Shown here one piece after another: positions 1 to 64,000 of a stretch of DNA of 64,000 bases. The translations under genes were made by a program, and so were the position numbers. The stretch is taken from contig JAJLRJ010000001.1 of NCBI GenBank assembly GCA_024195265.1, forward strand, positions 8,912,357-8,976,356, read 5' to 3'. The first letter of the stretch is position 1, and each line of letters opens with the position of its first letter. The notes beneath the pieces were generated by a model, which had not been told where the DNA came from, searched no databases, and saw only the letters and a list, made by a program, of their open reading frames with translations. Source of the stretch: Dendrophyllia cribrosa. Its lineage: Eukaryota > Cnidaria > Anthozoa > Scleractinia > Dendrophylliidae.

Positions 1-401
1 TGGGGACGTGACTGACTTGAAATTCCACAGTCGTAGTCGTTCTCAAATCTATAAATGCACAAAGGATGATTGCGAAAAATAACAACCCTTTACTTCCAAG
101 AGTGCCAAATTAATTGATGGTAGTACTTATGCTCATGTCGGGCCAGGGGCCAAATGGTCGGGCCCGTTTTTACTGGAAATAGCCGCTTTTTTGCTCCCGC
201 CAATGCGTATGTCGCTTATGGAAACCAGGCTTAAGCATCTATTCCCTGGCTATTTAAAGCAAATATTCTGAACGAAAAAAAGGTTAAAAGAAAAAAGACC
301 GAAGTGACCGCTAGCTGAACTGACTAAATTGATTCAATTTTGACATATTGTTCTGTCCCTTCTGGCTTTCTACTTAGGGAAATTGTACTGATTTTTTATA
401 C

Positions 402-2400
402 AACTTGAAAAGAAAACACAAGAGATTAAGGGATTTACGCCGAAATTATGTTGTATACCCGGCTGGTCATTTTCAAGTCATCAAAAGGTTTAATTGATAT
501 TTCCAACGAATTAAAAAACGTTTAACAGCATTTCTGAGATTGATTTGATGAATTGCGCAAAAACCGGTTATTTGTCTTTAAAAAAAATGTTTGATTGCAT
601 TTCAAACTGATCTTGGTTGCCATTAGAAGGGCTTTGTAACCCACCATAAAGAAGCAATCAAATTTTGATGTATCGTCCTGTCTCTACAGGGATTCTACTT
701 TGGGAGATTGTACTGAATTCTGACTCCACTAACTCGAGACATTCAATGTGAAATGATTTTATTGAGGATAAGCCAGTCAGTCATCTGATGGATGTATCCT
801 ACTAACATATTCTTTCCAATCTTTTGACCTTTGTAAGTTATATTTCACTTACAGAAAAATGTGCCACGCCAGTTACGGAAAACCACTAAAAAAAAACATC
901 CTTTACATGTGGCCAAAAATTATTGCAACGTATACCCTCCTATAAAATTGCAGTGGCTCTGGACCTTGGAGGACCTTGGAGGCAAAGGTACAACTGACAA
1001 ATGATAACATTTCCATATACTTTGCTATGTTACATTATCTAACCTATTTGAAAGAAAAGCTAACGTTGCAGAAGACTGACCGACGTAGAATGACAAACAT
1101 CTCCCGCCAAAACCTTAAATAGTCCTGAGCTCTCCCTCGAGCGAGCCTCGTTTTCCGTGCCGTCAGAATAATAATTTCTGACAGGAGCCTAATCGGCTCC
1201 TGTTTCTGACTAATTCGTTTCTACGTCACTCAGTCGTCAGAAATTACATTTTTTTATACAGCTTGAAAAGAAAAACATCATTAGAGATTAGAAGATTTTT
1301 ATAATGATGAAATTAACTTAACTAACCCAAAATTATGTTATATACCCGGCCGGTGATTTTTAGTAAGTCATCAGATTGTTTAATTGATTTTTCCAACGAA
1401 TTAAAAAACGTTTAACAGCATTTCTGAGCTTGCTTGGTTTGATAAAGTACGCAAAAATGGGTTATTTCGTTAAAAAAAAAAAAACAACATTACTTTCGTG
1501 CGCGTACCTTTCAATCCATTCTTATTTTATACAGCTTGAAAAGAAAAACATCATTAGAGATGAGACGATTTTTAATTTCCAATGAAGAAATTAACTTAAC
1601 TCGCTCAAAATTATGTTGTATACCTGGCCGGTGATTTTAAAGTCATCAGATATATTGTTTAATTGATTTTATTCCAACGAATTAGAAAACGTTTAACAGC
1701 ATTTTTGAACTCGGTTTGATAAATTACGCAAAAATGGGTTATTTTCATACCGCCTCTCCCCCCCTCCCTCCCGGGGTTAGGTGATTTTTAAAAAAAATAG
1801 TCTGCAAACCAACTCTCTTGGAAAAAAATATCATTCGACTGCGAAAGCCCAACTTGAGGCTTTGTCCTTTTTGCAAACAAATTCCTACAGCAAGAAAAAG
1901 GAAAAACCTTCGAGTGTAGGCTAGAACACCTCCTCCCCTCCCCCCACTCAAAAATCTAACTCGGGCTCTGTGACCATAAAGAATAAGGCATTGCAAGCTG
2001 AACTAACTGTGGAATGAAATTTTTGCGTATCTGTTTCTCTGCTGGGAGTCTACTTGCGGAAATTGTACTGATTATTGAATAAAGAACAACTAATGAAGCG
2101 AGATAGACTGTACAGCTGGCCTTATATATATAAAACAATTGGAGATTAGATGATGTAATGTTGTAACAATGAGAAAATTGACTCTACTAACCCGATATTA
2201 TGCGGTATACCGGTTATTTTCAAGTCATCACAGTGTTTAATTGAATTTTTTCCAACTAGTTAAAAAACGTTTAACAGCATTTCTTGGCTTGGTTTGATAA
2301 ATTACGAGGACGGGTTATTTCGTTCCCAAAAAAAACTATAGTATTCGTGCGTCCAACCCCTTTTGATTGCATTCCAAACCAATTTTGGCTGCAATTTTAA
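402..2400. repeat. Four diverged copies of a ~230-bp dispersed repeat
   Basis: Similar blocks lie at about 402-640, 1250-1480, 1525-1745 and 2115-2400. Each has an 'ACTTGAAAAGAAAA'-like start (weak in the last), then a 'TATGTTGTATACC'-like segment, then 'AAAAACGTTTAACAGCATTT' and a 'GGTTATTTCG'-like end. They are imperfect direct copies separated by unrelated sequence, so a dispersed or degenerate tandem family rather than a clean satellite. I see no terminal inverted repeats and no coding capacity. Confidence 0.75.
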
Positions 2401-5400
2401 GAGTTATTTTGATCAGATATGAAAAAGGTGTGTTTTTTTTTTTTTAAACCCACGGTCAATCACAAGACAGCTATGAATTCAATTTGGAACCTCATCCCAA
2501 ATGTCCGTTTTTTACCTAATATTGAGATGCAAACATTGCCACAGGAGAGAGCAGCCTTATTAGTTTTCATTTGACTTGTCACACGTTGCGAGATTTCATC
2601 CACTGACTCTTCAAGTAATGGACGAACTGTTACATTTCTGATGGGTTGGGGGTTGGGTGATTTTGAAAATTAAAATATCCTGCAATGGAGCAGCCCGTTT
2701 TGAGGCTTTGATTTCTAAGCAAAAAAATACCTGCAGTGAAAAAGCTAAAAGAAAATATTTCGAACACAGGCAAGATAAAGAAGTTTAAACCCTTACAGCA
2801 ACAATTTCATGGCCAGTGTTTTCCGAGAGAGAAATAGGTGTACGTTGTGATATACGCCACTCCCAAATTGTTGCCAATTTAATTGGTAGAAGAGACACTC
2901 GTCTCGAGTCATTAATAGCCACTCACTCATTGCACAGGAAATTGACCTTCCGGTATTTGAATTCATTCTAAATTAAACGATGTCGATGCCTTTATAGTTG
3001 AGTGTTGAATTAACCAGGTGATCGCTAAATGACCCAAAGAAGCGACCGAAATCGAACTTTCGCGCTCTGTAATCCATCTAATCTTATATCAACGTAATTC
3101 TCCACTCTCGCAGTTACCAATCAGCATATCAAGCTGCAAAAACTGCAAAATTGAAACCAACAATTAAATGAATTCTCCTGACTTGGTTTATCAGTTCAAT
3201 TTACAGCCCACTCAGATGCGAATGACGTGGTGGCCCCGGGGTGACCCCTATCGTGCGGTTCTGACGTTTGGTAGATCAGATAAAATAAAACGAAGGTTTT
3301 TATCTGGGAGAAAAATACCCATTACCTAGTAAAAAGAACTACAGTAGATCAGAACTAGAATAAATGAAACGATATTTCAAATCAGGTCGCTCTTGGAGAA
3401 AACCGACGAACTAAAACAGCATCAAGGGAAAGCTATTATAACGTTTATATCTTTTTAATCTAAAATAAGAAATGGCCGAATTCCTAGTTTCTCAAAGCAT
3501 GTCAGGATTGGTGTTAAAAAAATCGCACAGTGACAGCGACATGGATAACACAAAACGGACTTTTAAGAAGTAATCGGCTTATAGTCACCCACTTCGTTTA
3601 GGAATAGGGGGGTTATATATCATGACGTGAAAAAGGATAAGCGAAACTCCAAATTGCTTAAATGATATACAGAAACAAACCTATAACCTGTAAAGCTACT
3701 CAAACTACAACAGCTCACAACTTAACGTGACACCACCTATTATTAGTCTGATCAAACTCATGGACAAAGTGAAGATCTGTCAAGATCTGTTCGTTTCTGT
3801 GCTAGGCCCTTTTGACAGCCACTACCGATCACACAAGAACGTAGCCTGCATTCAGACACTGCGCACAGAACCTAAAGCGCGTAACTACATCGCTTGAGCT
3901 TTGCTTGGTCTCCGTGCCTCCCACGAGCATCCAATTTAAACTGCACTGTAAAGAAAAAAATAGGGCAAACAACAGAGACAGGGTCATAACGGTTTAGGAT
4001 TTCATCCACAGACTCAAAGTAAAAACCACCTTATACCGTATGATAAACAGCATCACTGCAGGAAAGTACTGCCTTCTTTTGAATGGTCACCCTTTCGGAT
4101 TTCATCGATAGGCGCAAAGGTTAGAACCTCTGAAAAGTACTTCAAAATAGCTTTCACTTGGATGGTCACACATTCAGACTCAAAAGTTAAACTACCTTGT
4201 ACAGCAGTGATAAACAGCATGGAAAAATGTGAAATAAAGTATTGTATTGTATTGCATCGCACCGCTGGAGAGTATTGTTCACTGTCAGTTTATGGTCACA
4301 CCCCGGGGTCACAATTTAGTAAGACTCGTACAAAAGTAACAACCGAACAAATTTGACGTGGTTAAAATACAAAGAGGTTATTCAGCAAAAACATTTGTTT
4401 CGAGTCTTCGACAACTGAGCTGAACCCCACCATCTCGCTCGTCTCCAATGCAATGCATAATGACCTTAGGAGAAAAACGCGGCTGTCTTTCAGGTCTTTG
4501 AAAAAAACTCACAACATCGTTTCGTTAAGTTATATTTAACTGAATAACTGAGCTTCATGAAATGATATCTCAGGCTCACGGAGAAGCAGAAAAAATAAAC
4601 AGAAGAAGCTGAATACTTTCGAAACTAGTGGGATATCAATTTCGTGGACAGTGTTTTCTTAATCAGCCCTGCTGTATTTCACATCAGTGTTCTCACACAT
4701 GTTGTCGTTTTTAATAGTCATTTTATATGTTCGGAATTTGAGTTCATCATAGAGCTACTGATAAAATAACAGATAAAAAAGGCCAACCGGTAAAGTGGAT
4801 TTCCATATACACATCAAACACTTGTGAAAAAAAAAAAACAACTTGGGTGATTGTTGTGGTGCGAAATTTAACGCCACATCTACACCTTTGTATTTTTATT
4901 ACTCTGAACTATTAAACAACGCTTAAAGTTAATCCCGAGCTTTTATAATTTGGTAATTACAACACTGAGAAGGTTTTGGACTTAAAATGTCCGCCGTTAT
5001 TTTAAATGGGAATCGTGTCGGAAGAGATTTGTTTAATCCTGCAAAATGCTATAGGATGACCCTTTTGTCCTTCAACAGAAGTTTCGTTGGACGGCAACTA
5101 TGAAATTCCCTTTATTAGATTTCTCGCCAATATGAAACACATTAGCAGGAACAGTTGTTGATCACTTTAACAGATGTTTCTGGGTGACACATCACAACAC
5201 AAAACGTTTCGCTCCAACAAAGTTTTCGTATTTCCACGACTACAAGGAAAAATTTATAAATGGACTAGCCATAGCAACATGCCTGTGATAAGCTTAGAAC
5301 TTGTCTAAATTAAACATCTGGGAAATCTTGTCCATTATCAATTAAGCTTCTGGTTCGAGCAAGCTATGTTTAAAAACATAGGAATTTGATTGACATGAAA

Positions 5401-5788
5401 ATTATCCAAATTAGCGATTAAACATCCGTGTAAATGGCCTCTGGGTCCATCCACTTCGCTAACCAATGACTGAATGCAATGAAATCTCGCTTATCGTGCG
5501 AGCCAATAGAATGAACTGTTAGAAGCAAAACTGACTCCTGTATTTGTCAGCAAATTTTGCTAATTGCCTTTATCGTCAATACAATCGCCTTATTGATTTT
5601 ATATGATATGTCACATTCGCACTGGCGGCAGTCCTTTCATGGTCTGTTTTGTCCTCAATCTGTCAGATAACTGCAGCAGCACTGCGACAATTGTTTCAAG
5701 CTGCCACGGTTATAAGATCACTTGACTGCGTTCAGTCGCGAGTTCATCCGGATATTAAAACACTTAACCACCACCAGAGTCTAAAAGC
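2401..5788. other. Gene-poor stretch upstream of the homeobox gene
   Basis: I see no supported gene here; the short open frames lack recognisable domains or splice context. The only structure I recognise is diverged satellite-like sequence near 4.0-4.3 kb, listed separately. The last few hundred bases may include the homeobox promoter, but no element could be assigned. Confidence 0.5.
3990..4275. repeat. Diverged copies of the 19.5-kb satellite family
   Basis: The order of short phrases (GGATTTCAT, CAGACTCAAA, ACCACCTT, GATAAACAGCA, GGAAAGTACT, TGAATGGTCAC) matches the tandem array at about 19.48-19.94 kb. Roughly two to three degenerate units are present. The same family therefore occupies two sites about 15 kb apart. 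Confidence 0.7.
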
Positions 5789-6551
<763 letters not shown>

Positions 6552-9500
6552 CGCCGAGTATTAACTGTAAACTGTCTGTTATTTATTTTATTCACATACA
6601 CTCACACGGCTTCAAAGCCAAACCGTTATTTGTTTATCCACAGGCTTAAAAAGAAAAATTGTACAGAGTTTTATGATTGGTTCAATTGTTTTTTTTTCCT
6701 TCTACGCGAATTATAACAATTATCTATACAATGGTTTCGCGCTTACATAAATTAAGAGAACGATTAACGAGGTTCTAAACGATGGTAAGATTCTTGAATG
6801 GTCTTGAAATTGCTTGTCTGCAATGTCTTAAAATAAGACGCAAATCTCTAATGACGGTCTTCGACGTTCCCCTGGAGAATAAATGAACTTATACAGGAAG
6901 CAATTGAGAAACAAACGTTCTTATGACATAATGAACTTATTCGTACGTTTGTTTGAGAAAAAGATAGTTCATTCAAATGAAGAAAGCATTAAAGTTGCCG
7001 CGTTGGCAACAATTAACGAATTAACAGATCGCGAAGAAAGCAGTTATTTCCCAGAGAAATCTATCATGGAAGCAATTTTATGCCACAGCGGTTGGCAATT
7101 AAACTGGCTACAGAAAATATTACAAACATCTATTCATCACTTCTGCTATGAATTCGATGTATTTCAGACCGCATAATAGTTAGCATAATTACTAGACGAA
7201 GACTTAGCCGTAATATGCCTCAGTTGAGTTGTATTTAATATTGATTAAAGTTGTGACTTAAATTGCGGCAAGTTGTGCTAGCAATGATCAGAGACCGACC
7301 TTATAACCGCAGTGTACATCGAAGAGTGCTTTGTATTGTTGCAGTCTTCCGTAACACTCGACTCTTGTCTCAATTATTAACAAGCGCGCATGGAAGACAT
7401 TTTACCAAAATATGTACGTACACTGCAGTAAGTATTTTCAATTTATGACCATATGTTTTATATTTTCAAACCGTCGGGGTTTTTTTTTTTTTGCCAATAT
7501 TTCAATTGACGTTTCTGTTTCATATAATTCCTTTTAACAAAATTGTAATACTATAATAGTGGGGAAGATTCCATTTTCGTCATTTTCGCTCACCAGTTAG
7601 TCAGTGACTCGCAGATAAATGTGATCAAATGATATCGCACATTACATCCAATCTAAATTAGAACTTTGTGCCTGATCCATAAACAGTAGATAGAGTTAAT
7701 TGTAAACAAATGGGCTTCATTCTGCTCTGAAAATAATTTGGCTCGCGGCGTTTTACGGGTTTAACCGTTCTTATTAGCAGTGTATAGTATCTTTGTACAC
7801 ACATAGCGTTATTTAATCTATTAACAATTGGCTGGCTCGAGAAAAAGCTGCGAATCTCTGGGTTTTTATTCCCTGCCTTTTTGTCGATTAATTTGCTAAG
7901 TAATTTACATACAATTTTCTTCAGTTTGAGAGACACTCAAATTAAAAGACTAGTGTCTAGCATCACGATCTGTCTTACTGACTTTCCATTTCTTTGAATA
8001 GATTATGGTCCAACACAATTTAAGAAAGCTTCACTTGTGGGCCTTTAGTGTTGTTCACGAGCGCAGGTTTTACGGAAACCGCATGCCTTTTGTTGTAAAG
8101 GAAACATTAAAACTACTGAAGTTCCGAAAGGGAAGTTTGCATATTATTAACATAAACAATTTCCGAATAGAAACTGCGTTTTGTGTTTGTATTTATATGA
8201 AATTCAACCAACTTAATGGTTCGTCACTGAATTTTTTTAACTCTTTCATTATTTTACAAAACAAATAATAAAGGTTCAATGTATCTTAATTAACCCGTCC
8301 CCACCTCGAGTCAACCCTCAGTGGTAAAATGGTGCAAACTTTTTTCGATGTGGATAAATCACAAGTGTGCCAATAAAGGCTATTGAAGCTTCAGTTACAC
8401 CTTTGTTGTATAGTTCGTGTTTTCAGTCCAAATTTAGGAAAAATTGTACTTTGGCAAGAAATATTCAATGCTATTTCGAGAGTTTTTCGGTTTCAAATGA
8501 GTATTAACAAAGTCATTTATGGGCCGTGCATTCATTTGTGGACATTGAATGACAAAATGCCATCTGAATGAGACACTTTATTACGTTGGAAAACTGAAAA
8601 AGGCGAGCTATTAAATATTCCAGTTGAAAGACGAGTTGTAACATTTTATACAAAATAAATTCACGAGAATGGTTAAGAACCGGAAGAGAGGAAAACGAAA
8701 GATAATATTATAAATATAAACTTTTTTATGGCTTTTATGAACGATGCGAGTTAATGGTTTGGTCAGAATGAATTTCGGCAGCTACAAAAACAAGCAAAAC
8801 TAGTGATTGTCACAAGACTACAACGCTGGGTTTACAAGCAATTCAGAAGATTATTTCGTTTGTTAATTGATTGGTGATGTGCTTGGACATATGTAGTTTG
8901 AACACGTTAACGACTAATGGACTATTCAAACAATCTGCACTGTCCATTTACAAAATTAAGCAAACACCTTTTAGTAGCTGTGTCAAGCAGGAGACAACTT
9001 ATTGCCGCATTTCATCTGTTTCATCTGATATAGTTTGTCGTTCTTGTGTCGTTTTGCAGCTAAAATGTTTGAAATGACGGATAAGCGGCTCACCGCTAGT
9101 GAACAAATTGAAATCTGCTTTTAACTGCTGTTAAAATGAATGTATCGCGAAAAGTTCAACCACGGCTATTAAAAAGCTTGTAAAGCTTATGTATCATGAC
9201 AGTCTTTTGAACTAAAAGTGTTTTATCTGATGGGTTTTACTCCAGGCTATAAAGACGAGAAGTTGAGTTGTTTGCAAAGGCATATCACTGTTCAAACGGT
9301 GTTTTGAAGAGCGCATATGTCATCAGTTTAATGGGAAACACGACTATCCTTTCCCCGCCATCTTGGATGCTTTTTCTACCACTGCGAACTTCATTTACTG
9401 CCCCTTGTGCCATTTCTGCCATGTGCAATCGATTAATAAAATATATAATCTTTCGTATCCAGTAGGGCTATTGTGTTAAGCCATTTAGCGGCTCCTTTGA

Positions 9501-12500
9501 GTTGGGTTAACTTCAAACAAAGCGTTGATCGCAAAGATAAACAACAGTGAGAAATCAACACGAGCGTTTAACAGGAGGTGCTGCGAGAATCACTGTATGT
9601 TTATCTTTTGGTGAGAAACTCATTAACAGACCGCCTCCGGGGAGCAAATTCGCGTTAAAAAGCTCACAAAATTCAAGCACTTGAGCTGCTCCGTGTGAAC
9701 AATTGCGCTTTTTATCAGAGATTAAAGGTGAGCAAAGAGATCTTAAACCAAGATAGCGGTAATTAAAAATTTGACAATCGGATTAACGACCAATGAAAAG
9801 CCATAACAAACAATCTTTCTGGTTTATTGACTCGGTCGGTTTTGCTGATAAAGGTATTGACCACGAGTAGGATCAATTTCTTCTTAATCGGCGCACCACA
9901 ATTAACCCATTGCACTTAACGTTTCATTTATTTTCGTTAAATTGGACGTTTTTAGCTCAAGTCGTGTAATTTTCGACCCATTCTTGAGACATATTACAGC
10001 TTTTTTGTTATTTTGACGGGCGAAAACAGTGCCTTACCTAATGGCTTTGCAGACAATCAGCATTTTAGCCATTAGACATGGTAACATTCCACGCGCGACA
10101 TTTAAGTCTCACCTTAAAATGGAGCTCGACAGCTTGTTAAGATTACCAAGTGATCTTGAAAAGATCGGCTTAACAGTTGATTGATTTATCTATCAACCGA
10201 GGAAAAAACCTTTCGGAAATGTGAAAAAGCCATCAAAACTTCAAGCAAATCGTTTAGACATCATTGAAGATATGCGTTTTTCAACTCCGTTCATAATATT
10301 ACATAAACATAAGATGATGGTTCTGTGATAGTTTTTATTTTGCTCTTTCAACCAACTGTGATCCGATACTGACAATTCACCACTTTCCTTAATTTCAACA
10401 AATGGGGTAAAAATGTCGTGCCTATAAAAACTATCCGAAAATTAAACATTGTGTTTCTTAAACTGATTCCGGCCTGAATCAAATTTGAGGGACAAATGAA
10501 ATTTTCTCCCGAGCAAAACTCTACAGCACCCCTCCAAATTTAAACCAGTTGAATCTGTTGGTGGATATTAGAGTTAATTTGGCAGCGAAAATTTTAGAAA
10601 TATAAATTTGGAAGAATGATTTTAACTACACTGAATCGCATTCCCTTTCAATCATTTTATTTTTCGCGCTATTCGTGTTTGAAATGGCGGGAAATGGCGT
10701 GAGAAAATCGCGCAATCATTGTACAAGTCCTCGTTTGGATGTTTTCATTGCGGCGCGTTGGGTATTATTAAACTTTTTCCTTTTTTCGGTTTACCTGAAA
10801 CACAACATTGGATCAACGTTTAATTTTAGCTTCATAGTCGGTTAAGCCGATTAAACATTTCCGCCGTTGTTTTTATAAGCGTATACGCCTTGTTATCCGC
10901 TATTCATAGAATGCTATTTAAAACTACTTTACAACTGCAGGGGTAATCATCGAGGAATGATTAGGAAAACGCTTGAAATGGCGTTGTACTCTTTCTTTTT
11001 TTCATAGACTTCAGTGCCTTTAAAGAACCCTATGTGAAAGCTAATAAAATTTGATCCTTTTGGTTCTTTTAGGTAATTATTTAGGGAAAGGAATCTTTTC
11101 TCCCGAATAGGCCTTTATCATGCGGCGGCCATGTTGACTCCCCGGAGAATAAAATGCTTTGTTTTTGCCCGCCCAACCTCGTTTTCAACTTTTTCACTGC
11201 GAGGCTGGGCGGCGTAAATCTTTTGTTTTTATACAAAATGGCGGGGCTTGATAAAGGTCTATTGACTAGCTGCTTTCAGTCCTTTGCGAAAATGCTAGCT
11301 GATCTTATTTTGTATCCAAAACGACATTTTTATCTCCTTGAAAACAATATTACGATTTTACGCGAAAGTTTGGGGGGCCACTTTACTAAAGAAAATTCTA
11401 AAGAACACTCGAGAAGTGCTTGGAGCACTCGCCTTTGGCTCGTGCTTCTCTGCACTTCTCTCGTGTTCTTAAAAATTCCCGCGTGCTTATATAACTCAAT
11501 AATGCACTCGGCGCGTTTTTCATTTCTTTAATTTTTCATTCAGTGACACAAGCATTAACTTACATAAACAAAAGAAGAACGAATATTTGCAAGTTCTTGT
11601 CATTATTCTCTTCTTTTTTTCTTTCACAATAATTCAACGGGACAAAAGCATAAGAAAATGAAAGTTAGTGTTTTTACTCTTGTATTGCTGCTTTTGCTTT
11701 TGTTTAGGGATTTTCTTACCGGGGGGACTCCTATTTAAAACTTACGGAAATTTCTGAAAACACCCTAATGGGTACCAGAATCTTGTTTGATGGGCGTGGC
11801 TTAAATGAATGTTTACCCCTTAGAAGTTCAATTCTAAAAGTTCCAGTCTTATTTTTTCGTCTCAATACCCTAAAAAGTATCGCGATAATTCTAACGGTGG
11901 TCATTTTAGACTTCAGCGTCCAAAGCGGTACCGATCTACAAATTTGGACCTCTAAACTGTACGAGGAGCTAGGGTTAGACAGATTCTGCTCAAAAATTGT
12001 TAAAAAGTTGCTCAAAAATGTCCCCAAAAGTTGCTCAAAAGTTGCTTAAAATCGAGAAAGGTACTTTAAAAATTTGAAAAGTTGCTTGCTAACATAATCA
12101 CTCTAATTATATACTGTAACTCCTTCCTTGTTTATTAATTTCTAAATCGTAAAGTGACCTCAATGAATTACAAAACACGGCTTAATAAACAAGAGACATG
12201 CTGCTAACATAGCAAATAATACATGTTGCGGTCCTTCAAATTCATCCGTTCTATTATTTCAATGTATGTAAATTAATGGTATGTATGCCAATTAATAATA
12301 GAATGGAAAAAGGTAGCTGATCTAATCACAACATACCCAGGAATATTAACACAGGATGCCCATTCTGGAAATGGAGTCACATCCGGCACATCCACATTTG
12401 GAATCTACCAACACATGATACCCAACCGATCAAAAAAGCAGATATTTTCTAGTGAAATTATTGTGGAATTCCAAAGAAAACGTGTTAAAATATCAATTAC

Positions 12501-14271
12501 TTTTGAATTTGATTAAAAGATAGTGAAAATATGCCAAAAATATGCGAACTTTTAGTAAAGATGCTGGGAAGTTTCTCACTCTCCGAAAAGTTGCTCAGAA
12601 TCGAAAAAGTTGCCCAAAATCGATAGTCAAAATTGCTCAAAAGTTGCCGAGCAGAATCCGTCTAGGCCTACGACGAGCAACCCTGGATTTTCTTCTGGTG
12701 TGGCTAATGAAAACCACCCTTACAACATGCAAAAGCAAACATTTGGCAGCTGGTCAACTTTACGTTGCGATTCCAAACAACGTGTGTGGGTGTGTGTGGG
12801 GTTGGGGGAGTCTAATCAATTCCGTATGTATAATGATATTTTGTAAACTTTGGTTTAATGGAGTCCAATCTTTATAGACCGGAAAACGAAATAATTCCCT
12901 CAAAACTTGATGCGAGCAGAAATATTGTTAAAGTAAAAAACAAAAATACGTTGTGGTGCTCAGGATTTAAGAGAAATATATGAGAAAAAAATATAAGCTA
13001 CGAAAAATCTCGATTTGATCGCTTTTTACCAGAATTCACTGCGCCACGCACACATTTTGGGCCAGAATTCACTGCGCCACGAACAATAGCCTTGCTTGCT
13101 GCTTCAAGCTGTTGGCTGTTGGCTGCGAGATTTGTAATATTTTGGTCCAACATGTGCCAGTCGTAATCGGAACTGAAGTGTCGAAGACTACCGCGAGTTG
13201 AGCGAGGACTGTGAGGCATGGTGATAGGACCGTTGGATAGCAAAGATTTTCGAAGATTGTACGGAATAAAAGACAAATTTATTTTGAAATCACTCCGACA
13301 GCGGTCGATGAGACTGAGCTGAGCGCGTGGCGACGCGAAACCTGAGCTGAGCGAGCGCGTGGAGACGCGAATACGATACGGCTAGCAAGTAACGCAACAT
13401 ATTCATTATCAATAATTAAGTTAAACCTAAATTTTCACACCTTCCTCATGGTGAACGCGTCCTTTGCTCAACAATATTCTACAGACATTGCAAGAACTTG
13501 ATGCGTGAATTACAAAACAAAATTAAATTAGTCTTATCAGGTGGAGTTTTCGTCGATTCATCCCGGTCACATTTGCTTTGCTTTCCCTCAAAAAACGAAA
13601 GAGAAAATTCTGTAATACCAGCGAGACGATAAAACAGCATTATTACAACAAATTTACCGCAGCAATTACTATCTTTTGGATACACTAGTCTATTTTTAAT
13701 CCAGTATATTATACATCTTAGATTTTCCAAATCTGCTCTTCAACATAAAAGTTAGCGCATACGCTTTTTCAAATTAGCTCAAAAATGCATACAATGTGTT
13801 TACTTAACTATTTATTGCTTAATCTGAAGTGGCTGTGTCTGCATTCAAAGGATTTTTATAAGCCGGTTTCAGCGGTTTAAACGTGTCTTCCGGCAGAGTC
13901 GAGGACACAATGGCTTACCAAGGTAGTAACTTAGTCCGAATTCTGTAGTATAAAGCAACTAGGAACCTTATTTTACTTACTCTAAAGGAGTAGGATGCTA
14001 TTCCATCGTCAAATATCGTCAAATTCAAATCAAAACTCTATGTATGCAATGTCGATACCGCACGCACAAACTGCAAGGAGCTTGCAAGGTATGGAGCTTA
14101 TTACGGCGTATCAGAGGAAATGATTATTTTTTATACTTTTAAAAATATGTTTCGGTTAATGCTAAATATAGTTCATGGGATTATTTTTGGAAGACTTGTT
14201 AAGGTCTGGGGGAAAGTGAAGGCATTCCCCAGAAGGTTATTGAATTTATGTTAACTCTGTAACCCTTAGCT
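6552..14271. other. Long gene-poor region
   Basis: Open frames in this 7.7-kb stretch are short, lack recognisable domains and have no convincing exon chain. It is AT-rich sequence with a dispersed repeat at 11.74-12.05 kb, repeated AAAAGTTGCTCAAAA phrases near 12.0 and 12.6 kb, and a short duplication of AGAATTCACTGCGCCACG at about 13.03 and 13.06 kb. Distal regulatory DNA for the homeobox gene could lie here, but nothing in the sequence shows it. Confidence 0.5.
11735..12060 (+). repeat. Dispersed repeat, related to 27.16-27.53 kb
   Basis: This copy reads GGGGGACTCCTAT, then ACACCCTAATGGGTACCAGA, a GTTTGATGGGCGTGGC segment, then ACCCTAAAAAGTATCGCGAT. The same order of phrases occurs in reverse complement at about 27.16-27.53 kb, and fragments occur near 20.03 kb and 59.44-59.55 kb. 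An open frame spans it on both strands, but I see no recognisable protein family. It is a diverged interspersed repeat. Confidence 0.6.
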
Positions 14272-14840
14272 CAGGGGCACCCAACGACGGTTTTTCCTCA
14301 AATACCTTAAAAACCGTTTTAGGCTGTCTAAAGTGCTTTTAAAGCTATATAACTGAATTATAAGCTACCCTAGAAAATTTTTATCTGTTCGGTCGTTCTA
14401 GGGAAACTTCGGTCGTCACGAATTTAATAGGCATGATTTACCCATTCCCCGAAAACCTCAGGTCGTTTTTAAAGATTCTTGAAAAGGTAAGGTCATTGAT
14501 AGCCGAAAATTTTAGGGAACCTTTTTATAGGATGATGGATGTGGGAAGGATATTTGAAAACCCTAGGGATTTCAAATGTGATATCAAATCTTCTAGGGCG
14601 ACAGAGAACTCTCTTCCTTTCCTCGCTATCAATCCAAAGTCGGTATAGAAAATGTTAAAGGCTTAAATTTTTTAAAGAAAATTCTAGGAAACATCGAAGG
14701 AAAAGCGCGATTTTCGAAAAAAACGTACAGTGGAACTGCCATCTCGAAATTCGTACGATCCTTTGCGGTATCGAAATTTCTAGTGAACCTATATCTCTCC
14801 GAACAGATATTTAACAGAAAACGGTCGTTGGGTGCCCCTG
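14272..14840. mobile_element. 569-bp non-autonomous TIR element (MITE)
   Basis: It begins CAGGGGCACCCAACGA and ends with the inverse, giving inverted termini of about 20 bp. A TTAGCT hexamer flanks both ends, consistent with a 6-bp target site duplication. It encodes no recognisable protein. I do not assign a superfamily. Confidence 0.75.
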
Positions 14841-15290
14841 TTAGCTAGGCTAACACGGAAACCATTGCTATTTTCGTTTGGCTTTTCAAACTACTCCGGA
14901 CGGTATCTTTATATCGTAAAAGAAACAGTATAGCCAAGAACTCAGAAGCTGCAGTGGCTGGAACGGAGAAACAATGCAAATTTTTACTGATACCTTTGAA
15001 TGTAGAGGTCCACACAACACTTAAATAATACCCACTGGTTGTGGTCGAATCTCTGATGTAAAGATGCTTGCGCCAGACGTCACTGAACATAAAGGTGGCA
15101 AAACGGCAAATGGGCTGTAGTGCTCAGATATCCTACATGAAACATCAAATGGTGTTAATCGTAAACTGAATCTCCAAATACCCTGCCGGACCTACACGTA
15201 CCGCGGCTAGAATCATTGTGAGGGAACTAATTCACCGCCAAGGACTTTTGCAGGTGCTTTTGAAATGGAGGGTCTAGCTAGGGGGAGGTG

Positions 15291-15312
15291 GGGGGGGGGG
15301 GGGGGGGGGGGG
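15291..15312. repeat. Poly-G tract
   Basis: An uninterrupted run of about 22 G, adjoining GGGGGAGGTGG. The length may be unreliable in sequencing. No gene context. Confidence 0.9.
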
Positions 15313-15999
15313 AGTCCCGTGTCGCTTGTCTGAATTTTAAAATGTCTAATGTCGGTGTTTTATCAAATGCTTCACGTCGCTGTTGGAAATTGAACGAACA
15401 GGTTTGTCGGAATTTTAGAAAAGGTGGATAATGGTACGGTTATAAAGAAACGCCTATAGTTTTACAATAGCTCAGTTATCGTTCGGTGCGCATCGAACAC
15501 GTAACATGTTACTATAGCCATTCATTCATGAATGAATATCGGCGTTGCTGTCGCTCGTCTGACGACCTCGTTCCCAGGGTCCCAGGTCTCCCAGGGAGTT
15601 GTGGAGTTGCGTAAATGATGTATAACGCGATGCTCAAGAGACCCTCAAGGAAACCTCAAGGGTCCTCAAGGACCTCGAATTGGTGAAAAAATATGCCAAA
15701 CCACCGTTGTTTGTCGCTAATTCTCGGCTTTGATTTCGTTGTCGGAATTGTGCCGAGAAAGGTTGTCTTTTGTCGCAATTTTGTTTTACGTGCTGTCGCT
15801 ATTTTTTGGGTCATGTCGCCTGTCGGAATTTACCCTGGCAGGGCCTCTAGCTAGCCTCGAAGACTTGTCCTCTGTGTCCTGTTCATCATGTTCTCCAGTA
15901 TTTTTAGTATTTTGGCAACCTTGTCCTGGAGTTTTTACGCCAGGCCTGCCATTTTGAAAACGGATAAGGCCCTGGGAATGAGATTGACCATACAAGTCG

Positions 16000-16300
16000 G
16001 CGAAGTTACTGGACTGCCAAATCGACGAAGTGACTCGACAGGTAGACGAAGTGACTCGACAGGTAGACGAAGTGACTCGACGAGTAGACGAAGTGACTCG
16101 ACTAGTAGACGAAGTGACTCGACTAGTAGACGAAGTTACTAGACAAATCGACGAAGTGACTCAACGAGTAGACGAAGTTACTAGACAAGTCGGCGAAGTT
16201 ACTAGAAAGTGACAAATCGACGAAGTCACTTGACAAGTAGACAAAGTTACAAGACAAGTCGGCGAAGTTACTAGACCGACAAATCGACGAAGTGACTCGG
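16000..16300 (+). repeat. 21-bp minisatellite (CGA-GTAGACGAAGTGACT type)
   Basis: About a dozen variants of a 21-bp unit built around GTAGACGAAGTGACTCGAC run in tandem. They are most regular at 16021-16205 and degenerate on both sides. Because 21 is divisible by 3, an open frame over the array would read as a heptad repeat (TRQVDEV-like). With no gene context this is most simply a non-coding minisatellite. Confidence 0.85.
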
Positions 16301-16384
16301 CAATTTTTTTGGTGTTGCGGATTTTACGAAACCCATGAACGAGGCTACTAAAATACTCGAATAGTAGCCAGGGGCATACCTGAC

Positions 16385-16720
16385 TGTAAGCCAGTTAAGC
16401 ACGGGCTTAAAAGATTTTGGGGGCAATATTTTTGGGGCAACATCTCATCCCCACAAAGCTCAACTTACTCAATCCGGATACAGCAGACAAGATATTTTGC
16501 ACCTACGCCAACAACTTGACAGAGAGGGTTATTTTTGATGGCGAAATTGTGAGGCGGAAGTCAAAGTGGAAGCGGCTTGCTTCAGAGAAACCATCAACCT
16601 GTGCCTCACGAATAAGGAGCTGTACCCCTACGAGCATCGACACAGACAAGGTGGTCCAGGAGTTCTGCTCCAGGAAACCCTGCAGATTGGCATTTGAATT
16701 CTGAACACATGTACACAAAC
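16385..16720 (+). pseudogene. Fragment of a decayed multicopy gene (same family as 28.5-29.9 kb)
   Basis: This is closely similar, in opposite orientation, to about 29,560-29,895. Both read CTGTAAGCCAGTTAAGCACG, then CCCCACAAAGCTCAACTTAC, then TTTTGCACCTACGCCAAC. Only this internal block is present here, so it is a truncated copy. The function is unknown. Confidence 0.7.
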
Positions 16721-17320
16721 CTTCCTTCGGCCTTACATTTTTGAATGCTACTCTAACACAGCTTTGTCTTTGCTTTAATCATATTATATAGAAGTAGGGA
16801 AATACAACATTTACGTGAACTGATTGTTACTTAAAGGTCCAACTAAAGTTACTTTACGGCCTGTAAAACCCGGGTCTAATTTTTACCGGTGTAAATTGGT
16901 AACCGTATATCAGAAACATTCCGGTGTTGGGCTTAAAGCTGGAAAATGCCCAGGAACACCCCTGGTAGCTAAGCTATAACTTGAAGAGAAATCAAAGCCG
17001 AAACTGTCGAAACTAAAGGGCAAAAATACTTTGGAAAAATCCCCATTGATTATTGCAAGACCTCAAGAAAAGCGTACGCTCTGATTGGTTGATTCACGCC
17101 ATCCATTTGCCCGAGGGTAGCACGCTCACGTCACTCAGCTTGTTTTGCCGGCAATTTTGATATGTTATAAAAGAAATGGTAAACATCACAGCTGTGCGTA
17201 CATCGAATTATGGATGCACTTGGGAGGTCTGCTAAGCGCTCAAGAAGCTAGAGTCGGTCTCTGCGACTCTTACGCTTGTTTCGTGCTTAGCAACCTCCCG
17301 CGTGCATACATAACCCGATG

Positions 17321-17801
17321 TGCGCCACAGGCGCCCCAAGCTCACTATCAGATGCAATTTTGAAGGCAAGGACCAACGTAACAAAACAGAAGCACCGGAT
17401 CCAAATTGAGGATCTAATCAGCTATAATCAGATAACCGGGACGTGACCCTTGCTTATGAGCGGTATTGTGTTACAAAGATTCATTTTATAAAGGTTTGTA
17501 TGGGAATGTTATATGCCTGCTCCTCGGGGAGATTTTTCCACTGGAACACCGAAATAACGATAACTCGCCGAAACCGCGTTAAATCGCCTCGAGGAGCAGG
17601 CAAATAACAACGATTACAACACAGCAACGGGGTATGTCAATTTTATTTACAAAACATTCGAATTTTTAAGTTTTAAAACAAAACCGTTGCATTCCCATAC
17701 AAACCTTTATAAATTGAATCTTTGTAACACAATACCGCTCATAAAGCAAGGGTCACGTCTCGGTTATCTGATAGTGAGCTTGGGCCGCCTGTGTGTGCGC
17801 A
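17321..17801. repeat. Foldback (inverted repeat) element
   Basis: The arm at about 17,321-17,510 (CACAGGCGCCCCAAGCTC, GATAACCGGGACGTGACC, AGGTTTGTATGGGAAT) is repeated in reverse complement at about 17,690-17,801. The middle contains no recognisable gene. It is probably a MITE relic. Confidence 0.75.
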
Positions 17802-17824
17802 CGCTGCACGTTTACTAGTATCCA

Positions 17825-17887
17825 ACGCAGCCGTTATTTGTGTCGTCACGGAGGTGCGTTGCGTGACGACACAAATAACGACTGCGT
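17825..17887. repeat. Near-perfect 26-bp hairpin
   Basis: ACGCAGCCGTTATTTGTGTC and six further bases pair with the reverse complement across an 11-nt loop, with a single mismatch. It lies next to the preceding foldback and is probably a small palindromic repeat element. Confidence 0.8.
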
Positions 17888-18054
17888 AGGAGACCACGCG
17901 TTAATTCACCATTTCTTAAATTATTTAATTGGAATCAAAATTGAAATTAACCCAGTCCAGGAGTCAACTAGGCGTTAACTAGGAAAAACAGACCACAGCT
18001 TGAAACCTTGTTAACCCCATAACTTTAAAGAGCTTAACTAAAATTGTAACTTAA

Positions 18055-18467
18055 GGCGGGGGTCTACCTGAATGCCAATTTTCCGCCACTTAGCATGGCT
18101 TTAATGGAAATATCTCGTTCACGTTTCAAGCAATCCAAAAACCCTTCATTCATATCATGAATCTATGTTGTGGGATGTTTTGTAAATGTTTGGGTGATTT
18201 TTGGGTATTTTTGGGAGGAAACAGTTTTTCTCAAAGGATTTGTAAAATTTACAGAAATAAGAAATATTGAAGATTTAGTGAAGTTTTAAAATTAGAATTT
18301 GTAGTTAATAATTAATTAATAGACGGACACCAAGTTAGTCCACTAGCAACCTGGGGTGCTCTTGCGTGGGTATCGACTGTCTGTTGATGTTCCAAAACTC
18401 ATTTTCTTTCTCCTATACCTTCTTAAAACCTCTTAAAATTTCATTAAAATTCAGGTAGACGCCCGCC
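18055..18467. mobile_element. 413-bp MITE flanked by TTAA
   Basis: Inverted termini GGCGGGGGTCTACCTGAAT and (in reverse) GGCGGGCGTCTACCTGAAT are flanked on both sides by TTAA (18051-18054 and 18468-18471). A TTAA target duplication is typical of piggyBac-type and Kolobok-type elements. There is no coding capacity. Confidence 0.75.
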
Positions 18468-19479
18468 TTAATCGACTGAATATTAAAGGTGCTGACTTAT
18501 GATTTTGAGCCGTAAAGCGGCCGCCACATTGGAAGTAGGCAGTTTTGCCTCCTTTTTGTTGCCTACAAAATTAACATTTAACTACATATAAAAACATTCT
18601 TATTGTAGTTCGCAGGGATCAGCACTAGATGAAACATTCGGAAAGATTCTTAAATATAATTTATTTAAGTAATTTTTCTGATGTCAATCAAATCCCTGCC
18701 TTCATCAAGGGTTTTTTAAACCACAAGGAAGGTTGAGCAGTAATGGAAATAACTTTTCACAGATGTTTGAAAAAGTAGCCCGCCGCGCTTTATTCATCGC
18801 AGCAAATCTAGAAAACATGTCGCTTTTATCTGTTGCTCAAACAACAAGCCGGACAGTCAAGCCGCAATCGAAAACCGGAGTGGTTTTAACCTCAAATGAA
18901 GTTCTAAGTACGCGTCACCGTGATGTTTACTTACCTCCACTCAAGAACATTCGCTAAAGTAATCAACAAATTTTCCGCTAATAGCTTTCATATCTTGTCC
19001 ATTCTTGGAGCGCCAAAGAAACATTCCAGCAATTAGCGATAAAACTAGTGTCTACATGTTCAAATCCAAGTTCGGACAAACAAAAGGCGTCTGGCCTGAC
19101 AAAGAAATGTAAGATGATTTCGAGGAAGCCGTTATTTTCCCTTATCAGAGTTCTAGAGTATTCTCATTAGGGGTACATAAAATTTGATCTCAGGGGTTTC
19201 GGCTCTTTAACAGAACAGTTACATGCAGTGGAAGAAACGTTTTAGAAATTTTATAAATATGAACGAATCTCAATACTGGAGGACGTTTTCCAACAAATGA
19301 ATGATGACAGTAGCTTATGGCTTTCCGAAAACCTTAACGGGTTTTACTAAAATTGAAAATTTTAGGCACTTCGAATGCTTCCGAAAACGTATCGCGGAAA
19401 TGTTCCTTGTTACAAACATTTCATTGAAAAACTGTAGGTTTTAATTGTTGTACTCTGGTATTCGACTTGAATATTTCAA

Positions 19480-19945
19480 CCATAGCCCAGGAAAGTACTG
19501 CTCAGTAGCTTTCTTTCGAATATATGGTCGCAATTTAGGATTTTAGCCACAGACTCAAAAGTTAGAACCACCTTGTACAGCATGATAAACAGCACCACAG
19601 GAAAGTACTTCTCAGTAGCTTTCATTCAGTGAATGGTCACACTTTAGGATTTCATCTTTACAGACTCAAAAGTAAGAACCACCTTGTACAGCATAATAAA
19701 CAGCACCACAGGAAAGTACTTCTCAGTAGCTTTCATTTGAATGGTCACACTTTAGGATTTCATCTTTACAGACTCAAAAGTAAGAACCACCTTGTACAGC
19801 ATAATAAACAGCACCACAGGAAAGTACTTCTCAGTACCTTTCATTTGAATGGTCACACTTTAGGATTGATCCTTACAGACTCAAAAGTAAAAACCACCTT
19901 GTACTGTTTAATAGCTTCGATTTGAATGGTCACACTTTAGGTTTT
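19480..19945 (+). repeat. ~108-bp satellite array, about four units
   Basis: The phrase CAGACTCAAAAGT recurs at about 19551, 19661, 19769 and 19876, giving periods of 107-110 bp. Each unit contains ACCACCTTGTAC, ATAAACAGCACCACAGGAAA, a GTACTTCTCAGTAGC-like segment and GAATGGTCACACTTTAGG. The middle units are nearly identical and the ends are diverged. An open frame across the array is a by-product of the repeat. Confidence 0.9.
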
Positions 19946-21432
19946 CATACACATTAGAACCACATTTCATAACTCAATTTGATTATTGCACATTATTCAC
20001 TATTATAACACTCGGCAGTGGGGGGTATTTTGATAAAGAGCCCCAAAAGCACCAGAATCTCGAAACATGGGCGTGGCCCTTAATTACATATACATTTTTT
20101 AACCTTAAATATTTAATATTTAAACCAATCTGCCGTTTGAAAGGGATGAGTGTTCTGACAGACTTACAAAATGCCAAAATGCCCCTAACTTTGTCGCCGA
20201 CAATAGGCATTCACAGAATTACGGATAATTGTTTTAACAAATTGCCTAGTTACGAACCCTGACCCAACATGGATATTATCAACCTTCTACTCGTCTTACC
20301 AGTCTTTATCTGTGAGCTTATCACATGAAATCAGCCGATCATCTAATTGGGTATGGTCTAATGAGCTACTAATGGGAAATGCAGGACTCAAAATAATGAG
20401 TATTATATGAATACAAGGTGATCAATGTAAGAAATCGGACCAGTGCTCCGAGGCCAAAACCGAGGTGTCGGGAAACTTTGCCGACGTCATTGTTTACATT
20501 TTGCCTCATTAGCATACACAACAAACAAACAGCTACAGTCGATTCCATGTTCGACTATCTCTCTTAAGCGATTACTTTTCCAAAATACCAATTTTTTGTA
20601 GTCAATTCACTATAGACGAAACTTCTCGTAAGCGACCACCTCTCCTAAACGACCGCACTTTCAACGCTTGTGATTTGAATTTTCTATTGTTATTGTTTCT
20701 TATTTTTCTATTTTTCTTACCTCTGGTAAGCGACCACTCCAACATATTTCGACGTCACTACAGACATAAATTGAATAATGTGTTGAAATATACAAGTCCA
20801 ATAAAACAAACACTTTGTCCTGTCCCTTGCATCAAAAGTTCAATATGATACAATATTTTGTGATAATAGGTGTTTTGTACATTGAAATTGCAAGTCTTTC
20901 TGCGTGTACCGGAACATATTGTGTTTATATTGTTTGTGAGGTTTTGTATTTTAGTCTTGTTTTGGAGTTATATTGTTTTCTGTCTTTTGTTTCGTACACG
21001 CAGAAGGAACCGAAATTGCTATAGTGTTTAGGGAAATAGCTTGTTCTTATTCATTCAAACAAGACAAGTAGACTTGTTTCTTTTTTTTTTACTCACTTTA
21101 GGCTTTTCAGTCCTCTATTCTCGTTCTTCTTTTATAGTGACTGGTAGGTGAAGGTGTCATATTCAACATTACCGATAATCTAAGCCTACGTAAGTCTTCA
21201 ATGATTGGGTAATACCGACCACTTAAATATTTTCTTTCTAGATGTTTGTTAGTGTTAGGTCAAAGATGACTTTTCTTCTAAATTTCACAAAATTTCCTGA
21301 ATAAATGTCCAGTCAAAATAAAATAAAAATATCAATAACAATATAAAATTACAATGCACATTCTTGAGCATAAAACTCGTAATTTTTACGAGAAAAACAG
21401 TTAAAATACAGATCAAAAATTGTTGTAATACA
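19946..21432. other. No gene recognised
   Basis: AT-rich sequence with a short piece near 20.03-20.12 kb (GAATCTCGAAACATGGGCGT) resembling the dispersed repeat at 11.7 kb and 27.2 kb. I see no supported coding sequence or RNA gene. Confidence 0.5.
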
Positions 21433-21594
21433 CTATAGAGCGTTTTCACTTGACGTCATAGCCGCCATATTGGTGTTCCCGATTAAAAGAATTTTAATTA
21501 ACTTCTTTTGTTAGGAACACCAACATGGCTGCCATGGCCTTTGTCATTTGAGTCCCACGGGACTGGAGGTCACGTGAGTGAAAACGCTCTATAG
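21433..21594. mobile_element. 162-bp MITE with CTATAGAGCG termini
   Basis: The termini read CTATAGAGCGTTTTCACT and its inverse. The arms continue inward (GCCGCCATATTGGTGTTCC against GGAACACCAACATGGCTGC), so most of the unit can fold back. No coding capacity. The target duplication is not clear, at most a short TA-type. Confidence 0.8.
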
Positions 21595-24500
21595 AAGTAA
21601 AAAGGTGTCAACTTGAAGGTTCTTCATCGACTTTAGCTGAGTGAATGGTTAACGTTTTCCATAAATTAAGTCCAGAAATTCTACGTTCGGTTACGTTTGC
21701 GCTATGGTTTGCTGGTAGGGATGAAAGCAGCCAGTAAATTCGGGGGATAAGATTTCTTTCTCAAAACTTTTCCACCACTGAATTATTCAGCTGAAAGAAC
21801 CGAAAAACTCAAACTGCGTTAGCTTTGTGTAAACAGTTACCTTTAGACATTGTTAAAAGCACCAAAATCATTTGGAAAAACACTACAATGATATCCCAAG
21901 CGTTTTTCTTAATATTCCTCGTTGGGTGTCCCTGAATCTAACAGCCATAAACTGAACTTTGATTCTTGTTTTGTAGTATCTGACATTACCAGTGGAAACG
22001 CGGAACATTTCCAAAACAAGACGAGCACGTTATAAATGTTAAAATGTGCCCGACGAATTCACGCACGTGGAGCGGCCGACATTGAGGAAAACAACCAGTT
22101 GTTAGCTGTGTCAAGTTCATGATGTCCTAAAAAATATGAAAGGTAAGTCTTGTTCTTCTGCCAAATGTATGATGTCAATTCTGAAAACGAATATTTTACT
22201 TTCTGAATAACTCATCCGTAGAAATTTTGTAATATTCGTGTGCAACATTTCAGTCAAGTTGTTTCTAGAAAAACATACAAGAATTATTTAAGGTTGCCCG
22301 AATCTATTTATGGGCGCATTGGCGCAGAATTAAATGAATGAATTATCATTTTAATAATAGAAAATAGATTTTCGTATATCAAGACTCGTTATCCCCAAGT
22401 GGGAAACTGCCCGTGAAGAATGTGACAACAAAGCCAGAGATCTTGAATATGTTATCAAGCACAAGGGTTTTCATTGCAGTTCAAAACCGGATGGTTGGAA
22501 GTGCGCGAATTGGCAGACTTATTTCTCCTCAGGAAGGGAATCTATGATGCTGAAAAGTAGTAAGGGTTTTCCGTAGATGTCGTTTATTGTAATGTTAAGA
22601 TTTTTTGGGGGTATAAAGAAACAAACACCCGATAAGTCGGATGCATATACGATATTTAATTTCACCTTGCATTCAGCATAAAATTTTGGTTCTTGAAGCG
22701 CTGACTGCATTTACCGTAAGTTTCTGACTACTCAGTTTCTTTCAATAAAGCTTTGGGTAGCATCAGGCTTTCAGTTAGGAGATCTGGCTGCACTCTTCCG
22801 TTATTAGTCCGGCAACTTATACACAAATGCGTTAACATACCATTTTCAGAGAAACTTTTACCAGCATTTTGTGCAGCGCCGGAGTTAAATGGTTATGATG
22901 GGCTTGAAATTTGCTCGAAGGCTTATTTGACGAAGAAAGGAAAAAATCTGTCGTCGCTTTTTTAAATTACGCGCATTTTGTGTAAAAAAGAGATTTTAAA
23001 AATTTGCTGATATCTCAAACATTTTTCCTCCCACAAACAAATGATATTTTAAAATTCAAACATTCTTCATTTTGGATGCCAAAAATAATAGAAATCGGTT
23101 ACATCTTTGCTACCAAAAAGCGCGATTCAAATATGGAACCAACGCACCAATTAATATGTTCGAACCACCTTGAAGACAAGTTAACATACACCGGCGCTAT
23201 TTACGAAGTGTCAAACAGCTTGTGAGAAATGTTTCATCGTCAACAATTTCTTTAAACAACAAGGAATGTAAAATAGAGAGAAATAGTTTTGTTGACTTCG
23301 CATCGTTCGCGCGGGGCCTTAACGCCTATAGTGGCCGGACATGGAGTGAAACGTAATATGCATTATCTACCTTGGAGTACGTGTTTACTCCTAAAACGGT
23401 CCATGTATCGCTATTGTCATTGTGCTTGTTGCAGTTTTAATCGTCCTCGATATTGCGTACAAAACTATCATGCATGGACACATGCTTATGCACATTATTG
23501 CGCGCAATCTTTATTGCACTCTGTGTTCGAGTTTGTAAGTAATATACGATTCTGCAATTTTTAAATCTTATTTTCAGTTTTCCTCAGTGAATCCTTCTCA
23601 AAATATTTTATTGAACCATTTCAGCTGCCAGTTCCTCAACCCTAGGACACCAAATCTTCAACCTTCTGGCGAATCAGACCAGACCACCTTCCTCTACCGT
23701 TCCAGCGTGTGGTTCAAGTCAGCACAGGACGCCCATCTCTGAGACAAGATTCCAATGACAGATGCCTCATATTGGTCAGTTATTTTTCTTATGGGTTGGG
23801 TTTGGTGGGTAAATAGAGCTCTGGATGAACTTAGTTTCAAAGCATACCTCCTGCACACACGTTCGGCCAGAAGTCTCCGGACTTCTAATTCGGTTTAACG
23901 TAATTCTAATTAGATTAACTAATGGGTACCCCAGGGTTGGTGTGGTTTTCCCCTTACCTCTTTTTTTGGTTTCCTTAGCGGGTTATACGGTTAGGTCGGC
24001 GTTTTTCTTTTTCGAATTAAATTCGGCTTTTCGGCTTTTCGACTTTTCTTCGGATAAACTTTGTCGTCATCATTGCCGTCGGGTCGTCTTCTGCGCAATC
24101 TCCCGCTTAGTTGCACCGAATTTAATTATTTATCTATTACACTTCACTTGACAGTCTACGCGCTGGACAAGTGAGGCTTTCACATGTACGGTTCAACCAG
24201 GAAATTTTAGGAAACTAGAGACTACAGGCCATTCAACTGTTGTGAGGAGACCTTATTTGGCCACTCCTTAGAAGTTAAGTGGTTTCTGTGGTTACGGCGA
24301 GGAAGATTGTTTGTTTAGTTTCGCAAATTTGGGTCTGCTTTTACCTCTTTTATTGAGATATTTGATTTGCGAAACATTTTGACATGCGACACAATTGAAG
24401 GTCGTAACATCTTATGAAATTCTAGCGCTTTTCAAGAACAAATTTCCGATAAGGTATTTGCATACAACTCAATTTGTGAGCGTAGATCAGTGGACAGGAT
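21595..24500. other. No gene recognised
   Basis: This stretch carries only short open frames without recognisable domains. I could not support an exon chain or an RNA gene. Confidence 0.45.
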
Positions 24501-25330
24501 TTAAGAGGCTGTCCGCGTAAGAACGGATAAGGCAAATTTCGGACCCTCGCCGATTTCCCTAATTTCCTCAGTGAAATACAACCATTATATGACATGAACA
24601 AATATTACATTTATTTGGATCAATTCCTTTTTTTCTAATTTTGCGAGATGGTTTTCGAGGTCACCTCGAAACTACCAAATTTCCCATTGGGAACTCGGCG
24701 TTTAAGCTGTAAATTTAGGCCGCTACCAAAAATTTATTTCTTATCTGAATTACCTGAATATTTTACATATTAAAGTTCCATCTTTTTTCAATAGGTTTAA
24801 GGTTCAACAATTGTATTTTATAAAAATTTGACTGAGTTATGAATTTTTCTAAATACCTTTGAAACCTCCGGCTGCGCGAGTACATTGGCATACCTTTAGT
24901 TGAAGACTATTTCTTCAAAAGTGGGACCTAACCTAGAGTCAAGTCTATTATAAATCAAAAGTACTAAGACCAATCTACTAACTTATGGAATAAAATTTGT
25001 GGGCACTCTTCCTTGCGCGTCGTACAGAGGTCAGCTAAATTTCCCAAATTGGCCATTCTGACCGAAACCGGAGATAAAGCGGTCCGACTGACATAGACCA
25101 TTTTAGGAACCCAAAATGCTTGGAAATATCATGATACCCACGAAATGTCAGACTCTGAAAAGCAAATAAAAATTATTTGTGTTTTAAGCAGTTGTTTTTG
25201 AAAAAAATATATCGTTTTTCTGTATTCAACAGTAATGCAAATTAGCTTCAGAAGTGGAACGGATATGCAAATTAGCTTCCAAATCAGTAGTTCGGTTTGC
25301 CGACGAACGTCTGCATACTACGAAACATTT

Positions 25331-26543
25331 TTGCGTCGACGAAGGAGACGCTTCCTAATCTTGTTCGGCTAGGCGGAACGAATCGAAAAAAGTGTCGGTA
25401 CCAAATCTGCGCCATCTTGAAACGTCACAATAGTATCCAGCATACTTAGCGCGTCGTCTAGGCGCCAGGCGGAACGAATCGAGAAAAGTGTCGGTACCAA
25501 ATCTGCGCCATGTTGAAACGTCACAATAGTATCCAGCATTCCCAGCGCGTGGGAATCAGGCATCATCCTGTGGAGCTTGCGGTTCCAAAATGTCACATGT
25601 GAATAATCTATTTGTCTTGATTTAGTTTCGGATATTTTCCCGATTTTGAAATCGTACGACTCAATATTTCAATGCCTACTAAAAGTATGCAGTGGAAAAA
25701 TTGGACGAAGGTTCTTCTCCGGACCAAGTAAGTTGTTGGGTCTCTTTGGAATCAAGCAAGAAGTTATCGGATTTCCCTCGCTACCGTTCTAGTATGTTTT
25801 GAATGTTCTATCTTGATTTTGCTGTGGTTTTCTGCCTGATTTGGGAAGCTTTCACCTAAATACCGACGTCGTTCTTCCCGATGTTCTACGGTACGGTGCA
25901 ATTCGCTGTATGTCTTGTAGCAATAATTCACTGACCGGCCGCGCCAGGCGAACGCAGATTAACTTTATAGTGCTCGAAATTGCTCCTGTATCGGGCACAT
26001 TTGCGACTAAAGATTTCGAAGTTTTGTGACTAAAATTTGTCTAGATAATAAAGGAATTATATTCAACAGTCTTGTGTCTTACTTGCGACTGGTAGCTGTA
26101 ATTTTATCCGAAAAATCCCGCGAAATTACGTTGAATGTTGCGTGACTTAATCGTCGCTTTCATGCTCCATTAACGCGGTGTCCAAGAAGTTTATCACGGG
26201 TGCACTTTTTCAGGCTTTTCTCAGAAATTTCTCATGTCCGGTTCCGGTATTAGTACATGTACTGAGGAGTGTGATTTCAGAATCGGAGAAATAAACGAAA
26301 TGAAATCAAGACAAACATACTATTTACATGTATATGTCGGAAAAATCTGAGAGGGATTTGCCCGATCCCACGGCGATAGCGTGAATTTGTTTGATGTCGG
26401 CCCGACGTTTTTGCCTGCGTGACATATCTCGCGACATAGCCCATTTAAACAGTGGCTGAATTAATTCATGAAACTGAGGTACTAGGTCAAGACGAGGTGC
26501 CACGGGATAAGGAGACGCACTATAATCTATGATTACTACTAGT
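25331..26543 (+). mobile_element. Insertion B, copy 1 (~1.2 kb)
   Basis: It is present here inside repeat X, absent from the paralogous X copy (joined at about 48,737), and present independently at 51,991-53,422. It starts at GCGTCGACGAAGGAGACGC, contains two tandem ~85-95-bp units around GTGTCGGTACCAAATCTGCG, and ends CTATGATTACTACTAG. I see no terminal inverted repeat and no transposase. The CTAG end preceded by a small TAATC-GATTA hairpin faintly recalls a Helitron terminus, but the 5' end does not support that firmly. Non-autonomous; class unknown. Confidence 0.75.
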
Positions 26544-27103
26544 CTCTAAAAATAATTTACAAGACAAAGTATTGCTTCTTACCAGGAGAAAAACATAAAA
26601 AAATATTTCCAGACCTTCCGTAAAACGTTGTATTTTGTGGCATATTCATTTCCCATGATGCGCTATCGCGTGTTTGTTTTGCACGGGTCAGTTGTTCATT
26701 TCATTCTAAACTGTAATTCAATTAAAACCAAATCCGCTAGGTGTTTATTGTGTCAAAACCACCTGATTTCTCTCACAAATTGGGCAATTTTATTCAATAA
26801 TTCCAGAGACAACCTTCAAGACCCTCAAAGTACGGGCGCACGATAGATATACCAAATCGCTTCCAATATTAAACGGTGATAATCCCAAAAATCTAATAAA
26901 AATTTGTTTACAGGAACATAACCGTAGCCCTGAAGCTACAAATTCTAGGGTGGTGAAGGGAGGGAGATATCTATCACGAATCACATGCATTACTCAAAAA
27001 CCTAATAAACGCTATGGTATGTGGATGGATTATTAGCCAGTTCGGACTATTTCATTTCCTGAACGGTCTCGGTGAAATCACGAATCAAAGCAGTTTAACG
27101 GGA

Positions 27104-27109
27104 CACGGT
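27104..27109 (-). other. Unoccupied paralogue of the Polinton target site (CACGGT)
   Basis: Here X reads ACGGGACACGGTTAAACTTA without interruption. In X copy 2 the corresponding sequence is ACGGGGCACGGC, then the 17.2-kb Polinton, then CACGGCTGAACTTA (read on the minus strand). The single CACGGT here therefore corresponds to the duplicated CACGGC (GCCGTG on the plus strand) and independently supports a 6-bp duplication. Confidence 0.88.
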
Positions 27110-27160
27110 TAAACTTATCTTCAGAAATAACGGCTTAAAACTTTCCCCACCGCTGGGTAC

Positions 27161-27535
27161 ATAAAGGTCTCATCCCTTCATTATCTTGAAGTTCGTGAAC
27201 ACGGCTAAGTATAGTGGGCTCCTAACTACCCAAGAAACTGAAACAATTGACTCCAATGTCACAAATAAATGTTGTTCGATGTATAAGCCGTAAAAATGAC
27301 GGGCGTTCTCGGCGTACTTTTTAGAGGTAAAAATTTGTAGATTGGTACCGCCTAGGGTGCTAAAATATAAAATGACTACCATTAGAATTATTGCGGTACC
27401 TTTTAGGGTATGATGGAATAAGACATGTGCTGTTTTAGAATCGGTACATCTTAGAGGCAAAACCAGCTCCATTTGAGCCACGCCTATCAAACGAGATTCT
27501 GGGACCTTTAAGGGTGTTTTTTTTTATATGGGAGT
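27161..27535 (-). repeat. Dispersed repeat, related to 11.74-12.06 kb
   Basis: In reverse complement this reads GGGCGGACTCCCATAT, then AACACCCTTAAAGGTCCCAG, then GTTTGATAGGCGTGGC and ACCCTAAAAGGTACCGCAAT, the same order as at 11.74 kb. It is diverged and has no recognised protein. Confidence 0.6.
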
Positions 27536-27776
27536 CCGCCCCAGGTATATAGGCAAGTGTTTTTGACTTACATAATCATCTTCAAAGATTTTGCGGTTTT
27601 CTTACCCCAACGTTTTAACACTGGCAATCCTATAGCATTACGGCATGCAAAACAAGCGCAAAATAAAATTGTTTTCATCTCTGTCATGACTGCAAGGCAA
27701 TGGATGACTGCTAAATAAGTACAATAAATGCTATAATAAGCCTCCTGCTTTTAGAGGGGAGGAGAAGAAACACAAA

Positions 27777-27850
27777 TATTTTATTTTATTTTATTTTATT
27801 AGCTTCGCCTATTATATAATACGAAAAGAAAAATTATATATATATATATA
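27777..27850. repeat. (ATTTT)n and (AT)n microsatellites
   Basis: Five TTTTA-type units at about 27,780-27,800 are followed by a TATATATATATAT run at about 27,836-27,850. Simple-sequence repeats with no visible gene link. Confidence 0.85.
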
Positions 27851-28514
27851 ACCAAATATTGAATAGAAATCCTCATCGGCTATTAGATTGCTCAATAGTT
27901 AGGTACTTTTTAAATCCGACAATCTTGTTGATATAAAGCAAGCAAACCAATGAGACCAGGAATAACATTGGCGGAGCGTGGCCCATTCCTCTGTATGATA
28001 AATGCTATAATAAGCAGCCGTTTCTGCTTCATGTCAACTTTAAATAAAGGCCCCCTCTCAACCTCGTCCCCAGGGCCTTCCCCGCTTTCAAAATGGCGGG
28101 CCGAGGACAAGGCTGCTGCCAAAATAAGAAAAAAAAAATCCTAGACCGACTAGTGATTTTTTGTAAGTTTCGTTTAAACAACGTTTTCAGCTTGGCAGAA
28201 AAACCCAAACACGGCTGCCAATCGCTGGAAATCACTTTCGAAATTGCCATTTAATCATATCATGCGTCACATGACAAAATACTCCAAGTATTGACCTTGA
28301 CCACGGGTTTCTACGCCCGGCCCGTCATTTTGAAAGCGAAAAAGACCCCTGCGGACGAGCTTGTATCCCGCGCCTCTTTTGTAAGCGCACGGTTTCAAGA
28401 TGGGGGTTATTTATTTTACTGTCAACCAGCTGGGATTTTCAGAGGATGTCCACTACTTTAAACGCGTAGTAATTAATCAAGTTACATCTAGCTCATGCAG
28501 CACTAAGCTTATGG

Positions 28515-29940
28515 AGAAAAGCACGTACACTCTTCTATGAAGGACATCAGTTGTTCAGTGAGATCCTTTTTTCTGTCTCTGGATTTGAATGGTATTTCAA
28601 AATGTCCCAAGATCTGTTTTAGCATTGCCACGTTGAACTGATTTAGCTTTTTTTTCCTAGCGCACTCGCACAAGTTGAATGCATCATATGATACTGAGGA
28701 TGCGCGGTCTCAATTCGTAAGCGACCTCCGCAATAAGTCTTTGCCTTTCCAATCCTTCGTCTTCCAACATCAGATCTCTAGGGGTAAGGTCGATTTTTGC
28801 TGATACTTGTTGTCTTCTTCAAGTCGCCGCGATGCGAGAAAAAAAACCCTGCGCCCAGCTGTTGGTCAACCATTCTTCTCTAGCAACCAACCGATTGTTT
28901 TGCTCATCACTTGCCTTGCGCATATCGTTAGAAACCTGCTGAGGGACTGCCTTGTGCCCCGTCTGCTAACCAAGGTCAAACTTTGCGGCTAAGTATCTCT
29001 TAACTTTGTCTGCAAATCTGGAGCCAGGATCCAGCTCGTGGTTTGGCTAGGGCCTATCCCATCCCGACAGCTTGGTCTGACGGTGGCGAATCACTTTCAT
29101 TCTGCTTGATGTTTGACTTGCAAGGCATGTCAGTAATGTTTACTGCTGTAGTAAACCTGTCCACCCAGTTCCTGCGCAACTGATCATAGAGCGTGTCCTT
29201 CCTTTTTGCATGGTCTTCAATGTCCAAATGCGATTCGAGCTCTGGAAATGTTTGGAAACTCTTCTTGCATCCGGGCTCCGAGCACTCAAAACTATCCAGG
29301 TCTGAATCGGTATCGTCAGCTGAGCTCTCTGCCAGAGGCTCTTTGCATTTATATACACGTGTATCTTTAAGAGCAAAAAACAATCACTAGTAATAACGAG
29401 GCCGGTGCTCTCTTGGCCTTGTGAAATTACCAGTTGGTCAAAAGGAATCTCTTTGCCAAGACCTATTCCGTATGGTCTCCATACACGAATGCCTTTCTGC
29501 TCAAATTGGATATTGTGTAGCTTGCTGAAGCCATCGATCTTGTTCACTTCTAAGGTCTTTTTAGCCTCATCGACTGCGCAAGCACACGCGGACGTACCTT
29601 TTACTGGTCGTTCGGAAAATGCTTTTCTCATGTATGCTACTGTAAGAATATCATGACCTTCGTCGCAGAATCGTCGTATGGATGTTTTCATGCGCGGTTT
29701 CCTGACTTCCACCTCACAAGTTCGCCATCGGAAATAACTCTCTCTGTCAAGTCGTTGGCGTAGGTGCAAAAGATCTTGTCTGTTGCAGTCCGGATTGAGT
29801 AAGTTGAGCTTTGTGGGGATGCGATATTGCCCTAAAAATATTTCCCCCAAAAATATTTTAAGCCCGTGCTTAACTGGCTTACAGTCAGTTACGCCCTTAG
29901 CTTTGCTCAACTTATCTAGTTTTCGGTTTTGAAGCATGCA
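28515..29940 (-). pseudogene. Decayed multicopy zinc-finger gene
   Basis: Read on the minus strand, an open block (about 29,937-29,380) continues only after a frameshift near 29,375 at a T-rich run. The next block contains a C2H2 finger (CSEPGCKKSF, then H-x5-H). Reading then changes frame again near 29,050 into a segment with phrases such as RYLAAKFDLG, SNDMRKA and GFFSRIAA, broken by in-frame stops. A further remnant ends at about 28,515. I remember similar C-terminal phrases from large, repeated cnidarian gene families that may travel with transposons, but cannot name the family. At least two frameshifts and two stops make this non-functional. A truncated relative lies at 16.4 kb. Confidence 0.72.
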
Positions 29941-30154
29941 TTTTTATACGTCTTCCTAAGCTTAATCGTATCAACCAAAGGGCCAATGGATCTTGCCACA
30001 AGATTAGATATAAAAGATAGCTGAATCATAGATATATTTTTTTTTACTTCCGTAAAAAGATCATTCTACGTTATTCAACTTAATTGCGGAGAACGCTTTC
30101 TACTCTCGTCGGGTATCGGTCTGGGCTGAATTGTAGGAAGGGTATCGGTCGGGG

Positions 30155-30390
30155 CCGGGTTGTTCAAAGCGCGATAAAGCTAACCCAGGGTTAGCATCAA
30201 TTTTGATTCCAGTTTATAATTAATCAGTGGAGATGTTTCCAAAGTATTTTTGCCCTTTAGTTTCGTCTCTGACTAATGTCTTCATATGTAACGTATAATT
30301 AGCTTTTGAAAACACTTCTAACAAGAGGAATTCAATCCTCGGTTAAGTTTTAATCCTGGGTTAGCGTTAACCGGCTTTCAAACAACCCGG
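30155..30390. mobile_element. 236-bp MITE
   Basis: The termini CCGGGTTGTTCAAAGC and, inverted, CCGGGTTGTTTGAAAGC face each other. Subterminal GCTAACCCAGGGTTAG and CCTGGGTTAGCGTTAACC also mirror one another. No coding capacity and no clear target duplication. Confidence 0.7.
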
Positions 30391-30528
30391 TCCTGGGTGC
30401 CATACGATTTCAGGGTTTGGGCGCCATCTTGGACTGGCTGACACCTCGCCTCGATTTCATGTGGGGGCCTCGAGCCCAGATCGAACGCACTTTACTAATC
30501 CATGATTATCACACGCAACTGAGTATTG

Positions 30529-30790
30529 CCAGAAACCCATAAGTGGGTTGAAACGTGTAACACGCATTCACAGTTTCCGAATATTCATTTTTTCCTTAGT
30601 ACCATATTTGGAAACCTCTTGGTCCCTCGAGATTGGAAGCAAGTTGTTCTAGCGATTTGATTGGTTAATATTTTGATTTTGATTTTCCATATATGGCTGT
30701 AAGAACTTCTTAGCAAATTGAATAATCGGAAGCTTGTTTTGAAGCGTCCAAGAGACAGTTGCACGTTTCAACCCACTTATGGGTTTCTGG
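30529..30790. mobile_element. 262-bp MITE flanked by TATTG
   Basis: About 29-bp inverted termini (CCAGAAACCCATAAGTGGGT and onward) lie at both ends, and TATTG directly flanks each side. It sits 139 bp outside the left end of the Polinton. Confidence 0.78.
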
Positions 30791-30869
30791 TATTGCAATA
30801 TATTTATAAACTTTTGCTGTTAATTTCCTTGGTTTATATAAATTTTCAGGAACCTCTGTTTATGTGCCA

Positions 30870-30929
30870 CCTTAAGTTTAACGTTGTGAAAAGTTTAAGC
30901 CCACATTTCTGAAGATAAGTTCAGCCGTG
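30870..30929 (-). repeat. Left remnant of repeat X copy 2, cut by the Polinton
   Basis: The reverse complement (CACGGCTGAACTTATCTTCA, then CAGAAAT and GGCTTAAA) matches 27,104-27,145 of X copy 1. The rest of this copy resumes at 48,128 on the other side of the Polinton. The left edge is approximate. Confidence 0.8.
30924..30929. repeat. Left 6-bp target site duplication (GCCGTG)
   Basis: GCCGTG directly abuts the left TIR; the identical hexamer is at 48,128-48,133. The empty-site paralogue carries one copy, with one base different. Confidence 0.93.
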
Positions 30930-31002
30930 AGTAGTTAAGGACTTGGCGGTACCAGATCAGTTTTGCAAAACTGATCTGATACCATGCCAAGTCTTAACTA
31001 CT
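30930..31002. other. Self-complementary left terminus (73-nt hairpin)
   Basis: The first 73 nt read AGTAGTTAAGGACTTGGC at the outside and return as GCCAAGTCTTAACTACT, around a perfect centre GATCAGTTTTGCAAAACTGATC. One strand could fold into a nearly continuous hairpin. The arms differ by a few bases (GGCGGTACC against GGTATCATGCC in its pairing arm), so the two folding orientations can be told apart. Confidence 0.9.
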
Positions 31003-31075
31003 TCCCATCTGTTGGATTAAAAAATATAGAAAAATTAAATGAAACTATATGTTAATAAAAACAAAATGGTGCGTT
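30930..31075 (+). repeat. Left terminal inverted repeat, 146 bp
   Basis: Identical in reverse complement to 47,982-48,127 by direct reading. Similarity continues inward, with gaps, to about 31,135 (GCGTGATT, CCTTTGCGTGACA). The outer 73 bp are self-complementary. Confidence 0.95.
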
Positions 31076-31178
31076 CATTTCATTGCGTGATTCCACATAA
31101 TAGAATCCTTTGCGTGACACAATTCTCGGAAACACAGGAAGTCTACACAGGATTGAATTAAGGAAAGTTATTTTTGAT

Positions 31179-34100
31179 TTAATTCTTTTTCATTTTATAA
31201 TGTCCATAAGCATATGAATTTATACCATCTTCCAGTATATATCTTTTGTCATCGAAACAGCTGAGTGATACTTTATTGATTTCATAACTTCCTAATTGAT
31301 GGTTATTGCTTCGGATTGTTTTCTTTGTATGATGCATCTGTTTATTTCCTAATAACGTTTCTTTATAATCTTGATGCTTGATATTATTTTTGATAATATT
31401 CTTTTTGATTCCCTTGGCAGTCTTTCCTCCTTTTTGGTTGTCTTTCGTGTAACTATACATTTTAGATCGTAGACCGATGAATTCACAAATAGGAACTCCT
31501 GCGGCTTCATCTTTGAATTTGCCAATAACTTTTTTATTTGTCTTATCAAAATACGGTGAGCTTTCAGGGTAGTCACTGTTATCGAATTTATTTTTATCAT
31601 TCCAAAAGTCTTGGTATACATCTTCAGCTTCGATTTCATAGGTCAAGCTGTCTGTGTCTGTGAAGAGTAACTTGGCTTTGTCTTCATATTTCTTTTTAAT
31701 GTAGTTATAATGGAAATCGTACATTAACGTCTTGCTTAAATCTAAGATGCACATACCCACATATGCCGGCCTGTTTAGGGTAAGTGTTTCTTTGATCTTA
31801 TGCACAGCTACTAGATTTTCGTTGAAGATCTTACTACTAACATACGTTGGTTTACTGGCATATTTCAATAGTTTTTTTTCATCGGTGATTAGTCTTACAT
31901 CTACTCGCTTTCTAATATTTTCCATCGTTTTACCAAATACAGAGTTATTCATAAGTTTAAAGAAGTCTTTTTCAAAAGCATTTTTTGCGTTCTTCCTTTT
32001 TTCTGTATTAAAGTCGATATACTGTTTTAACCAAGGAGATTGATCAAACTCTAGTACTCGATGGACTTTAGTTATTTTCAAACCAAGATCAGTGTATAAT
32101 TGAAGGTTCCTATAATGGAGCACGTATTTTTCTTTGTTCTTCAAGGTTGGTATCAATTTATGAACTAAACCAGTTGATATTTTATATTTCTTCGCGATGT
32201 TTTTACAATACCCAGACAACATACTCTCAGTTACTTTAACCTTTTCCGGCCCTAGCGGGTAGTCATTATGAAGATTGTGTAACCCTTCAGGATACTCTAA
32301 ATCTACTTCCAGTATCAAACCCTTCTCACTATCTTCTTTATACTTGGCTAGGTCTATCTTATCGATCTGTTTTTGTGTCATCCATCTAAAACCGCCAGTA
32401 GGTAGGTATTGTGACATAGCCCAACCATATAGATTGTTAGCATCCAGATACATTATATACTTTGAGGGCACCTTCTCATCATATGTTTTCATGTATTTAT
32501 TGTTTGCTTTACCATACCTATTGGCAATGTAGCTTATTCCACCACGCATTCCTTTTTCGATAAATTGAAACATGTCAATATCAGTTATAAGTTCTAATTT
32601 GATATCAGTCATTTTAAGCATAGCATCCCAAGACAAACCTGGAGATGTGAAATAATGACATGGATCTAATTTGTAGTATTCTAGACAGGTCTTTCTAAAG
32701 TTTTCAAACACATCAGCTAGCAAAAGGATATCAGATTTAAGATATAAATTATGGTATTCACCTATATTTTGAAGATTGAAGGTATTCCACACATTTTGAG
32801 CATGTTTGTAATCTTCATTTGATATATGTTCATCATTCAATATGCTGTAAAATTCTTCTTTTGATGGCAGTTTTTCATTGAACTTTTCAAAGCTATCCAT
32901 GAAGTCATATGGATACACTCCTTTTCTAGCCATCAGATCAAGCTTTTTACCTTTGAATTTTTGAGAGGTATATTTTAATGATTTTCTTGGTAGATTACTC
33001 ACTAGTTTTTCCAAACCAGAGCTCATGAATTGGAAACTATCGAGAAAGGTTAAGTGATTACCCAACATGAAAGCCATATACTTTTCCATATTATTCGGAA
33101 TTGCATTGATATTCATTTGACATTTTCCACCTTTTTTTTTTGTATATGTATGCTTCTTCACTATTTCACCAATCTCTTGCATGATGAAATGAGAGTCATA
33201 CCCACGGAGATTATGGAATATCACAGGTATTTTAATTTCTTCTGGTTTTATTCTGAGTTTTAAATTACAATCTTGATGAGCGGATCCTCTGTACTGACCA
33301 GTGATATGACAGTGATCTCTTACTCTTAGATCGGTTTTGTTATATTCTTTCTCGCATATGTGGCATTTATCAGCTTTTTGGAATTCTTCTTCATCGTCTT
33401 TGGTCATTCTTAATGGTTTATTGAATTCTTTTTTCATAACCTTCTTACAATATTTAACTTCCTCCAGCATAGCTTCCATGAATTTGTATACAGCTCTTTC
33501 GCCTCTATAGACCTGAACTGGTTTACTGTATTTATCATCATAGCAACAGACAACTTTGTATCCATATCCACAGTCTTTATGTTTTTGATATGATTCAGTA
33601 TATGATTTATCATTGTTTGGTTGACATCCTTGTACTTTTTCTGTAATAGCCTCAAAATCAGCATAGATTACAAATGGAACAGCTAACTGTTTATGATAAT
33701 TGTTAAATTTTAATATGTTATTATCTTTTTCAGGCATTTTTACAGCTTGTTTACCATTAATTACAATACAGTTTTCTTTATGATTATTAAGGATTGTTTC
33801 AGAACTGAAGCATTGTAGACAATGCATGCAAAAATGTTTTCTGTGTTCGTGTTTCGTCTGATTGTACATGAATTTATTGAAGTCTTTTATTAATACATAA
33901 TGTTTGTTTTCGTTTTCTGTGATCAATAACAAGTTCATATGATCTTCGTACTTTTCTTTGGATACATAGATAGGATATGGTTGCTTTTCCTCATAACCGA
34001 ATACATTGATATTGATTTCATTTTGTTTTTCTATTTTATTATACAGTTTGACAGTCACTGGGAATTGAATTCCAGAGTAATCTAATTTTTCAATAAAATC

Positions 34101-34970
34101 TTTGTCGACTTTTTTGATTCTCTGTGGATATTTGTCTTGAGGGTTCAAGTACCTTATATGACACCATCTAAAACACTCATTGTCTTTATTTTTCATGTTT
34201 ATCAATCCCTTAGCACTATTTCTTAGTTCTGAAGGTAATTGAATGTAAGATGATCCCTTTAATGGTTCGTATTTAACAATATTAATATAGTGGTTGTCAA
34301 TAGATCTTATTGTCCATCCAGAACCCTCAGAAATCCATTGAGCTACACTATTTAATATCTGTTGTTTAGACAATTGTAACGCTTCAGCGATTTCTATGTG
34401 GTTAATAATCGTCTGAGCCACACTGTTAAAATATGCAGTCTTAGGCACTATTTCATCACCAGCTAGTTTCTCAAATGTGACCTTTAGTGTTTCAACAAAT
34501 TTAATTCCTTTTGTATCACTTAGTAGGGTTTTAAAATGGTTTTCAATACCTTTTCTTGTTTGTTGTAATTGTGTTAAAGGGTCTTTATTATTCTTTAATG
34601 TAATTTCGAAGGATTTAGTATAACCTTTTAGAGCTTTGTTTGTTTGCTCTATCTTAGTCCTTGGAGCTGGTACAGGTTTAACTGTTTTTTTAGTCCTTGG
34701 TGTCTTTTTTAATTGTTCTATTTCTTCTAACCATTCAGAAGGTGGGGGTGGTAATCTTTTCCTCTCAAAATAGTCAACCAATTCTTTTACTGTTTGTCTT
34801 GGTGATTGGTTTGGTTTTACACTCTTGCGAGGTGTTGGAATAGGCCTCCTTGGTGTTGGAACTGGTTTGGTATCATCTACGATGATAATTTCAGGCTTTT
34901 TCTTCTGTTGCTTTAAAAGCAATTTGATTAGTTCTGATTTACTAAGTTTCTCAAGATCGATTTTGTTCAT
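31179..34970 (-). CDS. polB: Protein-primed DNA polymerase B (Polinton type)
   Basis: 1263 aa; replicates the element. Family B motifs are in order: Exo I YADFEAI (D438, E440), Exo II NLRGYDSH (about 587-594), Exo III YLKSD (743-747), Pol A LDANNLYGWAM (842-852), Pol B MNNSVFG (1007-1013), Pol C FTDTDSL (1103-1109). A C2H2-like finger lies at about 381-401, and an HNH/endonuclease-VII-like Cys/His cluster (CHIC at 536, DHCHITG at 552) is embedded between the exonuclease motifs, as is usual in Maverick polymerases. The first ~110 residues are Lys/Pro-rich and carry PVPTPR, PIPTPR and PVPAPR. The ATG follows a TATAGTATATAAA stretch. All catalytic motifs are intact. It closes the minus-strand block next to the left TIR. 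Confidence 0.96.
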   Translation of the reverse strand: MNKIDLEKLSKSELIKLLLKQQKKKPEIIIVDDTKPVPTPRRPIPTPRKSVKPNQSPRQTVKELVDYFERKRLPPPPSEWLEEIEQLKKTPRTKKTVKPVPAPRTKIEQTNKALKGYTKSFEITLKNNKDPLTQLQQTRKGIENHFKTLLSDTKGIKFVETLKVTFEKLAGDEIVPKTAYFNSVAQTIINHIEIAEALQLSKQQILNSVAQWISEGSGWTIRSIDNHYINIVKYEPLKGSSYIQLPSELRNSAKGLINMKNKDNECFRWCHIRYLNPQDKYPQRIKKVDKDFIEKLDYSGIQFPVTVKLYNKIEKQNEININVFGYEEKQPYPIYVSKEKYEDHMNLLLITENENKHYVLIKDFNKFMYNQTKHEHRKHFCMHCLQCFSSETILNNHKENCIVINGKQAVKMPEKDNNILKFNNYHKQLAVPFVIYADFEAITEKVQGCQPNNDKSYTESYQKHKDCGYGYKVVCCYDDKYSKPVQVYRGERAVYKFMEAMLEEVKYCKKVMKKEFNKPLRMTKDDEEEFQKADKCHICEKEYNKTDLRVRDHCHITGQYRGSAHQDCNLKLRIKPEEIKIPVIFHNLRGYDSHFIMQEIGEIVKKHTYTKKKGGKCQMNINAIPNNMEKYMAFMLGNHLTFLDSFQFMSSGLEKLVSNLPRKSLKYTSQKFKGKKLDLMARKGVYPYDFMDSFEKFNEKLPSKEEFYSILNDEHISNEDYKHAQNVWNTFNLQNIGEYHNLYLKSDILLLADVFENFRKTCLEYYKLDPCHYFTSPGLSWDAMLKMTDIKLELITDIDMFQFIEKGMRGGISYIANRYGKANNKYMKTYDEKVPSKYIMYLDANNLYGWAMSQYLPTGGFRWMTQKQIDKIDLAKYKEDSEKGLILEVDLEYPEGLHNLHNDYPLGPEKVKVTESMLSGYCKNIAKKYKISTGLVHKLIPTLKNKEKYVLHYRNLQLYTDLGLKITKVHRVLEFDQSPWLKQYIDFNTEKRKNAKNAFEKDFFKLMNNSVFGKTMENIRKRVDVRLITDEKKLLKYASKPTYVSSKIFNENLVAVHKIKETLTLNRPAYVGMCILDLSKTLMYDFHYNYIKKKYEDKAKLLFTDTDSLTYEIEAEDVYQDFWNDKNKFDNSDYPESSPYFDKTNKKVIGKFKDEAAGVPICEFIGLRSKMYSYTKDNQKGGKTAKGIKKNIIKNNIKHQDYKETLLGNKQMHHTKKTIRSNNHQLGSYEINKVSLSCFDDKRYILEDGINSYAYGHYKMKKN

Positions 34971-35085
34971 TTTATATACTATAGTATAGATAATTCTTTA
35001 TATGTATTCAGTTGGTGCGTTTAACCTTTATCAAGAATTTAAGTGATCCAATAATGGATCCATTAAACTATATATTTCTTAGTTT

Positions 35086-35334
35086 TTATTGTGTGTTTAA
35101 ATGAACGAATTCACGGATCTGCCTATTAATATTATCCATATGTTTATTAGTTTTCAAATGACAGAATTTTCCAGCAAGTGAGTAGTTGATATTGTTATCA
35201 CATGCACGGCAATACCACTCTTTATTTAACATATAACGAGTTTTGGATCTTTTAATAGCTTCTTTTTTGGCTTCTTGGGTTTGGTATATAGGCGGTCGCC
35301 CCCTACCTCTTTTTATTATTACTTCTTTTTCCAT
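35086..35334 (-). CDS. Small AT-hook / C2H2-like zinc-finger protein
   Basis: 82 aa from the internal ATG at 35,334, chosen because the AT-rich promoter-like stretch AATATATAGTAATAATATA lies just upstream; the open frame extends 20 codons further. RGRGRPP near residue 10 is an AT-hook-type minor-groove-binding motif. CRAC followed by 13 residues and H-x5-H makes a C2H2-like finger. It probably binds DNA, and could act in replication, packaging or transcription of the element. It lies between polB and the coiled-coil gene, on the same strand. Short proteins of this design are common in Polinton-like viruses as I remember; its specific role is unknown. Confidence 0.75.
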   Translation of the reverse strand: MEKEVIIKRGRGRPPIYQTQEAKKEAIKRSKTRYMLNKEWYCRACDNNINYSLAGKFCHLKTNKHMDNINRQIREFVHLNTQ

Positions 35335-35425
35335 TATATTATTACTATATATTATTTTATCTTTATATGCGTTTAAATATGGTTGAGAATTCAAATGATC
35401 CAGTTATGAATCTTTTAAACTATAT

Positions 35426-35734
35426 TCAGATATTCATTTCAGTTTTCAATTCAGCTATATTATCAACTTTTGTTTGTTTCAACACATTACATTCCTCATC
35501 GTATTTATTGTTTTCTATCTCATTGCAGATAATATTCAATAACTGTTTCAATGTTATATCTTCATCCATTTCATGTATTTTTTTATGATAAAGTTTCAAT
35601 AATTTCTTTTTATATTGTAACATATCCAATCTACGCTCATTATCGTATATTTTATCACGAAGATTGTCTGATTCATCTTCACATTCATTAATTTGAACAT
35701 TTATTTTTTCAATATATTTCTTAATACCACTCAT
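35426..35734 (-). CDS. Hypothetical coiled-coil protein
   Basis: About 102 aa from the ATG at 35,734, preferred over the upstream in-frame ATG because it directly follows GTTTATATATATC, a promoter-like stretch like those before other genes of the element. The sequence is strongly charged with heptad-like spacing (residues ~5-60), suggesting a coiled coil. No catalytic motif or membrane segment is seen. Function unknown. It sits between the integrase and AT-hook genes on the same strand. Confidence 0.62.
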   Translation of the reverse strand: MSGIKKYIEKINVQINECEDESDNLRDKIYDNERRLDMLQYKKKLLKLYHKKIHEMDEDITLKQLLNIICNEIENNKYDEECNVLKQTKVDNIAELKTEMNI

Positions 35735-35748
35735 GATATATATAAACA

Positions 35749-36705
35749 TTATATATTTTTGACATCTTTTAACGGTATCCATGAATTAAATTCTTTTGGA
35801 TAACCAGACCATGATACCAAAGCTTGTTTTTTCTTGTAATCCCTCCTAATGACTTTGCCAATTCTGAATACATCCTGTTTTGCTAATTGTAATTCAGGTT
35901 CATAAAATGACCCTTCTATTGATTCATTATTAAGATCCTTTAACTTATATGTAATAGGGTTTGTGTATTGTATCTTATCGACTGTAAACACTTCTTCAGT
36001 CCAGTTTGGTGTATAACCCTTGTCGAACACATTCCGTTTATACTTTGAAATTCTAACCTTATCACCAACTTTAAATTTTGGTTTATATGATAATAGTTCC
36101 GTATCATATAGATTGAAATAAACAGTTCCTTCATTCTTTTTCATAGATGCTTCAATAGGTTTCATTTTAATACTTGAATGCTTTGTACTGTTGTATTCAT
36201 TTAATAGTTTTGGTAACATGTCTAAATATTGTGTTGTATTTTGAGCTGTAAATTGTTTCCACATTTTAGATTTTAATGTTCTGTTAAATCTCTCAATAAT
36301 AACAGCTTTACCTTCATTGAAAGTAGAATACATCTCAATATTATTTTTCTTTAGCCAGTCTTTGAAAGTTTTATTATAGAATTCAGACCCTTGGTCTACC
36401 CAAATAAATTTAGGTTTCCGTTTGGATTTTTTAATAACATCATCAAATGATTCAGTAATTGTATTACCTGTTTTATTTTTAATAGGGATGCTCCAAGCAA
36501 ATTTCGAAAACACATCAATGATGTTTAACAAATATCTATATCCTTTATTCCATTTTGAAAACTTCTGCATTTCTACAAGGTCAGCGCTCCAAATATCATC
36601 TATTCCATTAACAATAACACGTCTCTTTTGAAATTTCCGTTTGATTGGTTTATGTAGTTCATTTGCAAGGAGTTCAGCCCAATCATTACTCAACTCCTTT
36701 TTACG
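35749..36705 (-). CDS. Retroviral-type (rve) integrase with C-terminal chromodomain
   Basis: About 318 codons from the presumed frameshift point; it inserts the element, making the 6-bp duplication. The RNase-H-fold core has the catalytic triad (numbered from the TTG codon at 36,693) D38 in WSADLVEM, D100 in WVDQGSEF and E134 in IIERFNRT, with 33 residues between the last two. The last ~40 residues (GKVIRRDYKK..VSWSGY..FNSWIP) form a chromodomain, which could direct integration to modified chromatin. No ATG occurs between the upstream stop and D38; the first in-frame ATG is codon 42, after the catalytic Asp. The frame is -1 relative to the PLA2 ORF, and a canonical slippery site with a pseudoknot lies at the overlap. 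I therefore infer expression as a PLA2-integrase fusion. Non-AUG initiation or splicing are alternatives. Confidence 0.93.
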   Translation of the reverse strand, partial: RKKELSNDWAELLANELHKPIKRKFQKRRVIVNGIDDIWSADLVEMQKFSKWNKGYRYLLNIIDVFSKFAWSIPIKNKTGNTITESFDDVIKKSKRKPKFIWVDQGSEFYNKTFKDWLKKNNIEMYSTFNEGKAVIIERFNRTLKSKMWKQFTAQNTTQYLDMLPKLLNEYNSTKHSSIKMKPIEASMKKNEGTVYFNLYDTELLSYKPKFKVGDKVRISKYKRNVFDKGYTPNWTEEVFTVDKIQYTNPITYKLKDLNNESIEGSFYEPELQLAKQDVFRIGKVIRRDYKKKQALVSWSGYPKEFNSWIPLKDVKNI

Positions 36706-36711
36706 TTTTTT
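36642..36711 (-). promoter_or_regulatory. Candidate -1 programmed ribosomal frameshift signal (A AAA AAC + pseudoknot)
   Basis: On the minus strand the PLA2 frame reads TCA AAA AAC GTA, giving an in-phase X XXY YYZ heptamer A AAA AAC (36,711-36,705). After a 5-nt spacer, AAGGAGTT (36,699-36,692) pairs perfectly with AACTCCTT (36,674-36,667). In its loop, TGATTGG (36,685-36,679) pairs with CCAATCA (36,648-36,642), an H-type pseudoknot with loops of about 6, 4 and 18 nt. A -1 slip enters the integrase frame exactly, 3 codons before the PLA2 frame would stop at 36,690-36,692. All pairings were checked by eye; function is inferred. Confidence 0.82.
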
Positions 36712-37364
36712 GACTTCCTTTTAACACCTAATCCAAGTTTTTGTTTTACATCAATCGTGTTTCTAGCCAACCAATGCCCCCATTGTCTTTCATTATACGG
36801 TACGTTGTCTAAAGCTTGAACCATTTTTCGGTCTGCCTTATTTTTACATTTCCTATCATCCTTGCAGACTGAATAATCGACATCATGTTGCATTGCTATT
36901 TCATCAGTTCTTCCTGTAGGTTGGTCATATATTTCTAATATTTGGCCAGTTGTTGGGTCATATTTCACTTGACTCTTTAAATCATTATATGGGCCAGTAT
37001 ATTTATGGCCGGGTAATGTCCAACCGCCTTTTGGTTTCGGAAGCTTCCCAATGGCCTTATGAATATCAATCCCACTACCTTTATGCAATGGATCTAGTTT
37101 CTTACTAATATCTGAAGTTAAACTATCTAAGGCTTGATCCAAATATTTATCAGCCATTCCTTTTATTTTTTGTTTAGCATAACCAGATTTAATTGCCTTT
37201 GATGCTCCGATTCTACCTAAATTATACAAACCTTTTAAAGCGCTTTTAGCTGCTATTTCACCAAGACTGTGACTACCTTCTATATTTAAAAAGCCCCCAT
37301 CTTGTGAGGGCTCAATTAGTTTCCCTGTTTTTGTTTTATAAATTTGGTTTTTGTTATACCACAT
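36690..37364 (-). CDS. PLA2-domain minor virion protein
   Basis: 224 aa. The C-terminal half resembles the parvovirus VP1-type secreted phospholipase A2 fold: a calcium-loop-like KYTGPYNDL (121-129) preceded by LPGH, and a catalytic-type QHDVDY (159-164) with His160/Asp161. Such domains breach endosomal membranes during entry in known viruses. The N-terminal half is helical and Lys/Ala-rich. KGSGI (95-99) lies just before the PLA2 domain and is a candidate maturation site for the element's protease. The start (ATG 37,364) overlaps the 53-aa zinc-protein ORF by 49 nt. The 3' end holds the slippery site, so a fraction of product may continue into integrase. The PLA2 assignment rests on motif spacing; activity is untested. 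Confidence 0.82.
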   Translation of the reverse strand: MWYNKNQIYKTKTGKLIEPSQDGGFLNIEGSHSLGEIAAKSALKGLYNLGRIGASKAIKSGYAKQKIKGMADKYLDQALDSLTSDISKKLDPLHKGSGIDIHKAIGKLPKPKGGWTLPGHKYTGPYNDLKSQVKYDPTTGQILEIYDQPTGRTDEIAMQHDVDYSVCKDDRKCKNKADRKMVQALDNVPYNERQWGHWLARNTIDVKQKLGLGVKRKSKNVKRS

Positions 37365-37477
37365 TCAGCGCAAGTGCATTTCAACATAGGTCGACCATTT
37401 TTAGTTTTCACATATCGTTCGCTTCCTGGAACACATTCAGTGACTTTCTTCTGTCCAACACAATATGATTTTACCAT
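37316..37477 (-). CDS. DUF5679-like small zinc-ribbon protein
   Basis: 53 aa. It starts at the ATG right after TTATATATATA and ends with TAA at 37,316-37,318. The layout matches my memory of DUF5679 proteins of large and Polinton-like DNA viruses: an N-terminal YCV..KK, a central VKTKNGRPMLK and a C-terminal C-x4-C-type cluster (CTCAEC). The first Cys pair is altered: family members usually have C-x2-C, but here YCVGQKK keeps only one Cys. The role is unknown; a virion or nucleic-acid-associated function is plausible. It lies between the protease and PLA2 genes and overlaps the latter by 49 nt. Confidence 0.72.
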   Translation of the reverse strand: MVKSYCVGQKKVTECVPGSERYVKTKNGRPMLKCTCAECGITKTKFIKQKQGN

Positions 37478-37489
37478 TATATATATAAG

Positions 37490-38770
37490 TTAGATATTTC
37501 TAAAATAATGTTCGAGGAATCTCTCATTCTTCATTGTATCATATATGTCAAATACTTGCAATAAATTATAATACGAATTCCCCTTATTCATTTCGTTCAG
37601 AAAGTATAAACAGAAGTAGCCACATGTAGACGTTTTTATGTTTTGGATTTGGTTGTTTTGGTGAAGCAGTGTCATATTCCTTCTTTTCGCATGATTTACG
37701 ATCTCTTGAAATGGAGGCATACCAAAACTGTCAAAATAATTTATCACGTTGTCTTTTACATAAGTTGTAACCCAATGAGATCCTGCCATATAACTAGGTT
37801 CCAGATTGTAAATAAATAATGCTTGGCTATGATTATGTGGAACTCTTTCATCCCTTGACAGAACATCACTGATTGGGATGTTTAAATATCTGCACCATTT
37901 TATTAGATCATGATTACTTAACGGGATGTCTTTGTGGAATTTCGGTTTTACAGTATTGCTCCGAGAAGAGGAATACCATTGAAAGGGCTGCTTTTCCCTA
38001 ATAGCAAGCCTTCGCCCCTTTTGGTTGTCTTTTTTTTTTGGTTGTTTTTTTTTAATCCCCATACCTATCGTATTATCGGGCCAACTCCCATAAAATGGAG
38101 GTGGTCTATATACACCAATTCTTGGAGCTCCCATACCCTTTTTCTTACTAGTTCCCATTCGTGGAGCCCCACTACCAGTTTTACCAGTCAAAGCATTTAG
38201 AAGGAGTGGAACACCAATGCTTGCCAACAGAGTGCCTAAAAATCCACCTGATTGTGTTTTTGTTGGTTCCACATGAACACCTGAACCTGATTGAAGGGCT
38301 TTCAATATATCCTGTTTTTGTTTCGCAGATAAAAGATGCTTATATTCTATCAGCTTATTAATTTTGTCTTGTGGTACGAGAAAACCACCCGACTGTACGC
38401 CTTTGCCAGATATTGATTTCACAATCTGAGAAGCACCTTCTGAAGCCAATCCAGCAAGAGCTGATAGCCCAAGGGTTTTGCCTATAGTTGGTGCTAGCGT
38501 CTTTCCAATACTTAAGATAGAAGTTAGTAGACTACCTCCAACCTGTTTTCTGATATTACTTTTAACAAGTTTGATATCCATACCCTTATTCATCATACGA
38601 TTCTTCTCCAATCTCTTCTTCACCATCGATGATACATATAAAACGTCATTGCCATGAAGAGATTTATTTGATAGTCTGAGAACAATAGTTTCCCTTTTTT
38701 TGAAAGCATTGCTAAGATTCTTCTTTTGATTGTCAGACAAATTTACTTTGATTTCAAAAAGCTGAGTCAT
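37490..38770 (-). CDS. Minor capsid protein fused to adenain-type cysteine protease
   Basis: 426 aa in one uninterrupted frame. Residues ~285-426 are an adenovirus-protease-like (C5) domain: His332 (GSHW), Asp347 (NYFDSFG), Gln376 and Cys383 (TSTCGYFC), with the Gln-to-Cys spacing (7) of adenain. Residues 1-~240 form a separate module: a conserved-looking N-terminal domain, Gly-rich hydrophobic segments (80-115, 175-195), and candidate cleavage motifs SGGF (127-130, 174-177), SGSGV (161-165) and TGSGA (198-202). RPPPFY (222-227) contains a PPxY motif. A Lys-rich linker encoded by two long A runs (plus strand 38,030-38,052) joins the halves. Probable roles: virion scaffold or membrane-active protein plus maturation protease. 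Other Polintons as I know them keep these separate. Confidence 0.92.
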   Translation of the reverse strand: MTQLFEIKVNLSDNQKKNLSNAFKKRETIVLRLSNKSLHGNDVLYVSSMVKKRLEKNRMMNKGMDIKLVKSNIRKQVGGSLLTSILSIGKTLAPTIGKTLGLSALAGLASEGASQIVKSISGKGVQSGGFLVPQDKINKLIEYKHLLSAKQKQDILKALQSGSGVHVEPTKTQSGGFLGTLLASIGVPLLLNALTGKTGSGAPRMGTSKKKGMGAPRIGVYRPPPFYGSWPDNTIGMGIKKKQPKKKDNQKGRRLAIREKQPFQWYSSSRSNTVKPKFHKDIPLSNHDLIKWCRYLNIPISDVLSRDERVPHNHSQALFIYNLEPSYMAGSHWVTTYVKDNVINYFDSFGMPPFQEIVNHAKRRNMTLLHQNNQIQNIKTSTCGYFCLYFLNEMNKGNSYYNLLQVFDIYDTMKNERFLEHYFRNI

Positions 38771-38834
38771 TTCTTATATATAATATATATTATATAAAAT
38801 TTCACATAATATATATGAAATAAGGATATTTATT
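38771..38834 (-). promoter_or_regulatory. AT-rich promoter-like stretch upstream of the protease gene
   Basis: Minus strand: TTTTATATAATATATATTAT lies about 15-35 nt before the protease ATG. It resembles the AT-rich stretches before polB, the coiled-coil and the fibre genes. Inferred from position and composition only. Confidence 0.4.
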
Positions 38835-40121
38835 TTACACTATAACCAATTCATTACCCACCTTGTCAATGACAACAGATTCTTCATATAGGACTACAGC
38901 ATGAACATTGAAGTTTGCAACTGCATTCTGGCTTAGTCTATACCTAAAGATTAGCTGTTTCGGATCTCTTGTTATTTTTTCAGTTTGATACGTAAGATTA
39001 AAGTAAATCAACCCATACAGAGAACTATAGTTTGCTAAGTTCAGCTGAGTTCCGCTGTTATAGTCATTTTTCCGCATAGTATATGACATCAAATCGTTAA
39101 AGATTCTCACTTTTGATTCTGTATCATACTCTGTTTCTGGATAAAAGACTCCATTTCCATATTCTAGTCTACAGTTTAAAAGGGAAGAGTTATTATCAGC
39201 AGCATTAAGTTTAAAAGTGTTCATTAGATAAGGACTGTCTTCTTCAACTGCATCATTAGGCGGGTTTGTTCTTTTCAAGTAAACAAAAATGTGTTTGACA
39301 TTGTCAATACTGCTTGAAATCTGGAAAAATCCTGATGATTGTGTAGGAGCTGATGCTTCGTACATTTCCCTTAAATATTTCCACTGAGTTTCTTTAAGAA
39401 ATGAACTAACGAAATTGTCATACAATGAATCCTTTGGGGTTAGTTTTGGCACCCATAGCAAAAACCTATTAACAACAATTCTTCCAGCATCAGTTCCATT
39501 AGCCATGTGAATGAGTTCACCATCGTTTTGTAGCTCAATGTTAAATTGTATTTGCATTGGTACAAGCATCTTATCTTCAAGTTCTTCAAAAAATGAGAAC
39601 CTGTTCAATGGTATAATCACATTAATGTTTTTAGCACCACCAGCCCCATTGTCTCGAAGTGCTTGAGTTTGCAACCGGCGAGCTTCAAATCCTGTGTTAT
39701 TCGCAGCTGTTGTAGCATTCGTGTCCAAATACCAGAAACTGTTTTTAGCGACTGATCTGCTATAATCATCAGAATACTCTAGCAGGTTTTTAACAAAAGT
39801 GACTTTATGGAGATTGTCAGTGTCATAAACTATTTTTCCTGCAGATTTAATCATTATGTGGTCAATTAAGGAATGCCCTCCATTAATTACCGTTATTCGA
39901 TCAGCAGCAGCATATCCTGCTCCGTCTGCTAATTTCTGTAGTTGGAATTGGACTTCAATATAGGCATTGTACCAATCGTAGAAACTCGATCGATCATTAA
40001 TTGTAAATTTATAACCATTTTTCGTTTGGTGTTGACCGTTAGCTGGAGACCTGATTACATCATCGAGTTGGAATCGCACCAACTCATTTCTTTGAAGAAA
40101 ATTATCTGTTCTAAAAGACAT
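38835..40121 (-). CDS. Major capsid protein (double jelly-roll, hexon-like)
   Basis: 428 aa, about the usual size for Polinton/adintovirus major capsid proteins. It is predicted almost entirely beta, without membrane segments or signal peptide. Its opening (FLQRNELVRFQLDDVIRSP) and phrases such as SFYDWYNAYIEVQF and LIDHIMIKSAGKIVYDT fit the first jelly roll of this family as I know it, with a second beta-rich half from about residue 220. Trimers would form capsid facets. The ATG follows TATAACATAATAATAT, shared with the next virion gene. Position between protease and penton genes is the expected morphogenesis order. Assignment is by pattern and context; profile comparison was not possible. 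Confidence 0.87.
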   Translation of the reverse strand: MSFRTDNFLQRNELVRFQLDDVIRSPANGQHQTKNGYKFTINDRSSFYDWYNAYIEVQFQLQKLADGAGYAAADRITVINGGHSLIDHIMIKSAGKIVYDTDNLHKVTFVKNLLEYSDDYSRSVAKNSFWYLDTNATTAANNTGFEARRLQTQALRDNGAGGAKNINVIIPLNRFSFFEELEDKMLVPMQIQFNIELQNDGELIHMANGTDAGRIVVNRFLLWVPKLTPKDSLYDNFVSSFLKETQWKYLREMYEASAPTQSSGFFQISSSIDNVKHIFVYLKRTNPPNDAVEEDSPYLMNTFKLNAADNNSSLLNCRLEYGNGVFYPETEYDTESKVRIFNDLMSYTMRKNDYNSGTQLNLANYSSLYGLIYFNLTYQTEKITRDPKQLIFRYRLSQNAVANFNVHAVVLYEESVVIDKVGNELVIV

Positions 40122-40142
40122 ATATTATTATGTTATATAATT
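40122..40142 (-). promoter_or_regulatory. Candidate late promoter of the major capsid gene
   Basis: Minus strand: TATAACATAATAATAT directly before the ATG. A near-identical TATAACATAATAGTAT precedes the basic virion protein gene (40,592-40,610), and related TAACGTAATAATATAAC and ATAATGTAACTTTATTATAT precede the PPxY and penton genes. Confidence 0.55.
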
Positions 40143-40171
40143 TTAACAATTAAAAAATATATTCATTGATT

Positions 40172-40591
40172 CTATACAAATCTAACTCTACGTCTTCTCC
40201 TCAAACCATCTCCAGAAATGAGTCTATTCAGTATCATATCAGTACTTTCTTGATCTAGTTTTGGCTGATAATGTTGCTGCAGCTGTTTAATGGGTGAGGA
40301 TGGAACAATTGCTGTTTGTCTTGTAGCTCCTTTTCTCAAATTTGTCAATCTTTTCATTATCAAATCACCAGATTTTTGAGATACCGCCTTACCCAGTCGC
40401 TCACCTGCATGGGATATCCCCGATTCTAACGCCTTCTTTGCTATTGGCTTAGCAAATTTCTTGAAAACAGATGATGCAACACTCTTCAACGGTTTGAAAA
40501 TATTATCAACGATAATTCCCGATCCTTTGTGTTGATATACAAATTTACCAAGTTTTGGATGGTAAAATCTTTTGAATTCATACGGTTTCAT
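40172..40591 (-). CDS. Basic virion/core protein with N-terminal maturation site
   Basis: 139 aa, strongly basic, ending in an Arg run (LRRRRRVRFV). Residues 22-26 are KGSGI, the motif also found in the PLA2 and PPxY proteins; cleavage there would remove a ~25-residue leader, as adenovirus core and minor proteins are trimmed. The rest is helical with Ala/Lys segments. It could condense DNA or line the capsid; adenovirus pVI/pVII/pX-like roles are plausible but I cannot show homology. It sits between the capsid and penton genes and shares the capsid promoter-like motif. Confidence 0.72.
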   Translation of the reverse strand: MKPYEFKRFYHPKLGKFVYQHKGSGIIVDNIFKPLKSVASSVFKKFAKPIAKKALESGISHAGERLGKAVSQKSGDLIMKRLTNLRKGATRQTAIVPSSPIKQLQQHYQPKLDQESTDMILNRLISGDGLRRRRRVRFV

Positions 40592-40610
40592 TATACTATT
40601 ATGTTATATT
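40592..40610 (-). promoter_or_regulatory. Candidate late promoter of the basic virion protein gene
   Basis: Minus strand: AATATAACATAATAGTATA immediately precedes the ATG, nearly identical to the sequence before the major capsid gene. Confidence 0.5.
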
Positions 40611-41355
40611 ATTCTATACTTTTCAGAATTAGTGAGAAAGATGTATCTGCTCCATTCAGGTCAACTAATCTTCTTTTTCCATCAGTAATGTATACCCTGA
40701 TACTACTAATATTATTCTTATTGACTGGATTGAATGTGACTCTTCGTGGTTCGAGGGTAAAGGAGTAACTAGGTTGGAGTACACTGGTCGAGAAGGAATA
40801 AATGATGTCTGTATCTTGACCGTCGACAAGACTGTCGTTTATTAGGTTACAATGGATATTCAGGATATCTGTGTCTTGACTGAGATTGGGCACTTTCGGC
40901 CCTATATTTGTTTCATTAGATAATACTGTCTTATCAAACCCGATTAGATCATTAAAATTGGAATGCGTCAAATCAAGCTGATAATTCTGAGTCAATGTAA
41001 TCGTAACCCTAAATGTTGTATTATCGAATTCAAGAGTGATAGGATACGTATCACCAGTCTTCGTTATATCCTTGATATATGTATTGAAGTCTGTATAATT
41101 CCATACTCCGGCTGGAAAGGTGATGTTGTTAAATGTTGAACCACTATCAGAGCTAAATTTAATTAATTGATTATTGTATCCAGCATTAACATTAAACCAT
41201 GTAAAACTCATATTGATAATTCGGTTAAGGCCGATCACATATTGAGAATTACTATCCAATATCATTGGTCTAGTAAATTTTGTTGTGAAATCTTCAGGTT
41301 TATTATTCCCTTGATTTTTTACACTATAAGATGATAAAACTATCTCTCGTTCCAT
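40609..41355 (-). CDS. Penton-like minor capsid protein (single jelly-roll)
   Basis: 248 aa, beta-rich, no membrane segment. The start (REIVLSSYSVKNQGNNKPEDFTT) and later features such as LEPRRVTFNPVNK and IRVYITDGKRRLVDLNG match my recollection of Polinton/adintovirus penton proteins, which form pentamers at capsid vertices and anchor fibres. Its stop overlaps the promoter-like region of the basic protein gene. The ATG follows TAACTTTATTATATAA. It lies beside the PPxY gene in a continuous morphogenesis block. Confidence 0.83.
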   Translation of the reverse strand: MEREIVLSSYSVKNQGNNKPEDFTTKFTRPMILDSNSQYVIGLNRIINMSFTWFNVNAGYNNQLIKFSSDSGSTFNNITFPAGVWNYTDFNTYIKDITKTGDTYPITLEFDNTTFRVTITLTQNYQLDLTHSNFNDLIGFDKTVLSNETNIGPKVPNLSQDTDILNIHCNLINDSLVDGQDTDIIYSFSTSVLQPSYSFTLEPRRVTFNPVNKNNISSIRVYITDGKRRLVDLNGADTSFSLILKSIE

Positions 41356-41368
41356 TTATATAATAAAG

Positions 41369-42391
41369 TTACATTATATTTTTAAAATATTGACCATACA
41401 ATTTACTATATTGTGACCTATTGATTTTCGACATTTTCAATAATGTGTCTAGTATAGTTACTCCCATATTCCTCATCTCAATGCTGGTATTTCCTGCTAA
41501 TCTTTCACCAATTACCAACTCCAATTTTTTGAGAAGCTGCTTTACATCATTAAAAAACATAATATTTCCACCTCTCTGTTTTCTTCCTCGGCCGTTGATT
41601 CCGGAACCTTTCATTGTTTGCAGTTTAGTCTCATAATGTTTTATGTATTCATTTAAAGTAACTCCTGCGTTGTCTATTCTTTTGTTTTTCATTTGCCTTT
41701 CACCTGATGATATCTCCCCCTTATTGTATTGTTTTGTAACATCTGACTTATAACCTTTCAATTGATTCCTTTTAAATTTCGCATCCTTTATAATCTTCAA
41801 AAGATATTTCCTGGTTTTTTGGTGTGTCATTTCTTGTTGATTTAATACCTTTTCCACATTTTCATAATCCGTAATACCAAGATCATTCAAAATCAAATTA
41901 CTTGCATCTTCATCATCTAATCCATAATCGATCCCATCGTCGTCATCATATTCTGGTGGTAATTCATCTGGTTCATCACCAAAGTACTGAGGATCAACAT
42001 AAATATCCTTATTTCCTTCCAGAAGATCTTGTAAAGATGCTTCATATGTTGGTGGTTTTGGCACCAGTTGTTTTTCTTGATTTGGTGGGACATAATCACC
42101 AAATAAATCATCAACTTGCATGTCTTCAAAAGGGTCAACTTCAGGCATGTAGTCAATACCTTGGTCACCTTTTTTAGGTGCTCGTTTCTTTCTTATAGGT
42201 ACCCTTAAATCTACATTACTGTCGATAACATCATCTAATTTACTAGTCACAGGTTTGAATACCTTAGCCAATGACTCTTGACTTATCTTATGACTAAGAT
42301 TATGTTTTGTGATTGCATCATGTACAAGATTAATCTTATTACCTAATAGAGATTTACTCTTTGCAAGTTCTTTCCATTTAAGTAAACTCAT
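41369..42391 (-). CDS. PPxY-bearing virion protein
   Basis: 340 aa. The middle is acidic and proline-rich with two PPxY motifs, PPTY (113-116) and PPEY (145-148), the type that recruits Nedd4-family ubiquitin ligases. Adenovirus pVI and many enveloped viruses use such motifs in trafficking or budding. KGSGI (261-265) followed by a basic GRGRKQRGG stretch is a candidate protease site that would release the last ~75 residues, a helical segment (VIGERLAGNTS..ILDTLLKMSKINRSQY) of a kind recurrent in Polinton proteins. It probably works as an internal capsid protein analogous to pIIIa/pVI, but homology is not shown. It is divergently transcribed from the packaging ATPase. Confidence 0.77.
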   Translation of the reverse strand: MSLLKWKELAKSKSLLGNKINLVHDAITKHNLSHKISQESLAKVFKPVTSKLDDVIDSNVDLRVPIRKKRAPKKGDQGIDYMPEVDPFEDMQVDDLFGDYVPPNQEKQLVPKPPTYEASLQDLLEGNKDIYVDPQYFGDEPDELPPEYDDDDGIDYGLDDEDASNLILNDLGITDYENVEKVLNQQEMTHQKTRKYLLKIIKDAKFKRNQLKGYKSDVTKQYNKGEISSGERQMKNKRIDNAGVTLNEYIKHYETKLQTMKGSGINGRGRKQRGGNIMFFNDVKQLLKKLELVIGERLAGNTSIEMRNMGVTILDTLLKMSKINRSQYSKLYGQYFKNIM

Positions 42392-42527
42392 TTATTGTTA
42401 TATTATTACGTTACATAAAATTTGGAAATCATATATAGAAAAGAGCATTTTACACCGTGTTGTACACTGTGTTGTACACCGTGTTATACACCATGTTATA
42501 TTGAAATAATATACCCATATAATATAA
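42392..42527. promoter_or_regulatory. Divergent promoter region with 12-bp direct repeats
   Basis: This 136-bp gap separates the leftward virion block from the rightward ATPase block and must hold both start regions. It contains four tandem ~12-bp units of the type GTGTTGTACACC at about 42,452-42,502. TAACGTAATAATATAAC lies next to the leftward ATG, and AATATACCCATATAATATAA next to the rightward ATG. Regulatory function is inferred. Confidence 0.55.
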
Positions 42528-43169
42528 ATGATAATACCAAATTACGATGCCGATGATGATGTAACCTCAAATTATAAACAGTTATATCCTTTCATGCCTG
42601 ACCGATGCTTCCGGATGCTAATTTGCGGCCCATCTGGGTCAGGAAAAACAAACGTTCTGCTAGACATGATCTATAGGCTACTCTATTTCGATAAAATTTA
42701 TCTATATGCTAAAAACTTGGAACAATCAAAATATCAACATTTACTGGAAACATTGAAACCAATCAGTGAAGAGGTGGGTTACCCAATTATTGAAGCAAGT
42801 AATGATCAAATATTGCCTTTGTCCGAATTAAATTGTGATAACCAAAAGTTGGTTATTTTTGATGACTATCTTAATACTGGTAGTAAAAATGATGCAGAAA
42901 TAAGAAACTACTACACTAACTCAAGAAACAAAAATTGCAGTTGCATATATCTTAGTCAATCGTTTTATGACACTGACAAATGTATCCGTCTTAACTCTAC
43001 ACATTACTGCATTTTTGAATTTCCTTCTCCAAACGAACAAAACAGGATTAGTAGAGAGCTTGGTATAAAAAAATCTGACTATGAAAAAGCCACTAATGAT
43101 TCATATTGCTTCATATATATTGATAAACCAAGGAAATTCACAACCAAGAATTTCAATGAAAAAATATAA
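42528..43169 (+). CDS. A32-like DNA-packaging ATPase
   Basis: 213 aa. Walker A is CGPSGSGKTN (residues ~36-45), Walker B is LVIFDDY (~108-114), and YLSQSFYD (~144-151) is a sensor-like motif typical of the FtsK/HerA-type A32 packaging ATPases of Polintons, virophages and large DNA viruses. It drives genome encapsidation. Length fits the family. The ATG is in AATATAAATG, directly downstream of the divergent promoter region. It leads the rightward block, followed 19 nt later by the fibre start. Confidence 0.95.
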   Translation: MIIPNYDADDDVTSNYKQLYPFMPDRCFRMLICGPSGSGKTNVLLDMIYRLLYFDKIYLYAKNLEQSKYQHLLETLKPISEEVGYPIIEASNDQILPLSELNCDNQKLVIFDDYLNTGSKNDAEIRNYYTNSRNKNCSCIYLSQSFYDTDKCIRLNSTHYCIFEFPSPNEQNRISRELGIKKSDYEKATNDSYCFIYIDKPRKFTTKNFNEKI

Positions 43170-43188
43170 TATACTCATATTATATATA

Positions 43189-45312
43189 ATGAGTTATTCA
43201 AACGGATTACTACCATCAACAACAACAACAACAACAACAACAACATCACAAGGGCCACCAGGCCCGCCAGGCGTTGGCTTCAAATTGACAGATGATGGTA
43301 ATTATGATATGCAAAATAAAAAAATAGTAAATATAGGAACAGTTACTGGTTTGAATGATGTAGTTGATTTCAAATTTATTAGAAATACATTTGTTAGTAA
43401 GCATTTACCATTAGTTACAGCAAATCTTGATATGAAAAACAATAATATAAGAAATTTAAAAACACCAATTTCAGAAAAAGATGCTGTTAACAAAGAGTAT
43501 GGAGATACGCATTATTTAAAGTTAGATGGAACAACTCATTTGACTGCAGATTTGGATCTACGTGGACATAAATTAATTCTACCTGGAGAAATTGATATGG
43601 ATCGAAAATTGATTACAAATATGGATACAGATGAAAACAATGATTTGTCAGCTGTTAATATGATTACTTTGAAAAAATATCATCCTGATACCAATCCTTC
43701 ACATGAGGTCTTGAAAGATATTGATTTGAAAGAACAGTACAATATTGTCAAGTCGAAACCACAGACATACTTGGATTTAGCTGCAAGTTACAACAATCTT
43801 GTTTCATATAATGATGTTAAAAAAATTTTTGTCAGTCGTAAAGAGATGTTGTCAATGGAGACTGGTTTGGATATGAATAATAATACAATTTTCAATATAA
43901 AAGATCCAACAGCAGTTGATCATGCTGTGAATAAAGGGTATGTGGATAATTTAACTAATCTAAAAGCAGACAAAACATATGTTGACGCTAAAACAAGCGG
44001 AAATAACCTAAGAATAAATCAAAATACGAATGCAATAAATAATTTAGAAACACTCAAACTTGATAAAAAGGTAGAAATCGATCTCGATATGCATAATCAT
44101 AAGATTATAAATTTAAAAACACCTTTACCAAATGAGAATGGTGCTGCCGTCAATGTTTCGTTTTTCAACTCCGAACTCAACGATTCTAATTCGAACATGT
44201 ACACACGAATAACAGACGATTATAAGAGTTATGTAAACAAGTCACATATATCTTCCTCAGCTAAAAAAGACGTTTTCAGATACATGATGGAAGATGTTAA
44301 TCAGAGCTCATCGGAGAGTAATATTGTTGTCAATGGGATCATTGATTTTGATGGATCGCCGCATAAAATTAACAAGAAAGCCTATGATATAACTCTTACG
44401 ATAGACAATGACAATGACTTCGCGTCAAGGATAGGTTTAAATGCACTAAATCTTTCTCAAGGTGAGTACACTATGGTGATTGAGTTTTTCGTTCCAGATA
44501 AAGCTTATATTAGTTCGACAACTGTTAATGTTGTATCAACAGTCATTAATGTTGGGCAACAAACAACAAAAATATTTAACACTGAAGGATATACGAAAAG
44601 CATTGTTCACCTGCATAAATGGCAGGTCAGTCCTCCAGAATATATAATGATAGATCTTCATGGAAGTATAACAAAAGGAAATACAAATAAAGCACATCTA
44701 ATCGTTTATGGTGTTCAAGGACATATCTCGAGTGTTGATTCAGATGTATATGATTCTATTTATACAATTGAAAATGGAAAAATGACAATGGAGACAGATA
44801 TTGATTTAAATGGTAGAAACATAATTGGTTTACCTATAAAGAAACAAAAATTCATATTTTTAGGCAATTATATGAAAAATAAGAACACTAATGATATCAT
44901 ATTCAACGGTTCATCATCATTTATTGCATTAATTAATATGAAAATAGTAAAATTATGGTTAATTATATTGGATAATAAACCGCCTGAAGGATACAAAAAA
45001 ATGGTTATATTAATCGGTAACACTTCATTTGCACCGCAGAATTGGGAAAAACATCAAATAAAATTTTATACACTTTCAATATATCAACATCAATTGTCAA
45101 TTTCAGGGAAGGTACAGTTGTACAAATCAAATTACTATCAATTGATCATATTACATATGCACCTTATAATTGCCATATCAGTGTACTTTTTGAAGAGTTT
45201 TAATATAATAACTAAAACAGGCATCTTCAATTTTAATCACATAGGAAAAACATACACCATATTTTTATATATAAAAGCTACATTTAATATAATCAATAAA
45301 TATATATGCTGA
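43189..45312 (+). CDS. Collagen-like / repeat fibre (receptor-binding) protein
   Basis: 707 aa from the ATG after CATATTATATATA; the open frame extends 36 codons upstream into the ATPase gene, but that part is probably untranslated. After a short leader comes a run of nine Thr (ACA repeats) and GPPGPPGVG, a tiny collagen-like stretch. Then follow irregular repeats with the pattern LDMxNNxIxNLKxPxxxxDAVNKxYxD (at ~85-115, ~255-285, ~330-355), a design of trimeric tail or fibre shafts. The region from ~400 to ~560 may be a globular head. The penton partner is at 40.6-41.4 kb. The last ~100 residues are rich in Ile/Tyr and unlike the shaft. The ACA run may vary in length. Function as attachment fibre is inference. 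Confidence 0.75.
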   Translation: MSYSNGLLPSTTTTTTTTTSQGPPGPPGVGFKLTDDGNYDMQNKKIVNIGTVTGLNDVVDFKFIRNTFVSKHLPLVTANLDMKNNNIRNLKTPISEKDAVNKEYGDTHYLKLDGTTHLTADLDLRGHKLILPGEIDMDRKLITNMDTDENNDLSAVNMITLKKYHPDTNPSHEVLKDIDLKEQYNIVKSKPQTYLDLAASYNNLVSYNDVKKIFVSRKEMLSMETGLDMNNNTIFNIKDPTAVDHAVNKGYVDNLTNLKADKTYVDAKTSGNNLRINQNTNAINNLETLKLDKKVEIDLDMHNHKIINLKTPLPNENGAAVNVSFFNSELNDSNSNMYTRITDDYKSYVNKSHISSSAKKDVFRYMMEDVNQSSSESNIVVNGIIDFDGSPHKINKKAYDITLTIDNDNDFASRIGLNALNLSQGEYTMVIEFFVPDKAYISSTTVNVVSTVINVGQQTTKIFNTEGYTKSIVHLHKWQVSPPEYIMIDLHGSITKGNTNKAHLIVYGVQGHISSVDSDVYDSIYTIENGKMTMETDIDLNGRNIIGLPIKKQKFIFLGNYMKNKNTNDIIFNGSSSFIALINMKIVKLWLIILDNKPPEGYKKMVILIGNTSFAPQNWEKHQIKFYTLSIYQHQLSISGKVQLYKSNYYQLIILHMHLIIAISVYFLKSFNIITKTGIFNFNHIGKTYTIFLYIKATFNIINKYIC

Positions 45313-45707
45313 ATTTGGATAACGCAATTAATTTTTGCAATAAATTTTTTACAACTCAAAAAAACCTGCATCCTAATACTAAAGATGAAATATTAAAATC
45401 GGCTTTAATATATCAATTTTTGTACGTTAACTATTTGAATAAGCCAATATCATTTAACCAAATATTAGAAAAACACTCTGACATTGGATTAATAGGACCA
45501 GGTTCTTGTACTCTAAATACCAATTACCAATTTTTAATTAAACATGCTATTTTTCATGATTCATTTGGAAGATTTTATAATGACTATGAAAAAGGGCCTG
45601 GATACACATATTGCTGCCTTTCAATGCCGAAGAAATTAAAAAGATCTCCAATAATGGGTCAAATAAGTGGTGTATTATATTGTCTTATTTCAAATCCTAA
45701 AATATAA
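45306..45707 (+). CDS. Hypothetical protein overlapping the fibre stop
   Basis: 133 aa, no recognised domain. It starts within ATGCTGA, so its ATG overlaps the fibre's TGA by 7 nt in the -1 frame; no slippery site lies in the short open stretch before the ATG. The protein is predicted mixed helix/strand, with a Gly-rich centre (IGLIGPGSCTLN) and several aromatic residues. No signal peptide or clear membrane segment. It is read in the same direction as the ATPase, fibre and hairpin-protein genes. Confidence 0.6.
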   Translation: MLNLDNAINFCNKFFTTQKNLHPNTKDEILKSALIYQFLYVNYLNKPISFNQILEKHSDIGLIGPGSCTLNTNYQFLIKHAIFHDSFGRFYNDYEKGPGYTYCCLSMPKKLKRSPIMGQISGVLYCLISNPKI

Positions 45708-45733
45708 TATGTACTAATAATATATAGAATAGA

Positions 45734-46216
45734 ATGACTAAAACAGATATCTTTCAATTTAATCATATCGATAAGTGTATAAGCAAAGAAAAATTATCTG
45801 AAATCAAAGCGTTATATAGATATTACCACAAACGCTTTTGGTGTTATAAAAAGGCTTTCAAATATTTTAAGAGATTGAATTTAATTGTAAATGTTACTTC
45901 AACAGGCTTAGTAGTTATTGGTACAATAGCTGGTAGTATCACATTAAATCCTGCTATACTAGCTTCTATTTCTGGAGCTGGTTTATTGCTTAAGACAATA
46001 TCTGAAATCAAGGACTATAAGAGAAAAATTGAAATGTCTAAATTTTCTTATATGACTTATGAAAAAGTGTTAGTTGATCTACGGTCTTTTTTAAGAGGAA
46101 ATCAATTCAACCACACTGTTTTCATCAATGAAATGAGACAGTTAGATGAAATAATCATCGATCTTTGTCCTCTTGCTGATAAATTCGAGAAACAGTATGA
46201 TAAAAAATTCGAGTAA
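45734..46216 (+). CDS. Small protein with hydrophobic helical hairpin (SLATT-like?)
   Basis: 160 aa. A basic, Tyr/Lys-rich N-terminal third leads into two adjacent hydrophobic segments (about 53-71 and 75-90, NVTSTGLVVIGTIAGSITL and PAILASISGAGLLLKTI), then a charged helical C-terminal half. This N-helix, hairpin, helix layout recalls SLATT-type two-TM proteins, which sit in membranes in other systems; that comparison is weak. I remember similar proteins scattered in cnidarian genomes, possibly carried by elements like this one. The first 14 residues resemble a segment near the fibre C-terminus. Role unknown; a membrane function in exit or superinfection exclusion is a guess. Confidence 0.65.
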   Translation: MTKTDIFQFNHIDKCISKEKLSEIKALYRYYHKRFWCYKKAFKYFKRLNLIVNVTSTGLVVIGTIAGSITLNPAILASISGAGLLLKTISEIKDYKRKIEMSKFSYMTYEKVLVDLRSFLRGNQFNHTVFINEMRQLDEIIIDLCPLADKFEKQYDKKFE

Positions 46217-46245
46217 ATTTTATTTTATGAGAATCATGCAACAGG

Positions 46246-46812
46246 TCACCTTTTAATAATTTTGTTGACATCATTCTTTATTAATTTATAAACATCATCC
46301 CACCATTGTTCATAAAATTTTAATGTCTTTTTAGAAGAAGTTATTTTTATTTTATCATAAGGTAATCCTAAAATTTTTAATAATCTTCTCAAAACATAGG
46401 TTACACTAATCATCCGTTTCCGGTTCTTATTGACTTCTGGTAACACGTTGTTTATTAATCCAAAAATCTTATATATTTTGTTACGGTCATTAAAACTTAA
46501 ATGAATCTCTTTTATATATTTATTGATTGTATTTTCGATATGATATTTTCTTACATATACACTCTTTTTTCTTATTCTATATAAATTTTCATGAAAGTCA
46601 ACATATGAATTAACTAATTCATAACCATGGACGGAACCGCAATTTAGACAGACGCTCATACCATCTATACTATTTATATCTTGTTCACTACAGCATGACT
46701 TGACCACTCTCACACTTCTGTCAACTTCTGCCAATTGCTCATCACAAAAGGGACAGGTCAACTCACCAATACTCATCATATAATCGTGAATATCCAAATT
46801 ACAATAATTCAT
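46246..46812 (-). CDS. VLTF3-like late transcription factor
   Basis: 188 aa. An N-terminal zinc ribbon is visible: CPFC (about 20-23) and CLNCGS (about 55-60). The C-terminal half fits my memory of the poxvirus/NCLDV late transcription factor 3 family: RKRMISVTYVLRRLLKILGL followed by a basic SSKKTLKFYEQWWDD stretch, echoing the family's conserved YxYxLxKLxELLG and LLKSxxKLxxxDxIW pattern. Such factors direct late (virion) gene transcription. It is the lone minus-strand gene at the right end and starts after ATAATCTCATATAATAGTAT. If correct, it is the obvious candidate to act on the shared late-promoter-like motif before the capsid genes. A distant TFIIB-like ribbon protein is the alternative. 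Confidence 0.68.
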   Translation of the reverse strand: MNYCNLDIHDYMMSIGELTCPFCDEQLAEVDRSVRVVKSCCSEQDINSIDGMSVCLNCGSVHGYELVNSYVDFHENLYRIRKKSVYVRKYHIENTINKYIKEIHLSFNDRNKIYKIFGLINNVLPEVNKNRKRMISVTYVLRRLLKILGLPYDKIKITSSKKTLKFYEQWWDDVYKLIKNDVNKIIKR

Positions 46813-46912
46813 TCTATACTATTATATGAGATTATATTTTTTTAAAACAATAGCTATAAGCGGTGCGTGTCTAAATTCCAGAAAACAAAAATAGCGAACA
46901 TGTAAAAATCGG

Positions 46913-47220
46913 CTAACGCGAATTTATTGCTACCGAACGATGTCATTTCCTCACAATAAATATTCCCACGCGTGGGAAACTATCTTTATTCCATTGCGTA
47001 GATGTTATTACGCGAATTTATTGCTACCGAACGATGTCATTTCCTCACAATAAATATTCCCACGCGTGGGAAACTATCTTTGTTCCATTGCGTAGATGTT
47101 ATTACGCGAATTTATTGCTACCGAACGATGTCATTTCCTCACAATAAATATTCCCACGCGTGGGAAACTATCTTTGTTCCATTGCGTAGATGTTATTTTT
47201 ACTCCAAATGCTAATCATGG
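46913..47220 (+). repeat. 94-bp tandem repeats carrying a 16-bp palindrome (three units)
   Basis: Three units of about 94 bp (ACGCGAATTTATTGCTACCG ... CATTGCGTAGATGTTATT) each contain AATAAATATTCCCACGCGTG. The palindrome TTCCCACGCGTGGGAA lies at 46,963-46,978, 47,057-47,072 and 47,151-47,166. Units are nearly identical. They lie between the VLTF3-like gene and the right end. Confidence 0.93.
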
Positions 47221-47253
47221 AAGCTGTCATAAAAGGTGATGAAACAATAAATA

Positions 47254-47682
47254 TTCCCACGCGTGGGAAACTGAACCAATATAAACAAGAGTGGAAGACA
47301 TAATATTTCGCACACCTTTGATATCACTGATGGATAAACAGCGTTTTATTGAGTTTAGAACAGACCGGGCAAAGTTGAGAGATCTTGTAAAGTTAAATCA
47401 AACCCCATAATATGTTGAAAATATTTTCTCTCGTGATCTGAAACAATAGCTATAGTGATGACTCATTTCATAGGGGGCTTCCCCTGTTTTTTCCGAGAAT
47501 GTCACACACCGATAACTCCATCCTGTTTACAATCTGATGACTCATTTCCTCACAATAAATATTCCCACGCGTGGGAAACTATCTTTGTTCCATTGCGTAG
47601 ATGTTATTTTTAATCCAAATGCTAACTCTTTGATGGTTGTCATAAAAGGTGATGAAACAATAAATATTCCCACGCGTGGGAA
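47254..47682. repeat. Further copies of the 16-bp palindrome TTCCCACGCGTGGGAA
   Basis: Perfect copies lie at 47,254-47,269, 47,562-47,577 and 47,667-47,682, each preceded by CAATAAATA and followed by ACT. Together with the three in the 94-bp array, six perfect copies occur in about 720 bp and none was noticed elsewhere in the window. Confidence 0.93.
47330..47410 (+). pseudogene. Truncated duplicate of the right-end ORF
   Basis: It begins like the ORF at 47,743 (MDKQRFIEFRTD) but reaches a TAA after 26 codons. The duplicated DNA continues past the stop before diverging. It is a broken copy from the ~412-bp duplication. Confidence 0.75.
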
Positions 47683-47742
47683 ACTCAACCAATATAAACA
47701 AGAGTGGAAGGCATAATATTTCACACACTTTTGATATCACTG

Positions 47743-47982
47743 ATGGATAAACAGCGTTTTATTGCGTTTAGAACAGACCTGGCAAAGTTGAGAGATCTTG
47801 TAAAGGGAAATCAAAGTCCACAATATGTTGAAAATACTTTCTCTGAGTTAGTGAAAAAATACCCAGAACTAGCTGCTGATCCGGAAGGTTTACCTAATTT
47901 GAAAGTTGGACCTTGTACTGCAAGTTCCCAGAAGAAAAGTGCGAGAATCATGTCACGCAAAGGAAATCACGCAATGGAATAA
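47743..47982 (+). CDS. Small right-end ORF extending to the TIR
   Basis: 79 aa from the ATG in ACTGATGG; an upstream in-frame ATG at 47,704 is possible, but the truncated duplicate shares this start context. The sequence is charged and mostly helical (RFIAFRTDLAKLRDLVKG) with a Lys/Ser-rich tail. No known domain. The last ~15 codons fall in the diverged inner part of the TIR, and the stop touches the identical part. The palindrome array lies directly upstream and may regulate it. Possible early regulatory protein; function unknown. Confidence 0.5.
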   Translation: MDKQRFIAFRTDLAKLRDLVKGNQSPQYVENTFSELVKKYPELAADPEGLPNLKVGPCTASSQKKSARIMSRKGNHAME

Positions 47983-48127
47983 ACGCACCATTTTGTTTTT
48001 ATTAACATATAGTTTCATTTAATTTTTCTATATTTTTTAATCCAACAGATGGGAAGTAGTTAAGACTTGGCATGGTATCAGATCAGTTTTGCAAAACTGA
48101 TCTGGTACCGCCAAGTCCTTAACTACT
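47982..48127 (-). repeat. Right terminal inverted repeat, 146 bp
   Basis: Inverted copy of 30,930-31,075. Inner, diverged similarity extends to about 47,940 and covers the 3' end of the ORF at 47,743-47,982. Confidence 0.95.
48055..48127. other. Self-complementary right terminus (73-nt hairpin)
   Basis: Exact inverse of 30,930-31,002. The asymmetric bases have the same outer/inner orientation at both ends. Confidence 0.9.
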
Positions 48128-48133
48128 GCCGTG
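48128..48133. repeat. Right 6-bp target site duplication (GCCGTG)
   Basis: It directly abuts the right TIR and matches 30,924-30,929. Confidence 0.93.
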
Positions 48134-49578
48134 CCCCGTTAAACTGCTGTTTTCAAGGGATGTGATTTGTGATTTGACCAAGACCTTTCAAAAAGGAAAA
48201 GAAATAGACCGACGAACAGGAGAGTAATCCATCCACATACCATGGCGTTTATTAGCTTTTTAAGTTATGCATGTGATTCGTGATAGATATCCTCCTCCCT
48301 TCACCACCCTAGAATTTGTAGCTTCAGGGCTACGGTTATGTTCCTGTAAATAAATATTTATTAGATTTTTGGGGTTATCACTGTTTACTTACGTAATATT
48401 GGAAGCGATTTTGTATATCCATCGTGCGCCCGCTCATTGAGAGTCTTGAAGGTTGTCTCTGGAATTATTGAATAAAATTGCCCAATTTGTGAGGGAAATC
48501 AGGTGGTTTTGACAAAATAAACACCTAGCGGACACGCACTACTGATTTGGCTTTAATTGAATTACAGTGTAGAATGAAATGAAAAAGTGACCCGTGCAAA
48601 ACAAACACCGCGATAGCGCATCGTGGGAAACGAATATGCTACAAAACACAACGTTTTACGGAAGGTCTGAAAGGATTTTTTATGTTTTTCTCCTGGTAAA
48701 AAGCAATACTTTGTGTTGATTATTATTTTTAGAGAAAATGTTTTGTAGTATGCAGACGTTGGTCGGCAAACCGAACTACTGATTGGGAAGCTAATTTGCA
48801 CATCCGTTCACTTCTGAAGCTAATTTGCATATCAATAGCAAGGTTACTGTTGAATACCGAAAAACGATATATTTTTTTCAAAAACAACTGCTTAAAACAC
48901 AAATAATTTTTATTTGCTTTTCAGAGTCTGACATTTCGTGGGTATCATGATATTTCCAAGCATTTTGGGTTCCTAAAATGGTCTATGTCAGTCGGACCGC
49001 TTTATCTTCGGTTACGGTCAAAATGGCGAATTGGGAAATTTAGCTGACCTCTGTACGACGCGCAAGGAAGAGTGCCCACAAATTTTATTCCATAAGTTAG
49101 TAGATTGGTCTTAGTACTTTTGATTTATAATAGACTTGACTCTAGGTTAGGTCCCACCTTTAAAAAAAATAGTCTTCAACTAAAGGTATGCTAATGTACT
49201 CGCGCAGCCGGAGGTTTTAAAGGTATTTAGAAAAATTCATAACTCAGTCAAAATTTTATAAAATACGATTGTTGAACCTTTAACCTATTGAAAAAAGATG
49301 GAACTTTAATATGTAAAATATTCAGATAATTCAGATAAGAAATAAATTTTTGGTAGCGCCCTAAAGTTACAGCTTAATCGCCGAGTTCCCGAAGGCAAAT
49401 TTGTTAGTTTCGAGGTGACTTCGAAAACCGTCTCGCAAAATAGGACATAAAGGAATTGATCCAAATAAATGTGATATTTGTTCATGTCATATAATGGTTG
49501 TATTTCACTGAGAAAATTAGGGAAATCGGTGAGGGTCCGAAATTTGCCTTATCCGTTCTTACGCGGACAGCCTCTTAA
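48128..49578 (-). repeat. Repeat X copy 2 (main part), interrupted by the Polinton
   Basis: Reverse complement of X copy 1, running from the Polinton edge to TTAAGAGGCTGTCCGCG at 49,578. It lacks insertion B: the flanks of B are joined near 48,737 (CATACTACAAAACATTTTCT on the minus strand). The rest of this copy is at 30,870-30,929. Confidence 0.88.
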
Positions 49579-50841
49579 GTCTTACAAGCAAAGTAACATG
49601 CGATCAAGCGGTCCTTCCCGTGAAGAGCTAACGCCTTATCGCAGGTTTATTGCGGGGCGAAATGGGACAATGCACACACCCTAGGATAGATCGTTTACGA
49701 ATTGTAAACGTAGGCAGCCTTCGAGACCACCCTACGACGCAGAACCATCGCCGGAGGATCAACATCAAGTTGATAAGCTTTTCATAGAATTAGTAGTCTG
49801 CGTAGTAGGCAAAAGATTAATATTAGGCGCGATTATATTTCGGAGACGAGCGTGGGAAGGATACAACTATCCTTTGCGCGTGCGTCCCTGAATTTGCACC
49901 AATATTACTCTACCACATGCGTCATAGGCTATAGAGATAGTTTCACGAGGTAACAGATTAATGGGAGGATTTTTTCGCTATGGCATAGTTGACAATTAGA
50001 CGATCGGGTTTGTCTTCTTGTTAATCTTGCCTCGCGGGAGAAATCTCTTGTCAGGAAGCCCTGTATTGCACCACGCAGGCTTAGCTCCTCCTCCATTTCA
50101 CACCTTTTGGGTGTGAAATGCAAATTAAGGCGTCTTTCAGTCACAAAACGTGGTTAACTTGCGCGTCCTTTAAATTTTACTTGCTTCAAAAATCTATTAA
50201 ACCAAGATTTTACCTGAGCAAAAAAAGAAATAGAAGTTCATAAAGACGTCTGATATAACTTTCATAAAGTTTTTCCAAATTGTGTTAGCAATGGTCTTAG
50301 TAATGACACATGTTGTTTGTCAGTTGTTAATGCCTCAGTGGTTGATTGACGACGGGAGGTGAGAATGGCCAGGCCAGGCTCCTTTTATACCGGAACTTCG
50401 TGTTTTAAGTAACGCCCCACATTAGAACTACAGTAAACTTCATTGTTCTGCGGCATTGGCTCTTTCTCGCATGGAATGTCTTTGATTTCAAGAATAGGGG
50501 AGGAGCTAATGGTTTATAATTATATTTTTTATATCCATTTGCGTCAGATAAATTTTAGGAAATGTTCGTGCTTAACCAATCAAATAGCAGAAGACAATAG
50601 CTAATAATTTTGCTTCTTTGATGAAGTTCCTCAAATACAATTTCTTTAAAAATTTGCATGTTTTGCGATTGGGTCTTATTAAGCACCCGGGGAACAAGTT
50701 CCCCACAGAAACCACTTCGAAACAAAATTTCGTGCAGACAAATTGCAGCGTGCAATCAAGGAACCGGGCACGGTCTTCGTTCAAAAATGCCTCAGAAATG
50801 CTTACAGAATTTTCACGAAAAGCTTCATTTAAACCTCCTAA
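49579..50841. other. No gene recognised
   Basis: Only short unsupported open frames. No repeat with clear ends was recognised here. Confidence 0.45.
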
Positions 50842-51080
50842 GAGTATTCTATCTTTGTTTAGAAATGCCAAGCGCTTCGAAAAGTTATTTTGGTTTTGTA
50901 GTTAACGAATTCTCTGAGCTTGTGCAAACTATAAAATCGCTGTGTTCTCGACACTTAGGAAATCTGAGTGTCGAGAACATAGCGATTTTATAGTATGCAC
51001 AAGCTCGGAGAATTCGTCAACTACAAAACCAAAATAATTTTTCGAAGCGTTTGGCATTTCTAAACAAAGATAGAATACTC
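50842..51080. repeat. 239-bp foldback with ~115-bp arms
   Basis: GAGTATTCTATCTTTGTTTA at the left end is mirrored at the right end, and the arms pair almost throughout (GTCAACTACAAAACCAAAAT, ATAGCGATTTTATAG) around a loop of about 7 nt near 50,965. It could form a long hairpin RNA. Probably a palindromic MITE. Confidence 0.88.
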
Positions 51081-51260
51081 ACAGGATGTTTCTGAATGAG
51101 ACCTTCGAGATTTTAGCATATTTGACAGCATCGGAGGCTCAAGTTATGTTGTTTCAGTCACCATTTTGATTACGTCAGTCCTCCAACATGGCCGCCGGTA
51201 AGTTTGTGACGTCATCCGCACGCACACTAGCTACCCTAGCTACCTACGGCAGCCATACAT

Positions 51261-51938
51261 CCCGGCCTGTTAAATCAATAAAATCGATGATCGATGAAAT
51301 CGATATATTAATCGATATTAATCGATGCCAATTAATCGATTGATATTGGAAATCGATGATCAATCGATGACGTATGTTTTTGGGATAATTCGATTGACCA
51401 TCGATTTCTAATAAAATCGATAGTCATCGATTGTCAATCGGTTTTGTATTTTGTTCATGTTATGACGCTCAAATCAGCAATGAAATGATTTTATTTCGAT
51501 AACATAACAGTTGTAAATCACGTTAAAAGCATTGCCACCAACCTCGTTCCCAGGGGCGGGAAGAAGAGAGACCCTGGGAACGAGGTTGCATTGCCACGAA
51601 CTTCACTTTTCTTGCTTGCGGAGAAGTTGTCACGAATTGCAACAGTAAATGAACACTCCTGGTACCCTTTCACAACGACATCGGATATCACAAGGGTAAC
51701 TTCCCGCTCGCGATGCGGCGTGTCTTGACCACACATTGTGTTCGGAATTTTGTTACACGAGTTCGAGAAAACACGCAAAAATCGATAAAATCAATAATTT
51801 GCGGGACATTTTTTGTGATTATCGATTGATCATCGATTGGCCGATATCAATCGATATCAATTAACTAATTTTATCGATTGATATCGATTGATCGATTGGA
51901 TTTCCGATGATCGATTGCCATCGATTTAACAGGCCGGG
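51261..51938. mobile_element. 678-bp TIR element with internal ATCGAT-rich arms
   Basis: The termini CCCGGCCTGTTAAATC and the inverse are flanked by ATACAT on both sides (51,255-51,260 and 51,939-51,944), a 6-bp duplication. Each end has a subterminal block dense in ATCGAT/ATCGATT (51,280-51,440 and 51,780-51,930). No transposase is present. Superfamily not assigned. Confidence 0.82.
51541..51590. mobile_element. Nested small hairpin element
   Basis: Within the preceding element, ACCTCGTTCCCAGGG and its reverse complement enclose a ~16-nt GA-rich loop. GCATTGCCAC occurs directly on both sides (about 51,530 and 51,588), consistent with a duplicated target. Related CCTCGTTCCCAGGG occurs at about 15,567. 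Confidence 0.6.
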
Positions 51939-51990
51939 ATACATTTACAGAAATAAAAGTAAACTGCAGAAGACCGCAAACAATTTTACT

Positions 51991-53422
51991 TTTTGCGTCG
52001 ACGAAGGAGACGCTTCCTAATCTTGTCGGCGGAACGAATCGAGAAAAGTATCGGTACCAAATCTGCGCCATCTTGAAACGTCACAATGGTGTCCAGCATG
52101 GTTAGCGCGTCGTCTAGGCGGAACGAATCGAGAAAAGTGTCGGTACCAAATCTGCGCCATCTTGAAACGTCACAATAGTATCCAGCATTCCCAGTGTGTG
52201 GAAATCAGGCATCATCCTGGGGAGCTGGGGTTCCGAAATGACACATGTGAATAATCTATTTGTCTTGATTTAGTTTCGGATATTTTCCCGACTTTGGAAT
52301 CGTACGGCTCAATATTTCAATGCCTACTAAAAGTACGCAATGGAAAAATTGGACGAAGGTTCTTCTCCGGACCAAGTAAGTTGTTGGGTCTCTTTGGAAT
52401 CAAGCAAGAAATTATCGGATTTTCCTCGCTACCGTAATTCTGGTATGTTTTGAATGTTCTATCTTGATTTTGCTGTGGTTCTCTGCCTGATTTGGGAAGC
52501 TTTCACCCAAATACCGACGTCGTTCTTCGCGATGTTTTACGGTACGGTGCAATTCGTTGTATGTCTTGTATCAATAATCCACTGAGCAATAATTCCGCAA
52601 TAATTCACTGAGCGCCAGGCGAACGCAGATTAACTTTACAGTGCTTGCAATTGCGCCTGTATCGGGCGCATTTGCGACTAAAGATTTCGCAGTTTTGTGA
52701 CTAAAATTTGTCTAGCTAATAAAGGAACTATATTCAACAGTCTTGTGTCTTACTTGCAACTGGTAGTTGTAATTTTATCCGAAAAATCCTGCGAAATTCA
52801 CGTTGAATGTTGCGTGACTAAATCGTCTATTTCATGCTCCATTAACGCGGTGTCTAAAGGCTGGTTTTCACTAGCGCATAAGCATAAGCACAAGCACAAG
52901 CCAACATACGCAGACTCAGTAACGTGTTGATCATTAGTGCCTATTGTTCTGTTTTGTTCAAACAATTGGAACTAATGATCAACATGTTACTGAGTCTGCG
53001 TATGTTGGCTTGTGCTTATGCTTATGCGCTAGTGAAAACCAGCCTTAAGAAGTTTATCACGGGAGCACTTTTTAAGGCTTTCTCAGAAATTTCTCATTTC
53101 CAGTTCCGGTATTAGTACATGTACTGAGGAGTATGATTTCAGAATCGGAGAAATAACCGAAATGAAATCAAGACAAATATACTACTTATATGTCGGAAAA
53201 ATCTGAGACCTTTCGGAGTACACAGCACGGCAGGATTTTGCCCGATCCCACGGCGATAGCGTGAATTTGTTTGATGTCGGCCCGACGTTGTTGCCTGCGT
53301 GACATATCTCGCGACATAGCCCTTTTAACAGTGGCTGAATTCATTCATGAAACTGAGGTACTAGGTCAAGACGAGGTGCCACGGGATAAGGAGACGCACT
53401 ATAATCTATGATTACTACTAGT
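51991..53422 (+). mobile_element. Insertion B, copy 2
   Basis: The same sequence as 25,331-26,543 in the same orientation, with the same ends (GCGTCGACGAAGGAGACGC ... GATTACTACTAG), plus a nested 188-bp MITE. It ends about 220 bp before the DHRS7-like start codon, so it may overlap or supply promoter sequence for that gene. Confidence 0.82.
52858..53045. mobile_element. 188-bp MITE nested in B (TAA target duplication)
   Basis: The termini AGGCTGGTTTTCACTAGCGC and the inverse continue as arms of about 75 bp with one 6-bp gap. TAA flanks both sides. B copy 1 has the uninterrupted site (GTGTCCAAGAAGTT at about 26,180), proving insertion. A 3-bp TWA duplication is typical of PIF/Harbinger-type MITEs. 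Confidence 0.88.
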
Positions 53423-53645
53423 TTATTTTTTTACGTGGTCAGATCAGCCTTGCAGTTCATTGTTTTTGTACATTTACAGAGTTGGTGCTCACTTTTTCTG
53501 AGAATCTATCCGACAATGCACTGCGCGCCGACCGGAATCCGAAACTCTTGATGCTTGTTATCTGTGATTGGCCTCTGTGATTACTGCTAGCGCTGACCAA
53601 TTCCAAGCGGTCACATGTCAAATTAGCTTCCGTACTTTTAGCGCA

Positions 53646-56600
53646 ATGGCTAAAACTCTTTTAATTCTCGCAGTTTTAGGACCTCTTGTGTGCTTCTTAC
53701 TTGTAAAATTCCAGGATGCAGACTTTCCGCTAATGATTTACGAGGTGCTAGGTGAAAATCCCGGTGTTGCATTGCGCGGCAAAGTCGTGTGGATCACGGG
53801 TGCTTCAAGCGGTATCGGGGAATATTTAGCTTATGAATTGGCCAAATGTGGCTGTAAATTGGTGCTTTCTGCACGAAGGAAAGAAGAATTAGAAAGAGTC
53901 AAGGAAAACTGTGCTGGTAAGATAAACTGTTTAGTACTGCCCGGATAAAGAAATATCAATCCTACAGCCGATTTCACTGCAGTGTGCCAGCTGAGTGTGC
54001 AAACCAGATGCCCGGTCATGATTGGCCCAAGATAAGACAAATTCTGAAGGAATATGTGCATTAATTAAGGTGGCTGAACACAGTTTGCGCGCGCTCTTCA
54101 ATTTCAGCTGCTTACGTGAGTCAGCGCGCGCAGAGTTTTGAGAAAAACAAACGTGGCGCCTGTTCAGCGATCATTTTATTTTGCTTAGCGTGGATCGCGA
54201 AAGTGTTGTTTTTCGTCTTAAAATCAAACAATTTTTTGTACTTAAAAATGTTTGTTGAATTAATAGATAATATATAGAACCACAGAAGAAATACACTGCC
54301 TTTTTGGTCGTTTTTATCTTTGGATCGAGAACCCAGTCAAATGCAACGCATGCGCAGTTGACCAAAAAATTGTGACTGTATGTTTTAGCGACTTTCCTCG
54401 GAAACGTACTGATTTCTACGAAACTACTCATTAGAATTTCATGAAATTTGGCACAATTATAGTTTCGAATATGCCGAACTCACCTGCCATCAAAAATTTG
54501 AAATCTAACATAGGAGATTTTTACAAAACGCAAACATATTAAACCACAAATTACGGAAGATCCCTCTGTCAAAATTACATGAGACCAGTGTTAACATGCA
54601 AATATTTTTACGAGTTTACTGGAGACAAATGATGGACAAAATCTAATGACTAGATTTTCTGAAAATAAAAGAAACCAAATATTGCAGGCTGATTTTCAAT
54701 CCACCGTGTTGCCATGGCAACACCCTAAAAGCTCAACAAAAATATCAAAATATATAGCTTGTTGTTTAATCGTATGCTTCGCCAATTTTGGGCGCCCAGA
54801 CGTTAGTGGTTTTAAAATGACAATGAATGACGCATAGGTACAGTGAAACTGTGTTCAGCCACCTTAAGCTTACAGAGTATAAATACTTACCTCCTGAAAT
54901 AGAAACATCCACAAATAGCAAGATCTGTGAATTTCGAATTTCTTTCACCATTTTCTGACAATGTGCAAATCATGCATAAAGGGCAAATCATGACGGGCGA
55001 GCATACAGACTTGCAAATCATGACGGGCGAGCATACATACTTGCAAATCGTGACGGGCGAGCATAACTTGCAAATCATGTTTTAAAAACTGTTCTTCGCG
55101 CTACACTAAGATCTTTATTCATTTCAATAAGTCAGTATTTACTCTATAAACTCAGTCTACGTGTGAATTTTCTGTCTGCTCATGGGTGGACCATGATGGG
55201 CAAATAAGCCAAATCATATTTCTATCTCATTGAATAACAATACATCCCATTGTATCATGCTTCGTTCTAAAAAAAAAAAACTGAATTAAGCTTAATTTTC
55301 TGCAATCCTGCACCTCACTCTGAAATTGGCTGTAAATGTATTCAGGGTACAAAGGTTGGCTCTTTCTTATTGTAAGCATGTCCCCAAATGGGGTGTGTCT
55401 ATATATCTCTAGAAGCATACCTACAATGTATATAGAGATGTATAGACACACCCCATTTGGGGACATGCTTTCACTTTGACAAAGCCCTAAGATTTGTCTG
55501 CCGGCCTGACCTCAGGTAGCCGTTTAATACTTTCGGGAGTTAAAATTTAAATAGGTTTGTTGTGTAGCGTTTGGCCGTTCCACGTTCTTCAGGTCGGGGC
55601 TAGCTTGTTAGAGACAACAACTGCGACTTCGGCAAGAGCTATAATCAACTTACTTTATTGAGATAAACTACGTTATTTATATGTACAAGCATTGACGTAA
55701 ATTGCGATATATAAGAACATTACATGGAAGGGAGTTTACATAACTCAACCATGAATCACGCTGAATAATCCTGAATCATTGTGAATCATCGACAAAGTAG
55801 AATTTAATCCTACGCTCGCGTATGTGTACGTGCGAGGTAAATATAGCGATAGAAACCTAACTCCTTATTACGCAACTAGTTGGTGTTCTATTACTGTCAC
55901 GCCATGTAACGCTCGCTACAGTTGTACAGTATGTGTTCCTAAAACTGGTGTACCTGCACTCTAAAACCAGCATATTATTTGTTCATAAGTAAAATAAGAT
56001 GGAAAATAAAGTTGGCTGAAGATTTTTTGATTTAAGTTCTCTTTCACAAGACATCGGTGTCTCTTCTGTTGTTGAAGGTGCAAAATTAAGTTTGTTGAGC
56101 AGTAGATAAATATGTTATTATATTATAAACTTTATTTAAATGTCAAAAGACCGCCTAGCCAGGGAGAAATCTCCCTTACTAATATGGGGACATTCTAAAA
56201 ATTAGATTAAAATAAATAAATAGTTACTAGTAATAATTAAAAAACTATGTCTTCTTAAAAGGTTCAAATTAAAATTGTTTTATTCATAAAATTAGTAAGC
56301 TGATAACATGCAACTCCGAAAAATGAATGTTGGTAAAAGAATAAGCTTTCTGTAGGTGTAAATGACTTTGCTTCTTGCTGTACTGTGATGTACATTTTAT
56401 ACCTGCCAATTTTTTTCGAGTGATAGGGGTGAGAATTTTTTCGTGGGAGTACCAGGCTTTACGAAGGCGACCCGACCAAATCCGAAGAGAACCCGATCTA
56501 TTCCGAAGATGTCCGAAGATGTTCCGAAGAATTCGAAAGTTTCCATGGACCTCAGACCTCCGTTTAACAACATCCAGCTGTAATTGTAATGTTCAGAACT

Positions 56601-57722
56601 ATAAAAACCTACAAAAAGTGCCATATTTCCATGGACGTAACCATATTTTTAATTAGACCATGCGATCAGTTAAGGCTGGTAGCTCAAATCTGTTAGTCAA
56701 GCGTGAGAAATTGCTCCATAGGCGTGAGATCGGAGTTTTGGACTCGCAGGCGTGAGACTTGGCAGGTATAACATTTGTTGGTAAAGTGACATCCAAAAAT
56801 ATTCAGTATTTAAATTTTCTCATGGTGTTCCCTAAAAACCGGCGTAGCAAATGCGTACTCAAAAGTCACAAGTTTCCCAAACCAGTCAAGCAAAGGGATA
56901 ATTCAAAGTAAGCTGTCTAATTTGTAATCCAAATAATCCCTAGCTGGCTTTAACCTTTAAATCAAATATTGTACATGTAACTTGAACTAAAATTATCAGC
57001 AAATGTTTGAACAGTAACACTATTTGGCGCTAAATTAACATGCATGGATATATTTTTTAATGTGGACATTATCTGTTTCGAGAAGCAAACAGTTTTCCAT
57101 GTGCGAAGCTCTAGGAAAACTGTGAGCTTTGAGGAACAGATAATGTTCAGGGACAAATATCTGTATATATTTATGAAGCCAAATGGAGGTTATTGTGTTT
57201 ATTATCTTTCAAATTAGGGAGAATTATCCTCTATTAGGGAGAATTGGCCAAGCTGTTAAACATGAAAATAATTCTGTGTACAAAAATATTTCTAGTCTGT
57301 TCAATGTAGCAATATATTTGATACAAAAAATGACCATGCGAAATTGTACATGTAAAATGCAAACTTTGAAAACTGGTGAATCGGATACACCCCAGTTTTG
57401 GCTGCGTCGTGTGATGTGTTCAGACCAAATCACGCACAAAAAAAATGTTTGATGGATTGTTAATAAATGTATGCATACATGAGTCTATTCTATTCTAAAC
57501 AATTTAACTGTGATACTGCATTAATTGTATCTATTGTAAATAGACTAGTTAGCTATATTGTCTTAGTTTGTAAGTAATTTTTAGTAGTAGTTTTAAATTG
57601 TTTTAGGTAGGTCCACATCAGCTGTGTAAGCTGCCACTACTGACTTCCATTACCAAATAAACCATGTATGTATGTATGTATGTATGTATGTATGTATGTA
57701 TGTATGTATGTATGTATGTATG

Positions 57723-57753
<31 letters not shown>

Positions 57754-60700
57754 TGTCATTTATCGTAATGACTTTAATGGGATTTAATACTCTCCACCTA
57801 CAGTTGTATTCTTTGTAAACTTATATTGTCCATGAACTTACTATTTTTCAGCTATTTCCATTGCTCTTGATTCATCATTTAAAAAAGATCAAGATATTCT
57901 TGTCCTCCCCCTGGACTTGCAGAAATTTGACACACACAAGCAAGTGGCCCAAGATGTTCTCAAGCATTTTGGAAAGGTATGACAATAGATTAAAGGTTTA
58001 GGAATAGTGCGAGGGGTGGCAAATGGTTGAGACTTTGCGAGATGGCCAGATCAGTATTTTTCTCCCTGAGAGTTGACTTGGATTTTTTAAAATGCAAGAG
58101 CAAGACCATGCCTCTGAGATGCAGACAACTGCTTCAAAAGCAATTCTCGAGACCTCATAATATTTTTTAAAGACCATTTTCACCTACAGCTGTAATACAT
58201 GTGAAAATATCTTAAAATGAAGCTGCAGTGTTAGAAGGTAGTGCTTGCTAGCTCTCTAATGTGTACAAATAGCGTTCCGCCCAGATTCTAAAAATAGAAT
58301 TGGTGCGCAGCAACATGGGATTGAAATGCGTACAAACATTCAAGAACTATGCAGGTAGTTACGAAAAAAGCAGGTGCTATGAAGCACTGTTCTTGGGTAC
58401 AACTCAACAATTATCCACAACATGTACAGGAATCGCAAAAAAATGGTGTTTCCGAGGCAGCCATTTGGAAATATTTGTCCGCATTTCGATCCCACAATGC
58501 AATGCTGTCAAATATGACGTCACCTGGGCAGAACGCTATTGTAAAATATGCATGCACTCACCCTGTTTGGGGGGTAACAATTTTTACTTTTGGATTTACA
58601 ATTTTAATTGTTCTTTTTGTGACCACAACTTGCTAGCAGCTTGGAGTCATTAGCAGACAGCCTGGCAAAAGAAATCTTTTCACTTTTTATATTTGTACAT
58701 TACAGTCAGCACAGATAAACTCAGCTCAGCTTCTCTTTATAGTTGGAATCCAGAACTTTTTAATGATGTCAAGAGCCACTTACAAGTCAAGCAAATCCTA
58801 CAAGCACATGGAATTAAATGCGCTTAATTGGCTAGCACAAGTCACGTGATTGCATGACATGATAAGGTTAAAGTCTTAAATTATCTTATTTAGAAAAGTG
58901 GATACACTGTACATGTATTAGCATGCAACAACAAATTTGTGGTGGTATGTCGCTCTTAGCCACATTCCACCTTTTACATCCCACAATATACATGTAGCAA
59001 CATGTCATAATACCATATACATGTATCGTTCTTTCTTGTTGTTTCTTTCTAGGTTGATATTTTGGTCAATAATGGTGCCCGGTCACAGAGATCTCTGGTG
59101 AAAAAAACACCCTTGGAGGTAGACAGAGCTCTTATGGATTTGAACACTATTGGGACTATTTCCTTGACCAAAGCAATTCTCCCCCATATGATTGAACGCC
59201 ATCAGGGACAGGTTGTTGTTGTGAGCAGTATCTTGGGAAAGTATGGTAATTATTGAAAGTTAGCACAGTGCTGTTTGTTCAAGCCTCCTTTAAGCCAGAA
59301 ACTGAAAAATGTCTGTCCTGCAGAGTCATGTTATTTGCTACCTTACATGTATACTGTGTACATCTACAACCCCTAATGGTGGTGAGGCATGCATAAAGCT
59401 TTTAGCCAGAAGGGTATGGGTACATTCTCCAGAGGGGGGGGGGGAGGGGGGACTCCCATATAAAGGTGACACCAGGGTTATTAATTGTTGTGGGCGTTTG
59501 AATACAAAATGACCAGTCAGAGTCATTCTGATGCCTTTTAGGGTGTTGCAATGTTGTAAGCCAGAAAACACAAAACAGGTTCCTGGGTTTAAGGATTCCC
59601 TTGAAAATTTCTGACCATCACCCCCATCAGTTTTATATTGCCATCCCCCCCTTCTTGAGAATCTACCTACACATGTATTCTCTTCTGGCTAAAAGTGCTG
59701 TGCATGCCTCACCACCATTAGGAGTATACTATTATTGGAAATGGGACCACCATTTCTATGTGGTCGATCATCTTAGTAATGTTAAGGTCAAACCATTTTC
59801 AAATGTCACAGCAAAGGCATGCCATCACCTTCATTCTCAGTTATTTTAAGAATCTAAGTGTCGGTCAGCCAGGATGCCAACCCATGAACTTCTGCTCTGC
59901 AGACTGGGAATCAACCCACTGGGCTAACCAGGCTATAGTTTTATTTTACATTGACAACTACTTCTTTCACTCCCTATGGTTCTTTTTTTTCTTTTACTTT
60001 TCAATTGTGCACTTTGGGCTGAACCCGGGCAAAATAATGGAGACCTAGCAGTTCAAGTTTAAACAATTAAGACTTCAAAGATGAGTAACACAGCTGTACT
60101 TCCAGATACCATGCAGCTCTTAACAACCTCTAATTTCATTGGACCTGGGTATCACGCAGCTCTATTCTTTTCAGGGCTAGGGTCCATTGTTGTGTTGTTT
60201 GTTCTATTGTTTTCTCAGCAAATCAGAGAAGACCTTGTCTTAGATCTGCATACTGCCCCTGTACTACTTCTTGCGAGTAAGAGATTCCTGAGATGCTTTT
60301 TAACTTGTGAATAACAAAGCGTTGTATGGCAGTGGGACAAAATGTCACTTGATTGCTCGATTGCTCACTTATTTGATTGGCTGTTAACGTTGAGCCTGTG
60401 ATATGTAATGGTAGGGCTAGAAATTAAAAAAAATTCTCAATCACAATTTGCAAGTAATTACTATTAAAAACTTATTCGCAAGTTTGAAAATTTTAGTCAC
60501 CAAAAAAAAAAAACTAATTACTACTACTGGAACAGTTCTGAGAAAACCTGAAAAAGTGCACCCTTACAACACTTCTTGGAAACGAAATTAAGTCATGCAA
60601 CATTCAACGTGAATTTCGCAGGATATTTCGGATAAAATTACAACTACCAGTTACAAGTAAGACACAAGACTGTTGAATATAATTCCTTTTCAGTTATCAC

Positions 60701-63331
60701 ATATAGCTAAGCCGTAAAACAGTCGCAAAATTGCGACTAATAAACAAATTTTAGTCGCAAAAGCGAAATCTTAAGTCGCAAATGCGCCTGATACAGGCGC
60801 AATTTTTGAGGCCTGGTCACCTGTCTTACCCATGGGACACAGAGGGTAGAAGGTTGGTGGGGAGGAGAGGGAGGGTTGGTGGTCATTGAGCCCGCAATAT
60901 GTAGTAGTCACCTCGCTTACCTGTAGGGATGGCATTGGAGGGAGGGGAGGGTGGGAAAATGGATGCAGAGGGTGGGGGTCATTGAAACAAAACATGTAGG
61001 AGAGGGAAGGGCTGATCATTTCAAATTCCCAAGTTGGCTCACAGGAGCCTTTGATTTAATTGCAGAGTTTTCAAGACTCGGCTCAATATGCCTTCCCTCC
61101 TATTGGTGTAACAGCCTATGTTCATTCTCTGCAGTATCATTTCCCTTTTTTCCTTTCTCTTTTTTGGTCTATTACATTATTTTTGTAAAAACAAACTACA
61201 TGTTAAAACATTTCATTTCAATATTACTAGTAAATTATGAAGTACTTTATTTTAATTAACAGCAATTTGACGATATAGGTTTTTGTGCATGTTTTTTTAT
61301 TTTTATAATACTTCTCAGTATTATCTGAATTCCATTCTCATCTGTTAAAGTCAATTACATGGAATATTGAAATATTTTGAATTATTTCTGATAGGGCTCC
61401 CTTATGAGGCTACCTACTGTGCCAGTAAGCATGCACTGCACGTAAGTGGATAAAGACATATACAGGTTTTGATAGTTTAGCAGAATAACAAAGTCATGTA
61501 ACAACAAAAAATGGTATAAGAGAAAAGTCATTTTAAAGTGTATATGACAGACTTTTTCATTTGCTTGTTGGAATCTGCATGGCGTTCTGATAAGAAAGTC
61601 GAAAAATGTTTTTCTATATTGATTTTTCTTGTCTGTGATTTTTAGCCGTCTAAAAATGTGAAATTTCACTTCCGGTAAGTTACAAAACTGCCCAAGAAGA
61701 AAGACTGGAAATAGTCCACTCTGACATCAGTACAAGAATGCCAGTGTCGCGGTTTCTCAGTTCCTCCATTTTGTGGTGCGTGTTGCTACAACCATAGACG
61801 ACACACCTTCTAAAATAGAACCATGTTTCTTCCTCAGGGCTCAACAAAAAATGTGAGGAACCGAGAAACCTTGACACCGGCATTCTTGTATTCTTATTAC
61901 GTCACAGCGGACTATTTCCAGTCATTTTTCTTACGCAGTTTTGTACCACACCCGAAGTGAAATTTTACGTTTTTAGACGGCTAAAATATGGAAAAGAAAA
62001 TCTATATCGAAAAACTCTTTTCAATTTTCTTATAAGAACACCATGTAGATTCCATCAAGCAAATAAAAAAAAATCTGTCATTTATATACACTTTAAGATC
62101 ATTCCCACCAAACAAGCTTTTGATACCTTAGAGAGTTCTTTAAAATATTCCACTGAGTAATAATATCAGTCGCTTGTCACTTTTATACCCTAAGTTGGCC
62201 TTAGGTTTTTATTACTCCATTTAAACACAGAATTGGTTTCTATTTAATAGAGATTAAATCAAACTCTTTACCAGGGCTACTTTGACACAGCTCGGATTGA
62301 GTTAGCAGAGCACAACATTGGTGTTCAGATTGTTGCTCCAGGCCCTGTCAAATCAGAGATAGCCAAGTATGCCTACACTGATGACATAAATGTGGTAAGA
62401 AAATAATCAATTATTACGTTGACCACATATTTTTATTACTGTAAATCCTCTATTAAGCCCCCCCCCCCCCCCCCCCCCACCTCTCAAATAAGTCCCCCCA
62501 TTTTTAGAGCAAGGAATTTATTACCTCCTTCCTCCTCTTTTAAGCCCTCCCCCCCTCCCTCCCGGACAAGCTTGAACAGGCCCTATAACCCTATTGTCTA
62601 CGGCGATGACGTCACTATTTACATATTACATCTCTTATTATGCGGATCCCCATGATCCGTCCGATGCAAAACCGCTATTATATACACTACTGATTCGGTG
62701 CGAAAAGCACAGTGACAAGTTTACTAGATTTGCATTAAGAATAGTGGAGAAAAGTCTTTCTTTGTCACTACAATTCTATGCAAAAATTTAAAGTAGAACT
62801 CTCTTAATTTATTTTCCTTGCAGATGTTTCTTAGGTTTTTAAAGTAGACAGTTAAGTTTAGATCAGCCAATTGCAAATCACGAACCCATTTCTCAGGTGA
62901 CTTAAGTTCTATATCCACTTTTTCTATAAAAAGTCAATAATTAGTAGTCTACAATTGATCACAGGCGAGAGTTGAAAATACATGTCATCCTGTAAAAAAA
63001 AAATTTGCCTGCAAATTTTTTTTTTCAAGAAGGTGCTTGGGTATTGCCGATACCACTTGTAAATATTGTAAGAAGTTGCATTTTATGTCATACTTTTAAA
63101 CAAATTCACCATGCTGACACATTACATCTTTCTGATAAACCTTTTATTGTTCTTACAGGCGTTTAAAGATTCGCCCCACTTCAAAGAAGGAGTAGTTCGC
63201 ATGTCAACTCAACGCTGTGCCAGGTTAATGGCAGTGAGCATGGCAAACAACCTGGATGAAGTCTGGATATCGGAACATCCAGGCCTTTTTTTTACTTATT
63301 TAAACCAGTACTTTCCCAACCTCTTTAAATG
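53646..63331 (+). CDS. DHRS7: DHRS7-like short-chain dehydrogenase/reductase, six exons (3' end missing)
   Basis: An NAD(P)(H)-dependent SDR of the endoplasmic-reticulum-anchored DHRS7 type. Exons: 53646-53916, 57852-57976, 59053-59245, 61395-61441, 62275-62394, 63159-63331. All introns are GT-AG and the frame is kept (929 coding nt, 309 codons plus two bases). The start MAKTLL leads a hydrophobic anchor; an upstream in-frame ATG (53,568) would bury it. Cofactor motif [12 protein letters not shown](R)SQRS after exon 3 begins, a VVVSSILGK strand with the catalytic Ser, and YCASK with catalytic Tyr/Lys in exon 4 are all present. Later phrases [11 protein letters not shown] and EVWISEHPG fit DHRS7. 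Known family members are about 340 aa, so roughly 30 residues should lie in a further exon, not found here. Introns hold several mobile elements. Confidence 0.92.
54069..54863. mobile_element. 795-bp TTAA-flanked TIR element in DHRS7 intron 1
   Basis: Inverted 18-bp termini GGTGGCTGAACACAGTTT are flanked by TTAA on each side (54,065-54,068 and 54,864-54,867). No transposase. TTAA targeting suggests a piggyBac-type or Kolobok-type MITE. Confidence 0.82.
54982..55080 (+). repeat. ~31-bp tandem repeat, three units
   Basis: GCAAATCATGACGGGCGAGC followed by ATACAnACTT repeats three times and ends with GCAAATCATG. It lies within intron 1. Confidence 0.85.
55374..55470. repeat. 97-bp foldback with ~30-bp perfect arms
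   Basis: AAGCATGTCCCCAAATGGGG and the next ten bases are mirrored at the other end; the arms are themselves partly palindromic (CCCCAAATGGGG). It lies within intron 1. Confidence 0.88.
57665..57752 (+). repeat. (TATG)n microsatellite
   Basis: About 22 uninterrupted TATG units in intron 1, about 100 bp before exon 2. Length is likely polymorphic. Confidence 0.95.
59372..59722. mobile_element. ~350-bp MITE-like foldback in DHRS7 intron 3
   Basis: CCTAATGGTGGTGAGGCATG at the left is mirrored at the right, followed inward by CTTTTAGCCAGAAG and its inverse. The interior includes a G-run and a part resembling the dispersed repeat at 11.7 and 27.2 kb (GGGGACTCCCATATAAAGGT). No coding capacity. Confidence 0.65.
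60540..60810 (-). repeat. Partial inverted third copy of B
   Basis: The reverse complement matches an internal part of B (52,640-52,857 and 53,046-53,090 without the nested MITE), for example GACTGTTGAATATAATTCCT and GCAACATTCAACGTGAATTT. It is diverged and truncated, within intron 3. Confidence 0.72.
61533..62097. repeat. 565-bp large inverted repeat in DHRS7 intron 4
   Basis: The arms of about 240 bp pair from the outside inward: TTTTAAAGTGTATATGACAG against CTGTCATTTATATACACTTT, then TTTTTAGCCGTCTAAAAATG, then AGACTGGAAATAGTCC, then GGTTTCTCAGTTCCTC. The spacer centres near 61,800. It could form a strong hairpin in the pre-mRNA. Confidence 0.82.
62458..62478. repeat. Poly-C tract
   Basis: About 21 C in intron 5, followed by a CT-rich stretch to about 62,560. 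Length uncertain. Confidence 0.9.
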
Positions 63332-64000
63332 GTATGTTTTGCTTTGATTGTAGCAGTAGATTCGTATGCCCAGTTGTTGGTTATTTGATTGAAAAAATCG
63401 GGGTCATCACTACATAAACGTCTCAGTCTAAGAAATTTAGAATACGGGATGGTGTTTCTAACGTGTGATGGATGTAGGATAAATATTAAATTAACTGCAT
63501 CGTTATGTGGGTGGAAAGTGAGGGCGAATTGAATTTTCTCGTTCGCGTCCTTCTGTGGCGTTTGTGACGCTGACTCTCCATTGTTGTGCAGGTATACAGT
63601 CACTTCGCTCACCATGCATTAAAACATTGACTCATTGTTTTAGATGAAATGTTCTCAACTCATGTCAATCGTTTTTGGTGAGGAGCAATTTAACTTTTTT
63701 TTTGGGTGGGGGGGGGGGGCGATCTGACGGGGCAAACTGACTATGGAACGAAGTGACCGTAGTTCGTTGTGCACGTTATCGATCCGTGTAAACAACAGAG
63801 TTGGGATAGCCATGTTTCTTGAAGAACTGGCACATTTCCTCTGATTTGTTGGAAAAATCACAACCCCGACTGATTTCATTCAATCGTGTCAAAAACATAA
63901 GCTACATGTGCTTCCTAGTTAGCCTCGCACTGAAATCTGACGCTTAACCTGGTACTCTTAAATACGCGCGAGCACGATGCAACACTTCATTTATTGTCCT
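63332..64000. other. Presumed DHRS7 intron 6, no exon recognised
   Basis: Exon 6 ends in phase 2 at a GTATG donor. I found no acceptor plus frame that would give the expected ~30-residue C-terminus before the window ends. A short G run lies at about 63,707-63,719. Confidence 0.5.

What the first reader, a model, noticed from the sequence alone, without database searches (positions are those of the whole stretch)
36642..36711. Gag-pol-style -1 frameshift signal joining a PLA2 virion protein to the integrase
Seen directly: the PLA2 frame contains an in-phase A AAA AAC heptamer. Five nt later an 8-bp perfect stem starts (AAGGAGTT/AACTCCTT), and 7 bases of its loop (TGATTGG) pair perfectly with CCAATCA downstream, giving an H-type pseudoknot. 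A -1 slip enters the integrase frame exactly. The integrase has no ATG before its first catalytic Asp; its first ATG is codon 42, after D38. Known: this heptamer and spacing are used by retroviruses and coronaviruses. Inference: the element makes a PLA2-integrase fusion of about 538 aa, putting integrase into the virion at low stoichiometry with an entry protein, as Gag-Pol does. I do not recall this being described for Polintons.
Basis: partly seen in the sequence, partly recalled or inferred. Interest (0 to 1): 0.93.

Follow-up and report, generated by a model that had tools for sequence, protein, structure and literature searches.

The report
Possible frameshift joining PLA2 and integrase
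In a young-looking virus-like element (a Polinton) in an unnamed, probably animal, genome, the gene for a lipid-cutting enzyme overlaps the integrase gene in another reading frame at a sequence that could make ribosomes slip and fuse the two, but relatives solve the same problem in other ways, so the slip is plausible and not proven.

Summary
The sequence observation is correct: an in-phase A AAA AAC, a 5-nt spacer, an 8-bp stem, a 7-bp pseudoknot arm, and the integrase in the -1 frame with no ATG before its first catalytic Asp. The structure is unusual (stem plus knot in 1 of 20,000 synonymous resamplings; 25 of 33,408 element positions). The element is a Polinton with near-identical TIRs and a 6-bp target duplication.

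Relatives change the interpretation. PLA2-integrase fusion is common: 35 of the 120 listed integrase hits carry both domains in one predicted protein. Others start the integrase at an ATG where the window has TTG. Many have no called start before the first Asp (43 of 120 clusters). PLA2 tails place the integrase at -1 in 53, +1 in 14 and undetermined in 44 of 111. The fusion idea is thus supported for the family, while the junction frame is labile and the heptamer alone is weak evidence. I favour -1 frameshifting here at about 0.45, against an indel and a TTG/reinitiation start. No close relative's DNA could be read, so conservation of the stems is untested.

The parts
30930..31092 (+). Left terminal inverted repeat of the Polinton, beginning AGTAGTTAAGG, preceded by target duplication GCCGTG
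   Evidence: I4, 99% complementary; outermost 146 nt identical; 6-bp duplication on both sides
47965..48127 (-). Right terminal inverted repeat, ending CTTAACTACT, followed by GCCGTG
36690..37364 (-). PLA2 ORF, 224 aa plus stop
   Evidence: Pfam PF08398 Phospholip_A2_4 E 2.7e-9
36705..36711 (-). Slippery heptamer A AAA AAC in the PLA2 frame
36692..36699 (-). Stem 1, 5' arm AAGGAGTT
36667..36674 (-). Stem 1, 3' arm AACTCCTT
36679..36685 (-). Stem 2 (pseudoknot), 5' arm TGATTGG
36642..36648 (-). Stem 2 (pseudoknot), 3' arm CCAATCA
36691..36693 (-). TTG codon of the integrase frame, at the place where several relatives have their called initiator ATG; overlaps the PLA2 stop (TTGA)
35749..36720 (-). 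Integrase open frame (stop to stop), -1 relative to PLA2; rve core plus weak chromodomain match
   Evidence: PF00665 E 2e-13, PF00385 E 2e-4, below its cut-off
36568..36570 (-). First ATG of the integrase frame, downstream of the first catalytic Asp
31179..34997 (-). Type B DNA polymerase open frame (stop to stop), 1272 aa
   Evidence: PF03175 E 3.6e-18 and PF02945 E 1.7e-6
37490..38773 (-). Probable C5 protease open frame, open across A runs of 10 and 9
   Evidence: PF00770 only E 0.074, below cut-off; runs
42528..43169 (+). A32-like packaging ATPase ORF
   Evidence: PF04665 E 4.6e-11

Best explanation
The junction is most likely a working -1 ribosomal frameshift site. Ribosomes translating PLA2 slip back one base on A AAA AAC, helped by the stem/pseudoknot 5 nt downstream, and a fraction continues into the integrase, giving about 538 residues of PLA2-integrase; the rest stop 4 codons later as plain PLA2. 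It does by recoding what many relatives do with one continuous predicted protein: tie integrase to the PLA2 protein. Shown: sequence, frames, absence of an ATG before the first Asp, statistical excess of structure, predicted PLA2-integrase fusions in relatives. Inferred: that slippage happens, its rate, that the product is made and used, and that it enters the virion.
For: Motif geometry and null tests. The element looks young: 6-bp target duplication and outermost 146 nt of the TIRs identical. Ten open frames hold 32 A/T runs of 6 or more, including runs of 10 and 9 (runs in overlapping frames counted twice, frames picked because they are open, completeness not checked against relatives). The nearest integrase, P0047 (84% identical, sister with support 99), is also called only from the Met after the first Asp (one sequence on a 2,008-base contig). 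Integrases called from after that Asp are abundant: 43 of 120 clusters, 4,385 of 7,842 member sequences. PLA2 tails put the integrase at -1 in 53 of 111 usable cases. Of the 34 group-A tails among them, the near PLA2 kin P0122-P0125 included, 33 were called -1, 1 undetermined, 0 +1 (my count). A_AAA_AAC is among the shiftiest heptamers for mammalian ribosomes (PMC5009743, passages).
Against: The junction state is labile: 67 changes among fused, ATG-started, extended and start-less forms on the 163-row integrase tree, with states differing between rows of identical or near-identical core. In a second PLA2 group -1-type and +1-type tails are mixed, 24 and 16 rows, as homopolymer drift would give. 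A contraction in an A run that ends in C leaves an in-phase A AAA AAC as a by-product, so the heptamer is not independent of the indel rival. Most rows of the window's integrase clade have a called ATG start (17 of 27). Mavericks of Sf insect cells have PLA2-domain CAP and INT as separate ORFs (PMC5803895, passages). A plain hairpin (-13.6 kcal/mol) competes with the pseudoknot. Stem thresholds are post hoc and the site was picked as an anomaly. No DNA of close relatives, so no covariation.
Confidence: 0.45

Rival explanations
1. Copy-level or lineage-level indel. The working parent had PLA2 and integrase in one continuous frame, as many relatives do; a small length change in the A-rich junction (mutation, or an assembly error) split them. 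The heptamer is a by-product and the stem is chance.
For: In-frame fusions are frequent (35 of 120 by Pfam; 36 of 240 sequences by motif). Linker residues of the fusions resemble the window's integrase-frame residues upstream of its TTG. Junction states flip often. Near PLA2 relatives such as P0121 and P0135 have aberrant, shortened ends.
Against: No other break seen in ten open frames with 32 long A/T runs (frames chosen as open); young-looking insertion; sister P0047 shares the start-less call; structure excess would be coincidence.
Confidence: 0.28
2. The integrase is a separate cistron that starts at the TTG (36693) by near-cognate initiation or by termination-reinitiation at the TTGA stop/start overlap, or it started there at an ATG that this lineage has lost.
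For: Relatives are called from exactly this residue or within a residue or two: MSNDW (P0077, P0103), MNNDW (P0024), MSKNDW (P0001, P0006) against window LSNDW. An ATGA overlap would give the same -1 geometry. TTG has G at -3. PLA2 (CAP) and INT are separate ORFs in Sf Mavericks (PMC5803895, passages).
Against: Starting from TTG is inefficient in eukaryotes (recalled). Integrase-frame residues upstream of the TTG (KKRKK) resemble fused and extended relatives, as if translated. The stem excess is then unexplained.
Confidence: 0.19
3. RNA-level joining: an intron or polymerase slippage on the A run brings the frames together.
For: An NCBI gene model from Oculina patagonica (P0108) joins PLA2 and integrase while lacking the conserved integrase N-terminus, as a predicted intron would do.
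Against: Any such intron would remove residues conserved in other relatives; the window's run is only 6 A. P0108 looks like an annotation bridge, not evidence of splicing.
Confidence: 0.08

Closest known systems
Retroviral gag-pro/gag-pol -1 frameshifting (A AAA AAC type)
   Same: Heptamer, short spacer, stem/pseudoknot, -1 entry into an integrase-bearing frame (retroviral details recalled; heptamer class in PMC5009743, passages)
   Different: DNA element, no reverse transcriptase seen among the Pfam-scanned ORFs; upstream product is a PLA2 protein, not shown to be a structural polyprotein; no functional data
IS3-family OrfA/OrfB insertion sequences
   Same: Overlapping ORFs with the catalytic ORF often at -1, fused by frameshifting (PMC5009743, passages)
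   Different: Bacterial; [quoted passage not shown] here it is PLA2
Adintovirus Penton and Hexon-Adenain candidate frameshifts
   Same: Hypothetical -1 frameshift signals in virion genes of related animal viruses (PMC11071296, section 16)
   Different: Other genes; KnotInFrame prediction; no PLA2-integrase junction in the parts read
Sf Maverick CAP (PLA2 domain) and INT
   Same: Maverick with a PLA2-domain protein and a chromodomain integrase (PMC5803895, passages)
   Different: Described as separate ORFs; no fusion or frameshift of them in the passages read
In-frame PLA2-integrase proteins of relatives (e.g. P0057, 98 members)
   Same: Same two domains in the same order in one predicted protein
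   Different: No frameshift needed

Membership tests
Polinton/Maverick element | Type B DNA polymerase | tested here: met
   PF03175 E 3.6e-18; protein priming not tested
Polinton/Maverick element | rve integrase (chromodomain optional) | tested here: met
   PF00665 E 2e-13 above cut-off; chromodomain E 2e-4, 21.7 bits under the 25.1 cut-off
Polinton/Maverick element | Packaging ATPase | tested here: met
   PF04665 E 4.6e-11
Polinton/Maverick element | C5 adenain-like protease | tested here: inconclusive
   PF00770 E 0.074, below cut-off
[quoted passage not shown]
   429-aa ORF 38835-40124 has no Pfam match; not folded
Polinton/Maverick element | TIRs with AGT...ACT ends and 6-bp target duplication (recalled definition) | tested here: met
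-1 programmed frameshift site | X XXY YYZ heptamer in the upstream frame, downstream ORF at -1 | tested here: met
-1 programmed frameshift site | Stimulatory stem or pseudoknot 5-9 nt downstream | tested here: met
   Predicted only; null tests
-1 programmed frameshift site | Conservation of site and compensatory changes in relatives | tested here: inconclusive
   Frame relation inferred from protein tails only: 53 at -1, 14 at +1, 44 undetermined of 111; no close relative's DNA
-1 programmed frameshift site | Measured frameshifting | not testable with these tools
   Needs reporter, profiling or peptides
Gag-Pol-like strategy | Fusion protein packaged at low stoichiometry | not testable with these tools
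   No virion data

The most novel reading that the evidence does not exclude
A clade of Polintons, probably of animals, makes integrase only as a C-terminal extension of a PLA2 entry-type protein, either from one ORF or by -1 frameshifting with a pseudoknot. Integrase would then ride into the particle on a membrane-active protein, a Gag-Pol-like solution reached independently in a DNA virus-transposon, with lineages switching between fused and recoded forms through A-run length changes.
Probability: 0.38. Interest if true: 0.82.

Novelty: new variant of a known kind. Interest (0 to 1): 0.6.

Why it matters
If true, it would be a Gag-Pol-style coupling of integrase to a virion-type protein in a double-stranded DNA element, and a testable hint that Polintons carry their integrase into the next cell. 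Even without frameshifting, the frequent one-protein PLA2-integrase prediction in relatives is a functional clue that I did not find described in the searches made (61 of the held library; passages read in five papers, and one section).

Tried and rejected
Relatives' DNA: two integrase scans and one PLA2 scan of viral contigs found none. One scan of genome contigs found only L001, distant (35%) with its integrase in pieces; I saw no PLA2 ORF in its ORF list by eye, without a profile search. The window's own assembly could not be searched (below). So covariation was not tested.

Splicing was considered and set low, because an intron would remove conserved residues. Assembly error was considered and set low within the indel rival, because longer A runs elsewhere stay in frame. 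The idea that the heptamer proves programming was rejected: a run contraction makes one automatically. My first regex count of start-less integrases (56 of 120) misplaced some rows and was replaced (43 of 120; five rows without a found core labelled by hand, four of them start-less). Rows P0029, P0068 and P0264 are labelled 'extended' though their Pfam column shows both domains, so fused forms are undercounted there. In the tree five integrase rows without a recognisable core were left out; in the tree, 140 rows were kept by motif and the rest dropped, and tail types there are by spelling, not by the result. 'Start' in relatives is the database's gene call, not an experiment, and fused ORFs are taken as the source predicted them. 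A note gives the heptamer three bases off; one search corrects it. Literature search (no paper; one paper) added little.

Full report
Observation. The PLA2 ORF (37364-36690, PF08398) carries A AAA AAC in phase at 36711-36705 and stops at 36692-36690. The integrase frame (36720-35749, rve core) lies at -1. Five nt after the heptamer an 8-bp stem begins (36699-36692 with 36674-36667); 7 bases of its loop (36685-36679) pair with 36648-36642. The first ATG in the integrase frame (36570) comes after the first catalytic Asp.

Chance. Keeping the integrase protein fixed and resampling codons, a stem of at least 8 pairs at the right distance came up in 11 of 20,000 trials and with a knot of at least 7 in 1; dinucleotide shuffles gave 81 and 4 of 20,000. 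The local folding energy was reached in 6 of 5,000 resamplings. Over the element, 25 of 33,408 positions (4 sites, this one included) have the same geometry; over the window, 4 of 930 heptamers have a stem with a knot of at least 6. The site is thus unusual at roughly 1 in 1,000 or rarer, with the caution that the thresholds follow the observation. ViennaRNA's best unknotted structure keeps the same 8-bp stem with three further inner pairs (-13.6 kcal/mol), so a plain hairpin competes with the pseudoknot.

The element. It spans 30930-48127, begins AGT and ends ACT, is flanked by GCCGTG on both sides, and its TIRs are identical over the outermost 146 nt. It encodes a type B polymerase, an A32-like ATPase and an integrase; the protease match is below cut-off and the capsid ORF has no Pfam match. 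Ten open frames contain 32 A/T runs of 6 or more, a few counted twice where frames overlap. These frames were chosen because they are open, and were not compared with full-length relatives. A young-looking, otherwise open element makes a random break exactly here less likely, though one event cannot be excluded.

Relatives. The integrase search gave 7,476 proteins, of which 120 were listed. In 35 of the 120, one predicted protein carries both PF08398 and PF00665; one of these (P0108) is a gene model that seems to skip the junction. The junctions typically run from ...LGLGV or the like through a lysine-rich linker into ...ELHKPI. So PLA2-integrase fusion appears to be a normal product of this family. 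Other relatives are called from an ATG at or within a residue or two of the place where the window has L(TTG)SNDW. A search with the integrase from its first ATG gave 7,818 proteins, 120 listed: 43 clusters (4,385 of 7,842 member sequences, including the largest with 2,108) are called only from after the first Asp, 7 from just before it, 52 from near the ATG position, 16 from further upstream, and 2 are fused (P0264, counted as 'upstream', is also fused by Pfam; proteins longer than about 478 aa were outside the length limit).

Frame of the relatives from proteins alone. The PLA2 search gave 1,795 proteins, 120 listed. For 111 usable C-terminal tails I asked whether any DNA coding the tail could, in another frame, code the integrase N-terminus better than shuffled tails: 53 were called -1, 14 +1, 44 neither. 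Of the 34 tails with the group-A ending (SRRVKKTGKKN and close variants, the near PLA2 relatives P0122-P0125 among them), 33 were called -1, 1 neither, 0 +1 (counted). A second group mixes -1-type and +1-type tails, 24 and 16 rows by spelling, of which one search left part undetermined. This test leans on chosen reference peptides and free codon choice, and related rows are not independent.

Lability. On the integrase tree (163 rows) the junction states need 67 changes against 89 for shuffled labels, and rows with identical or nearly identical cores differ in state. The window pairs with P0047 (84% identity, support 99), which is also called only from after the Asp; their 27-row clade has 17 ATG-started, 5 fused, 2 start-less and 2 extended rows besides the window. 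The PLA2 tree has few columns, needs 38 changes against 83 for shuffled labels, and does not place the window firmly.

Interpretation. An A run ending in C that contracts leaves an in-phase A AAA AAC behind, so the heptamer supports frameshifting only weakly; the downstream structure and the clean look of the element carry the weight. I rank functional -1 frameshifting first (0.45), then a junction indel in an element whose parent had one frame (0.28), then separate initiation at or near the TTG (0.19), then RNA-level joining (0.08). Packaging of the product in virions is inference only.

Known work. PMC5803895 (passages) describes Sf-cell Mavericks with a PLA2-domain CAP protein likened to parvovirus VP1 and a chromodomain integrase as separate ORFs; its two uses of 'frameshift' concern errantiviruses. 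PMC11071296 (passages, section 16) reports KnotInFrame-suggested -1 sites in adintovirus Penton genes and a similar relationship for Hexon-Adenain. PMC5009743 (passages) describes IS-element frameshifting that fuses a catalytic ORF often at -1, and ranks A_AAA_AAC among the shiftiest heptamers with mammalian ribosomes. PMC3671162 (passages) names PLA2 in a figure legend, as the phospholipase A2 domain of a parvovirus capsid protein. PMC11071308 has no occurrence of phospholipase, PLA2 or frameshift. Searches for Polinton or Maverick with frameshift, PLA2 or integrase terms (one search listed 30 of 41) showed no title or abstract start that describes a PLA2-integrase fusion or frameshift; most listed papers were not opened.

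Noticed in passing
Relatives among P0007-P0116: Single predicted proteins with PLA2 and integrase domains are common in related Polintons, apart from any frameshift.
   Followed up: yes
P0242, P0281, P0074, P0092: Some integrase clusters are very large (2,108, 604, 1,142 and 620 members), pointing to heavy amplification of this Polinton group.
   Followed up: partly
PLA2 relatives, group B (e.g. P0170, P0162): Closely related PLA2 proteins end in two different frames of what seems the same lysine-rich junction (KKKTPKI or KKKRPKFSMARKISR), implying length drift of an A run.
   Followed up: partly
31179-34997: The polymerase ORF carries an Endonuclease_7 match (residues 529-580, E 1.7e-6) just before the polymerase domain; a weak match of this kind is also tabulated for Sf Maverick POLB (PMC5803895).
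   Followed up: partly
46249-46818: 190-aa open frame with a weak Poxvirus VLTF3-like match (E 0.0024, below cut-off).
   Followed up: no
46916-47197: Three tandem 94-nt repeats (99% alike) inside the element near its right end, with a 79% copy at 47515.
   Followed up: no
24498-27044, 48213-49581 and 52027-53422: Repeats on both sides of the element, inverted between the first two stretches and direct between the first and third.
   Followed up: no
P0108, Oculina patagonica gene model: The model joins PLA2 to integrase but lacks the conserved integrase N-terminus, probably an annotation intron bridging a frame break.
   Followed up: partly
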